A stretch of 64,000 bases of DNA from Echinarachnius parma (Eukaryota; Echinodermata; Echinoidea; Clypeasteroida; Echinarachniidae), in the NCBI GenBank assembly GCA_037951105.1, contig JBAMJV010001284.1, positions 220,001 through 284,000 of the forward strand. Direction: 5' to 3'. Positions 1-64,000 of this stretch are shown in pieces. A program made the position numbers and the translations under genes. The notes under the pieces were generated by a model. The model did no database searches. It was not told the origin of the DNA and worked only from the letters and a program-made list of their open reading frames with translations. Each line of letters opens with the position of its first letter. Positions within the stretch are counted from its first letter, which is position 1.

Positions 1-107
1 ATCAACAACTATTTAAAAAAAGCTTCAGTATTTTTTCAATTAAGTCTAGGCATAGTATTTATCTTCTTATTCTGGTGATTCTGCTCAGGAGCAGGTCCTT
101 ATCACCA

Positions 108-422
108 TCACACCTCTCTTCTCATGGCTCTTCTTTTAAAGTCTACATATGGGCCATTCGTAACAGAATCCAACATCATGATGCGTTTCCTTCCTCTTGA
201 TCTCTTTCCTGGTATTCTTCCTTCCAGTACCAGTCTGAGCAAATTGTTATGTCTGATGCTGTGTGCCACCCATTTCCTCTTTCTGTTCTGGATGATTCCA
301 ATTAGTTTCCGCTCTTCTCCGACTGTCTCCAACACTCTTTCGTTGTTGATTCTATCTGTCCATTTGATTTTCAGAATGCGTCTCCAGCACCACATCTCAA
401 AGGCTTTATATTTATATCCCAC
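108..422 (-). mobile_element. LINE reverse-transcriptase C-terminal fragment
   Basis: An open frame of 104 codons reads like the extreme C-terminus of RTE-type LINE ORF2 proteins, often annotated as endonuclease-reverse transcriptase. The visible block is a MWCWRRILKIKWTDRINNER segment, followed by a basic IRHNNLL...GRIPGKRSRGRKR stretch and MMLDSV. In the family this is the region after the polymerase domain. The polymerase and endonuclease parts are absent on this side, so it is a 5'-truncated or window-cut copy and cannot be autonomous as seen. Confidence 0.75.
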
Positions 423-450
423 ATTTATTCCAACCGGATATATTTATTGA

Positions 451-1175
451 TATCTCTGCTGTTTCTGAACCAATCAATTAAAGTTGGTTTTATCTTTAAA
501 ATCACATGCTCGTACAAATATTACACTTGGTTTTCATTACCTCACAAATGAATTATTTCTTGAAGCGTCCTCTAAACCAAACTAAATCCCTTTAATTTAA
601 TATGGCAAAGATCTAAATGATTGATCTTGTCTATTACAATCATGTGCCTATAATTTATTTGTGTTACGAATAATGAGTGCATTATAACGATGCTACCCAG
701 TGAGGGTTCACTGCATTAATTCAGTACAGAACGCTTTCACCTTTAGTTTCGTCTATCGAACATAACCAAAGCCATAATTTACACGTTTACAACCACACGT
801 TTATAAACTACAAGAACAAAGTAGGTAGAATGATAATTAAGTGTATGGGGATCAGATACGTTAGTAAACAAGTGATGATACCATGTTGTATTACACAATA
901 TATATAGTATAATACGAATTAGATAATTATAGTCAAGACATTAAATACGATCCTAAACCTACATCAAATATATTTCCAGTTAAAGACCGATAAGGATGAT
1001 GAAACAAACATACCATGTTACCATAGTTAGCTGCATCATAATTAAATACAGAATTCAAAGGAAGCAAAACGTTATGTTTGAAACACTAGAGTATTCAATT
1101 GGCTGAGAAAACCTATCGTAATTTCAAGTGATTGCATAGTTATGTTTGATTAGAGCATTAACGATAATTGACAAA
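451..1175. other. AT-rich intergenic stretch, no gene seen
   Basis: Unique-looking AT-rich DNA between the LINE fragment and the stop codon of the TRIM-type gene. The side nearest 1175 must hold the 3' UTR of that minus-strand gene. I see no further coding sequence, RNA gene or clear repeat. Confidence 0.5.
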
Positions 1176-3119
1176 CTAAGGCACCTCGATAAAATACAGC
1201 TTCTTACCAGAAGCAAAAGCAAGCATATCACATGACAGAGATACCATGTAACACCATGGACTATCCAGAGCCAGCTTCAGTTCCTCAAACTGAACGACTT
1301 TCTTGAACTTCAGACCGTCCATCTTGTATTCTGTGATGACCACTTTGCCCGCATCACGATTCACGCTGGCGACATAGACTCTGTCTTGGCTATCTACTGC
1401 AGCATACAGATATTCCTCTGGATCTGCCGTCAGGGTGTCTCCTACCCTCCCACTCCTGTCATAGGCCGTCATCTTGCCTGGGTTTGTGCGACAACACGTG
1501 CTGGCAATGATGGCTCCTGACCTGGTTTCAAACGCCTGGTCTGGTGTGGACCTGGTCGTAATACTACACAGCTGGGTATTTATGCTAGGGTCGTAGATCA
1601 TGATGCAGTCCACTCTATCGGCAATTATGATTTCATCTTTGCTGTTTGAAGAAACCTTCGGGAAACAAGGAAAGCAATTGGTTATCTTCTTTGTATGCAA
1701 GTGCGAACCGTTTTGTGCATGGATCCGCAGTTCTGTAGCAGACCACGATACCACTGTGTTTCCAGTGTGAGTCTGATGGGCAAGGTCATGGCAACATCCA
1801 TCATGTTGGATATGTCGTGACACGTTTCCCTTTGTATTCACTCTGTGTGCACCTCGCATCTCATTGTAACCAATAGCCACGGTATCCCTAGATACTGCTG
1901 TCATTCCAGACATGCTATCTCGTAGGTCAAATGCCCTACTAACTCTCGTTGAAGGTTTAGTTATTTCTTTAGGAATGTCTACTGTTCTACAAACGCGTGG
2001 TGTCATGGTTGAGGGTTGAACTATTTCCCCTAGATGAAGAAGAGATCCATCAGCAGGTTTGAACACACTTTCTTCGGCGGTCTTTGATATTGCTCTTACA
2101 GACGTGTCATCCTTGACCTCCTTCAGTATTTGCTCGAGTTCATCACAGAGAAGACAGTGCGCCGCCAAGCTGTCCGCCTCAAGAAGTCCAAGTCTGTCGT
2201 TAGCGACCAGTGACGCCGACAAGCTGGCGATGCTCTTCATTCTCTGACGGTCTTGCGCCTCCAAGACATCATTGTCATCATCGAAACCTTTCTTCAGCGA
2301 CTGGAGAGTCTCAAGTAGTAACCGCTCGTTTTCTTTTAGCTGTCTTGCTTTCTTCTCGTACGCGTCTCTGACTTCTGTTTCCAGCTTTTGAACTGCCGTG
2401 TAAACCTCCTGACGGCGCGCTTCGGTGTTTCGAATGATCATCTCAAGTTCTGTCTTTCTGGCTTTGCATCGTTCAGGTAGATTTCCCACCTTCATATTCA
2501 TTTCCCTCTCGAAGTCGCGATGGGTCTTGATCTGATGGCCACGATGCGCTTTGATGACACACTTGAAGCAGATGTACACTCGGCACTCAACACAGAAGAG
2601 ATCCCTGTTCTCTTGTCGATGTATCGGGCATCTCCCTAAGTGCTGGTGAACGTTGAATTTCCCGCTGCTTAATTCGGACATAGACAGAACCCGATGATCT
2701 GCAACCACTGCGGTCATTCTTTGATGACCGCTGTGACAACTATAACACATATATGTTTTACATTCCTTGCAAAAATACACTGCCTCTACTCTTAATGTAC
2801 ACATCGTGCAGTTTATTACTTTAACGCTAAGAGAAGCCAATAGAACACATGAGTTGCTTAGGTAATCATCCACGAGCCCATTGACAGTCACGTTGGTGGG
2901 AAGTCCCTCAACTCGATTCTCCTGAAACTTTGTGTCACTCCTGCAGAGAGGACACACCATGTGGTCTCTGTCCAGGTGGGTCGCATCATACCCCCTGAGA
3001 CACTTCCTGCAGAAGGTGTGTCCACATATAAGAAGTGTGGCATCTTCAAAGACATCCAGACATAGCGGGCAGATCAGACTCTCAGGAGGGCACGGAGTTT
3101 CTTCGCCTCGTGCAGCCAT
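1176..3119 (-). CDS. TRIM-type RING/B-box E3 ubiquitin ligase, single exon
   Basis: An uninterrupted 647-codon frame. Residues 17-59 are a C3HC4 RING finger (C17, C20, C32, H34, C37, C40, C56, C59), the domain that recruits an E2 enzyme. Residues about 104-142 form a first B-box and about 164-196 a second (C164, H167, C176, C179, C184, C187, H192, H195). Residues about 205-290 are charged and heptad-like, the coiled coil used for dimerisation in TRIM proteins. The C-terminal 250 residues look like a beta-rich repeat region, as in TRIM2/3/56-like proteins, but I cannot identify NHL repeats with certainty. Cytosolic ubiquitin ligase activity is inferred from the RING. The ATG at 3117-3119 directly precedes the RING. 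Intronless TRIM genes expanded in amphioxus and echinoderms, often with immune roles; any such role here is inference. No operon-like partner nearby. Confidence 0.9.
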   Translation of the reverse strand: MAARGEETPCPPESLICPLCLDVFEDATLLICGHTFCRKCLRGYDATHLDRDHMVCPLCRSDTKFQENRVEGLPTNVTVNGLVDDYLSNSCVLLASLSVKVINCTMCTLRVEAVYFCKECKTYMCYSCHSGHQRMTAVVADHRVLSMSELSSGKFNVHQHLGRCPIHRQENRDLFCVECRVYICFKCVIKAHRGHQIKTHRDFEREMNMKVGNLPERCKARKTELEMIIRNTEARRQEVYTAVQKLETEVRDAYEKKARQLKENERLLLETLQSLKKGFDDDNDVLEAQDRQRMKSIASLSASLVANDRLGLLEADSLAAHCLLCDELEQILKEVKDDTSVRAISKTAEESVFKPADGSLLHLGEIVQPSTMTPRVCRTVDIPKEITKPSTRVSRAFDLRDSMSGMTAVSRDTVAIGYNEMRGAHRVNTKGNVSRHIQHDGCCHDLAHQTHTGNTVVSWSATELRIHAQNGSHLHTKKITNCFPCFPKVSSNSKDEIIIADRVDCIMIYDPSINTQLCSITTRSTPDQAFETRSGAIIASTCCRTNPGKMTAYDRSGRVGDTLTADPEEYLYAAVDSQDRVYVASVNRDAGKVVITEYKMDGLKFKKVVQFEELKLALDSPWCYMVSLSCDMLAFASGKKLYFIEVP

Positions 3120-3614
3120 TTCAATTTACAGCAAATCGACGCAAACGGGACCATCAAGATACAGAGCGGGCTCTTGTCGTTCTTCGTTGCATTTTGTTGC
3201 ACAGTGCTTCTGATTAAAATGTTGAAACTGCAACTATTTCATTCAACATATCCGTTTAAAGTTTAATCTCGGCGGCATCCGCTGTCCGTTATTTGCAGCT
3301 TCTATACTGAGCGAACTGGTTTAGCTGAACCTTTTTCAAAGTTGCATGGCGGGTGGATCATTTAATCAACAATGTATTTGCTTCGTACTGGAGAGAAAAT
3401 TTCATTCATAATGATACCAATATCCAAGCTATATGAAGGTGTGGTGTGATTTTTAAATTCTTTTTATACCAGTGTGATTTTGTTTCATTCTTATGCCACG
3501 TGAGCGATCATTGACCAATGAGCGACACACATGTATCATACTATCTTAAGCCCTGCGTTATTAATCATGGCACAGGGTTTCACTCAATCTTCCCATTATT
3601 TATTATCAATAGTA

Positions 3615-3973
3615 TTAAAGGGGGTAGTAACGTCAAAATCCTCAAAACTTTCTTGAACTACGGTTCTCACATGCCTCATTGTATTCGTATTACCAATAGA
3701 AACATGGAAAAGCTTTCGGTTTTCCAAATTTCTCTTCAAGTTCTTAAGATACATAATTGAAGTGTTCGGATTTTTACTTATCTACTGTGTACAAAGTCAG
3801 CGCAAGGACTCTGCGAATATCACTTTGCATTTTCGCTCATTACTTGGCCATATAACATCCATTTAACGTGTCATTTTCACACACTACTAAGTGGACATAT
3901 CAGATCACAAATATACACATTTTATCAACCATTCGTCATTTTTGCACATGTCAACAATACTAGATCCCTTTAA
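3615..3973. mobile_element. TTAA-flanked short element, family A copy 1
   Basis: Starts TTAAAGGGGG and ends GATCCCTTTAA, so the ends are inverted and the outermost bases are TTAA on both sides. The same interior (a GACATATCAGATCACA block, then ACACATTTTAT) recurs at 30854-31234 and from 63148. No coding capacity. TTAA target duplication is typical of piggyBac-type elements; assignment is by that feature only. Confidence 0.75.
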
Positions 3974-4229
3974 TGCCAGAGCTTTTTATAGTTAGTTATG
4001 ATATCATAATTTGTATGTGTTTTTGTTTCACAGGATTCACGATAACAAGTCATCAATTATCAGTCGTAAACCAACCCTAGAAAGGTTAATTATCACCTTC
4101 TTGTTTGAATGATTAACAAGGTAGTTATAGAACACGTGTAAAGCACGAGTGAATAAAGCATTATTTTCTTTTTCTCCTCCTTCCGATCAGTTTAATATAG
4201 CAGCCCACCGATAATGTGAGCTTCTAGCC

Positions 4230-4446
4230 ATCATCCTTTACGGTGGTCTTTTTTTTCTTTTAAATTGTTTTTAATTTATTACTCATTTATTTATTTATTT
4301 TTCAATTTAATTCAATTTGTATTTATTTATTTATTTATTTATCTTCTTCTTTTTTTTGTTTTTGTTTTTTTTTTTTTTTTTTTGGGGGGGGGGGGGGGGT
4401 TTCCTTAAAAAAAAAAATCTGTAAGTGTGTGGGGGGGGGGGGGGGA
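4230..4446 (+). repeat. Low-complexity T-rich/ATTT block with poly-G tracts
   Basis: Runs of T and TTTA units lead into a pure T run, then a G run of about 17 (4384-4400), and a second G run near 4431-4445. Probably microsatellite growth at the tail of an old insertion. No gene is supported. Confidence 0.8.
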
Positions 4447-7179
4447 CAACAAATATTACCATCCTAAATCTTTCTCATTATAATTAATCACGTAAGCTTT
4501 CAAAATTTTAATGCGAAACAGTTATTCAATGGGGTCACTGCAGAAAAATGCGTACCAATAATTGTAAGCGATTATACAATGTCAACTTTATTTCAGACAC
4601 CCACATGCACGCACACACACACTTCACTAACAATCTGCCAAATAATATAGAACAAATCAAATGAAACTATGTATATATCAAACAGCAAAACAATTCATAC
4701 ATTTTGGTTTAGGCACCATTAAAAACTTTTGCATTTTATTCAAACATTGACTTTTACAAGAGACTAAGAATATAAATAACTAAATTTCACTTCATGACAC
4801 TCTTAATAGATCTAGAACAACCATAAAAGTGTCTTCATTCAATTCATAAATTATAAAGGACGCCACAATAGACACAAAATCCTGACAAATTAAAATTGAA
4901 ACAATTGAGACAATTTAAAAAATAAATAAATCTTTAACTACGAAAAACAATTTTTTTGGAAAAAATGGGCAGGGGAAAGTGGACGAGGTATTAAATGTCT
5001 GTTTTATTGAAACTTTAGGACACTTCAGAAAGAGGGCACAATGAGGCCTCATGTTATACGCATGCTGCAAGCTCAGTTGCTTACATACGCAACAGAGTTC
5101 AACGAGTGACTTCTGCGACTCACGCAAGATTTGGCTTTGCTCTGTAAACAATGTGCTACCCTGAATATATGTTGTTGTATTAACTCCTTAAGTGCCAAGT
5201 TGCATTTTTGCGAGTTACAATACACACAAATGCCATAGAGCATTAAAATCCCTGGCACCTGAAGAGTTAAATAATACAGTGGGACCTCGTTATAATGATA
5301 AGCTTGGTGCCATGAAAGTTACCTTGATATATCTGGGTGAAATAACAAATGAATATTAAGAGCTTGTTCCGTCAAAATCAATTTGTTTTATTAAACAGGG
5401 TATTGTTATATCACAGGTCTATATACCAAGGTCCTACTACGCATGTATATGCAATCGAATCTTCAATGGGTTTAATATAAACCCATCCAAAAAGTTTGGA
5501 TACTTAATTTTGATCGATCATATCTCTTTTCTTCTTAAATCATATCAAACATTATTTAGTATCAATGCATAGCATGTTATGCTATGTTATATCAATGCAT
5601 AGCATTCCCCATTACAAATTATATCCTATTTGTAAATTTGTATAGCATTGGGGTATGTGCAGTATGCATGAAAATGGGCGAAGAATAAACTGTTGCAAAA
5701 TGGGCGTTGAGAAACGCTAGAGGAAACAAGAGGGGGACAACTCTTTAGTTGCTTTCAACAACATCACATCTTTTTTCTTAAAAATTGGCAAAAAAACAAT
5801 TTGTCAAATGCAAGTAAATCACACACAAAATTTACTTTAAAATCATTACGAATTTGTCAGTATGTCATTTCCACCACGATATAACACATATTTGTTTAAA
5901 AATATAAAAAAAAGTTACCTACACCAACATTTTTTGGCTTCTATGAAAGTGGCGTATGGTAATTTCAAATATATATTAGATAGAAATACAAGGGATTATG
6001 TGTATCCTTTATTCCTTACTGGTTGTTATGAAATGTTAATAAGTACTTTTCACAGGTTTTTAAATTGTTTTATTTTATATCTCTTGGTGTCCTCCCAATT
6101 CTTGAAAAGGGAATATTTTGAAGCAAAACATATATTGCTAGAAATACTAGATGCTGCAAAAATATTTGTCAATAATGAAATACTTTGAAAAGTAAATTTC
6201 AATAACCATTTACTAACCCCCTCCCAGTTATGGCGTTCACGATTGGTCTTGAAAATACTCAAGTCTATGGAGAAATCATGATAAATCATTATTAAATTAC
6301 CTTGAAAGGGTTATCAAAGAAAAAAATAAACATAAAAATAAAAATAATGCGAAGTTCATGTCCTTTTTTTGGCACAAGCCAATCCCGTTTGTTTTAATCT
6401 TGGCCAAACCACCTATTTCATTTGCAACATTGCACTTTTAAGGATGTGTTTTCTTCACAAATTTGCACATATTATACGTTAGCCCATTCAGGACTGGTCC
6501 CGAATATACCAGAGCTGGAGTCTATGGAGAATACATGTTAGAGCAAAATCAATCCGTCCTGAACAGGCAGATACTTTTAGTCTTACCCAGCTTATACCAT
6601 AGGAACAGTAATCACAATGGCCTAAATTCTCACCAGTGCCACAACCCTAGTCCAGGCTAAAATAAGAGAGACATTACCAGTAACTGTTTATATAAACCAT
6701 AGTAAACATATGAAAGTTGACTAGCCCTTTGTCTTCATTCCAGTTGTATGATAACTGGTCACCAGTAATATTGCATCCTAGATTAACTCATTACTGGTGA
6801 TCGGTTGTACTACCATTGGAATGGCAAGTAACCCTTTTCTGATGCCTACGCAGAACTAGAGAGATTGATTGGATAATGAAAAGACACAAGGAGAATATCT
6901 GTTGGAACAAGACAACCATAAAAGGGCTAGTGGAATTTTACAGGTGTGAAACGGTAAGACCAGTTACTGGTAACTTCTGTTTTTTTAAGCCAAGAATAAA
7001 CTTGTGCTACCGATGAGGATTTGGGCCTATATGTTTTAAATAGTTAAGGCCATAGTTAAGGATTAAAATACATTAAAGTGGGTCTTTTTTTTTGTAATGA
7101 TTACAAAAAAGAACAGAACAAAATAAATTATAGTGACCACATATACAGAAAGACCACCTCTTGATAAAGACTTGTTAAC

Positions 7180-7330
7180 TTGCAGTCAAACCTGTATATA
7201 GTGACCACTGTAGAAAAGTCACCTCTATAGACAGGTTCCATAACACTGCATTCGTCGGCAGGGTTTGGTGGACACAATAGGCAGGTTGGCTGCTATAAAC
7301 AGGTGACAACTTAGACAGGTTTGACCATAC
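7180..7330. repeat. Dispersed repeat of the 'gaccac...acaggt' type
   Basis: Iterations of a loose unit around GACCAC, TATAGACAGGT and GGTTTGAC. Comparable stretches occur near 11200-11300, 17680-17815, 19110-19420, 19915-20080 and 38762-38940. The copies are diverged, carry no coding frame and lie in introns as well as between genes, so they are most simply an old dispersed repeat family. Confidence 0.55.
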
Positions 7331-7427
7331 ATGCTAGAAAACCATTTGGATGTATAAGAAATACTCACAAAGACCACTGTACCATGGGTGGTCATAGACA
7401 TTTTTTTGTGATCCATTGGCCCGTATT

Positions 7428-7640
7428 CACAAAGGAGGTTTGTACAGTCCATGGTCTAAACCCCGGTTTACATCTATGGAATGCCAATTGTAAACTGATG
7501 GAGAGAGAATGTGTACCATCAACATTGTTAACAAGTAAGGAATTTACATTCTCTCTCCATCAGTTTACAATTGGCATTCCATAGATGTAAACCGGGGTTT
7601 AGACCATGGACTGTACAAACCTCCTTTGTGAATACGGGCC
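7428..7640. mobile_element. Fold-back MITE, family B copy 1
   Basis: The first about 85 bases (GGCCCGTATTCACAAAGGAG...) are repeated as an inverted complement at the right end (...CTCCTTTGTGAATACGGGCC), separated by about 35 bases. The whole insertion can fold into one long hairpin. A close relative lies at 23055-23277 inside FAF1 intron 1. It has no coding capacity and would depend on an unidentified transposase. Confidence 0.9.
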
Positions 7641-8070
7641 ATTAACTTTGTAAGATTCAACCAAAAATCACTTGGAGCTTTCACAATTCTATTGTACCTT
7701 GTTGTTTGGCTAATCTAATGGTAACAGGAGAATAAAATGAGTTTTGATTTAGTCAAATGTTTTCCTAATTATGGAGACATTTAAGATTGAATTAAAAAGC
7801 GTTTCAGAATGCTTTTCGATCCTAGTCAAGAGTATACCAATTCGGATACTCAATCGTCTATAGTATCCGAACTGTGCAAATGATCAGGGATAAAAACCTG
7901 ACATAAATTTTCTCTTTTTTTCACCAGGTAAACATTGATCCTTTTCTATGATAATATCACATATTATTCACAAGAATCTTACAATGATATTGATATATGA
8001 TTGAAGTCTCAAATATCACCATTGGAAAAATATTTCAAAGTTACTGGATCACTTGAATGTTGGATTATTA
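7641..8070. repeat. Dispersed repeat, copy with empty TTAA site
   Basis: Matches by eye the stretch 34118-35110, sharing AAAATCACTTGGA, CCTTGTTGTTTGGCT, GTTTTGATTT, a pair of inverted ATTCGGATACT segments and the closing GAAGTCTCAAATATCAC. A shorter piece recurs at 15005-15100 in a FAF1 intron. This copy lacks the 556-bp insertion present in the other, so it shows the pre-insertion arrangement. Confidence 0.65.
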
Positions 8071-9049
8071 ATTGTGTCTTTACATACAAAAATGTATGTA
8101 TGCTGTATTCTTATATATTTTGGACACTAAGCGTGAATATTGAGTTTTTTTTTATTTGAGAGGTTTCTAAAAAAACAATTGCACCACTTTTACATCATGG
8201 AGTTCAACAGCAGCGCATCATTGTGAGGTAACAAAATCATCAAACAAATAAAAACAGGACGGGTTGCATATGAAGTAGCACAATGCACAAACAAAAAAAC
8301 AAAAGGTCTACTACTTCAGTAACATTGGTAGAACCACAGAGGTTAATCGCTAGATGTACCCCAAGCCTACCAACCAAAGGTAGGAAGGAGATATTTGTTT
8401 TTATTACAAATGAAGTTGTGAATATTTTTTTCTCTCTTATTTTTTCATATTCAGCTTCGCAGAGATAATTGCTTGACCCAGAAAAACAATAATGCCCTGG
8501 CTATGCCAGCGTTACTAACTAGCATGTCTAAAATGGCAGTCCAACAAAATATAAATATAATTGTATTAATCAAAATTTTCATTTCATACACTGTACAAAA
8601 TACTTTTCATCATTAGTGTGTATGCATTGGACAAGAGATAAAAGCTTCATTTCATTTGAGCTGTAAACGTAACAAGCTATTGTAGAAAGCCAAGCATATG
8701 TGTCGTACAACTCCGATGCAATTCGGATACCAACAGACCAGTTTCATATTACATTCAAATGATACAAACATTTGCTATAAACAGCCCTAGTAACCACTTT
8801 TTGGCGAACCTGTTGCAGGTTATTCTCCTTTCCTTTAATATGATGCTATGTCTGGCAAGCTTAAGTCTTGAACAAGGCCTATTCAAAATGTAAAGTTTTT
8901 TTCCTGAAAGTGTTTAAAACATCACATCTTCCAAATATAAATGCTTTCAGTGAAGGAAAGGTGGAGTGAAAAAAAAAATTATGTGTAAAACATTTTGCAT
9001 GGTCCCTTTTGTCTTGCACTTGGTCATGTGGTGGCTATCTATAAGCAAC

Positions 9050-9250
9050 AGCTCCACACTTGGTCACAAGTGATAGCTGCAGATTTGATCACATGATAGC
9101 GGCAGATCTGATCACGTGATAGCTGCAGATTAGATCATGTGATAGCTGTAGACTCATCATGTGACAGCTATACACTTGGTCATGTAATAGCTATAATCTC
9201 ATCATCATGCTGTCTCGAAGGGTCATGTGATAGCTCTAGGCTTGAATATG
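9050..9250. repeat. Imperfect 23-bp tandem repeat with CACGTG/CATGTG cores
   Basis: About seven diverged units built on GATCAC(G/A)TGATAGC(T/G)GCAGAT. They sit 110-310 bases beyond the FAF1 stop codon on the minus strand, so probably in its 3' UTR or just after it. Several units hold an E-box-like CANNTG. Any function is unproved. Confidence 0.8.
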
Positions 9251-9361
9251 TGTTGGATGTTAACCTGGTCGAATCAAACGTTGGCTCTGAACTTGGTAGG
9301 ACTTTTCTTCCATGGCTGGCGAATGCTTGTTCTCCATGTTTACAGGTGAGATGTAGAACAT

Positions 9362-12300
9362 CTAGCGTTCCTCCACAAATAGAGTTTCTTGGGGGCACAG
9401 GCCCAGCTGTTGGAGGTTTTGATGGCCGTCCAATGCAGTTAACTGTAGGCAAAAAGAGTGAAATCGAACCATGTAATAATTGAACTAGGAGTATTATTTT
9501 CAAGTGTAAAAATATTTTTGTACAAGCGCAATTATTTAAAATGATTGGTTCTAGAAATCCGTTCCATGATTTCCATCAACAACCATAGTCTTTGCAAAAA
9601 TATTTAATCTAAATGTTAATAATTAAGGTATTAAGTAATGCTACAATTATTCATGAGTCTAAAGAAGCAGACTAGTTCTATTTTCATGGGACATAATCAT
9701 CCCTAATGTTCCTGGACAATAGATGATAATTTTCTTCAGAATGATTTAGTAGTAGAGGGATGAGTTTTCAAATTCTGATAGCTTCAAATTTACATCTTTC
9801 TTTGGCCATGTGATGAGCACCTCGTAAGTGTCTGGATTGAACCCTTTGCATCATAGGAAGGCTTGACTCATGTATAGCTTACACTTTATTTCAACAAGAC
9901 TTTGTCAAATAACAATCTATTTTAGAAGTCAGAGAAAAAGCTTCAAACTTACATCTCTCTTTGGCCACGTGGTGAGCACCTTGTGGGTGTCTTTGTGGTA
10001 CCCCTTGGAACCTAGGAAGACTATCAGCATCTGGAGTTTCTCAGACGCCAGGAAGCGACGGGTGAGGGTCTCGCCGGTGGGGAGGCGCATCCTGAGGGTG
10101 CTGAGGGGCGCACCCGCGCCCTCGTCCGGTTCATCAGCCAGTTGTTGTTCAAGAGACAGCCGGATTGCCTGGAAAAAAATTGTAAAATAGTAACAACGTT
10201 GGAATATGCATCAGGAACACAAAATGGGATCTCTGATGGAATTGAATTTGGAAGATATTGAGGGGTAAGTTTGTATCGTTATCAGGCTCCTCACTCCCAG
10301 CAAGTTGCTGCTCCTCCCGTTGTTCCCTCATGATTCTTTCCTTCCTTCTTCCCCTCTCCATCTCCCTTCTTCCCCTCTTCATCTCCCTTCCTCAATCCTC
10401 TTCTCCTCCCTTTCCTCTTTTTTTTCTCCAAGGCCTCTTTCATTTCCTCTCCTCTTCTCCCAACTCATCCCCCATCCTCCTTTCTTATCTCCTCCTCTCA
10501 AAGCTTCATTCCTTTCGCTTACCTCTTCTTCAGCCTGCTTCATCTGTTCCTCCTGCTGCTCCTTCATGATCCTCTCCCATTCCTCCTCCTCTCCCTCCCT
10601 TAATCCCCCAACTCATCCCTTAATCCCCCAACTCATCCCTCCATCCTCCTCCCTTCTCTCCTCATCCCTCGTCTCCTCCTCTCAAAGCCTCATTCCTTTC
10701 GCTTACCTCTTCTTCAGCCTGCTTCATCTGTTCCTCCCGCTGCTCCTTCATGATTCTCTCCCCTACCTCCCCCTCTCCCTCCCTTAATCCCCAACTCATC
10801 CCCCTCCTCCTCCCTTATCTCCTCCTCTCAAAGCCTCATTCCTTTCGCTTACCTCTTCTTCAGCCTGCTTCATCTGTTCCTCCTGCTGCTCCTTCATGAT
10901 TCTCGCCCCTTCCTCCCGCTCCTGCCTCTCCTTCTCCTCTTGCTGAAAATGAAAAAAACAACAGGTGAATGGAGATTTGATAGTGATGGAAATTCCCCCA
11001 AAACAAAAAACTTTATTGACACATCAAAAATCTGTACGATCAGAACCCATCATTTACAAGTGCCCCATCCTTCATCCATCCGGTAACCCAAACCTAAATA
11101 ACTTGGACCCAGATACAATCCAATGGCTGCGGAAAATTGGGCGATGTTGCATAGAAGCTGTGCTGCCTCATACAAAGAAGAGCAGTTTAAGACCCATGTA
11201 TTAAAGACCCCTCAAGGGAGACAGAAAAGGTGGTCTTTACAGACAGGTTCATTGATTTACATGTGAAATGCTTCATAGGTAAACAAAGTTTAGTGGTCTT
11301 TACCGGCTGAAATTCAACTCACATTGATGATTCTATTACAACTCTGTAATCTTTTTTATTGAATAATTACACATTGAAATTCACTTTGTTATCCCTTCAT
11401 CTTACTTTACATCCAAATGTATTGTTTTGAAATTAATCCATGTGCAGTGAGGAACTTAATTTGATTTTCAAGTTCTGAATTACGGCATTACCTTTGCTCT
11501 GTCTGCTAATAATGATACATGGTAGGCCGCGTCCTGTTCTAGCCTCAGCATCTCGGACGCTCTCCTCTCATCCTAAAAAGTTAAGAAAAACGTTATGTTG
11601 AGATTATTAATAGAATATAGAAACTTATTTTTAATTCAACTTAAATTTAATTTTATGTTCATTTCCATTTAATCTGCAACCGGATATATAATTTACTATA
11701 TTGGGGCCTCATGCTTAACCCTAAAAAGACTGGGCTATTTTGAAACTTGAAAAAACTGGGGGGGGGGGGGGCTAAAAGGGCCCCCCCCCCCATAAGATCT
11801 CGGCAACCGAAACTCCGATCGACTCCAAATTTGGCAACGTGATAGATGTCCATAAATTCTACAATATTGCGTAGTTGAACATTTTTTTAAAATTAGAATA
11901 TGCTAATTAGAGCTAATTAATTATGCGAAAATTGTATTTTTTTGTAGTTTTCGTAGTTTTCTCGGCAATCGAAACTCCAATCAACTCCAAATTTGGCATG
12001 GTGATAGATGTCCATGAGCCATACAATATTGCATAGTTAAATTTTTTTTTCTAATTATAATATGCTAATTAGAGCTAATTAATTATGCGAAAATTGCATT
12101 TCTTATGTATTTCTTTGTTTGTTTTACTTATGTTTTTTATTGTTTTTTCAATGAAAATAATTATTGACCATTATTCAACCATTTTTAGCCCAAAATTAAA
12201 TGATTGCAGTGATTAGAATGAAAAATAATGAAGATTTTGTCTTTTCTAGGAACAAAATCAATTTCCATAGGATTTGTACACAAATCACAAAATTTAGCGA

Positions 12301-15300
12301 TTTTCGGCCCGACGTTCACTTACAAAAGGTCACGTGACTTTTGAACGGTATACCCGGTCGTCGCAAATTTGGTCTCAAAAGTTGCGCAAGACTTCAATGA
12401 AAAAACTCATGAAGTCGCGCGACAATATCTGCGCGCGTTGCGGAATTATCGCGAAAATAGAGGAGGGGGGGGGCTAAATCAGCCCCCCCCCCCAGTCTTT
12501 TTAGGGTTAAGCACATGCTGCTTCCCTCGAGGTCCCAGCAATGATTTATGAAATGTACATTGATTGTCTACTTCTGTTTTTAATTTGCCAAATAAACTTA
12601 ACTGAATTGTGTCCAATTACCCTGAAATTACTTTGACTTACCTCTTGAACAATATCGGCTGTTTTTTGTTCTGTGAAGACATCTACTGCATGTATTAGAC
12701 TGGTCATTAGTTCATCTAATGACACATTACCTGAAAAGAGGAAAGTATAGAACATATTGTATATGTAAAGCTAATTAATTAAACCCAGTTTTATCAAAAG
12801 AAAAGAAAAGTCAATGAGCATGCTGTTAATATATCACATAACTTGACAACTCTCAAATTATTAATTTCATTAAAGATCCTTTCCACCTTTTTGCATAGGT
12901 TTAACACCATTATGGCACTACATACCAAGTGCACGCTTTAAGCCGCAGTGAAAAAAACACAAGCGGATTTGGGTGGGGATCGAACCCTTGACTTCCCGAT
13001 TACTAGACAGGCTTCATAACCACTAAACCACCTAGATCTCCCAGTGGTTAGGGCCTTGTAAGGATGTATGAATGGGGGTGGGTTTCATGAACTTACCCTG
13101 AAGAACTGAGAAGACTTCTGTGTTTGAGCGCACTCTCATCACTAATAGCAACAAGGGGAACTTGTCCTGCTGGAGGTTCTTTAACGTGGCTGACGTCACA
13201 CTACCAAATATCCTAGTGCACTCTTGTAATAATCTGAGTAAAGGGATGCAAATATAAAATAAATAAATACATGAATAAGATGATTTATTAATGATTATTT
13301 GAACAGGAACGGATTCAATTTGTCCTGACTATGTTTTTTGTTTATGTGGCTGATGTCACACTTCCAAATATCCTAGTGCACACTTGTAATAATCTGAGAT
13401 ATAAATAAAAGTAATACTATCTAATTAAATATATAAGCGATGAAAACTGCTTATCTACTAAAATAATGCCTGTATAATAAAATGAGCGCATACAAATGTT
13501 TGTTCATATTATGCGCTATATAAATGTAATTTATTATTATAATTATTAGAGTGCCTACATTTGCGATACAAGCAAAATCTTCTTCAGAAGCAAACTGATC
13601 ACCGATGAAGATTCTGCTAGGATCAAGTATTTAGGCCCTCTACTGTTTTTCATTAAATATAAAAGTTTACAGAGTCATTTCTAAGTTAATAACAAGATTT
13701 GTTAATGTATTTTTTTTTAGTTAGGATGCTAGTATCCTTGTATATTACTGTAATAATTCTAAACAAAAGGCTAGACATTTGTAATTGTTCCATGGCTTAA
13801 TTCAGAGAATGATTCAACAAAGTTCTATTGCTTTCAAGGCTCTTCTTAGTAATAAACTGACCAGAAGACAACCAGTGGCAAAAAAACAACAACACTTCAA
13901 GTGTTGCTTACTTTACAATATTGCATAAGATTTAATTATGTTCTAACTTCATATTCTATTTTCCCCTTATAATGAATGTTATAACATATGGAAGTAGGAA
14001 TATGAACACAAAAATATGCAAGACGATAATTGCATACCCACATACTCATTTTGCTGTCTGTATTTTCCAATATTGAAAGAAAAGGATTAAACAAAAACCT
14101 GTTAAAAATGACGAGCCTCCACACTAAACTTTTTCTCTACTGGCCAGGTTGGGCAAGTGAAATCATAGCTTCAAGAATTGTACCTACCCGAACTGAAAAT
14201 TGACCTGCCCACTTACTTCTAGATAAGATTTAAAAGTAGGCAATCACATTTCTCCTGTAGTTGACCAATAATTTAGTTGCCCAATCGGGGCAACCAAACT
14301 AGGCCATATATGATATTTTACTAGCCCAACAACAATATTTACTTGCCCCGGGCAATACGGCAAGTGCTAGAGTCGAGCTCTGAATGATATTGCTCTTACC
14401 TTTCCCTATTTCTCGGTGAGCTTACGTCCCACGCCCAAGTGACAAAGTTCTGGCTGAGAAACGAGACTATACTATCTGCACACAGCAGTTGGCTACAGAA
14501 GACGTTGCTTTGTACGCTCTTGTCGTGATGGACATAGACGGCTAGTAATTTTCTCTGTCGAGGAAGAAAACAAAATATACAAAATATTATTAACAGTTCC
14601 TTAAACAGTGAGTTAATTTAACAGTGAGAAATGGTTGAAGGAATTTTTTTCTGAAACAAGATTTTATTATCTGAAAAAAACAACATACAATTAAAAAAAA
14701 CATGTATAGATTTATAAGAAAATATCTTTCCCCAAAAAGTATGTTTGCCCACATTTAGTAAAAAAAAAAAAAAAAAAGGATTCAATCTGTCACTGCTGTT
14801 AAGAGCACTCAAGCAAATCTTTGATTATCATGAGAAAAAAACTGAGTAACATACTGTTACTGTCAATAATTGTGCATTCAAGATCGTTTTTGATTTGTAG
14901 TCGAAATCAATGGGCAGTAGTCGTTAAAATCTGGCATTCATTTTCACTTGTTTTCACTTGGTTATTAAACAGTGATCCGTTTCTATAAAACTGCCACACG
15001 TCATTCAGAAGAATCTTACAATGATATATTGGTATATGATTCAAGTCTCAAATATCACTTTTGGAGAAACATTATAAAGTTTAATAATGGATCACTTCAG
15101 AAGAGCAGACTCACATCTTTGGCAGAAACGTTGAAGGCCTCTTTCATGGCTTCCTCCAGAGGGCCCATGTAGAAGCTGGGGTGGGTGTTACCGTAGCGCG
15201 CACCAAACTCTTGCGAGAAGTGTATTAATGACTCGGTTACATCCTCAAAATTGTCTGGTACTGCATGAAAGAAAAATATCAATATGAATTCATAACCATG

Positions 15301-18300
15301 ATACCAATAATACATGTTAGTGTAGTGATGGTGTGATCATGGTGGTGATGTTGATGATGAAAATTAAGAAGATGACGATGACGACGACAATGATTGCTTT
15401 ATTCAATTAAAATTGATTCTCACTGCTACCTTATAGCTCAGTAGGTGGAGTTGCAGAGTTCAGAAAAAATTAGTAACTAAAATAGAAACCATAAATACTA
15501 ATAACATAAAAGTTCAAATGTATGAAATCCAATGGAATACTTACATAACGCTGCAAATCTGTGCGAAGAGCTCTCCATTCCAAACATGGCGTTGTCCTCC
15601 AGATCCATGATGTCGTGTGCGTCTTCAAACTCATCACTGTCACTACTGTCATGATTCGCACTGGCCATATCCTAAAATGACATGAAAGACAATACTTGAA
15701 ATTAGCACAAGGCAGCCAAGTAAAACATAATCTGTAATGTCTTTCTTTGTTTGGAGCCAACACATTCAGGTTTTAACATGTCTTAACAGGTCTTTAATTC
15801 TTAGAATTTGAAATATCTTGTTTTTAGATGCCCTTCTGGGCCACAAGACAAAACAGTTAATTTCAAACATTGTCACTATCACAATGTAAAGCAAAACTTT
15901 TATTCTGGTTTTTCATGTCCAGTTATTGTATGTTGAAAATACATGGTCGTGGCTCATATTCTATGTAAGTTCATTAATACCATCATCATCTTCATAAGAC
16001 ATAACTATCAATCCATCTAAACTTTTTCACCTATCAGAATATTTAACTTTTTAGAATACCTACAAAATATTACAAACATTACGCTTCAATTTAATTTATG
16101 TAAGTTCATTAATACCATCATCATCTTCCTAAGACATAACTATCAATCCATCTAAACTTTTTCACCTATCGGAATATTCAACTTTTAGAATACCTACAAA
16201 ATATTACAAACATTACGCTTCAATTAAATTGAATACTGTAATTCATTGATTTGCTGCCTCAAGTTTGCAACATTTTCACTTCTCTGATAAAAAAGAAAGC
16301 AAAACAAAACAGGTTACTTATTTTCCAATATGTTTCACTGATTTTCAGGATAGATTGGAAAGTGCATTGGAATGTGCATTTTGTCCTCTCTGAGTGGAAA
16401 ATCAGTATACTCATTTCCAAATATTTAAACTGATTTTTATGGATAGAAAAAAACATCCGTGCATTTATTTTTACCTGTGACCTGTTATTGGTCTGCTGTT
16501 GTGCTTCTGGTATTCTCTTGAAGGAGAGGAAGTGGCGGGGGAAGTCTGTACCTGATGCTGCTATTGTGAGCTGAAAAAAATACAAAGAAAGGATGTGATA
16601 AAAAGTACTGCATAAAAGGTACACATCATAAGTACTATTTGGTTTTCAAGTGTCATCTGATGATGTAAAGAGGCATTATTTATATTTTAATATTTGTTTT
16701 TAACAATACAGTGGTCTGTGCGCACCCCCCCCCCCCCCCCCCCCCTGTTTAACGGCCTGTATTATTTTTGCAGCTTTCGTACTGAAGGATGTTTTCCAAA
16801 ATGTCTCTGAAATAATGTTAATTAATACATTTTACTTGTACCCCATCGTAATTATTTTGTGAATGTTTACTCTACTTACAGTGTCTGTATCGTCAGGCCA
16901 CCCCATCCACTCTTGGTGCCTTGGCTGGACATTGGTCAGTGCATAGATGCCCTGTTTGACGTCGAGGATGGTTTTGCAGCCCTCGTATCGCAGGTTGTAA
17001 ACTCCTCCATCGTCTGTGTGTGTGATCACCAGCTCTGTGTGTCTCATCAGACGATCTGAGAATGATGGTCTAAGTAAGTAAACAAATAAAACACAGAAAA
17101 AAAGGGATACTTTATTATTGTCATTTTTCTTTTAATTATATATTCCTTGTGAGTTAACTCTATCTTTGAATTGTACTCTAGTTTGTTCTTTCAATGCATT
17201 CATACCACAAGGAGCATGAGAGATGGCCTTCCAGGCTTCTTCAATATTACATGTTATAAAGTGCTCTGCCATCTATGTGTGATTACTAGCTCCATTTGTC
17301 TCATCAGACGGTCTGAGAATGATAGACTAGTCAGAATATGAAGCAGAATAACAAAGTGGAGATACGTTCAATAAATCAAGAGCATAAAAGATGGTCTCGC
17401 AGATGCAGCCCTCTTAATAAAGGTTATAAACTGCTCAATCATACACGTGCATGACCCATAATTATGTTTGTCTTGTCAGCTGGCCAGAAAATAATGGCCT
17501 GGTAAATCGGGATTGACTGTCCAGGCTGTTGCCACTACTACCAATCATTGCCTTATGCAAATGGGCAATATCAGGAGAGATAAAAGGGTGATTTTGGTGG
17601 TCTACAAAAGAAATCTTGGCTATTACAGTTTGATTGAAAGTGTGTCACATTACCCTATCCAAGAGAAACATAATACAGTTGAACCTAACCATCCACTTTT
17701 CCCCGCAGGGGATTACTTTTGGTGGCCACTATAGGCAGGTTAGCTGCTATAGATAAACTTGACTACCACGAGAAATTTGGTTGCTATAGACAGGTGGCCA
17801 CTAAGTCAGGTCTGACTGTTAAAAGCTATGGGCACTGTATCATTACCTTCCTAGTTATCTGATACTTCAGTTATCTTCCGCTTGACATGTTCAGCTTTCC
17901 TACGTGACTATGTTCCTACGCACATGTAGGCATGTTGAAGAGCTCGGATGTCAGTTGCACAGGAGAGGAAGTTCACCAATGTACACAGGTCTTCCTCTCA
18001 CGGTCGTTTCCTTCTTGTTGTTGTTTTCTCCAAACTATGTGAACCACGACGGTGTAATGGTAGATACACCTAGCCCGACATATTTCTATCTTCTAAAAGG
18101 ATTATAACTGCACAAATTCAATCAACTTACTCCTCCTCCTCTAAATTTATTAGGTGCTCTTGTTAAGGTTTGACTTGTTGCATCCTCTCTTGCAACTACT
18201 GTCGGTGAAACTGACTTGATACAAAATAATAAAAAATAATTGCCTAGACACTAGACACGTGGATCTGTCCAAAAACAGTTATACACACTTACTTTCTCCA

Positions 18301-21300
18301 TTCGACGTCCTTAGATAGGCTCTACTAGACAGGAGTATTATTAAAACCATTAAAGTTACAAAGTTTACGGAAACTTACTCCTCTCCATTAGGCGCTCGTG
18401 GACATGTTCTACTGGTTGATTCTTCTCCCGCAGCTATGGTCGGTACGCTCAGGGTTAAATTGACTTCGGACGGTAAGTGTAAACTCGAGAGGGATACCTA
18501 GGTAAGAGAGAAGAAAAAGACCTTGTCAGAACACCGGGGAAAAAATTAATATTTATCTTTTGTGGGCTGCTTTTCAAGCTCGCCTGCATGAAAGTAACAC
18601 TTTAAAATTTGTTTTGCATTGAACGCTATGCAAATTTATGGGGGCTCTTTTATGATTTTTTCGGGGGCTCTTTTTGGCATTTCGGGGGCGATTTTGCCCT
18701 GAGACCCCATGTATTTTTTTTCACTGAAGAACACATATATTCAAGATGTAAATTTAGGACAGCTTTCATTGACACTTTGGAGGTTCAATTGCCCAGAGTC
18801 CCCATGTATTTGAACGAAGTAAAAGCAGAGGTAATGCAAATAACTACTTGTTGCAACAGGTCAGATTCACACCATTAATTTCACAATGCCAAGAGACATC
18901 GCATCCCTAATAGGGCAACAAAACCTAGAAACCTACAAAAACTACAAAAACTAGATCTTATTTTGGGCAGGTGAAATTTTAATTCAAGGAAGTACTGTTC
19001 AACCTTGCCAAAAGGGGCAAGTGGTTGAATTAAGTAATGTAGCACCCTCTATCGTTGCAATATCATTCATGTATCATCTTCATAAATGGGAGCAAACTTC
19101 TGTTTACGGTGAAACCTGACTACAAAGGGCACCCAAGGAAACAGAAAAAAGTGGTCTTCATAAGCAGGTGGTTTTTAAAGACAGGTCAATTTACATGCAA
19201 ACTGCTTCATAGGGAGTGACAAAAGGTGGTCTTTGAAGACAGGTCCATTTACTTGCTTCAACTAGGTTATCTAGATTAGTGGGTTTTATAGGCAGGTGAT
19301 CACCATTTACATACAAACTGCTTCACAGGAGTCAAGAATAGTGGTCTTTGAAGACAGGTCCATTTACTTGCTTCAACTACATGTAGGGTATCTAGATTAG
19401 TGGGATTTATAAGCACTAGTAATCATCATCACCATTTACATGCAAACTGCTTTCTAGGGAATCAAGATAAGGCCATAAAAAATAAATTGTTGAATTGGCG
19501 TAACCCGCCCGTCCCTAAAAATACCGCCGACCCTAGATGTTTTTGCCGATTGCGATCAATATCGTTATGTATCGTTGTGTATATCGAAGCGAAAAAATTG
19601 CTATCGCCTGAGTATCGCGCTGCATTTGCGATCGATTTATTTGCTGCACTAAAAACCCGGAAGTGTTGCGATATCGCTTTTTCCCCGCGAGGCAATGAAG
19701 GCGCGAATACAGTACATGCAATGTACCGTACGAATACCCCGCGGTACCTATGCAGCGCATGCATGTACAATGTTTATGCCGCCGGCCAGGGCCAGCATGC
19801 ATATCTGCATATTAAAAAAAAGTATAAAAAAAAAAAAAAAAAATCCCGACCGACCTACCCTAATTTTTGGTTGCCCGTTACGCCAATCAAACAAATTTTT
19901 TTTTTTGGCCTAAGTGGTCTTTTTAAGCAGGTAGTCTTTAAAGACAGGTTCATTTACTTGCTCCATAGGGTATCTAGATTAGCTGGATTTATAAGCACTA
20001 GTAATCATCATCACCATTTACATGCAAACTGCTTTCTAGGGAGTCAAGATTAGTGGTCTTTAATGCTAAAGTAGGTTTGACTTTACGCAGGGCTCGACAC
20101 TCGCACTGGCCCGGGGCCAGTGAAATTGCACTTCGGGCCAGCAAAATTGCATAAAAGTCATATTTTGGTGGCCCGATCGGCCAAGCACATTTTCAACCCG
20201 ACATTGACAAAATTAGAAAAATCTTGTTTTCTTCCATGTCATGCTTCATCTATAATCACAGGTTTGATCAGCAAAGAGTGATATTTTAGTAAAAAGTTCA
20301 CTCATGAACTTAAATTTTCGGGCCAGTAAATCTTTCTTTCGGGCCACCAGAAAAGGGGAAGAAATTATTTAACTGGCCCAACCGCGCCACTGACAAAAAA
20401 GGTAAGTGTGAAGCCCTGCTTTACGTACCTCATCACCTGGTGATGGCGTGGGCTCGTTCCATCCTGTCAGGTACAGTTCTGCCTTGGGGACATTCAGTCG
20501 CTTTGACAGGAGATCTTTCAAGTGATCTGCAAAAAAACATGGACAAACAGAGAGATATTAAAAATACAGAATACAAAATTGGACCGTCCGACCATGGTTA
20601 TCTGGCCATGTTGGACTGGCACCCATGACCCATGAACACATAATTAAGTACGGTGATAAGTTTTCAAAATATAGAATTTGTCTGGAAACCTTTTTTTTTT
20701 ACAAACATGTTGGTGGAAAGAACAACAAAAACTTTTAAAAAATCCTTTCATTTATAAGAATATCATTTTTTGGTGTCAGTTTCCTATACCCTTCGACCTT
20801 GGTTATCCAGCACTAAAACATAATCTTACAAATGTTAGTGGCCGGATACCTGAATGTGGTGGCCCTAAACGAAGAAAAACACATTTGGTTGCCCATTTGA
20901 GCAACTATAATTCGGCACTGATGGAATTTTGGTGGCCCTAAGCTAATTTTTAGTGGCCCAGGGCCAGCAGGCCTGTGTTAATTTTTAGCACTGACTTACC
21001 GACTGCATGTTCATCTGTCAGTGAGATGTTGATAACCTCTCCCCTGTATGTTATGTGGAAGTGGACGAAGCGCAGACGTTGCCTCGGCACGGAAAAGGCT
21101 GATATCGACGGTCCGGCATTGTCCGAGAATAGTGGTCCAGAATTGCTCGAGAATGTCGGCTGCACTGTGGAGTCCCCAACAGGCCTTACAGTGGGTCTAT
21201 AAAAAGGGAGAGTGAGATATTTAACACTCAGTACCATGTAATGAAGAATACACTACATGGAGTACAGTAATTTAAGGTGTTATAATGGATTTGTAAATCT

Positions 21301-24300
21301 GATGTGCGGTGCCATCTTGCGAACACCTTGTGCACAGTGCATAATACACACTGGCTGTGTTATGCAATGCACACAAATTAGCCTAGTTCAAGATGGTAAT
21401 CTGCATTGTAGCATGCACCCCCACGCTTGACAAATAATGTGCCCATTGAACTGTATTGCTGAGTACAACTGAAAGCATGAATCATGTGACATGCTCTCAG
21501 AACTGACGCAAAATTATATCCCTAACATAAAACTAATCATATTCAACCTAAATGTTGTTGTCAACAAACAGCAGTACGTTGGAATGCAGGTGGCCAAATT
21601 CAATAGTTCGGCCAAGTTCCCCTACCACAGGCTTGCCCTGAAAGGTGTCCGAGTGCCAAACGCCACCAGAAATTGAATTTGGCCACTAGAAACTCTTGTA
21701 ATGACCACCAACAAATTAATATCTACAAAGCACAAGCCTATGGTGGGAGTCTGGGAGCCTATCTGGGGCCCGTTGTGCAGAAAGAGTTGCAATGGATTGG
21801 TAAGGTTGTGATTAATTGCAAAGTCAGAACATGTGACTAAATGCACAAATCTGATTGGTTTAAAATATGCCTTTTTTCTGACTCACAATTAATTGCAACT
21901 TTGAAATTGATTCCGACTCTTTCTGCAACGGGGCCTTCCAATGTATGTGTCATTTTGACCACCTCCAAAGAAAGGTCAAGGGAGAGGTTTATGTTCGCTT
22001 AGTCTATATACTCAGTTGGTCTACAACTCAGTTGGTCTACTACCTGATGCATTTAATCTCCAATTTCCCCAGCTCCAAACACGATCCTTAACACAAAACC
22101 TAACCCTAACCCTAATCCACACCCCTAACCCTAATCATAATCCCTAATTATAATCATAAGCCCCCAAATGTATAATTTTCTAGTAGACCAAATGGCTGTA
22201 GACCAATCGGCAAGTTACAGAGGGAGATACACTGTACCTGTGGATATAATGTACCTATAATATACAATACCTACCCTATTGGTTCTATAGTCGGTTCTTG
22301 AAATGAACCCACTCTGCCCGTGCCACCCTCATCTTGATTCGAGTCTCCCTGGGCTCCCAACACCGAATTGATGGCCCCCGTTAGATTCCAGTCATTCTGC
22401 TCCAGGTGGGCTAGGCACTCCTCAAAGTTTTCAATTCCTGTGCATGCCTGAAAAGTAAGTCATAAGTGAAAACATTTGAATTGAAGTCTGAAGAGGAGTA
22501 TTTAATGTGGAGTAAATGGGTCATTCCATGGGGTTGGGGCAAAAAATATGACGATGTCCATGTAACGGTGGTATGAGATCTTCTACTACACATGGAAGAT
22601 GTAATCATCTGGTGAAGATTTTTATGCGATGAATATTATATAGTAGTGCCCTACCAGAATCGTTCCTGTTTCAGTTGCTTTTCTTCAAAATCTTTGCTTA
22701 ATACACATTTCTCTTTGTACCACCGTTACATGGACATCATACTCATATAACATTACATAAATTTTGTGTCCATAATATTGATTCACCATGAAGCTTGAGT
22801 ACTTCTGAAGAGAGTTGGCTATGCTTTGTATGCAAAACTCAATTTGAGCAAACATTGTTACAGTTGATAGGAGACACAGTTTCTCACTTCTGGTATGTCA
22901 CAAAAATTGCCCCAACCCCGTGGAATGACCCAAATGGTCCTTACCTGACCATTTACCTGCAGGTAGATGTGACACATGTTGGAAAGTAGAGTTGGTGTGG
23001 TTTTGTGAATATGGGCCCTGATACCTACAAAATCCATAATCAGTCAGACCTAATGGCCCGTATTCACAAAGGAGGTTTGTACAAACCCCGGTTCAAACCG
23101 CGGTTTACATCTATGGAATGCCAATTGTAAACTGATGGAGAGGGAATGTGTACCATCAACATTGTTAACAAGTAAGGAATTTACATTCTCTCTCCATCAG
23201 TTTACAATTGGCATTCCATAGATGTAAACCGCGGTTTGAACCGGGGTTTGTACAAACCTCCTTTGTGAATACGGGCCTTTGAGTTCAGTGTTCACACAGG
23301 TTTGGCCTTTAGGAATAGTTGGGGTCTATCTTCGGCTGAAGTAAGAAGATATTATATTTAGGTTCAGGAGAATCAGGACCCACTGCATCTTGCGCATGGA
23401 AAGTTACAATATAGTTCTACATTTTCTGACGAATCTGTCATTACATTGATAATAAGACGTATCACAGTGACCAGTGTACTTAGCAAACTTTAACATGCAT
23501 TTCAATTGCAGCGTGAAGTTGAGCACTAATGAATGCATTATTAATTTAATACGCGCACTGTTGTGAAGCTTTTTAGGAAGATTGTGCAATCTGAATCTGA
23601 CTTCGAAGGATAGATTGATGAATTTAATTTGCAGATTCTTCCTCCTCCATATCTTTGTTCTGACACCAAACTTGTGATTTAAGAAAAAGACCACAAAAAG
23701 ATAGTATTTCTTCAGAAATAGATTTTCATTTTTGTTTGCTAATTTTAGATGATTGCTCTTTGGTATGAAGTTGGTAATTATGTGTTGCCGTCTTCTCATG
23801 CCGATGGCTGAATACGCACAAAATATCAATACTCGTCCATACACACTTTCATTATCAAACGTACAACTCTGTCAAAAGTAAAACTGTACATATGTAAACT
23901 AACAACTGCATACATGATAGTGATACATACATGTAGACTGTAGTTAGGTTTGATTTCATTTTTGGGTAATCCTGCACTTTAGGGTGATATATTATTTTTG
24001 GTTGCTAACTTCAATTTTCATACTGCCCATAGACCCATAGCCACTAATCTAACCATAGCCAATAAAAGCCACTAAATCGGACCATAGCCCCCAAATCTGA
24101 CATATAGCCACTAAATCTGACCTATAGCCACCAAATCTAATAATATATAGCCACCAAATTTAGGGTTAGGGTTAGGGTTGAAATTAGCAACCAAAAATAA
24201 TATATCCCCCTGGCCTAAAGTGGGCTATATCGTGGTTTAGTCACCTGGGGACTCCAATTTTTACAGCACCAAACTTACGGCAATTTCGATGGATTTCTCG

Positions 24301-27060
24301 GTCTACTAATCTTGAATAGATTTCCTTTGTTTACGCTGCGAAACTCGCCTGAAAGCGGGGATTTCTTGGGTTTTCTTTCCACCACGCGTTTTCCCATAGA
24401 AACAATAATCACGGATGCGGACGAGTATCACAAGAGACATATAATTGCAAATTTTGTAATCGCAATCAAAAACACATAAATCGCTTCCACAAATCAGTAG
24501 TAAAACCAAAAACTGTATAATATTTAGACAGTTCAATAATTCAACTCTCTTTTACTTACTCGTGAAATTAGGCTCCGCCCTGTACAAACCTATGTAGCGC
24601 CTTCCATAGAGTTGTACATGGCGGAGCCTATATTCACGAGTAAGTAAAGAGAGTTGAACTTCGCCAACTCTCTTTACTTACTCGTGAAATTAGGCTCCGC
24701 CCTGTATAAACCTATGGAGCGCCTTCCATAGAGTTGTACAGGGCGGAGCCTTCATTCACGAGTAAGTAAAGAGAGTTGAACATTGATTTTCATAATTACT
24801 TGATGCAGTTTATTTCGTCTGGACGGTTCTTAGATGTTATTATTCTGACGAAATAAACCCAATCTCATAAATATTTGGGTTCATTTCGTCAGAGGAGTTT
24901 AGAATTCATTGATTTCACGAGTTAGTAAAGAGAGTTGGCGAAGTTCAACTCTCTTTACTTACTCGTGAATATAGGCTCCGCCATGTACACTCTATGGAAG
25001 GCGCTCCATAGGTTTGTACAGGTCGGAGCCTTATTTCACGAGTAAGTATAGATCGACAAATTTATCGCTTTCATGGCCTTTTTGACATTATTATTGTTAT
25101 TTTCACTGTCGGCATTCTAGCGATAGACGCGACCGATACGCGGTGCCTTAAGAGGCAAGAACACCGTAGCTCTACAGTAAAAGTTACTTACGGAAAATCA
25201 TTTTTTTTTGCACATAAAACACAACATATTTAGTATTTTGAGCGACATTTGTAGCCCTATCAATACATTTAGGGCTGTTATAATACTTTAACTCACCGAT
25301 CTCGTGTGTCACTATACATGTCATTCTATAATTACGGCGAATTGTGAGATTTTCCACAATTTTCCATCACTCTTCGTCGGTCTTTCGCCGTTCAAACTGC
25401 CGTTATCGTACACAGATGCAATAATTACGGTATCGCTAGCGTGCACACAAAAAAAAAAAAAAAAAAAACGACGCAAAATTTAAATGAGTTATTTGACTTG
25501 ACAAACTGTTACCGCTACCGAATAATTATTGGAATCACTGGCCCACAATTATTTGCTAAAAATGTAGCGGTAACAGTTTGTCAAGTCAAATAACTCATTT
25601 AAATTTTGCGTCGTTTTTTTTTTTTTTTTTTTTTTGTGTGCACGCTAGCGATACCGTAATTATTGCATCTGTGTACGATAACGGCAGTTTGAACGGCGAA
25701 AGACCGACGAAGAGTGATGGAAAATTGTGGAAAATCTCACAATTCGCCGTAATTATAGAATGACATGTATAGTGACACACGAGATCGGTGAGTTAAAGTA
25801 TTATAACAGCCCTAAATGTATTGATAGGGCTACAAATGTCGCTCAAAATACTAAATATGTTGTGTTTTATGTGCAAAAAAAAATGATTTTCCGTAAGTAA
25901 CTTTTACTGTAGAGCTACGGTGTTCTTGCCTCTTAAGGCACCGCGTATCGGTCGCGTCTATCGCTAGAATGCCGACAGTGAAAATAACAATAATAATGTC
26001 AAAAAGGCCATGAAAGCGATAGATTTGTCGATCTAGAGTAAGTAAAGAGAGTTGAACATTGACTTTCATAATTACTTGAAGCAGTTTATTTTGTTTGGAC
26101 GGTTCTTTGATGTATTATTCTGACGAAATAAACCCAATCTTATAATTATTTGGGTTTATTTCGTCAGAGGAGATTAGGAATGGAAAATGTTACGAATTGT
26201 CGTTCTGACGAAATAAACCCAATATTCTCGAAATGTAATATTTGTTAGTTTGTGGAAGCAGACACGCGACGCGCAATAGATCATATCGGCCGCAATTTGA
26301 CTTGTCAGCTGGTAGGAAGGTGTCCGGTTCGAACTGTCCCCCGGAGCCTTATTTCACGATAATGCCCTAAAGTGCAGGATACCCATTTTTGTTTTCAGCA
26401 CAATTCACAACCAGTCAACCCAGGCCAAGGGCCAATGAAATAACAAAAATATGCATGAATTACTCAATTGAATTAGCAATAGTTTTTCATGTCACAATGT
26501 CAATGTTGCGTTTTTATTTTAATTTTCTAATCCAGGCGATATTCATTCAGGACTATTCTGAGTTCCGACAATCGACACAAATTAAAGTTACAATAACAAA
26601 TAATGCAATGCAGGATAACCCAGATATGTTATTATGCCACTCAACTTCTCAAGTTATGACTTATGTTACATTGAAAGATGTGACATTTGTGTCACTGCGA
26701 CTGTGTGCGTGACTGAGCTGTGATCTTCGTGATGGTGACTGTCTTGTGACCGTGTCGTGTGCTGTGCATTTTGCAGCGCTGTGGCTGTGCTGCCGTGGCA
26801 TGCCAATGGAAATGCATGCACAACGCAGTGCAGTGTGTTGTGGCGATATCGTGATCGTGTGATTTTATGTTTGACACGGTGTATAACATCATAACTTCTC
26901 AATGAAACAATGTGGAGTGAATTTAAAAACACCCATAAGTCAGTGTATGATGCACATTCTATTCAACATAGATGGCTCTCAAAATGTAAAGAAATATTGG
27001 TAGAAAACAATGATATCATACCTGGAAATTTGCAAGTATTTCTTCTCTGTTCGCCGCCAT
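9362..27060 (-). CDS. FAF1: FAS-associated factor 1 (UBA-UBL-UBL-UAS-UBX protein), 16 exons
   Basis: Exons by splice sites and reading frame: 27060-27022, 22447-22275, 21196-21000, 20526-20429, 18497-18379, 17069-16880, 16570-16475, 15671-15545, 15260-15115, 14554-14400, 13233-13097, 12730-12642, 11572-11492, 10942-10853, 10168-9953, 9442-9362. They sum to 2034 nt (677 aa; human FAF1 is 650). Order: UBA about 3-50 (MAANREEILANFQ, then ACTGIENFEECLAHLEQNDW), first UBL about 100-195, second UBL about 218-290 (HQEWMGWP), acidic linker (DSSDSDEFEDA), UAS thioredoxin-like domain about 348-495 (NVFCSQLLCADSIV), coiled coil about 523-580 and UBX about 595-677 ending PQETLFVEER. FAF1 is a p97/VCP cofactor that binds ubiquitylated clients through UBA and acts in ER-associated degradation and death-receptor/NF-kB signalling. 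The usual UBX p97-binding FPR turn reads WPK here. Start chosen because exon 1 matches the family N-terminus. Exon 6 could instead begin after a CAG near 17055; exon 5 alternatives are given separately. Confidence 0.93.
9781..9865 (-). pseudogene. Tandem copy of FAF1 exon 15 3' end (UBX)
   Basis: Minus-strand reading gives KGFNPDTYEVLITWPKKD followed by GTAAAT in place of the donor GTAAGT. It aligns with the end of exon 15 (SKGYHKDTHKVLTTWPKRD). The 5' side carries an in-frame TGA, and no good acceptor tract is visible. It lies about 158 bases past the real exon end, so it is a local tandem duplication of the exon end plus donor. Most likely a relic; use as an alternative exon would need an AG such as the one just before GGTTCAATCC. 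Confidence 0.8.
10258..10853 (-). repeat. Tandem partial copies of FAF1 exon 14 (coiled coil)
   Basis: Downstream of exon 14 (10942-10853) the 3' part of the exon with its donor is repeated: one copy ends at 10707 and another at 10523, both reading ...IMKEQ(Q/R)EEQMKQAEEE followed by GTAAGCG. A fourth, shorter copy near 10258-10330 reads RIMREQREEQQLAGSEEPD and resembles an exon 14 to exon 15 blend. The copies have donor sites but no pyrimidine-rich acceptors, and spacing (146 and 184 bases) breaks the frame on read-through. The strand is strongly purine/pyrimidine skewed. Confidence 0.8.
11715..12510. mobile_element. TTAA-flanked element with poly-G/poly-C subterminal runs, family C copy 1
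   Basis: Ends are inverted: TTAACCCTAAAAAGACTGGG on the left and CCCAGTCTTTTTAGGGTTAA on the right. Each end carries a G run facing a C run (11758-11791 and 12465-12494), which would form a GC hairpin. The interior has a doubled ATGCTAATTAGAGCTAATTA block and GGTCACGTGACTT. Similar ends and interior occur at 32634-34099. It lies in a FAF1 intron and has no coding frame. Confidence 0.85.
12950..13045 (-). mobile_element. tRNA-derived SINE head
   Basis: On the minus strand a tRNA-like segment has an A-box-like TGGTTTAGTGG (complement of 13020-13030) and a canonical B box GGGTTCGATCC (complement of 12977-12987) at tRNA-like spacing. The 3' side runs into AT-rich intron sequence rather than a clean acceptor stem with CCA-type end, so a SINE head is more likely than a working tRNA gene. 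It sits within FAF1 intron 11. Confidence 0.6.
13322..13400 (-). pseudogene. Tandem copy of FAF1 exon 11 5' part
   Basis: The sequence around GTGGCTGATGTCACACTTCC and TCCTAGTGCACACTTGTAAT repeats the first about 75 bases of exon 11 together with the acceptor CTCAGATTATTAC. It lies about 165 bases upstream of the exon in transcription order. It has an acceptor-like end but no matching donor, so it looks like a partial duplication relic. Confidence 0.8.
14110..14390. repeat. Dispersed repeat of the 'ggccag/gggcaagt' type
   Basis: Related to stretches at 20090-20425, 20800-20990 and 28940-29110 by recurring GGCCA/GCCCG cores and ends resembling GGGCTCGACACT / AGTGTGAAGCCCT. It lies against FAF1 exon 10 (exon end 14400). 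Non-coding; diverged. Confidence 0.45.
15961..16226. repeat. Two-copy direct tandem repeat of about 137 bp
   Basis: The segment from TATGTAAGTTCATTAATACC to AACATTACGCTTCAATT occurs twice back to back with only a few differences. It lies in FAF1 intron 7 and contains no exon. The high identity points to a recent local duplication. Confidence 0.9.
16725..16745. repeat. Poly-C tract
   Basis: A run of about 21 C in FAF1 intron 6, a G-run on the coding strand. No inverted partner is visible nearby. Confidence 0.85.
17210..17500 (-). pseudogene. Two decayed copies of FAF1 exon 6 (second UBL)
   Basis: Upstream of exon 6 (17069-16880) two diverged copies lie in the same orientation. Copy one (about 17340-17210) shares CATTCTCAGACCGTCTGATG and reads RLMRQMELVITH before a frame break. 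Copy two (about 17500-17390) shares CAGTTTATAACC and AGAGGGCTGCATCTGCGAGA with exon 6 positions and has stops. Neither encodes an intact ubiquitin-like domain. Confidence 0.75.
18120..18345 (-). pseudogene. Two partial copies of FAF1 exon 5 tail
   Basis: Exon 5 (18497-18379) ends ...RTCPRAPNGEE and donor GTAAGT. Copy one, about 18339-18295, reads RAYLRTSNGE and has acceptor CTAG and donor GTAAGTG with phases 2 and 1, so it could in principle be spliced in. Copy two, about 18215-18124, reads SPTVVAREDATSQTLTRAPN and ends in GTAAGT, but its phase does not match the next exon. They could be optional linker exons or relics. Confidence 0.65.
20090..20425. repeat. Dispersed repeat with inverted ends, abutting FAF1 exon 4
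   Basis: Begins GCAGGGCTCGACACTCGCAC and closes AAGTGTGAAGCCCTGC, with many GGCCAG/GGCCC cores between. The right end lies only a few bases from the exon 4 donor (20428). Non-coding; similar stretches at 14110-14390 and 28940-29110. Confidence 0.55.
21766..21935. mobile_element. Short fold-back MITE, family D copy 1
   Basis: Ends GGGCCCGTTGTGCAGAAAGA and TCTTTCTGCAACGGGGCC are inverted; the middle holds CAAATCTGATTGGTT and AATTAATTGCAACTTT. A second copy with the same order of motifs is at 45811-45965. No coding frame. This copy is in FAF1 intron 2. Confidence 0.85.
22085..22150. repeat. Interstitial CCCTAA telomere-like repeats
   Basis: Several interrupted CCCTAA units. Shorter groups of the same hexamer lie at about 24163-24180 (as GGGTTA) and 62981-62998. 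Too short and degenerate to be a chromosome end. Confidence 0.7.
23055..23277. mobile_element. Fold-back MITE, family B copy 2
   Basis: Same ends (GGCCCGTATTCACAAAGGAG and its complement) and same middle as 7428-7640, with extra GG(T)TTCAAACC near each arm. Lies in FAF1 intron 1. The arms match each other closely. Confidence 0.9.
24844..24893. repeat. 50-bp hairpin, TCTGACGAAATAAACCCAAT arms
   Basis: Arms TCTGACGAAATAAACCCAAT and its complement enclose a few bases. A second complete hairpin is at about 26119-26168 and a half copy near 26205-26223. Function unknown. Confidence 0.8.
25049..26035. mobile_element. 987-bp near-perfect palindromic transposon with 9-bp target duplication
   Basis: The left arm starts TAGATCGACAAATTTATCGC and the right arm ends with the complement (...GCGATAGATTTGTCGATCTA). 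Arms of about 470 bases match almost completely, including mirrored poly-A/poly-T runs, around a spacer of about 45 bases near 25520-25565. Direct repeats GAGTAAGTA lie at 25040-25048 and 26036-26044. The 9-bp duplication fits Mutator-like elements. No protein coding; frames seen on both arms are mirror images. Confidence 0.9.
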
Positions 27061-27145
27061 TGTTGTTGATGTCGTAATACTGAGCATGCGCTCTGCATCA
27101 TTAAATGGCCCTTATTATTATGCACAGCTGGTGGTGACGTCATAA
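27061..27145 (-). promoter_or_regulatory. FAF1 promoter-proximal region with CRE and NRF1-like sites
   Basis: Immediately upstream of the FAF1 ATG. A palindromic CRE TGACGTCA lies at 27135-27142 and an NRF1-like GAGCATGCGCTC at about 27082-27093. The start codon itself is in an AATGGCGGC context resembling YY1 sites that often overlap start regions of housekeeping genes. No TATA box stands out. Sites are read by eye; the transcription start is not known. Confidence 0.5.
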
Positions 27146-28394
27146 TAATGGTCTTGGTTACCTGGCTCAATCCTAAGCTATTCATGTTTATTTTTCATAA
27201 TTATGAATATATAATGAAGTATCTAAATCGCTAAAAGTATAGAATATGAATCTGCACATTTCCTTTACATTCTGTGCGTGCGAAACGTAACAGAAAGGAA
27301 CGCAAAAATAGCTTCATATACTGAGGCTCTGAGCTCAAATGTGACTTGTTCGGACGTGAAATAAAATTCGGATGCACAGTGCAGTACACAGCTAAACGGA
27401 GTTAGTTAGTATCCGCCCACTTATTTTGATCTTCCCCGTTGTTTTGTTTATGTATTTGATTGTAATAATGATGCGTCATATAGATGTATGACAATTTATC
27501 AATAAAAAAAGTTCTCTAGCGGGCAACGTGTCACGACTTGCAGCTCATAATCAGGGAAGTTCCATGTCTGTGGACTTTAAATTGCCCTGGATATATCAAA
27601 ATATGATGTTTGTCTCAGTATAGTCTAGAGATATCAGTAGCAGCAGGTCGGAAGCTAGCCGGTTAAAAACATCACAATTCATTTGTCTGGCGAAGGATAT
27701 ACTTAGACATTATTTATAGTTTTTTTGTGATTTATATTGAGTTATTAATAGTTGGTGGCCAAAAGGAGAGTATCGTCAAACTTCCCTTGGAGCATTTTGG
27801 AAGAGAGCGATCGACCAGTAATTTTATATATAACATTCAAGTGCGATGTAACATTATGTGCCCAGTGAACATAATTAATTTTAGGTTTATACAATTCAAG
27901 CGAGCGACATGGAACCACCATTGTAGCTAGTGGTGAACATTATAAATAGGCCCATCAATCTATATGCACATTTTAAAACTCCCCGTGGAGCATTTTGGAT
28001 GACAACGTGCGCGAGTGAATACCACCGTTAATTAGTGCAGGTGCCTAGGTGATTGTTCAGTATATTCATCAGAATAACGATGCTGATTCACTGAAGACAA
28101 CGAAAGGATAAGACTGACCGTGCCCATATACCGCCTTTAATCTGTCAAGGTACGTATACGATGTTTTTCCTGACAACTATGTCATTAATACTAGGCCTAT
28201 AAAGTATGTACTAACAAAAAGAAGACTATTGAAATAATAGTGATTGATGAAGCCCTATATACCCCGGCCTTCCGCCACTGGTTAATGAATGTAATTATAT
28301 AAATCAACAAATTTAATATCCTTCTCAATAAACATATTGTAGTTTTTATGTAACGTAAACAAAATACTCATGATTATTATTGTGCTTAGATAAC

Positions 28395-28608
28395 CAGTGG
28401 CGTAGCCAGAAATTATATGTTAGGTATAGGGGTGGGGGGGGGGGGGGGGGGGGGAGTTCCAACAATAAAAAGCAAAATATACCCACTACAACCGGCTAAC
28501 AAGCAACTCCTAATTGCCACAAAATAAAACAAAATTAAAAGAGTGGGCACTGAGCCCCGTACCCCCTGTAACCCCCCCCCCCCCCCCCCACTCCTCGCTA
28601 CGCCACTG
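28395..28608. mobile_element. CAGTGGCGTAGC-end short element, copy 1
   Basis: Ends CAGTGGCGTAGCCAGA and CTCGCTACGCCACTG are inverted. The interior has a G run near 28434-28454 and a C run near 28570-28590, which face each other. No coding frame. Relatives at 39822-39976, 48779-48994, 49659-49967 and about 50183-50415. Confidence 0.8.
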
Positions 28609-29781
28609 ATGATCACATTCATGCATGCACATGTTTATTACATGAATATAGGAACAGTGAGGTTTCCGTCTAAAACTCCATACATATATTTTTTTTCTTT
28701 ATTAGACATTCATAATCTTTTTATTAGATAACAATTATGACGAAATAATAATTCCCAGGTTAGTTCTCGCATCGCGTTATTGGGAAATAATTGTGCACAA
28801 TTAGTTGGGATTCCCAAATCGTGATATCGAAACGAAAACTTGAAAGGATGTGAATACATTATCTTTTATATGTTAAAAAGTACACTATCGTTTACAATTG
28901 AAATATTGTTATCGTTTTCCTATGCCCAGATGTGCAATTACAATAATATTGAGACTTTTTCCAATTTTGGTGGCCCCGAAAACAAATTGGTTATCTATAA
29001 AAACAAAGAAAAACATTAAACATTTACTGCCTTGTGCATGGGGAGAAGACAATTTGGCAGGAGAGCAGTTGGTGGCCCGAAATTAATTTGTAGTGGTCCC
29101 GGGCCAGCGGATATAATGGACGAGGCATATAAGGCGGGCTTGATGGCTGCCCCGCCCCCTCCCCCTCCTCCAAAGATGTGAAAACACCTTCATATTCGGA
29201 AAAAACCCTTACATATTTGGGCAAAACATTCATATCATAATCAGATAATTGAATACAGGTTACTTTGTGTCAAAATAAGTCTATTTGGGGGGCAAAATTC
29301 ATAATTTTTGCTAATGACATGACATGCAGACCCCAATCGTACGCGACCCCCTCGAAATGAAATTTTCCATATACGCCCATAATGTATACTTATATTGGAA
29401 ACAGTATCAATCATTATAATTCATTAATGTGACCTATACGTTTCGATCAATCCTACTTTCGTTTCAGTAAAAATGAATATTTTGTTCAATTTGTTAACAA
29501 TTATCATTAGCGTTGTTTATATGTTTGTATTGCCTGGTAAAAGCAACGATACCATAATGAAATAATTCTTTAAACATGTTATAGAGGATACGTTTTTGTT
29601 TTCTTTTACAGGGTCGAAAATTCTGCTGCATCATGAAACTATTGTAGATTATATCGAAGTGATTTATGCGGGGGCGGGTTTCAATTTGTACCCGTTATAT
29701 GATTATGATAATGAGATATAAATATAACGTTGTTAGTATTTATGTATTTCTAATATCTGGTAAACACGATTAGAACAAATA

Positions 29782-30231
29782 TTAAAGGGTATACCACCAC
29801 CCAAAAATAATATTCTTATTAAAGAAAGGTAACATCTTTAGTATTCCATTCCATCAACAAGTTCACAAAAATATGTTTCCATAAAGAAAACAAATATTAT
29901 TGGAAACGCATCACCATTCTATCATGCGTTCATGCGGTCTGAATTACGCAGACTGCTATGTGTGCGGTGAATTGCAATGTATGCAGAGCGAACGAATCGC
30001 CCGGGAATCTATTGTTTACAAACGTGCGCGTGAATATAGCATTGGCGCACTCGCAAATGGTTGGCCCGTATGGAACCAGGAAATAGCAGTGGTTCCATAA
30101 GTGGTGGAAATTAATTGCTTTGTTTATGAATTACACAACCCTTTGCAAAATGTTAGGTATCTATTTGATATCACAAAACGGTACCAAAACATATACTAAT
30201 GTGTTGTTCTTTGCATGGTGGTCCCCTTTAA
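29782..30231. mobile_element. TTAA-flanked element, family E copy 1
   Basis: Starts TTAAAGGGTATACCACCACC and ends GGTGGTCCCCTTTAA. The same interior occurs in the opposite orientation at 36493-36859 (GTTCACAAAAATATG, ATATCACAAAACGGTACC). No coding frame. Confidence 0.8.
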
Positions 30232-30853
30232 TGCGTTCTTCAAAGAGGGTTGTTTTTTTCATTGAAATTCCTCCTACATCACCATTAATCATGTTGTATT
30301 ACCTGGACGTACGTGGTCGCTGCATGCGGGGGCGGGGTGACTTGTGTAAAAGAGTGGGTAGTATAATCAACTACCGGTATATCTACGCTGTCTTATTACT
30401 AGGTGGATTGAACCCCGATTGAACCACGTTGCTACAAACTAGTTGTCATGGTTTAGATGCACCATGAATCACAGAATGTTTATTACATAGTCAATTCTTT
30501 ATAAAAAATAAAGTGTTATTAACTCTTCGTAGAAAAAAGAAGTGGATTTACTATTTTTACGTTACATGCCCCTTCAGAGCTCGGCCGCGAAACACTCCGG
30601 CAAACTTAGCTTGCCGGACCTAGTTACTATTGTTAAGCTTGCCAACGGGGAGTCTGACGTCATACGCATATTATTTGCATACATTACAGAAGCGGTCTAT
30701 TGATTAATAACGACCCATTGCAAAGACATTCTTTTTTGTTTGTATTTACATGTATATATATACATTTTTAAAAATTGTTTTCTACAGTGTATACTTGAAG
30801 TGGACAGTATTGAAACTGGCAGCAATAAAACAAATAAATGTTTATCAAAACAT

Positions 30854-31234
30854 TTAAAGGGGCTAAGTAACATTGTCCAAATCCTAAAAACTTACTTGGA
30901 ACTATAGTGGTTCTCTCATACCTATTCACATTAACAATAAAAGCACGGGACAGGTTTCGGTTTTTCAAATTTCCATTTCGTTCAAAATATATTTACGATT
31001 GAAGTGTTCAGATATGAAATTGTCTACGGGATAATTTCATGCCGTGTACAAAGTAAGTACAATGACTTAGTGAATATCACTTCGCACTTTTGCTCAAATC
31101 TCAGCCAAATAACATCCTATCAACGTTAAATGTTCACACATTACTTTGTGGACATATCAGATCACACCAATACACATTTTATTAATCACTCATCACTTTT
31201 TGCACTTGCCAACAAAGTTACTAGATCCCTTTAA
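30854..31234. mobile_element. TTAA-flanked short element, family A copy 2
   Basis: Same family as 3615-3973, starting TTAAAGGGGCTAAGTAAC and ending TAGATCCCTTTAA. Closest to the copy beginning at 63148, and lacks the 113-bp insertion seen there. Confidence 0.8.
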
Positions 31235-31699
31235 CGGGGTCACAATGATCTTACGACTGGTAAAATTGAAAGTAAAGGCCGTAAATACTTGAGGACGCCG
31301 TAATACAATACAGAGTATCAATACCGTATTTGTACTGGAAGGCGACAGTGAAACAACTGGAAGTCTGGAACATAACATAATTAAAACACATACTAGCAAT
31401 TGGGGTCAATATAGTTATTCTATTGTCCTATATACCGCATTCGATTACAAGTAGTCACTTTTCTCGACCTGGAAGCATTGACGGACCAATAAATCCGGTC
31501 ACAGGAACTTACTTACGCAAGGATCGGAAGGGAAATTCTGCGCTATAGAAACACAAAGATTAAAGCTGCACCTGTAAAGTGTCAGATATTGCCCCAAATG
31601 ACATTTGAGACTTCAATCCTATACCAAAATCATTGTAATATGTAATATATGTCTGAATGTTGTGTGAAAGTTTCAATGAAAAATAACACTGCTTTCCTG

Positions 31700-31980
31700 A
31701 ATTCCTGGTAAAAAAAAAAAAAAAAAAAAAAAAAATTTGCGTCAGCAGTTTTACAACTAATTACAGTGACGCTTATGACGTTTATGACCGTCTGTAGACG
31801 CTCTTGAGCTGTATGATTATCAATGATAGATATCTTTATACTAAAGGGGCATTTGAAAAGATCTAACCCCTTTTTTAAATTCTTCTCTTACCATAAGGTA
31901 AACAACACGGTAGAAGAGAAATGTGGAAGCTCAAAGTAATTTTGGTGGAGTTAGACACTTTACAGGTGCACCTTTCAGCA
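31700..31980. other. Poly-A tract and AT-rich filler
   Basis: An A run of about 25 at 31711-31735. Flanks include inverted CACCTGTAAAGTGTC (31569) and GACACTTTACAGGTGCACCT (31955-31972), so 31568-31973 is probably one more inverted-end element with about 20-base ends. Confidence 0.5.
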
Positions 31981-32633
31981 TGTTCAGTAACCATGGTCAG
32001 GTATAGTCTGCGGCTTTGCGCACTATAAATGAAGTCTTTATGTGCCAATTTTGTTTCATCACAACTTGATGTGAAGCCATTTTGTTTGAAATGCTATAGG
32101 TTCACTTTAACCCTTAAATTTCAATTAGAAAATGTGTGATGACTCACACAAGACACAGTGCATTATTTATGCTTATTATTATTTTTAAGAGGAAGAAGTC
32201 GTGATTACGAATGTACATACAATTTTCGAATGTGTTTGATATTTATCATTTGATACTGATCAATACAAATTGAAAGATAAGAACAACATTTAAGGAAACC
32301 CCTATTCATCGTTATAACTGACCAATGTGTCACACAGCGTTCAAACTGAAGGCATACAAAGGGGGTACAAAGGGTTAATACTCCAAGAATAATGTGATGC
32401 TGAAAGGACGTTTGGGCTTGGTCGCTATATTTTTAATTTTTTAAAGATATTAAGAGAGATTTATTTATTTTTTTAATCGTAAAATTTCGTCTTTGAACAA
32501 AAACATGTTACAAAAATAGCAGATCAATCAACGATGTACAAGCTCGAACTTTTTGTTCTACATTTGCACACAACATTACACGCACAAAAATAATTGACAT
32601 AATTGAATACCCACAATGATAACTTAACCCTAA

Positions 32634-34099
32634 AAAGGCCGGGCTATTTGAGGTCTTTCTACGGCCGGGGGGGGGGGGGGGGGGGGCATTATGGCCCCCT
32701 TAAGATCTCGGCCGCGAAGCAGCCGATCGCCGTGAAAATTTGCACGCATGATAAGTGAAGTGTATAGAATACAATTGTAATTTTAATTTTTTGAAAAATG
32801 TATTCATTTGCATATTTATGGTAATTTATGCAAATAAGGTCATGAAATTCATATTTTCACCCATAAATCATATATATTTATTTTTTTATTTTTTTTATTT
32901 CCACAAATGGGCGGAACACCCTAGTCAGCGCAGCTGTTTTTCATAGGGGTCCAATTAAAAATACATGACATTTTTAAAACAAAATAAAACATGACAATTA
33001 ATAAATTAATACAAATTAATAGAACTAAGTTAATGATACATTGTACAAAAAAGAAAACAAAAAAAGAACAACAACATCCCCCCCCCCCACCCACAGAAAA
33101 GATTACTATAACGGGGCCCTACCCTTTAACAGCACATTGTCCTAAAAATTCATCATATCTATCAAAGTAGCGTTTTGTAATGAATTCAATCTTTTTAAAA
33201 ATGTTTCAATCGATGGACTATACTTCATGTCGTCAGAAAGACTATTCCACAATTTACTTCCTCTAAAAGAAATTTTCCTTTTGTCATAATTTGTTCTAGG
33301 TCTATTAATCATTAATTGTTCACCAGTTCTTGTTTGATATACTTTATCACGTCTCCTAAAAATAATACTTATATATGAAGGACAGTTTTTATTTATAGCT
33401 TGATAAACAGTATGTGCTAACTGTTTTATCATTCGGAGTTCCAAGTTATCTAAATGTATTTGTTCAAACAGGGCTACAGTTGGGTACATATAATCAACTT
33501 GAATTACTACTCTCAAAAAGCGATTTTGTAATGTTTGTGATTTTGTAATGTTTGTAATTTATTCTTTATAATTAAACATTGGTTTTCACTACATATATTC
33601 TTTAGAGCATTTGGAATGATAATACGACAACAAAATTTGGAAGAGCCAGGTTCTTCCTTATGTTTTCTATTGTTTTGATAATTTCTTATGTATTTCTTTG
33701 CTTTTTTACTTATGTATTTTATTATTTTTGTTGTTTATTTTATTTCTAACTATAATTCAACTATTTAGAACCCCAAAACAAACATATAAAATGTAAACAA
33801 GACCAAATAACCAATGATATACCTCTTTTTACGAAAACTGATATTTCCATATGTTTTGTACACAAATTACGAAATTGAGCAATTTTCGGGCTGACATGCA
33901 TAGACAAAAGGTCACGTGACTTCGTAACGGTAGGTCCGATTTTCAAAATTTTTGTTTTAAAATATGCGCAAGACCCGAAAGAAAAAAGTCACCAAGCAGC
34001 GGCGCGTCATCTTAACGCTTTTTGGAGCAATCAAACAAATCGCGGAGGGGGGGGGGGGGGGGGGGTGCCATTATGGCCCCCCGGCCTTATTAGGGTTAA
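32634..34099. mobile_element. TTAA-flanked poly-G element, family C copy 2, with nested LINE fragment
   Basis: Ends TTAACCCTAAAAAGGCCGGG and CCGGCCTTATTAGGGTTAA match 11715-12510, as do the GATCTCGGC and GGTCACGTGACTT blocks. Long G runs occur at about 32669-32686 and 34047-34065. The extra length comes from about 600 bases of LINE sequence near 32940-33545 inside it. Confidence 0.8.
33142..33516 (-). mobile_element. Non-LTR retrotransposon ORF2 C-terminal fragment
   Basis: A 124-codon frame with the conserved tail seen after many LINE reverse transcriptases: NCPSYISIIF, then a basic tract, KISFRGSKLWNSLSDDMKYS and a final FLKRLNSL. No polymerase domain is present on the 5' side, so this is a truncated dead copy. 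Confidence 0.75.
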
Positions 34100-34312
34100 A
34101 ATGATCCAATTAGTTTGTCAATTCAACCAAAATCACTTGGATCTTTCCCACTTCTCTTGCCCAGTTGTTCCTTGTTGTTTGGCTTATACAGAATAATGAC
34201 ATGGGTTTTGATTTGTCAAATGTCTTCCTATATAGAGTTATTTTATATTAAAATTGAAAGCGTACTGGGACGCTTTGCGACGGAAGTCACAAGTATTCTA
34301 TTCGGATACTTT

Positions 34313-34437
34313 GATCGTACATAGTATAATCCGAATTCGGATACTTCACACGAACGATCTCTGACTTAAATTTAAGTCAGATTCTATCCAGATCGTTCGT
34401 GTGAAGTATCCGAATTCGGATTATACTATGTACGATA
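34313..34437. repeat. 125-bp palindrome with ATCCGAATTCGGAT centres
   Basis: Left arm GATCGTACATAGTATAATCC through TTCACACGAACGATC is mirrored on the right, around a central ACTTAAATTTAAGT palindrome. It lies inside the dispersed repeat 34118-35110; the 7641-8070 copy has only the precursor single segments. Confidence 0.85.
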
Positions 34438-34488
34438 AGTGAACAGTGTTATTTTTCTACAAAACTTCACACATTGTTCGGAAGGGTC

Positions 34489-35044
34489 TTAAAGGGACTG
34501 TCCGCCCTTTACAAATCGTCTGAACAGTTTCCAGTAGACGGATAAGGATGAATGTAACACACACACAAAAATTTAGATCGAACAGCCCTGTAATTTGGAT
34601 TCTACGAATGAAAAACGAATGCGCCCCTCCACCAAACTATATATCAGTCAATAAAGGAGTTTAACTGATTAAGCATAATATTACAACAATATTGTATATA
34701 TTCTTGTAAAGGTATTGTGAAGCTGAAATTTGTAAAGGTATGTCACGGAAAAGGTCTCGAAAATGAAGAATATACAATTACATGTAGTCAGTTTTAGCGA
34801 GTTTTGGTTATTTTGTTTAGTATTCGCTTACGCCGTTGTTCGATTACAATCTGTGCGCGGGTCACGTATAGTGGTCACGCACAGCAACGTGGTACTCCGT
34901 GGAATGCGCCGTGAGCGAAACGAAAAAGAGATTTCAAGCCCTAATTTGTTCAGGCATGCTGTTAAATGACATTTTCTTTCATATTAAGACAATAACCTCG
35001 CAACTTTTGAAATTTGGCTTGCAAAAGGCGGACAGTCCCTTTAA
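34489..35044. mobile_element. TTAA-flanked element, family F
   Basis: Starts TTAAAGGGACTGTCCGCC and ends GGCGGACAGTCCCTTTAA, a 17-base perfect inverted end. It interrupts a dispersed repeat whose empty site is visible at 7641-8070. Non-coding interior of about 520 bases. Confidence 0.9.
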
Positions 35045-36179
35045 GATGACATTAGTATACGATTGACGTCTCAAATATCTCTTTTGGACAAATCTTATGA
35101 AGTTAATTGATCCATTTAATCAAATGTGGGCACTGAGCTCGAATGGCATGTCTTTACTTTAATAAAAACATAACATGATTCGGAACAGTCATGTATACGG
35201 TATATTATGCAATGTCAAATATTGTTTGTACTTTGGGGAAAACCAAGTTCGTTGGGTAGACTAAAATGAGGAACTGGAACAAGAGGAACATACATTTTGA
35301 AAATGAACTACCTTCAAATACCGCGTGTTGCACAATGACCGTCGATATGGATTATCATTGTATAATTATAGCTTACTGATTAAAGAACATTACAGTCCTA
35401 CAATTTTACGACATTTTGAAAACGAATTTCGTTCAAGTGGAGACAGTCATTTAACTCAGTGACTGATCTAAACAAACAATTATGTTTTGTTTAAGTCTTG
35501 CAGAAAATAGTCATCCAATTTTATGAAGCATAGTTATTTTCAAAGCAAACTATCAGCTATAATGAAGATACACAAACATCGCGTGTGACATGTATAATGA
35601 CTGATATGAATAAAGTTAGTTTGATTCTAGTATATTATGCAGTTGTGTATATAAAAGCGTCTTCCAACTTTACTAAACATAGTAATTATTTTGAAAACAT
35701 AACTGTCTTATGTAAAGAGTCAGACATCATGTTTGGCATAAATAAACATTGTATATTGTACATTTTCAAAGTTCCATAGAATTAGAAAATAGTCATCCAG
35801 CTTTACTAAATGTTCTTATTTTGAAATTATTAAATAAATTTAAGCGATGAATGTGGCATGATATGAATAAAGATTGCATGAACATTTCCTCCATCAAATT
35901 AATACGAAGCCATTTTTTTTAAGGGAAAGGATAATTCTTCCTACTTTCTACCGCCTTCTATCTAATGAAGACAAAGAAGCATCGTGTGTGCCACATTTCT
36001 GATATGAATAAATATGGTATGATTTTGTTCCCATTTTCGTATGAAATTGTCCTTCGACTTTTCGACATGGACGTTAATTAGTAAAATTGCTTCCGAAAAG
36101 AAAACAATGTGTTTCACAATCATGACAATAGAAACCCACAATGTAAACACATTTGGTTGATCAAATTAAATTGGAGAAT

Positions 36180-36420
36180 TTGACAGTGTCGTCGACATCA
36201 CTCATCTAACTGCGAACACACTGTGAGCATGCGACAAAAACACTCTGAACACACTCTGAGCACATTAATCACACTGTGATAGTGTGTTACAAATGAGCTC
36301 ACATTGTATGTCAGTGTGTGTGCAATATGTGCTCACAGTGTGTTCGCAGTGTGTTTGCAGGGTGTTCACCGCATGGTGACCGTGGTACGCAGTGTGTTCA
36401 TAGTATGCTGACATAGTATA
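36180..36420. repeat. Degenerate CACACTGTGAGCA repeats
   Basis: Loose iterations of CACTGTGAGCA and GTGTTCGCAGTGTG in both orientations over about 240 bases, able to pair within themselves. No coding frame. Confidence 0.65.
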
Positions 36421-36492
36421 TAATACGTATATAAAAGCAAGTCTATAATATATAATTATACAAATCATATCGAGTTATGTTCTTCTGACTCA

Positions 36493-36859
36493 TTAAAGGG
36501 GACCACCAGGCAAAGAACAACACATAATTATATATTTTGGTACCATTTTGTGATATCAAATAGATCTGATATCCAACATTTTGCAAAGGGTTGGGTAATT
36601 CATAAACAAAGCAATTAATTACCACCACTTACGGAACCACTATTATTTCCTGGAATCGCGGACGATTCGTTCGCTCTGGACAAAGTAGTCTTCGTATGTA
36701 GACCCATGAACGCATTCTTTACAATGGTGATGCGTTTTCCAATTATATATATATTTTTTTCTGAATACATATTTTTGTGAACTTGTTGATGGAATGGACT
36801 ACTAAAAATGTTACCTTTCATTTATAAGAATATTAATTTTGGGTGGTGGTACCCTTTAA
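36493..36859. mobile_element. TTAA-flanked element, family E copy 2
   Basis: Opposite orientation relative to 29782-30231. Starts TTAAAGGGGACCACCAGG and ends GGTGGTGGTACCCTTTAA. Slightly shorter. Confidence 0.8.
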
Positions 36860-37878
36860 TTCAGACGTTTCTATACAATTATGCATGTTTTAACATTGTA
36901 GCAGCGCATACAATGCAGCTGTGCAAACCTTAATAATTATAGGTAAACATAATTTTCATGCCATATGGTATAACGGCGTACACCAAAATCAGCCTTTCGC
37001 ATGTTTACGGTTAAAACTGGCTTGATTGACTTTCTCTACTAAAATATGCAGTATAGGAATTCAGATTTAACAAAGCAACCGCCATATAATAGTAAGTTAT
37101 TTCTGACTACTATACGAGTGCCGTATCTCTCGTTGTCTACATAAATTGGATCCACTGCCTATACTACATGCTACGATTGTGAGTTGTACCGATTTTGGCT
37201 TCCTCCGATGATGGTTGGTTTTCGAAACACAGATACTGCATATGCACTGTGGATACATTTCTCAGTGTCACCATCATGAAGATGAATCGTGCGATGCCAG
37301 CATAGCACAATAGCTGGTGATGAGTCAATTCATGACATTGGGCCTGCATCGGTCAGGGTAGACATGGTAGATTATAATATACCTATACCCTACGAGATCT
37401 ACCGTGCGTGTACTGGCTGATATAATTATGTATAATTATGCATCCTTTTTGTTTAAATTATATAATTATCACAAATTTGTACGTCTCATTTCGAACATGT
37501 GGAAGATTTCGCACAGGTAATGGCGACCAGTAATGAGTGCCTGGTTATATAATCTAAACATCAGTATAATACGCTACCTGATGCATCCATCTTCATGATA
37601 CATTTGAAATGTATTTCTCCTTTCGATGGTATCACTTCTTTTGATGACTTGGGGGATAACGTGCATGTTAGTTGTTGGCGATATCCAGTTGTGATAACGC
37701 ATACGACGTCTGGACCAGATTTTGGTATAGAACCATATATGCGGCTCGTTATAAACATGACTAGTATAGATAAGTATAATATATTGATGCACCGATACGT
37801 TTCTTGATAATATAAATCGTCATAATCATGTTAATGATGAATACACTTTGTCGCCCTTAGATAACTGCAACACTAGTG

Positions 37879-40800
37879 ATGGCAGACGGGGATATAGGAG
37901 ATGATGTAATCAACAGGATCACGAAGGCAGCTGCGAATGCAGACTCTGCTACCCTACGAGACCTTCTGGATGGAACACCACCTGGAACAGTGAACAGGAC
38001 AAACAAGTATGGACGAACAGCCTTGCAGGTATTTAACTGCTTCAAATGTAATTTCGAATTTAATAATTATTTGTAGGCCTACGGGCGCCGAAATTTGGGG
38101 AAGATGGAGTAGACAAAAATCATCCTTCTCAAATGCCCCCAATCCATGTGCAAAGTTTATTATTATTTTGTTTAACTGACAAACAAAGCTAGTTCGTGCT
38201 AAAGGTAGCTCTGGTATAGTATTTTAAAATAAAAATACACATTATTAATTTATCATCATCATCATCATCATCATTCATCATCATCATCATTATTTATCAT
38301 CATCATTTATCATCCTTTATCATCATCATCATCATCATCATCGTCATCATCATCACCATTATCATCACCATCATCATCATCATCATCATCGTCATCATCA
38401 TCGTCATCATCGTCATCATCGACATCATCATCATCATCAGTATAGTTGTCATATCCGTATAAAGGAAAGGGCAATGTGATAACCTTTTATTTTTCTTCCT
38501 AGGTGATGCACAGCACGTGTGCGACCACCGCCGAGATCCTTCTCAACCACGGAGCCGATGTCAACGTGCGCGATATTCACGTCGGCAGGACTCCCCTGCA
38601 CGACATCGCGGAGAGCGGTATCCAGGCCACGCTCGAGCTCCTACTACGGAACGGCGCCGACCCCGTCGCAAGGGACAACTGGGGGAACACACCGGCTCAT
38701 CTGGCCGCTGAGAACGGTGGTCCAACTCGCGTCCAGGTAAAGAACAACACACTAAATTAAAACCTGTCCATAAAGACCACGTAAGGGAGACATAAAAGTA
38801 TAAGTAGTCCTTATAAGTAGGTGGTCTTCTAGACAGGTCATTCGCATGCAAACTGGTTCCAGGGGAGTCAAGATTAGTGGTCTTTATATATAGGTGGTCT
38901 TTATATACAGGTATTCGCTATAGCAGGTTTGAAAATAGTTTTTCGGATGAAAATACGTGTTTTACTGTTGGAGGTGTTGTGGCACGATCTGATAAGCGTT
39001 TTACTTCTAATCACGGAAGCCGACTTCGAAACAAATCGATGCCCGGGCATTTATGTCATTCAGGAAGGCATTATTTTAATCCACATTGCTGATTGCTACC
39101 CAGGAGTTAGAACAAAACAATCTCGATCTGGAGGGGTCCTTTAATATTATGACGTCATACTATCCCCTCCATCACGAAATGGTGAGTAAAACAACAAACG
39201 AGGAGAAGGACTGATTTAAAGGCTACCTAGGAGTATGAACGTGATAAATGGGTAATTGGTCGGGTTTTCATTAGCCTGTATCACCCTATATAATAATACT
39301 AATATATACTCAGTTTGGGCTAGTATGCTCCCAGGAAATTGAGATGGTGCACAGGGCGATTGTGTGGGTTAGAACTATATACCTGTTGACCAAGGCTAAT
39401 GATTATGCGCCTCTGAATAGTGTACCTAGATACATGGTGATCTATCATGATAATTCTTTATATGGTTATTATACTTACTATGTTGATGTAGCCAGAAATA
39501 GCCAACTCCAAATAGGGGGTTATTTTTAAAAACTTCCTACTACGATTGGGAGTGGAGCCAGTCGTAGTCTCAGTGTAACAACTAATATTGAAACAGAGAC
39601 TCATTTGTTCAGTATAGTATGAATGTGGAATAATATACGATTCAAAATATTTGTTGTGTTATGTCTGCATAATATTTGCACTGCAGAAGCTATCTAATTA
39701 CTTCGAAATTTGTTATTATGTGCTTATTCCGCCTAACCACTAATAATGCCCCAATAACCACAATTATCAAACAAAAGGCACATGCACACAATAATTATAT
39801 CACTTCTACTTCCCATTTCATCAGTGGCGTAGCAACGGGAGGAGGACACGGGGATACGCCCCAATAATTAAACAAAAACAAAAGAGTAACAGTTCTAAGA
39901 TTAAAAACAAATAATAGTTTGCCCCCAATAACTCACGTGCCTATACCCCAATCAGTCGGACCAAGCTACGCCACTGCTTTGTTATCGATATCTGGAACTG
40001 TATATACCCTATTTAGTACATGTCCTGACATTGTGTTCCCGTTAAAAATGTTAAATATCCAATTGTATACCAAATGCAATATGGACAGGCAGACATCAAA
40101 CTGTCTGTTTAGTTTCCGTTTTAATTTTGTTTGTTATTATATAAAATAGGGAAAACACCAACATGACCAAATGCAACATGACGGATAGAACGTTAGGAAA
40201 ATGCTCATAAGAAGAATCTAGATCTGTTTTTTTTTTTAAATTTTGTTTGTATTTGTTTATTCTAAGCTCTACTGTTTTACAGATACAACAGATGTTAATT
40301 TTTTTTAAAGATTTGAACTTTTTGAACTTAATTTCCGCCCACAAGACACAGGTCGAAGCACGCTCACGCTGTAGGAATGGTTATGCAAACACACAATATC
40401 ATAAACCCCAAAAAATGTCGCAGATTTTCATTTTTTTTTGGGGGGGGGGGGGGCGGGGTGGGGCACAGTTCGAAGTGACCTCACGCTGTAGAAAATCAGA
40501 TTATATAAACATGTACATTAGTATAAATGAAAGGAAATGATGCAGCCTTTTTAGGGGGCGGGTTAATCCCCTTCCCCTGTCTCAATGTAAGTTTTGACCA
40601 GGTATAGAATACAGAGATTACTTTTATATTTACTTATGATTTTATTACTACTATATTATAATTTGGTAAGACGAAATCTTAAAAAAAATTCTTGGTTATG
40701 GAATTATGAGTAGCTGCTTAGCCGTAGGAGGCACTTACATGTATTTGTGTTATGTTTAGAATCACATGTATTCACATTAGAACCCCATCAGAATCATATC

Positions 40801-42480
40801 ATTGTATGCTCCCCTGGGAGTTGATAAGGTGCACAGGATAAGTGTGCGGGTTTGAACTGTACCTGATGACCAAGGGTAATAATGCGCCTCTGAATAGGGC
40901 ACCTAGATACTTGGCGCTCTATAAATGCGATATTATTATTATTATTATTATATCATTAAAGGGATAGTTGACTTTTGGTAGAGAGGGCGCTAGACTACTT
41001 ATTTTTTTGTGAGGTAATGAAAAACTGAGTGTAAAATTTGAAAGAGCATAATATTTAAATAATAAAATCATCTTTGTTTGATCAAAATCGGTTCAGAGAC
41101 GGCTGAAATATCCATAAATATAACATTTTATAATAAAGCTGGGGCCCCAGGTTTATGAGAGAATTTTGAACCAGCCGTTAACAATTCAAAATAATGCCTC
41201 CTCTTTTCAAAAAGTTACAAAATAGATATTTAAATAGTTGTTGGTTATTTCTCTATCTAATCACTATTTCAACAAAACATCACATGCCCAATATTTTATT
41301 CAAAATGGTTGAAACCAACGAGTGTTTAGAGAGCGCCCTCTTACGTTTTAACGGCTCTTTTTGAATGATAACATGATCTTTACTACGTCATTTGTAATTT
41401 TGTGTTCCTTTCTAGTTATAACTATTAGTTTGTAATGTAATGATGCAGGTTTTGGTTACTAAAATTCAGTTTCACCAAAACTGTACTCTCCTTACCAGAC
41501 GTCAACTATCCCTTTAACAAACGTAACCTTCAACCTGATACCGTAAATGTCCAGGTGAATTAACGTAATTTTCACAACCAATTGTTTCTTGTTATAATTA
41601 TGTATGTTTGTTTGTTTGCATGTAGGTTCTTCAAACGTTAAGCCGTGTATCGACACTCACCGAGCGCAATCACGCCGGAGATAACCTGCTGGACATCGCG
41701 ACGCGAAAGGGTCATCAAGAAATCATCAGGTGGCTGGATACCTTCTGTAAGTTGATCAAAAGACAAACAGAATGTTACATTGAAATGTTTAAATGATTTA
41801 AAGTGATAGTACAGTCTTGGTCAAACATAATTTTTGTAACTAAAACTTGTAAGTCATCATTAAAACCTATCAGTAATAATTCACTGATGATCGAATGGTA
41901 GTAAACAAATATACACGGTTAAGTTACAGGACTATTTTCTTTCAAAATGCAGCCGTTAACACTAGAGGGCGCCCTTCCATACACCAAGTTCCAATACATT
42001 TTCTATCAAAAATGCGAATGTGATGTTTGGTTAAAAAAATCATTCAATAGAGAGATCATCCAAAACTATGTTAAAAAAGCATTTTTTTAATATTTAAAAA
42101 AATGTGCAGGATTATAAAAATAATTTCTTTAATTATTGAATAAAAGTTGGTCCCCAACCAATTTTATTCCAATCTGATATATAAATGGATATTTCAGTTG
42201 GTTCTGAACCGATTAAATGTCATATATTCAGAAAACTCGCATCGAAATTCAAACTTTCTAACCACATTAAAACAAAATAATTAAAATATGAATTATATCA
42301 TACGAATCGTTTGTGTTTCATTTCTTCACCAACTTTACCCATGCAGTTCGACAGCCACAGGCCCTAGTGTTCATCGCTCGTCGCGTCATTAGACTTCGGG
42401 TATCCGCCAAGCAAATCTTGGAGTTGCGGATGTTGATACCTGAACACCTTATCCGGTATCTCAGAGACGAGACGACGTGA
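37879..42480 (+). CDS. INK4/CDKN2-like ankyrin protein with C-terminal SOCS-box-like domain
   Basis: Four exons: 37879-38028, 38503-38736, 41626-41746, 42347-42480 (639 nt, 212 aa), all with GT-AG borders and matching phases (0, 0, 1). Residues 1-50 end in NRTNKYGRTALQ; exon 2 opens VMHSTCATTAEILLNHGADV, the same border and the same short second ankyrin repeat as CDKN2A-D. Then GRTPLHDIAESG, a full repeat with NGADPVARDNWGNTPAHLAA, and exon 3 ERNHAGDNLLDIATRKGHQEI, like p18INK4c NHKGDTACDLARLYG. The HD pair and upstream D align with p16 H83-D84 and D74, CDK-contacting residues. INK4 proteins bind CDK4/6 and block G1 progression. Exon 4 reads QALVFIARRVIRL then ILELRMLIPEHLIRYL, resembling a BC box and Cul5 box as in ASB proteins, which would recruit Elongin B/C-Cullin5. 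Vertebrate INK4 proteins (about 130-170 aa) end before this. A canonical BC-box Cys is Ala here. A CTTAG at 37856-37860 may be an acceptor from an untranslated first exon. The ASB family is the main alternative. Confidence 0.88.
38254..38440. repeat. ATC/TCA trinucleotide microsatellite
   Basis: Nearly pure ATC units with a few interruptions in intron 1 of the INK4-like gene, just before exon 2. Confidence 0.95.
39822..39976. mobile_element. CAGTGGCGTAGC-end short element, copy 2
   Basis: Ends CAGTGGCGTAGCAACGG and AGCTACGCCACTG are inverted. Shorter than the other copies and without a long G run. Confidence 0.7.
40808..40952. mobile_element. SINE-like repeat with ATT tail
   Basis: Ends GGCGCTCTATAAATGCGAT followed by ATT units, a tail form also seen near 13503-13545 and 58095-58120. 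An earlier diverged copy is at 39330-39440. The 5' part has no clear polymerase III boxes, so the SINE assignment is tentative. Confidence 0.5.
40956..41517. mobile_element. TTAA-flanked element, family G copy 1
   Basis: Starts TTAAAGGGATAGTTGACTTT and ends GTCAACTATCCCTTTAA. Interior includes GATCAAAATCGGTTCAGA and GAACCAGCCGTTA. A second copy is at 56180-56736 and an older fragment seems to lie near 41800-42240. Sits in intron 2 of the INK4-like gene. Confidence 0.85.
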
Positions 42481-42962
42481 GTTGATTCAACACGGACACT
42501 GATCTTATTTTTGTTTGTTTTATATTCAGTAAACGAGGAAAGGGACTAAGGTTGTCAATGCCGGATCGCCTAATCCGTTTCCTAGAAAAGTGAATCCGAC
42601 ATCAACCCCGGCATCAACTATACGGTATTCGTCGCACCAGTATTCGAATTGCAGCGGATAATACCGAACAGACTTATCCGTTATCTTTGTGTTGAATAAG
42701 CATGCATGCCGCTACCACTCACTGAACTTATGATGTCTACTTATCGTCGAGAACGTACTAGAGATGCAGCGAATAGTTGGCTACTGGTCTCAGATAACCG
42801 CTTTTCATACGAGAGATGACTACAGTAAAAATGCATGTACTTTTATTTTCGTATTAATTAATTAATTATTAATTAGAAATGTTGGAAAAGAATGGGTGAA
42901 AATAAAATGACTTCACGATACTAGGAGTTATTGGCCATTCTTGATACTGTATCTTGATTATA

Positions 42963-43968
42963 CAGAGTGAGTCAGAAAAAATGTCCCATCTTTTGAAAGT
43001 TGTCTTGTTTGAAGTATGAACATTTAATCATGGGTTTTATTATATGTCTTGGTAAAGTTATCGTCCCCGCTTATTTCGGTACCCTTTGCATTTGAATCTC
43101 TGCACGCATGACTGAACATCAGACAATCTTTAGAACACTGCAAAATCACACTTGCGCCAAGTGGCTGGGTGAGGAATAAAACAAATTGTGAAAGAATTTA
43201 TAACTTTTACTGTCGGGACACCGAACATTGAAATAACGGCGGCATAACCCTTGCAAAACTTACACTCTGAGTTATTGCATACTCGGTGATCAAAAATTAT
43301 CTCTGTTGCGGGGTGAACTGAGGACGAACCATAATTCCAGTACTTGTCCTACTCAAACAGGGCTCAACATAATTAACTGCTGCCAAATCAGGCAAGCCCT
43401 TTGGTGGCAAGTACAACAAAAGCACATATATGCATTGTAAATTGTCATTGTTAACCTACAAAAGACATAGACGAGATTCATTTTTATTGTTATTGTACCT
43501 ACGTATTGAGATAGCACATTGGATTTATGTGCACTTGATGATGGTGGTGGTGGTGGTGGTGAATGTGTTAGGGGAAAGATTGTCAAGGAATTACCGCTTA
43601 AATATTCAGCGATCTTGTTAAAAATCAATGCTTAATCAGAAAGGGGGAAATGTTAACACTGCATTATGAAACAATTTTTACTGTGCGTGTGTGTGTGTGG
43701 GTGTGTGTTTGTGTTTCTCTCTGTCTGACTGTCTTTGTTCAAAACACTGTTTTATTCCTCACCCATCCACTTGGCGCAAGTGAGTTTTTGCAGTCTTTTA
43801 AAGATTGTCTTGTGTTCAGTCATGCGTGCAGAGATTCAAATGAAAAGGGTACCGAAATATACTGGGAGAATAACTCTACCAAGACATATCATAAAACTCA
43901 TGATTAAATGTTAATACTTCAAACAAGACAACTTTTAAAAGATGGGACATTTTTTCTGACTCACTCTG
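42963..43968. mobile_element. TA-flanked palindromic element, mariner/Tc1-like non-autonomous
   Basis: Starts CAGAGTGAGTCAGAAAAAAT and ends with the complement, flanked by TA at 42961-42962 and 43969-43970. The arms, about 250 bases each, match closely, including GTTGTCTTGTTTGAAGTAT. The middle has GGT and GTGT microsatellites. No transposase frame. TA duplication fits Tc1/mariner-type transposition. Confidence 0.85.
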
Positions 43969-44924
43969 TACAAGGAATTATCGAATTTAGATTTTTTTTA
44001 CTACGTAATTATAGCCCAACAGACTTGATTAATCTCCTATATATTTTGTATCTAATATTATTATATCAAAACTAGAATAAACTGTTGTACAGGCCTACTC
44101 ATGATGGCGTTATTCATTGCACTTTCTCTTGGACTTGGTATAAGCAAAAAATATATATATATGTTGCGATGTCAATGTCCCAAATATCGATGTGTTTCCT
44201 ATAAAACATTACCACTGTGCTTTGTTTCTTGCTAGCTAAATATCATACTCACTGTATAATATGCGACTGTATTAATAATAGTGATTAATGAGGATGTACA
44301 CTTACATTCTGTGTTTGAATAAACACGTTTTTTCTAATTTAAATTCACCCACAACTGTCACGCGTGGCCAGCCAAGCGTCATTTGTAAATATTGATGAAA
44401 AGTATAATTGCCCTCCAATGTTTTGTACTGGATGAACCTTGACCTAAGCACAAATTAAAATTTGTATGAAATGTTAATCAAATTTAGCAATGTATATCTT
44501 TTTGAATTGAAAAGGGACATTGTACTTACCTTTCTCATATAAAATACTAGATGGTTGGTTGGCTCTCATTAAAAAAAAAACATAACCTTTTTTACCAGTG
44601 CCGAATATTCACGTATTATTCTGAATATTCTCTCATTCTTTTATTTGGATAACAGTTGATTGATGTTACAAATACAAGAAATAAATTTAATTCGGTTCTA
44701 TCAGCCTAACATATTAATCCTCCCCAGGACGTTGCAGATAACACTCATTGTAATAATTTAAACGGTATACTTGCGTGGTTAAACCAAATCATGTGACAAG
44801 CAAATTTTGAGAATCGGCTGAATATATCCTCTGTTTAAATGTCATTATTTCTCCCAAATATATCAGCTAATTTGTGTCCTAATACAGGGGGTGGATTCTG
44901 AAAACGATTTTAAGCTAAAATTTA

Positions 44925-45000
44925 TTATATCTACGTCATATCTACGTCACTAAAATATTACACTGTACTATTTTAGTGACGTAGATATGACGTAGATAAA
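44925..45000. repeat. Hairpin of TATCTACGTCA units
   Basis: TATCTACGTCATATCTACGT then CACTAAAATA are followed by their complement after about 12 bases, giving a stem of about 30 pairs. A G run of about 20 follows at 45041-45061. Confidence 0.8.
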
Positions 45001-45810
45001 AATAAATTTTAACTTCAGAGATGTTTATAAATATTTTAGGTGGGGGGGGGGGGGGGGGGGGCTGACTGCATCCCCTAGCCTCTCCACCACGTATGTCTAA
45101 CTGCCAACATTTCACTCAAGCGTTACAGACGCAAAAGAATGCATACTGCCCTCTCTGTTGATATTTTAACAATTCTACTTTATCTGCTCGGAAGATCTAA
45201 ATTTTTATATAATTATGAGTACCGGTATGATGTGTATATTTTATGTTTTATATAGATATATGTCTTTACTCTAGAACTATATGGTTTGTCCGAGATATTG
45301 AATGTGAGTATTGTTTGATGCTTGCCAATACTAATTTATCTTCATCAATGTTTTGTTATTAATCTCTAGATCCTATTCCGTGATGTTATTCATTTTATCA
45401 TTCGCCTTTTCTTAATCTACATGTAACACCATGCGGTGTATGTTTATATCCAGTGTAGATAATTGTCTTTACTTTATAATTATATGATTAGTCCTAGATT
45501 GTCAATGTGAGCGTTGTCTTTTACTTGCCAATCCTATAATTTATCTTCATCAATGTTTTGTTATTAATCTATAGAGCCTATTTGATGATACCATAGTAAT
45601 TTTCATTTGCATTTTCTTTATCTAATCCATTTTTACCTGTTATACAAAATGACACAACAGTAATGTATTTGGGGTGTTAGTATATAAGTAGTGCAATGAA
45701 AAGATGAAGACTGATACGATTTATAAAGTAATATATTACGGAGATTTTTGTTTGTGTGTAGACTTTAATGTTTACAAAGGTAGTTTGTATAAAGACTCGT
45801 ATGATGTCTA

Positions 45811-45965
45811 GGGCCCCGTTGCAGAAAGAGCTGAAATCGTTTGTAAAATTTGCGGAACATGCGACTAAAAGTTGCGCAAATCTGATTGGTTCAAATATGC
45901 ATATTTTCTGACTAGCAATTAATTGCAACTTTACCATCGATTGCAAATCTGTCTGCAACGGGGCC
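45811..45965. mobile_element. Short fold-back MITE, family D copy 2
   Basis: Ends GGGCCCCGTTGCAGAAAGAG and CTGCAACGGGGCC; same interior motifs as 21766-21935. Confidence 0.85.
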
Positions 45966-47904
45966 TAGATCGTACAGATTGAACCATAACGGCTCAGAAT
46001 TTTGTTTTGCTCAGCTGTTGATGCAAGATCAACGCCCTCTTGTGTTGAAGGTAGTCCAAGTTCAGTAAAAATACAAGAAACGCACATTTTGACCATTTTA
46101 AAGAAATACGCACAGGCGTCCCAAATGAAATATTGCTAATTATGATATAAAGGTATATATTTGAAGTTATGATTATTGGTATCCTCATGATTTAAAAAAA
46201 AATAATTTAGCAACTTTAATCGCAAATAATCGCAAATTGACAAAATGAGATATTGCGTTTTGGAAAAAAAAAACTTCATATGCATAACGTTAGAGGAAAA
46301 AACCTTTTACCTAAATAGATTCTCCAGATTTTCTCATACTCGTTCGTCACTGTTTGTAATAGAGATATGAATGAAAATGGGCAATATATTAAATATTTCT
46401 GGTAAGTTTCCATATGTTTGAAATAATGGAGAGATTTGAATGAGTACATAAAATGTAATGCATTTCTGGAATAATATATTATGTACACTAATTGTCTTTC
46501 ATTATGTATTACAAAATTTGTTATAGATAATTTATCAAAAAGTGCAACATCTTATAATGAATTATTTTCTTAATTATCATGCTGGTATATGTTTGGGAGG
46601 CAAGCAGGATTAAAGCAAATCGCTCTAGAAATTGGGAATATATCAGAAAATATATTTCTTTTGGACTACCTTTATGTTTTACATGTTTTTATATTTGTTT
46701 ACTTTACACAGTTTATTTGATGTACTTATTGTAAATCATGAGAGTGACATTTAATGTCCCTTTTTGTTGTTGATACCTTACATACCTTTAATTGAACATA
46801 TTTCTAACTGAATACTATAATTCAAATTTCTGAATAGTATATATTCGTATTGTTTTATACGTTATTATGTTATATTGTTATAAATCGTTTCCTAAGCTAA
46901 GAACTGTAGACGTACACGTTAATCGGGAGCTAATTATTGAATGAAATTATTCACTGATTCAATTTTGTTATCATCTGATGATCACGGTACAAACTGTACT
47001 TCAAGAACTTGTTGTGTAAATATCGTATTGCATGCTCCGCAGCGGTAATGCGTATGAGCATAAGCTTACTCAGATAAAATATTGCATTGTTCACAAACTA
47101 TATGAGGTATATTCCACTTTTATGTAATCATATTTGAATTAACTACATGGATGGTGTAAATGATAAATTAATTAGATTTGAATAATGTATTGACAATATT
47201 GAATTTCATTGCAATATAACATTGATTTGAGCACAATTATTGTTCTATTTGAAGACTGAAAAAGACTCTTAACTATTTTATTCTGACGAATGAAATTAAG
47301 AAAAAATTAGTGCAATTATACATTTGAATGCGAGTTCATTTCGAAATACATTGCTGTATATATTATGAACAATTTGAATTTGATAATATATTTCTACAGG
47401 ATATGTGTATGCCCTTGAAAAACAGCACAATGTATCTTAATATGGCGCAATGTCGAATGCATATCTCTTGCTAAACATTAAATGATTATACATAGATTTA
47501 ACCTAAAATTATAATTTTAATTATACATATTCATGTACGTAACTGTTGTTAAAATTATTCCGTGACATATTAAACAGATGTATGCTATGTATGAAAAACA
47601 TGCAATAAATATTTAATCTCGACAGTGTGCGTCTTTATACTCCAATAATTTGAGGTAACCATTCTATTTGAATTTGTTAAAGATCATCATAATTCTACTT
47701 TTTATTATTTTAGAGTAATAACCAATGTTTCAGTTCAGTATCAATGGCCCCATATCATTACAAATTATCTTTGTTTATCAAAACTTATTGTACAATTGTA
47801 CAATATGAAATTGTATTACAATCTGGTGGCGCAGGTAACAATTAGCATGTCAGTTATATAATCAGATATCTCGTAAAAGTGTCGAGTGTTTTCAAATAGT
47901 TGCC

Positions 47905-48000
47905 CCCAAAACAAAAAAACAAACAAACAACCAACCGAACAAACAAACACACAAACAAACAAACAAACAAACAACCAACCGAACAAACAAACAAACAATG
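47905..48000. repeat. CAAA-type tetranucleotide repeat
   Basis: ACAAACAAACAA units with interspersed CCAACCGAA, in two similar blocks. The minus-strand frame over it is poly-Phe/Val/Cys and is not a gene. Confidence 0.85.
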
Positions 48001-48778
48001 TATGGATGTCGCAAACTAATAATTGATCATCCGAAGCAATCGGAATAAAGCTATAATCGTTAATTTGTTGGGGTTTTTTTTGGTTGAGATCATCATACAT
48101 TTCTGATATAAACCAAAATGCCTCACACAATATACATCAAGGGTGTTACGTGCTAATGCACGATGGCTAATTAAACAATCTCGGTATTAATTTGTTAAAT
48201 AATTGTATCTGATTATGCGGGAATCTGAAGGGAATCAAGCTCACATAGTCACCACATTTAAGGTACTTTGAAATTGTCCAAACTTTAAAAACTCACACAT
48301 TTTTTAACATTCCACACCAAGTGCTAGTCATGATTCTTTTATCTTCAATACTTGTATATTCACGTAATCCCGACTGCTGCTCGAGAGAGGGCGTACAATT
48401 TATCGGCGACACTATTACCAATAATAATGAAATCACTCTCAAAGTTTTGATGATAAATTGCACGCCCTCTTTCAAACTTGTCGCAGTATAAATTCGGGCT
48501 TGCGTGATTGTATATTGGAGATATTATAACAAATGCTACACAATTACATAGTCAAGAATTTTGACCAACCATTAAGTGCAAGCAATTTTCATTATGCTAT
48601 AGCAATCGGGGGAATTAACTGTTGGTTAAATTAAATATGGCGCACTCACTTTACTTCCATCTATCAAATATTTATACATTTACCTCAGAAATGGCACTAT
48701 TATTTGAATGAACTTCTTATTGCATAATCTTGAGTAATCCATGACATAATATTGTTACTTCTACCCATCAATCAAGAC

Positions 48779-48994
48779 CAGTGGCGTAGCGCGGTTGAAC
48801 TGATTGAGGGGAGGGGGGGGGCACACGCAAATTATTGGAGGGGGCATGCACACCTTATTTAATTCTTTATTTTGTCACAGATTTCCCTCTTATGTTTTAT
48901 ATTGTTTTTATCAAACTATTGATGGGGAGGGATCACGCGTTGGCCCTCCGTGCCCCCCTACCCCCCCCCCCCCCCCCCCGTAGCTACACCATTG
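48779..48994. mobile_element. CAGTGGCGTAGC-end element, copy 3, 8-bp target duplication
   Basis: Begins CAGTGGCGTAGCGCGG and ends CGTAGCTACACCATTG. Flanks ATCAAGAC (left) and ATCAAGTC (right) are an 8-bp duplication with one mismatch, as in hAT elements. Carries G and C runs that face each other. Confidence 0.75.
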
Positions 48995-49658
48995 ATCAAG
49001 TCGCCAAGTTGTCAGGATGTATCTTAGGAACCCCAAACAATCTTTTATTTGAATGCATACATACTTCTAAAGTATGTCTATCTTGCAAGATTTCACCGTG
49101 TTCGAAAGGTTACACATGAACCTCTAAACTTCAAATATTGAATCGTTTAAAGACAGTATTGTTACTTTCCTCCTAATCAAACTTCAAATATTGAATCGTT
49201 TAAAGACATTATTGTTACTTTTCCTCCTAATCAATCATCATACTGGGGTGCAAAGATGTCTACGGACAACGAATTTTGTTGACAATGCTAACACAACAAA
49301 AGCTTGCAAGATATCTCCATTTTTTTTAAAGGTTACACATGAACTTTCAATCTTCAAATATTGAATCGTTACTTTCCACATATCATGCCCATCAGTCATC
49401 CTCCTGAGTTGCTAAGGTGTATCTAAGGAACACAAATATTGTTTTTGCTTGATTCATAATGACTCATTAATATTGTGTTGACCACCACGACGCAATAGCG
49501 AAAAGCTTCGAAAGATTTCACCACGATTGAATGGCACACAGAACTTCCACAATTTAAATATTGAATCATTTGAAACATTGTGCAACTAGTACTAGCTTTC
49601 TCCTATCAAACATCATAATAGGGTTGCTAAGATCATAAGATGTACATGTATCTAAGGA

Positions 49659-49967
49659 CATAGGCGTACAGGGGCAATTAATTTTGTTCCTAGCGCGGCT
49701 GACTTTGCCCGAATGAGCATGAGTTTGACCGAATATGACATTATTATGTCCGAATACGACGGATTTGCCCGAATATGACATTTTTTGTCCGAATACGACG
49801 GATAAGCCCGAATATGACATGATTTTTGCACGTATATGATATGGTTTTGCCCGACTATGACATGGTTTTGCCCGACTATGGCATTATTTGCCCGACTTTG
49901 AGGTGCGTTTTGCCCGAAAAAAAGGGGGGGGGGGCTGCAGCCCCCAGCCCCGCTTCCTACGCCTATG
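49659..49967. mobile_element. CATAGGCGTA-end element with internal GCCCGAATATGACAT tandem repeat
   Basis: Ends CATAGGCGTAC and TCCTACGCCTATG are inverted and flanked by perfect 8-bp direct repeats TCTAAGGA (49651-49658 and 49968-49975), fitting hAT-type insertion. The interior is a tandem array (about 49700-49915) of roughly 25-base units around GCCCGAATATGACAT and GTCCGAATACGACG. No coding frame. Confidence 0.85.
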
Positions 49968-50182
49968 TCTAAGGACATCCAACAAAATCATATTGTCTCT
50001 TTACACGATACAAAGACTTCTTGCAAGTCTAACGTTTGACTGCGACAAAATGTTTTCAAGATGTTGCAATGTTTGACATTAACTTCTCTTTTCAGTATCA
50101 TTTCGTTTGCTTGCTTTCCAAATATGTCGGTGTATTATTGGTTATCAAACACGCCTTAGACGATGGAAATATTTGTGTTTGT

Positions 50183-50415
50183 CAGTGGGCGTAGTAGTAC
50201 TTTTCCTGTTGGGGGGGGGGGGTACACTAGGGGCAATGTATTTTCATGAGAGGGCAAGGGTTCGCCTGGCAAACAAGCAATACAACAACAATTATGTGCC
50301 CGAAATTGATTTTCATTTGCCGATTTCATTGTCCATTTTCTCTGCAAATATATTTTCTGGTGTGGAGGGTGCATATTATGACCCCCCCCCCCCCCCAAGC
50401 CGGTAGCTACGCACT
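50183..50415. mobile_element. CAGTGGGCGTAG-end element, copy 5
   Basis: Left end CAGTGGGCGTAGTAG and right end CCGGTAGCTACGCACTA are inverted, with a G run at 50211-50221 and a C run at about 50382-50396. Target duplication not clear. Confidence 0.6.
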
Positions 50416-51279
50416 ATTTGTTTGCAGGTGCTTCATAATGGCGTCACCGTGTCTGGTTCGCTACTTGGGCCTCGATTGATGGCTTGTTGAACTTCCGAAA
50501 GATTGACAAGTATTAGTTGTATAAGTTAATATTGCAATAATTGTAACAAACATTGAAATGTCGTATTATTTTGTGCAATGTGTTATGGAAATATTAGCGC
50601 TTTCTACAAAAAAATAAAGGAATAGTGGAATTTTCACCTTATGTCATATCATAAAAAAGTTTACTTTTTGTCAAAGAGAAAAGTAAAGAATAAAAACAAT
50701 CACATTCATTTAGCCAATTATTGTCACGAATATGGGGAAGTAGATGTGGAAATATTACCGCTATAAAACAGTATATTGCACGTTTTATTGTCAAAATACA
50801 ATCAAATAAAATCATATAGAATCGGCATCTCACAGCAGTAGATGTGTTTGTTTTATGTATTTATGCACAATAATGTCACATTACAGTATATAAATGATTA
50901 GGTACTATAAATGATGTTTATAAATTTATGTATGTTCAAAATAAAATAAACTCAATTTATTTTGACAATGCGTTGTTATTTTCGCATTGGTTTGTATAAT
51001 TGAGGTTCCAATGCAATTAGTTTTAAAGTAATTTCAGAACTTCACAGCATCATTCTAAAAACAAAGATACGATCATGTCGACATGTCATCTTTTGTGGAA
51101 AACATGCTAAACCAAATAGGAAAAAGGGAAAGAAAAAAAATCTAACTCCAAAGAAACTTCAATCATCGCACCATTGTGGAAAACTCAGTAGGAAAAATAA
51201 ACTTTGGCAAAAAGAAACCGGACGTTTTGAAAAAAACACATGTTTGCGAACTTACTCAAAAACAAAATGTATTGTTCCG

Positions 51280-51460
51280 CGATCTCGGCGAGAAAAACAA
51301 ACTGTATTCTTTCTTGATATCGTATTCGCCCTCTGGCGATCGACGTCGACGATCACCGGCCTTGAGGGTAAGGAAGCAGACTATCCAGAGGCTTTTCTCG
51401 CCCGAACCCGGTGACGAAAGACGCATCGACATCGCGCTGTGTGGCATTCTTGCCGAACGG
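51280..51460. other. CpG-rich block of unknown role
   Basis: Unlike its AT-rich surroundings, this stretch is rich in CG (GCGATCGACGTCGACGATCA, CCGAACCCGGTGACGAAAGA). Open frames exist on both strands (51176-51610 plus; 51256-51537 minus) but neither product resembles a family I know. It could be an upstream exon, a regulatory element or a repeat. Confidence 0.35.
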
Positions 51461-52179
51461 ATATATTCAAACTTTTTGCTAAGCGTCTTTATATTTTCCC
51501 GTTTAAAGTTCAGTTTGGTTATAACTCGTACATTCATTTTGAATACGTTAGAACTTTGTTTTTGTTTTGGAGTGCAACATTTAAGAAAGTATTACTATAT
51601 ATACGTGTGATAACTATGAGAATCACTACAATTTATTGGATAATAGGAATTGTATTTGACAGAGAAAGGCGAAATGTGAAATGGTTGTGAGACTTCCCGT
51701 TCAAATAATTTCAGTTCTTATACTTTCCATGTTGCAAAACTTGAATCTTCTTTATCTATTCAAGGCGCAATCTGAAAGATGAAGAAGAAAAAAACGTGTT
51801 ATTGCTGTCTGATGCAAATAATTGTTCAACAATTTTAATCAAATTAAAAAATAAACTGTATACATGCAAGCGTGGTCATTCCGGACTAAAGCAATAACCT
51901 CAGATTCCCTTTAACCCCGTTCTTCTCGGCAGTGGTTTCATGGTAGGTCGGTGTTGAACTTGCTACATTTTTTGTCTATTTTTCTCTCTCATCGCTAACC
52001 ACCAAAGGGGAGAGTTTGATGACGTCAGAGAAGAAGTTTTCACGAACCAGCCAATGAGAGAGAACCCGACTCTGAGGCAGTCACGTGTCAATCTCCGGGC
52101 GTCACTCATCGTTCGTCCATTAGAAGTGACAAATTGTGCACTATTTCGCCAACAATACCGTACCATTTCTATCGCTTCT

Positions 52180-52570
52180 TTCTCTCATTTTCTCAATACG
52201 GTATTTCCCTCTCTTTTTCTTTCTTCTCCATCTACTCTGCCTCCCTTGCCTCGTTCAACCTCCCCCTTCTCCCTCCTCCCCTCTCTCTCTCCTTCTTCCT
52301 CTATACCTTACTTTCTTAATTGTATTAATCTCTCACCCCTCCCGTCTACATGGTCTAATTCTCTCTATTCTATCCGCATCTTACCCGTTTCTCTTGTACC
52401 CATCTCTCGTCATCTTTGCTCCTTTCTTTCTCCGCTTTCTCCAAATTTCTCTTTCTCTCCCCCTCTCCCCTCTCTCTCATCTCTTTTGATGTTTCATTCC
52501 TCTCCCTACTCCTCACCCCTCCATCTCCTGGTGTCTCTCCTTTGCTCTCCCTTCTCTATGCCACCCATAT
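52180..52570. repeat. C/T-rich low-complexity tract
   Basis: About 390 bases of mostly CT-rich sequence on the plus strand. It creates a long Ser/Leu/Pro frame that is a composition artefact. Confidence 0.8.
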
Positions 52571-52938
52571 TTATATTTCAACTCGATCTTAAGGTCCTCA
52601 TACAACCGCATCGAAAACACACAAGACCAAGGACAGGTTTAGGTGCGAAAGGCTTTGCCAAAGATCAAGGGAGATGGGAGGGGAACTTGGAAAGTTTCTA
52701 ACCCCCGAATTGTCCCGGACTTTCTCTTTTCCCTTTTCCTGGCCTGGCCAGAAATAAATTTTGTCTGACATACATGCCTATCTCACGAACCGGAAACCAA
52801 GTAGGCAGGTATGTATATGTTCAGCTGTTAACGCGAAACTCTACTTGAGCCTGCGTGTTTACGTACAGTGATCCTGGGCCCAAACTCTGCGTTGATCCCC
52901 GTAACAACCGACCAACAAACATCGCATCAACGAAGGCA

Positions 52939-52958
52939 CCCCCCCCCCCCCCCCCCCA

Positions 52959-52991
<33 letters not shown>

Positions 52992-52997
52992 AAAAGA
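52939..52997. repeat. Poly-C followed by poly-A tract
   Basis: About 19 C then about 25 A, running into AGAAG units and a purine-rich stretch to about 53300. No gene. Confidence 0.9.
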
Positions 52998-53524
52998 AGA
53001 AGACAAAGCAAGAAGGAATAAGACATTTGAGGGAGAAGAGAGATATGGAGGAAAATGAAGTTGGCGAAGAGAAGAGAACTATAACGACAACAAATAGGAA
53101 GAATAACGACAGAGAATGTTGTAAGGAGAAATAGGAAATCGAAAATAAGGTTAAAGAACAAGCACCAAACATCACATTAACAAAGGTAAGAACAGATTAT
53201 AAGACATCGAAAATACAAAGAAGATCGAAACAGAGAGGAAAATTGCGGAGAAGAAGGAATAGAGAAAAGTGGAAAATTTAACGAGAAGGAAAGTATCAAA
53301 CATCGAATTATCGAATTATCGAGAGGGTCATCACAAGACATTAAGAAAAATAAGAAAATAATATAATAAAGATGAAACATTGTCTAGTAGTGATGTCGAA
53401 GAAGGAGGGTTCCATGATTTTAGAGTGGCCCAAATGTTGCGCAGCAAGTGTCATTATTTTCTGAGTGTAACTATGTCGTATAAGACTACTATATCGCCTG
53501 ATCATATGGTAATCCAGAAGATGG

Positions 53525-53614
53525 GAGTACTTGTATTGTGTTGATGATGGTGGTGATGTTGATGATGATGATGTTGATGTCGATGATGATATTGATGATG
53601 ATGATAATGATGAA

Positions 53615-53670
<56 letters not shown>

Positions 53671-53682
53671 GACGATGATGTC

Positions 53683-53751
<69 letters not shown>

Positions 53752-53752
53752 A

Positions 53753-53821
<69 letters not shown>

Positions 53822-53885
53822 CTGATGATGATGATGATGTTGATGGTGATGATGATAGTGATGGTGATGAGGAGAAGGAGGTGGA
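53525..53885. repeat. GAT trinucleotide microsatellite
   Basis: More than a hundred GAT units with a few variants. Every long frame across it (poly-Asp, poly-Met, poly-His, poly-Ile, poly-Ser) is an artefact of the repeat. Confidence 0.97.
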
Positions 53886-55080
53886 GAAGGATTATGATTA
53901 TGACAATGCGAAAGAAATAGGAATGACAATAGATAGGATGACACAATTGATAACATAAAGAAGCAAAAGAGAAAAAAAAAGTTGGCGATGACAATTAATA
54001 ATGATGAAAAGGAATATACGACCAAAAATATTCTCCTCTTGCTAACATAAACCTTGACATGCATTCTTACAGGAGCGATTATCAGTACATGCGCGCCGAT
54101 TGGTTCGCGGATCTATCCAATCAGACCCCTCGTATGTATTAGACAGAGTGAGTGAGTGCGTGCGTGCGTGTCTGTGGGAGTGCGTGTGCGTGTGCGTGCG
54201 TGTGTGTGTTTGTTCTTTATAGTTACCCCTCGTACCCAATGCTCGCACCCTCGCTAGCTAGCTCTCAGCGGCAAGTGAATCAATTGAGTGACTAATTGTT
54301 CGATAAACGCTCGCAGCGATCTTTCACACGAAGACGATGACATTGCAGACCTCTCCGTCGTGTGATGTCGCCCTAATCTTTCGGAGGACTTTTCAACCAC
54401 ACAACCATCATCGCCGGATAGACACGTTGGAGAAGTCGGATAACAAAAAAAAATAGGTGGCGAATTTCAGAGTCCCCTCTCGGCCACTAATGAACAGGGA
54501 CCAATCCGCAGCCAAGATACTCACTAGCTATATACTTGAGGAAACTTAGTTGGTGGACCACTTTGTAGCAAACATCCAGAGAGTGGTGACCTACTCTGGA
54601 AGCTGATTTATCATTAGCCTACTCCACTTTCTTCATTTCTTGGACATTTTGAACCCGGCAGTTGGTTTACAATTGTGGTAGATGAAATTGACAATGAGTC
54701 GACATATTCACTTGATTATTCTTCTCTTCGAAGTTTTTAATTAGGGTTTTGACTTATTAACGTTTCCATCCATGCTTTTCGTAAAGCGAGTATCTATTTG
54801 AGCTAAACACATTTGAAACTGGTTCTGATTGACAGTATACAGACACCCGAGGGAGAACAATACCAAAATAAGCTAAAACAATTCATTTTCAGATGCTGGA
54901 CTATAACATTCATCTAATACGATAAGTACTCTAATGATTTGAGGGTTGTTTTTCAGTGAGAACCATCTGAACTTTCTCGACTTCTTTTCTTAAAGAGCGC
55001 TGCGTCAAGTACGTGATCGTTCAATCGTGGCTCGCTTCGGATTCTACCGCTCCCCGTCGTTGTACCGCGAGACGAAGCCG

Positions 55081-55546
55081 ATGATGAACCACCAGGACGT
55101 GGACCACATCGACATGCGGACGCTGTCGCTGCTCCGCGGCCCGCTCACGGAGAAGGGCGCACGGAAACCCAAGTGCGCTCGCTGCCGCAACCACGGCGTC
55201 ATCTCCTGGTTGAAGGGGCATAAGCGCCACTGCCGCTTCCGCGACTGTCGCTGTGCCAAGTGTAATCTGATCGCTGAGCGACAGCGGGTGATGGCGGCCC
55301 AGGTCGCCTTGAAGCGCCAACAAGCTGCCGAAGACGCCATCATCCTGGGCCTCCGAGCCTGCTCCCCGAACGGACCCTATCCTTACCTCCCTCCGGGACC
55401 CATCTTCGGCGCCAACCCGTCGACCTCGCCGACACCGGGCGGCGGGAGGTGTGGCGAGAATGACGATGACGACGACGACGAGGAAGACGCAGCTCTGGCG
55501 GCTAGTGACGATGCCATGGACGATGTCGACATGCCACTTTCTCCAG
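55081..55546 (+). CDS. DM-domain transcription factor, DMRT3/DMRT93B type, first recognised coding exon (partial)
   Basis: From the first in-frame ATG (55081) the exon encodes 155 codons plus one base and ends CCAG before GTATGT. The DM domain begins [20 protein letters not shown] and continues [11 protein letters not shown] and [19 protein letters not shown]: all zinc-binding Cys/His and the recognition helix are present. DM proteins bind the DNA minor groove and control sexual and neural cell fates. SWLKGHKR with CRF-DC is as in vertebrate DMRT3; AEDAI followed by LPPGPIFG recalls insect DMRT93B. Then comes an acidic run ([10 protein letters not shown]) and MPLSPG. The frame is open upstream to a TAA at 54991, so an earlier exon or a non-ATG start (55027) cannot be excluded. 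No later exon or DMA domain was found up to 64000; the gene must continue elsewhere or in exons I missed. Confidence 0.9.
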
Positions 55547-56179
55547 GTATGTAATCAAGCACTAACTTTTTACAACAAAATCTTATTAAATTCGTGTTTC
55601 CCCTTGAAAGAACATGGCAAAGACGATTTTTAGAAATACTGTTGTGGTTAAAAAAAAAAAAAAAAAATCACCTGGCATAATCACCGACAAACGAGATGCT
55701 TTGAAAGAAACACTTTATGGGCTCTTTCCTAGAGAAATGTTTGTCGTATGCGTTGATATTTCCATATTTATGTTTATCGAACATAGATAAGTATAATATT
55801 TCTAAAATTGGTATGTTCTATAAAATGAAAAAAAATGTAGACTATCACTTAAATTGTACTGTAATTATGTAAAACACTTTTATCTATATAGCTCGCCAAA
55901 TTTATATAATTGATATTATCCAAGAAAGGTGAATCGATCAAAAATAAATTTAGGGAGTAAAAGTAATGTTCGGATGGTCTTATACTTTTCATAAAGATTT
56001 GAGACTAATTATTTAGAATACTAAATCATCACTGCATGAATGATATAATGTATTTGCACATTTGTTTCAATTATTGTGTACGTTACACGAGATATTTAAT
56101 TAATGAATATTGCCACTAAAAAAGTATAAAATAATATATTTCTTAAATCATGTATAATTTAAACAATTGAATGACTGAC

Positions 56180-56736
56180 TTCAAGGGATAGTTGAGTTTT
56201 GGTACAGAGAGCGCTACACAATTTTGTGTGTGGAGATAATGAAAAACTGAGTGTCAAATTCGAAAGAGCATACCATTTTAATGACAGTTTAAACTTTATT
56301 TGATCAAAATCGGTTCAGAAATGGCTGAAATATCTATAAACATAACCATGTAATAATTGTGGGGCCCCACAATTATTCGATCATTTTGAACCAGCCGTTA
56401 CACATTTAAAAAAAATGCTTCCTCTTTTCAAAAATTCACAAAAGAGGTTTTTAAATATTTTTTTTATTATCTCTCTATTTAATCACTATTTCAACAAAAC
56501 AATCACATGCACAATATTTTATTTTAAATGGTTGAAAGAGAGCGCCCTTTTGAGTTTTTACGGCTCTTTTTAAATGAAAACAGGCTTTTTACCTACCGGT
56601 AGTCATTTGTAATTTGTTATTCCTTTCGAGCATGGTGGAGTTATAACTATTAGTTGTAATGGTGCAGGTTTTGGTTACTAACATTCAGTTTGACCAAAAC
56701 TGTACTCTCATTACCAGAACTCAACTATCCCTTTAA
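56180..56736. mobile_element. TTAA-flanked element, family G copy 2
   Basis: Matches 40956-41517 throughout (GGGATAGTTGA, GATCAAAATCGGTTCAGA, GAACCAGCCGTTA, CTCAACTATCCCTTTAA). The left TTAA has mutated to TTCA. Confidence 0.85.
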
Positions 56737-58359
56737 ATGTAGTGAATAAACGTATTACGATGAAGAGGTCACAAAGTAATAGCTCAATTAATTCTAAAGC
56801 ATTACATTTTGTGGAATTTCAGAAAGTTAGTCTGCATGTGTACAAATTACACTCAAATTCTGTATTTTACTTTCGCTTATATAGGGCCGGTGAAATTAAC
56901 TCGCTTGCACCCCCCCCCCCCCCCCCCCCCCCACCGTCTCCTCCAAGTATAACTGAAAGTTATAGCAACGAAATGATTCTATTGATAGTTTGATTTGCTT
57001 TTTTAGATCTCTTTGTTGGTATTCTGATTGTACGTCAATTCATTAATCATTAAATATATTTGATACAATTATTTCAACATTTTTTCCAAAGAAATACATT
57101 TTGATAAAATCATTTAGTAAAACAAAAAAGTTGTGTTGCATTAAATCAAGAAAAAAAAAGTACACAATGCAATTTGTTTTTAAAGCTATGATTATACATA
57201 ATGAAGATGAATATAAAATTAATGTAATGAAGATAAAGCAAAAAATAATCCTTTTTATCATGTTTATTGTAAAGTGATAACTACGATTTTGTCCAACTTA
57301 TATTTGGCATGTCCAAAGTCTTCGAGCGAAGATATAAACAGACTCAAAGTTCTGCAGGTTGGCAATTAACTTGCACGGGGATATTGTATCGCGTTCTTGC
57401 ATGTTTGTATGTGTGTATGTATGTGCGTGTTTGTTATTATGTATGTGTGGACGTGCGTTTTATATCTCGCTACATTGTGTCATTGTGTTAGAGCCTTTTG
57501 TTGAAAGTAGAATCAACGAATAAGATTGACAAGCGGGATCATCGGGCCAGCTTTTGTTAAGTTCGTTAAAAGTTATACACCTCTAATTGATAGACTTAAT
57601 AGAATACCTTAAACAAGTTCAAACACTTTAAATGCATTAAAAACCACAATCGGTCAATTTGCATATCGTAGCCCCGCGAGACAAGAGGGGGAGAAAGGTC
57701 TCGCCTGTGGGTCCTGTCCCTACGGACGTAGATGGGGAGGGGTAAACACATGTTTGGACCATGTTTGGACCTTGGAGGAGGCTTCGTTTGCTTTGCGATT
57801 GTGGTTTGAAAGTGCCAACTTCGGTCCACAACGCTTATTGTTTACGCTCGCCCAAATCCACGCACTTGAAGTCATGCGATCGTTGCCATTACTTGGGCCC
57901 TGTATAATTATTTGTGTGTTTGAAATAGTATTGTAGAGCCCGGAATCAGCTTTCTGAAATAATGTTTCGGACTAATATTTTTTCTCTTGATTAACCGTTA
58001 GCATTATAAATGTTTCCAAACGCTGATATTGGGGTTATATTAGCATTGTCATGATTGGAATTAGTGGCTTGGAGATGATGATCAATCATACTAGGCGCTA
58101 TATAAATCGAGCATATTACCATAATCGTATTGGGTTAGATTGAGTTGTATGTTATAAGAAGTTTAAAGGCATACAAAGATTAATTAATTCGTGACTGGAC
58201 GAGCATTTTATTAATATTTTGTGTCAATTGTAATAATTAATTTGTAATGTTTTGTTGGAAGCAAGAATGAAATTGAAATTTAAATTGAAAAATTGAAAAT
58301 TGAATATAATATACCCGTTATCAAGCGCTATAATTTTGTCATGAAAACGAAATTTGCGA

Positions 58360-58570
58360 GCGGTTTAAATGCATGGTCAGCGGGCATGGCTGGACATCGA
58401 TGCCATTGCCACCCCGCACTTGACCAGTGACCATGGAGGCTGAGAATCCCCCTCCATATCGCATTTCGACCACCACCTGAGGGGCTGACCAATGTCCGCC
58501 CAACGGTCTCAAAGGGGGCGTTAGGGACGGTGTATACCTGATGGGAGGGTGTTCCACGAATCGGGGTCTA
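58360..58570. other. GC-rich block, possibly repeat-derived
   Basis: A 210-base GC-rich stretch in AT-rich DNA. The minus-strand frame is open for 72 codons but matches nothing I recognise. A decayed retroelement piece is possible. Confidence 0.3.
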
Positions 58571-61500
58571 GCACTCTAACCCCTTAAAAGATAATCTCAT
58601 ATTAATATGCTAGTGATCATGATGATGGCGCGTTGATGAACGTCTTATAATATATTCATAATCATATTTCAAATTGATGTTTAATTAACCCTCTGAAGAC
58701 CCTTAATGCACACAGTGTGTGCTACTTCAATTGTATTTTCATTGGTCGATGCTGATGCTGAGATGGCAAATTAAGTATCTACAACTTATGCTAAACGATA
58801 AACACTCAAGTCAGATCCCGCACCCCACCCCCGACGCTTGTCCACTTGGCTTGCATATTGGCCCGTAGCGGTCAAAACCACACGGCCGCCCATTCCATAC
58901 ATAGACATACAAAAGGATTTAAGTCAAACATCCCTCCTAACCACCACGACTGTTTAACATCGCTCTTTACTGTTTAACATGCCTCTTTGTCAAAAAAGCA
59001 TATTGATAATCCTATTCTGATTGTCCATCACACACCTATCCAGACACTTAGATTGACAGGTGGCTACGTACATGGTGAAGTGGTTAATGTAGTGATGATG
59101 TGTCGTCCTTTACTCACTATGTTAACACGATTAACTCTTTATATCGTGTCAACATTGAGTCTTGAGTTGGATTCGTCAGACGAAAAGCACTGCTGTAGAA
59201 CCTCTTTAGATCCTGTATGATTTCATCAATTTTGACAAAGGTTTTATTTCCTTTTAAATTGAAACATATATCCATCTCGACAACATAAGCAAGAAAGTCT
59301 CTGATCTATTTTCAGTCATGAACATGGTAATGTACACACACGGTAATTAAATTGTTACGTTTTGGTAAAAGAAATCATGTCATTATAAAAAGAAGTTTAG
59401 GTTACGATGGTGTCACGTGCACAGGTATAACAGGGCTATAAAAGATACATTGGTTTCCATCGGGTGTATTTCAGATGAGCGACTGCAGAGCTAAAACGTA
59501 TTTTCAGATGTAACTTTTGTTTCTTTCAAATAAAAGATGAGAAAGGATCTCCACCCCTCGTTTTGCCCCAAACAAGGTTACACGTACTTACAGTTTAAGA
59601 CCTTCTTGCAGTCACTGCAGGAAACATGGTAGTTAAGGTCTGTCATGCTCTAAACTGTTCTCACAGTTTATACGTCGCGATGACGATATCAAGTTATAAT
59701 GACGTTCGCGCGCAAAAAAATCTCGCCCAACGAAAACAAACTAACGAGGTATAAAAGTACAACGAAACTCCTTTCGCGCTCTCTAAATTTGACACTTTTT
59801 TTAGGCCTGTTAGAGGCGAAAACAAAACATTCTCAAAATCTCTCTACAGCCCCCATTAAGGCGTAGCGAAATAATTGCTAGATTTGTCTTCTTTTCTCCC
59901 TTTTACCGACTCTTTGAGATGATGGTTCGCCTCACCTCTTCCATTCCTCAATGTTTATTTCTCAGAGGTTTTAAGAGGATCAACGCAACAGCGAGTGATG
60001 GACCAGTTATCTATCTAGCTTGGGCTGTGAACGTCTATCATGTCGCTTGTAGGTGCGAGGCTTTTATACTTTGGACTATTATATTCATTCGAGTTGTTAC
60101 CATAACAGGTTTTAACGAGATATTTTGGAGTTGGAAATGTTTTTATACATTTATCATTTTCTTCCCCATTTATCAACCCGAACTCCAATCAATTGTTCGC
60201 TTCAAATATTGACGCAATTTAAAAATAATTTATATATTATATACTAGAAGTTAAAATAGATATAAATCCAATTCTGCATATTTTCATAATTTATTACAGT
60301 CACGCTAGTATTCTTTAAAATTAATCAAAGACAAGATCACATGAATATACCATTTTCGAGAGTGAATTAAACTTAAATATCTTCCATCATGCTACACTGT
60401 AACTTGAGTGTCACTCATTATATCAGCGGCTTCGGTCAATTAGCACATCTTTTGTCTCGCAAAAGTCACCCCCAACAGGCTAACCATGCATTTAGCAAGC
60501 CGTTTGAATCTGATCCTCCTTGTCATCGACGAAGCGGCCGGAGCGCTGATGTAAACATACGCCGGAGCGTCAGGCAGCGTGGATTTCAATCGACCGTAAC
60601 GATAATGTGAGAACAGAGAACTAACCAGAGTATGGTGTCTTCTGTGAATGTCGAGTATTTTGTCTTTTCAAATTAACAAAGAAATATTTTGCTTATTATA
60701 GAATTAACATGAATATTCAAAGGCGTATGAATCCATGTATTATTATTTGATAATGGTTCATGATAAGGGTCATCAATCAACATTGAAGGCCTTTAGTCTT
60801 AACACAGCGCCCATAATTTTTTATAATTTAGTACATGTTTTAATTAAAGAGGACATTTATTTATATAATGATCAATTTTGTCACAGATCCATATATTTAT
60901 GTAACAGTGTGTCATCAATGGAATATAAAGACCCTAATTCAATTAGTAAAGGCCTGCATGTATTCTTATGAAAATCAATTTTTAAGAAGCTTAAATATGT
61001 TCACGAAAATTCTGAAAAGAAGGTTTTAATTGACATTTAAAAAATGAAATTAATCAATAAGAGACATCATATTTAAGGAGAAAACGTTTTTTTTAGAAAG
61101 GCGTTTTTTTGTAGAAAGAGAAACTGTGAATAAAATGATAGATTTGACAGTATAACTACCGTACTACAATAAACAAAAAAAAAGGTCTACTGTGATATGG
61201 GTGAAATCCGACAAGTTATCGCGAAGTCCATGATGCATCGCACCTAATTCACAAAAGAGAAGTGAATATCACGTAAAAAGTGTAACGATACTGCAGGGGA
61301 AAAAAGGTTTCTGAATCTTGCACGTGCTGGAGTGTCCCATCGGGTGGCGCAGCGGTGGACCATCACGCCTGTGGTGCGGGCGACAAGCGCATTCGTGGGC
61401 CGCTCAGGCACCCGCTTGAGCCGCTAGTCTGTTATACGATCTGCGAATTTATCTCCATATTTTTTTTAATTTTTTTAAAGTCAGGATCAATACAGTAGCT

Positions 61501-62203
61501 GGGATCTTTTTTGTTTCCAAAGTCAAAATATGATTAGATATATAATTTCTATATCAAGCGCGTAGTGATTGCGAAAGTGACATCCAAATGGTATTGAACT
61601 TCATTTTTTTTATTTACTTATTATTATTTGTATTTTGTATTTTACTATTGTAATTTTATTTGTTTAATTTTTTTCTTGCGGGGGGGGGGGGGGGGGGGGC
61701 AACGCGGGGACTTAGCTCCAGACATCCAGGGGTCCTTTCTTCACATCAATTCATCAATTAAAACAAAAATGCCAGTCCTCCTTTATAACATTCTACGCAA
61801 ATTAGAACAAAGTACTGAAATGAAAAATCAACTATTGGAGATTAATACGAGACACTGTCCAACAAAACATATCTTTCGTATTCACACATTACACATATAT
61901 ACGAAATTTGTATTCCAGTAAAATCAAAATATCAACACTAAGTAAGTGAACAACACGTCAACACAGTCAATCCCCGCATGTTTAATTAAGGCATAACAAA
62001 TAAGGCGCATGTGGGTAAGGGTGGAGGAGGGGGTCATCGGAACACCCCTCCTCCTATAAATAGCTCATCCAAAGAGCCTTCTATAATTTATACAAAGTGC
62101 CCCCTTATAGTAATGACTCATTAACCCCAGGGTTAGAAGGCATACAGTCATGTCATATAAGAAACAATAAGATATTGTGCACATAATAAGTGGTTTTTTT
62201 TTT

Positions 62204-62231
62204 TTTTTTTTTTTTTGGGGGGGGGGGGGGG
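62204..62231. repeat. Poly-T/poly-G run
   Basis: About 22 T then about 14 G. A similar T-then-G arrangement is at 62874-62926, preceded by ATT units. Confidence 0.9.
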
Positions 62232-62838
62232 TATAAAGAGCCCAACACAATGTCATCTTCTTCTCCTTTCAAAGTTTCGTCTAGGAAGTGTCCTCTGACT
62301 TCAATTTCAACCCCTAGTGGCTATTTTATTTGTGATTAACACCCCTGGGGGCTAGAAGACAGTCAATGAATGGAGTACAGTATACTATAATACTATATTA
62401 TTTAAAAAGTAGCGTACATAAAACAATTAACATTTTAAGTATTATTTTATTGGGTTAAACGAAACATCCTTCACTTATATTTTGTCCAGATTACATCTCC
62501 AACCTCTGACTAATTATTACCCCGGGGTTGGAAGGCAGTCAATGGATGTCAGGAAGAGTTCGCCATTGAACAATAATTCAAATTATTTAAAGAAGGAACA
62601 ATTTGAGGGGGGGGGGGGGGGGAGGGGTGGGGTCAACCGATCACCCCTTCTCCCTTTCCCCATGTTTATCTTTCACAGCTGGTTCATTAACCTGCATTAG
62701 CATCAGATAAAGCAATGTTTGTTTGTTTGCTCTCTTTTTCTCATTGTTGTATTTGTATTTATTAATTTATTTTATTTTTATTTATTTATCTATTTGTTGT
62801 TAATTATTATTATTATTATCATTATTATTATTTATTTA

Positions 62839-62910
<72 letters not shown>

Positions 62911-63147
62911 GGGCGGGGGGGGGGGGGTGATGGGGCAATGGGGCAACATAACACACACTTGTATTATGTCCATTGCAAACCTAACCCTAACCCTAATTAT
63001 ACACGTACAATATTATGACTGACTCACAAACCTTGGGGTGTATTTTAGTGAACGATAGTCCATGATGAGTGGTTGTAGAGTGTGCGGACAGACAACAATC
63101 ACTGCTGTCTACTCATTAGGTAATTATCAATTTGGCACGTTCCGATC

Positions 63148-63540
63148 TTAAAGGGACTTAGTAACATTGTCCAAATCGAACTCTATAGAGGTTCTCTCAT
63201 ACCTTATCATATTCAAATTAACAATAAAAGCACGGGACAGGCTTCGGTTTTTCAAATTTCCATTTCTTTCAAAAGAGATTTACGATTGAAGTGTTCAGAT
63301 ACGAAATTGTCTACGGGATAATTTCATGCCGTGTACAAAGTAACTACAATGAGTTAGTGAATATCACTTGCATTTTTTGCTCATATCCAGGGACGTCGAT
63401 CTGTCCGGAAAACACAATACATTGGGGGGGCGAGCTATTGTTCACAAACAATGCTCGCCCCCCCAATGCATTGTGTTTTCCGAACAGATCGACGCCCCTG
63501 CTCATATCTCAGCCCAAAAAACATCCAATAAATATTAACG
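63148..63540. mobile_element. TTAA-flanked short element, family A copy 3, interrupted
   Basis: Left end TTAAAGGGACTTAGTAAC and interior match 30854-31234. The body is split by a 113-bp insertion at 63388-63500. The right end (CCCTTTAA) was not found, so this copy is truncated. Confidence 0.75.
63388..63500. mobile_element. 113-bp hAT-like MITE with 8-bp target duplication
   Basis: Begins CAGGGACGTCGATCTGTCCG and ends CGAACAGATCGACGCCCCTG, nearly a full palindrome with a GGGGGGG/CCCCCCC pair inside. Direct repeats CTCATATC at 63380-63387 and 63501-63508. CAGGG ends and 8-bp duplication fit hAT elements. Confidence 0.9.
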
Positions 63541-64000
63541 TGAAATTTATGATAATATCGTTCATTGCTCGAAATAACTTCGACTACCTGATCAGCTATT
63601 GAATGCTGCTCAGCCTACAATAATATTGCACATCCTACTGGTTTATAAGGCTGTTAGTGTATCATTCCTTCTTTGGGCGTCATAATCATTATGTTTCACT
63701 GATATTGTACCCCCAATCTTCCATACAATATGCACATGAAGATAGTGAAGGAAGTATCGGATAAGTTATTGTCGCTTGGCCTGTTTTAATATGTCTTTTC
63801 AAATCCTTATAAACTGCAATGCATACCATACTGCAGGCATGCTTAATACTTGCATAGAACGCAAAATGCATGCCGCTATCGAGAGATATGTACAGTCACG
63901 ATAACAAGATTCAAAATAATATATCTTCTATGTTACGCATGCTACAATTACAAAAGTGTACTGTTTGAATATATAAATAAAAGCATCATCATGATATACA

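Follow-up and report, generated by a model that had tools for sequence, protein, structure and literature searches.

INK4 genes make up a family of human tumour suppressors, missing from many cancers, and the SOCS box is a module that plugs proteins into the cellular degradation machinery. A window of 64,000 nucleotides from the genome of Echinarachnius parma raises the question of whether the two meet in one protein: is the four-exon gene found there an INK4 (CDKN2) gene, does its last exon encode a SOCS-type box, and what would such a protein do? A tail that recruits a cullin ligase would make this INK4 relative a naturally occurring kinase degrader, and would open the origin of the tumour-suppressor family to testing.

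Gene structure and identity of the ankyrin part

The four predicted exons fuse in frame to give a protein of 212 amino acids and are separated by three introns, all GT-AG, with phases 0, 0 and 1. The features of the window are as follows.

9947..22453, minus strand: orthologue of FAF1, with eight segments to which human FAF1 aligns and a C-terminal UBX domain; syntenic neighbour
37879..38028, plus strand: exon 1, carrying the start codon and the first ankyrin repeat, with GRTALQ at its end as the onset of repeat 2; phase-0 donor
38503..38736, plus strand: exon 2, bulk of ankyrin repeats 2-4, opening with VM
41626..41746, plus strand: exon 3, last part of repeat 4 plus all of repeat 5; phase-1 donor
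42347..42480, plus strand: exon 4, encoding the SOCS-like tail, with the stop codon
42355..42462, plus strand: putative SOCS/VHL-type box (PQAL...RYL), from profile scores and intron phase
42361..42390, plus strand: BC-box-like segment ALVFIARRVI, with Ala at the Cys position and Ala at the S/T/P position
42436..42462, plus strand: Cul2-box-like segment IPEHLIRYL, with IPEPLIRYL as its counterpart on the other haplotype
54994..55554, plus strand: DM-domain ORF, probably dmrt93B; syntenic neighbour

The other haplotype (B) lies on contig C5849, colinear with the window haplotype (A) over ∼50 kb, and carries the same four exons with order and frame intact. Intron 3 measures 600 bp on one haplotype and 2485 bp on the other, with donor and acceptor kept on both, and a DNA search with exon 4 returned two places, the window and C5849, and no third. 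The gene structure is intact on two haplotypes, and the four-exon model of the earlier sequence-only reading, including its outer ends and the predicted junction 41746-42347, holds with GT-AG introns and in frame on both.

Exon 1 is exactly 150 nt long with GRTALQ as its last residues; exon 1-alpha of human CDKN2A ends at the same codon, codon 50. Repeat 2 is one residue shorter than a generic ankyrin repeat, as in INK4, and the repeat count of five is INK4-type, as in p18 and p19; repeat 5, in exon 3, reads RNHAGD..LDIA..GHQEII, with RNHKGDTACDLA as its p18 counterpart. When p16 is set against the window protein under the same residue numbering and with no gap, 37 of 82 residues are identical between positions 41 and 122, while registers offset by 1 to 12 in either direction give 1 to 10 identities. 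An INK4 profile scored 104 bits for A and 108 bits for B, while the highest-scoring segment among four ankyrin arrays reached 80.6, and blastp of A gave 76.6 bits for p19, 70.1 for p18 and 51.6 for ASB8. A tree of 15 rows, which were chosen by us, placed the window protein with the human INK4s (support 98/95) and not with ASB8 or ASB9; in a tree of 20 rows the support for window plus INK4 was 94/91, which was not starred.

A genome search with p18 repeats 2-4 (77-aa query) counts against the INK4 type: with 150 of 4560 candidates scored, generic ankyrin arrays rank first and exon 2 of the window gene is absent among the 159 matches listed. PDB searches did not separate INK4 from ASB, either with the whole protein, which matched mainly designed ankyrin proteins, or with the N-terminal 74 aa.

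The gene is flanked by FAF1 on one side and by the DM-domain gene on the other; a DMA exon at C1283:290839-290946, outside the window, is probably part of the latter. The accessible portions of three papers describe a CDKN2 neighbourhood with FAF1 and DMRT (PMC6737965, PMC11192971, PMC7689362), and the first of these places a cdkn2-related gene of the acorn worm Saccoglossus kowalevskii near faf and dmrt4/5-dmrt93B. The window locus, with FAF1 and a DM gene, is the CDKN2 locus. The INK4 type proposed earlier is supported by the gapless CDKN2 alignment, the tree, the repeat count and the locus, with the p18 repeats 2-4 search against it, and on these sequence comparisons the assignment of the gene as an INK4 (CDKN2) orthologue is strongly supported. 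No other CDKN2 orthologue was found in the genome. That an invertebrate has an INK4-like gene is already known (PMC6737965).

A probable divergent SOCS-type box in the last exon

The SOCS-box-like C-terminus that had been read from the letters fares unevenly. With the tail scanned alone, the Pfam SOCS_box model gave 13.1 bits, short of its cut-off of 23.5; a Pfam scan of the whole protein returned no SOCS match, and phmmer of the tail against PDB returned no SOCS protein. The resemblance to a SOCS box is nevertheless above chance. Under full-length scoring A reached 16.8 bits, a value attained by 0 of 3000 shuffles and ranking first among 2629 ORF ends, and B reached 15.1 bits, attained by 1 of 3000. 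Local scoring was less sharp, with A reached by 48 and B by 434 of 20000 shuffles and A third among ORF ends. In a leave-one-out comparison the box scored below each of 18 reference boxes.

Exon 4 begins with a phase-1 acceptor 17 nt ahead of the conserved Leu. All eight boxes of the same genome that sit on short separate exons also have a phase-1 acceptor, at 8-14 nt, the acceptor sites there having been chosen by a stated score. The BC-like box fits the consensus (S,T,P)LXXX(C,S,A)XXXphi, as given in the part of PMC4878042 available, except for the Ala in first position, a deviation found in one of 15 own-genome boxes; three more of the 15 miss the strict pattern. The Cul2 consensus phiPxxphixxxphi (same source; the Cul2 and Cul5 consensus also appears in the accessible text of PMC4812663) is present on both haplotypes, as IPEHLIRYL and IPEPLIRYL, and since 14 of the 15 own-genome SOCS boxes also meet it, it does not decide which cullin would bind. 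The Cul5 motif LPxP is missing from the tail, which reads MLIP in both haplotypes, and is likewise missing from 7 of the 15 own-genome boxes. AlphaFold modelled exon 4 alone as two helices (pTM 0.38), a model with no fold match in PDB.

Taken together, profile and intron evidence support exon 4 as encoding a divergent, sub-threshold SOCS-type box. Among the titles and abstracts listed by the literature searches, none reports an INK4 protein with a SOCS box.

Change between haplotypes and candidate functions

Between A and B the CDKN2-like gene carries 20 replacement and 6 silent changes, pN being about equal to pS, and exon 4 carries 4 replacement and 0 silent changes. FAF1 shows 1 replacement and 16 silent changes and the DM ORF 0 and 5, so that fast protein change stands beside two strictly conserved neighbours. 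These replacements count against the proposed function. Differing bases make up 26 of 625 aligned coding positions and 215 of 6734 in flanking DNA. Ahead of 42462 no indel was seen, where the flanking DNA would predict 9.8 (Poisson P 5e-5), and because of this the pseudogene reading suggested by pN close to pS was kept as part of the relaxed-constraint explanation discussed below.

The kinase contacts are also affected. Five p16 residues tolerate change least (G23, G55, H83, D84 and G89; PMC12002794). Among them A retains H83, D84 and G89 and B only H83 and G89, and R87, F90 and D92 (p16 numbering) are altered in the window protein. This apparent partial loss of CDK contacts counts against the proposed function. 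In its favour, the genome has an exon of a CDK6-like kinase in which the motif KARD is present.

We consider it somewhat better than an even chance that this INK4 orthologue, with five repeats and a divergent SOCS/VHL-type last exon, is a substrate receptor. Its ankyrin repeats would hold a partner, either CDK4/6 by descent or one that has changed since, the tail would bind Elongin B/C together with Cul2 or Cul5, and the bound partner, or the INK4-like protein itself, would be ubiquitinated. We infer Elongin binding, cullin binding, kinase binding and degradation from the sequence, and the protein might in this manner help to destroy its partner, beyond blocking it.

The box could instead serve only the protein's own turnover, the inhibitor being destabilised via Elongin and a cullin and the kinase affected by binding alone. 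The same INK4 and box evidence fits this explanation, which we hold to be unlikely, and no result separates self-degradation from partner degradation; it is a special case of the substrate-receptor explanation, and the likelihoods given to the two overlap. About equally unlikely, in our judgement, is that the tail is just a helical end, decayed or fortuitous, that does not bind Elongin, in a gene under relaxed constraint. The sub-threshold box (Pfam, phmmer and the 18 references), the near equality of pN and pS with only replacements in exon 4, and the exon-4 model lacking a PDB match speak for this; set against them are the preserved frame with no indel ahead of 42462, the first rank of A among ORF ends under full-length scoring, and an intron phase and position matching short SOCS exons. 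It is less probable still that exon 4 is skipped and transcripts run past exon 3 and stop behind FCKLIKRQTECYIEMFK, so that the product would be an INK4 of five repeats with no box. The frame there is open in both haplotypes, but each of them retains the donor and the acceptor despite the large difference in intron 3 length, and the box resemblance would have to be chance.

An ordinary ankyrin-SOCS (ASB) protein with repeats INK4-like by chance, ASB8 being the nearest candidate, is the explanation we find most improbable. The genome's own ASB8 does contain GRTAIQ and a SOCS box, its second repeat is likewise shorter by one residue, and the BC box of human ASB8, like that of the window protein, has an Ala. 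The lower blastp score of ASB8 compared to p19 and a locus that is that of CDKN2 argue against it, as do AU tests in which window plus ASB8 without INK4 was mildly rejected (p 0.036) and window plus ASB8 and ASB9 gave p 0.017. On the earlier suggestion that INK4 genes may descend from an ankyrin-SOCS ancestor, window, INK4 and ASB8 as one group was not rejected (p 0.063), and the free tree does not show this group. Returning to the substrate-receptor explanation, one could extend it to an ancestral deuterostome CDKN2 that was a cullin-ligase receptor, degrading cyclin D-dependent kinases through a SOCS/VHL-type exon which vertebrates lost while keeping the blocking ankyrin part; we regard this history as doubtful.

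Comparison with known systems

The cdkn2-related gene of Saccoglossus kowalevskii shares the neighbourhood of the window gene, and a SOCS box goes unmentioned in the accessible portion of PMC6737965. With the vertebrate INK4 proteins (CDKN2A-D; nearest p18/CDKN2C and p19/CDKN2D) the window protein has in common the GRTALQ/VM motif, the short second repeat and the neighbours FAF1 and a DM-domain gene, and with p18 and p19 the five repeats. It differs in several altered CDK-contact residues and in its end, since the human INK4s stop shortly after the repeats whereas the window protein continues into a SOCS-like exon. An intron splits repeat 4 in the window gene, while vertebrate CDKN2C is not known to have an intron within this repeat.

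With ASB proteins, of which ASB8 comes closest in the features of its box, the window protein shares a layout in which a C-terminal box comes after the ankyrin repeats, and the window box, like the eight own-genome boxes, has a separate phase-1 exon. In contrast to ASB8 and ASB9, the window repeats group with INK4, and its box is weaker than 18 of 18 references. A further ankyrin-repeat protein is FEM1. The available part of PMC4878042 names it among the VHL-box substrate receptors of Cul2, a class with which the window tail shares a BC-like box and the Cul2 consensus phiPxxphixxxphi.

Gene structure and the second haplotype

By sequence comparison, the following gene is well supported as an orthologue of CDKN2 whose last exon is of a divergent SOCS/VHL type:

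37879-42480, plus strand: four-exon candidate CDKN2 (INK4-type) gene, the fourth exon carrying a SOCS-like tail

The outer ends and last junction proposed in the sequence-only reading proved correct, with all four exons bordered by GT-AG (the third starting at 41626) and encoding a 212-residue protein. The contig C5849, which runs colinear with the window for ~50 kb, represents the other haplotype; its copy (haplotype B, the window copy being haplotype A) has all four exons in frame and encodes 217 residues, the protein ending ten codons past the box compared to five in haplotype A. A genome search with exon-4 DNA found no third copy of this exon, matching only the window and C5849.

Intron 3 spans 600 bp in the window (41747-42346) and 2485 bp on C5849. 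Two elements are missing from the other haplotype: a 562-bp insert in intron 2 (40956-41517) with 30-nt inverted ends (87% complementary) and an ~1-kb element just 3' of the gene (42958-43973) with 226-nt inverted ends (92% complementary). Long ATC-type microsatellites were seen by eye at 38245-38440, within intron 1, and at 53500-53900.

INK4 identity and gene neighbourhood

As had been proposed, the protein aligns without gaps to a CDKN2 protein: residues 41-122 share 37 of 82 positions with human p16 in the same numbering, and register shifts of 1 to 12 gave just 1 to 10 identities. A profile of the INK4 proteins p15, p16, p18, and p19 scored haplotypes A and B at 104 and 108 bits, against 80.6 bits for the top-scoring segment from four of this genome's own ankyrin arrays. 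Phylogeny agreed with the proposed INK4 type rather than with an ordinary ankyrin-SOCS (ASB) protein, the window protein and INK4 forming one branch with support of 98/95 in a tree of 15 rows that we picked ourselves; the support was 94/91, not starred, in an earlier 20-row tree. One search goes the other way and counts against INK4 identity: with p18 repeats 2-4 alone as the query (150 of 4560 candidates scored), generic ankyrin arrays of this genome led the ranking with scores reaching 52 bits, and the matches listed did not include window exon 2.

Among the arguments for INK4, the neighbourhood weighs most:

9947-22453, minus strand: FAF1 orthologue, eight segments matched, UBX domain
54994-55554: DM-domain ORF, the DM domain being followed 15.5 kb further on by a DMA exon

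The genome has four distinct DM genes, since one of five matches is the C5849 copy. The window's DM gene is probably dmrt93B, because, of the other three, the two judged by eye are one DMRTA-like and one DMRT2-like gene. Human FAF1 and CDKN2C also lie head to head. According to excerpts of the respective papers, a Saccoglossus scaffold carries dmrt4/5 or dmrt93B with cdkn2- and faf-related genes nearby (PMC6737965), a single 0.5-Mb region in sheep lists both FAF1 and CDKN2C (PMC11192971), and dmrt5 adjoins faf1 in fish (PMC7689362). The window also holds a TRIM-like ORF:

1176-3125, minus strand: ORF of 649 aa in a single frame, encoding RING and B-box zinc fingers

The SOCS-like last exon

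The proposed SOCS box did not pass the Pfam SOCS_box model: the tail matched 37 of 39 profile positions but scored 13.1 bits, below the cut-off of 23.5 (E 0.12), and the match appeared only when the tail was scanned alone. Under local scoring with a profile of 15 boxes from this genome, haplotype A was reached by 48 of 20000 shuffles and B by 434 of 20000, and A ranked third among 2629 ORF ends of the genome's DNA examined. Full-length scoring with an 18-box profile gave A 16.8 bits (reached by 0/3000 shuffles) and B 15.1 bits (1/3000), with A first among the 2629 ORF ends and the runner-up at 3.2. Each of the 18 reference boxes, scored with itself removed from the profile, reached 24.6 to 59.1 bits, more than either haplotype; 15 of the 18 had been found by passing Pfam's cut-off.

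Exon anatomy is an independent sign of a SOCS-type box. Among 14 boxes compared in this genome, eight lie on a separate short exon, as judged from their short open frames (45-104 aa), and each of the eight has its best acceptor in phase 1, 8-14 nt ahead of the conserved Leu (14 nt in six). The tail exon in the window and on C5849 likewise has a phase 1 acceptor, 17 nt ahead of this Leu. The other six have frames of 123-361 aa, a division (104 versus 123 aa) chosen after the frames were seen, and are taken to be internal to exons; their best acceptor-like sites differ in phase or sit further off, as in the box at locus L001 (39 nt, phase 0).

The BC-like box fits the consensus excerpted from PMC4878042 apart from its first residue, which is Ala. 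At the Cys position it also has Ala, which that consensus allows and which human ASB8 shares. The Cul2 motif of that consensus is present, and the Cul5 motif LPxP, as worded in part of PMC4812663, is absent from the window box. Since 7 of 15 boxes in this genome lack LPxP and 14 of 15 fit the Cul2 motif, these motifs do not decide the cullin. The BC (Ala allowed) and Cul2 patterns combined occurred in 176 of 200000 shuffles and in 6 of the 2629 ORF ends, one of which is the window's.

Divergence, kinase contacts and ancestry

Aligned over 206 codons, the two haplotypes of the gene (37879-42480 versus C5849:21788-27735) differ by 20 replacement and 6 silent changes, compared to 1 and 16 over 302 codons in FAF1 (seven of the eight segments; Fisher p 5e-6) and 0 and 5 over 158 codons in the DM ORF. 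The gene's protein divergence is thus as high as its silent divergence, unlike that of FAF1 and the DM gene. Coding differences (26/625 aligned bases) compared with those of flanking DNA (215/6734) therefore give no sign of constraint from substitution. Flanking DNA, at 15.7 indel events per kb, predicts 9.8 coding indels; none was found before 42462, and the three counted as coding all fall where the box ends, at 42462-42464. The gene therefore retains its open frame even though the encoded protein is changing rapidly, under either relaxed or diversifying selection.

The least tolerant p16 residues listed in an excerpt of PMC12002794 are G23, G55, H83, D84, and G89. Haplotype A keeps the last three and haplotype B has Glu at position 84; D74 is kept and R87, F90, and D92 are altered. 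A kinase exon on another contig, C23, is 59% identical to CDK6 and has a KARD motif, whose arginine corresponds to CDK6 Arg31. That CDK6 residue pairs with p16 Asp84 in the portion of PMC9426627 consulted. We infer that the protein would act as a ligase adaptor, with a kinase as its putative partner.

In AU tests, grouping the window protein with ASB8 gave p 0.036, with ASB8 and ASB9 p 0.017, and with ASB8 and INK4 p 0.063, at a log-likelihood lower by 5.4. On these p values INK4 may, at most, be of ASB8-like origin. By eye, this genome's ASB8, found as two haplotypes (loci L046 on C9441 and L047 on C10622), reads GRTAIQ and, like INK4 in its second repeat, has a repeat one residue short.
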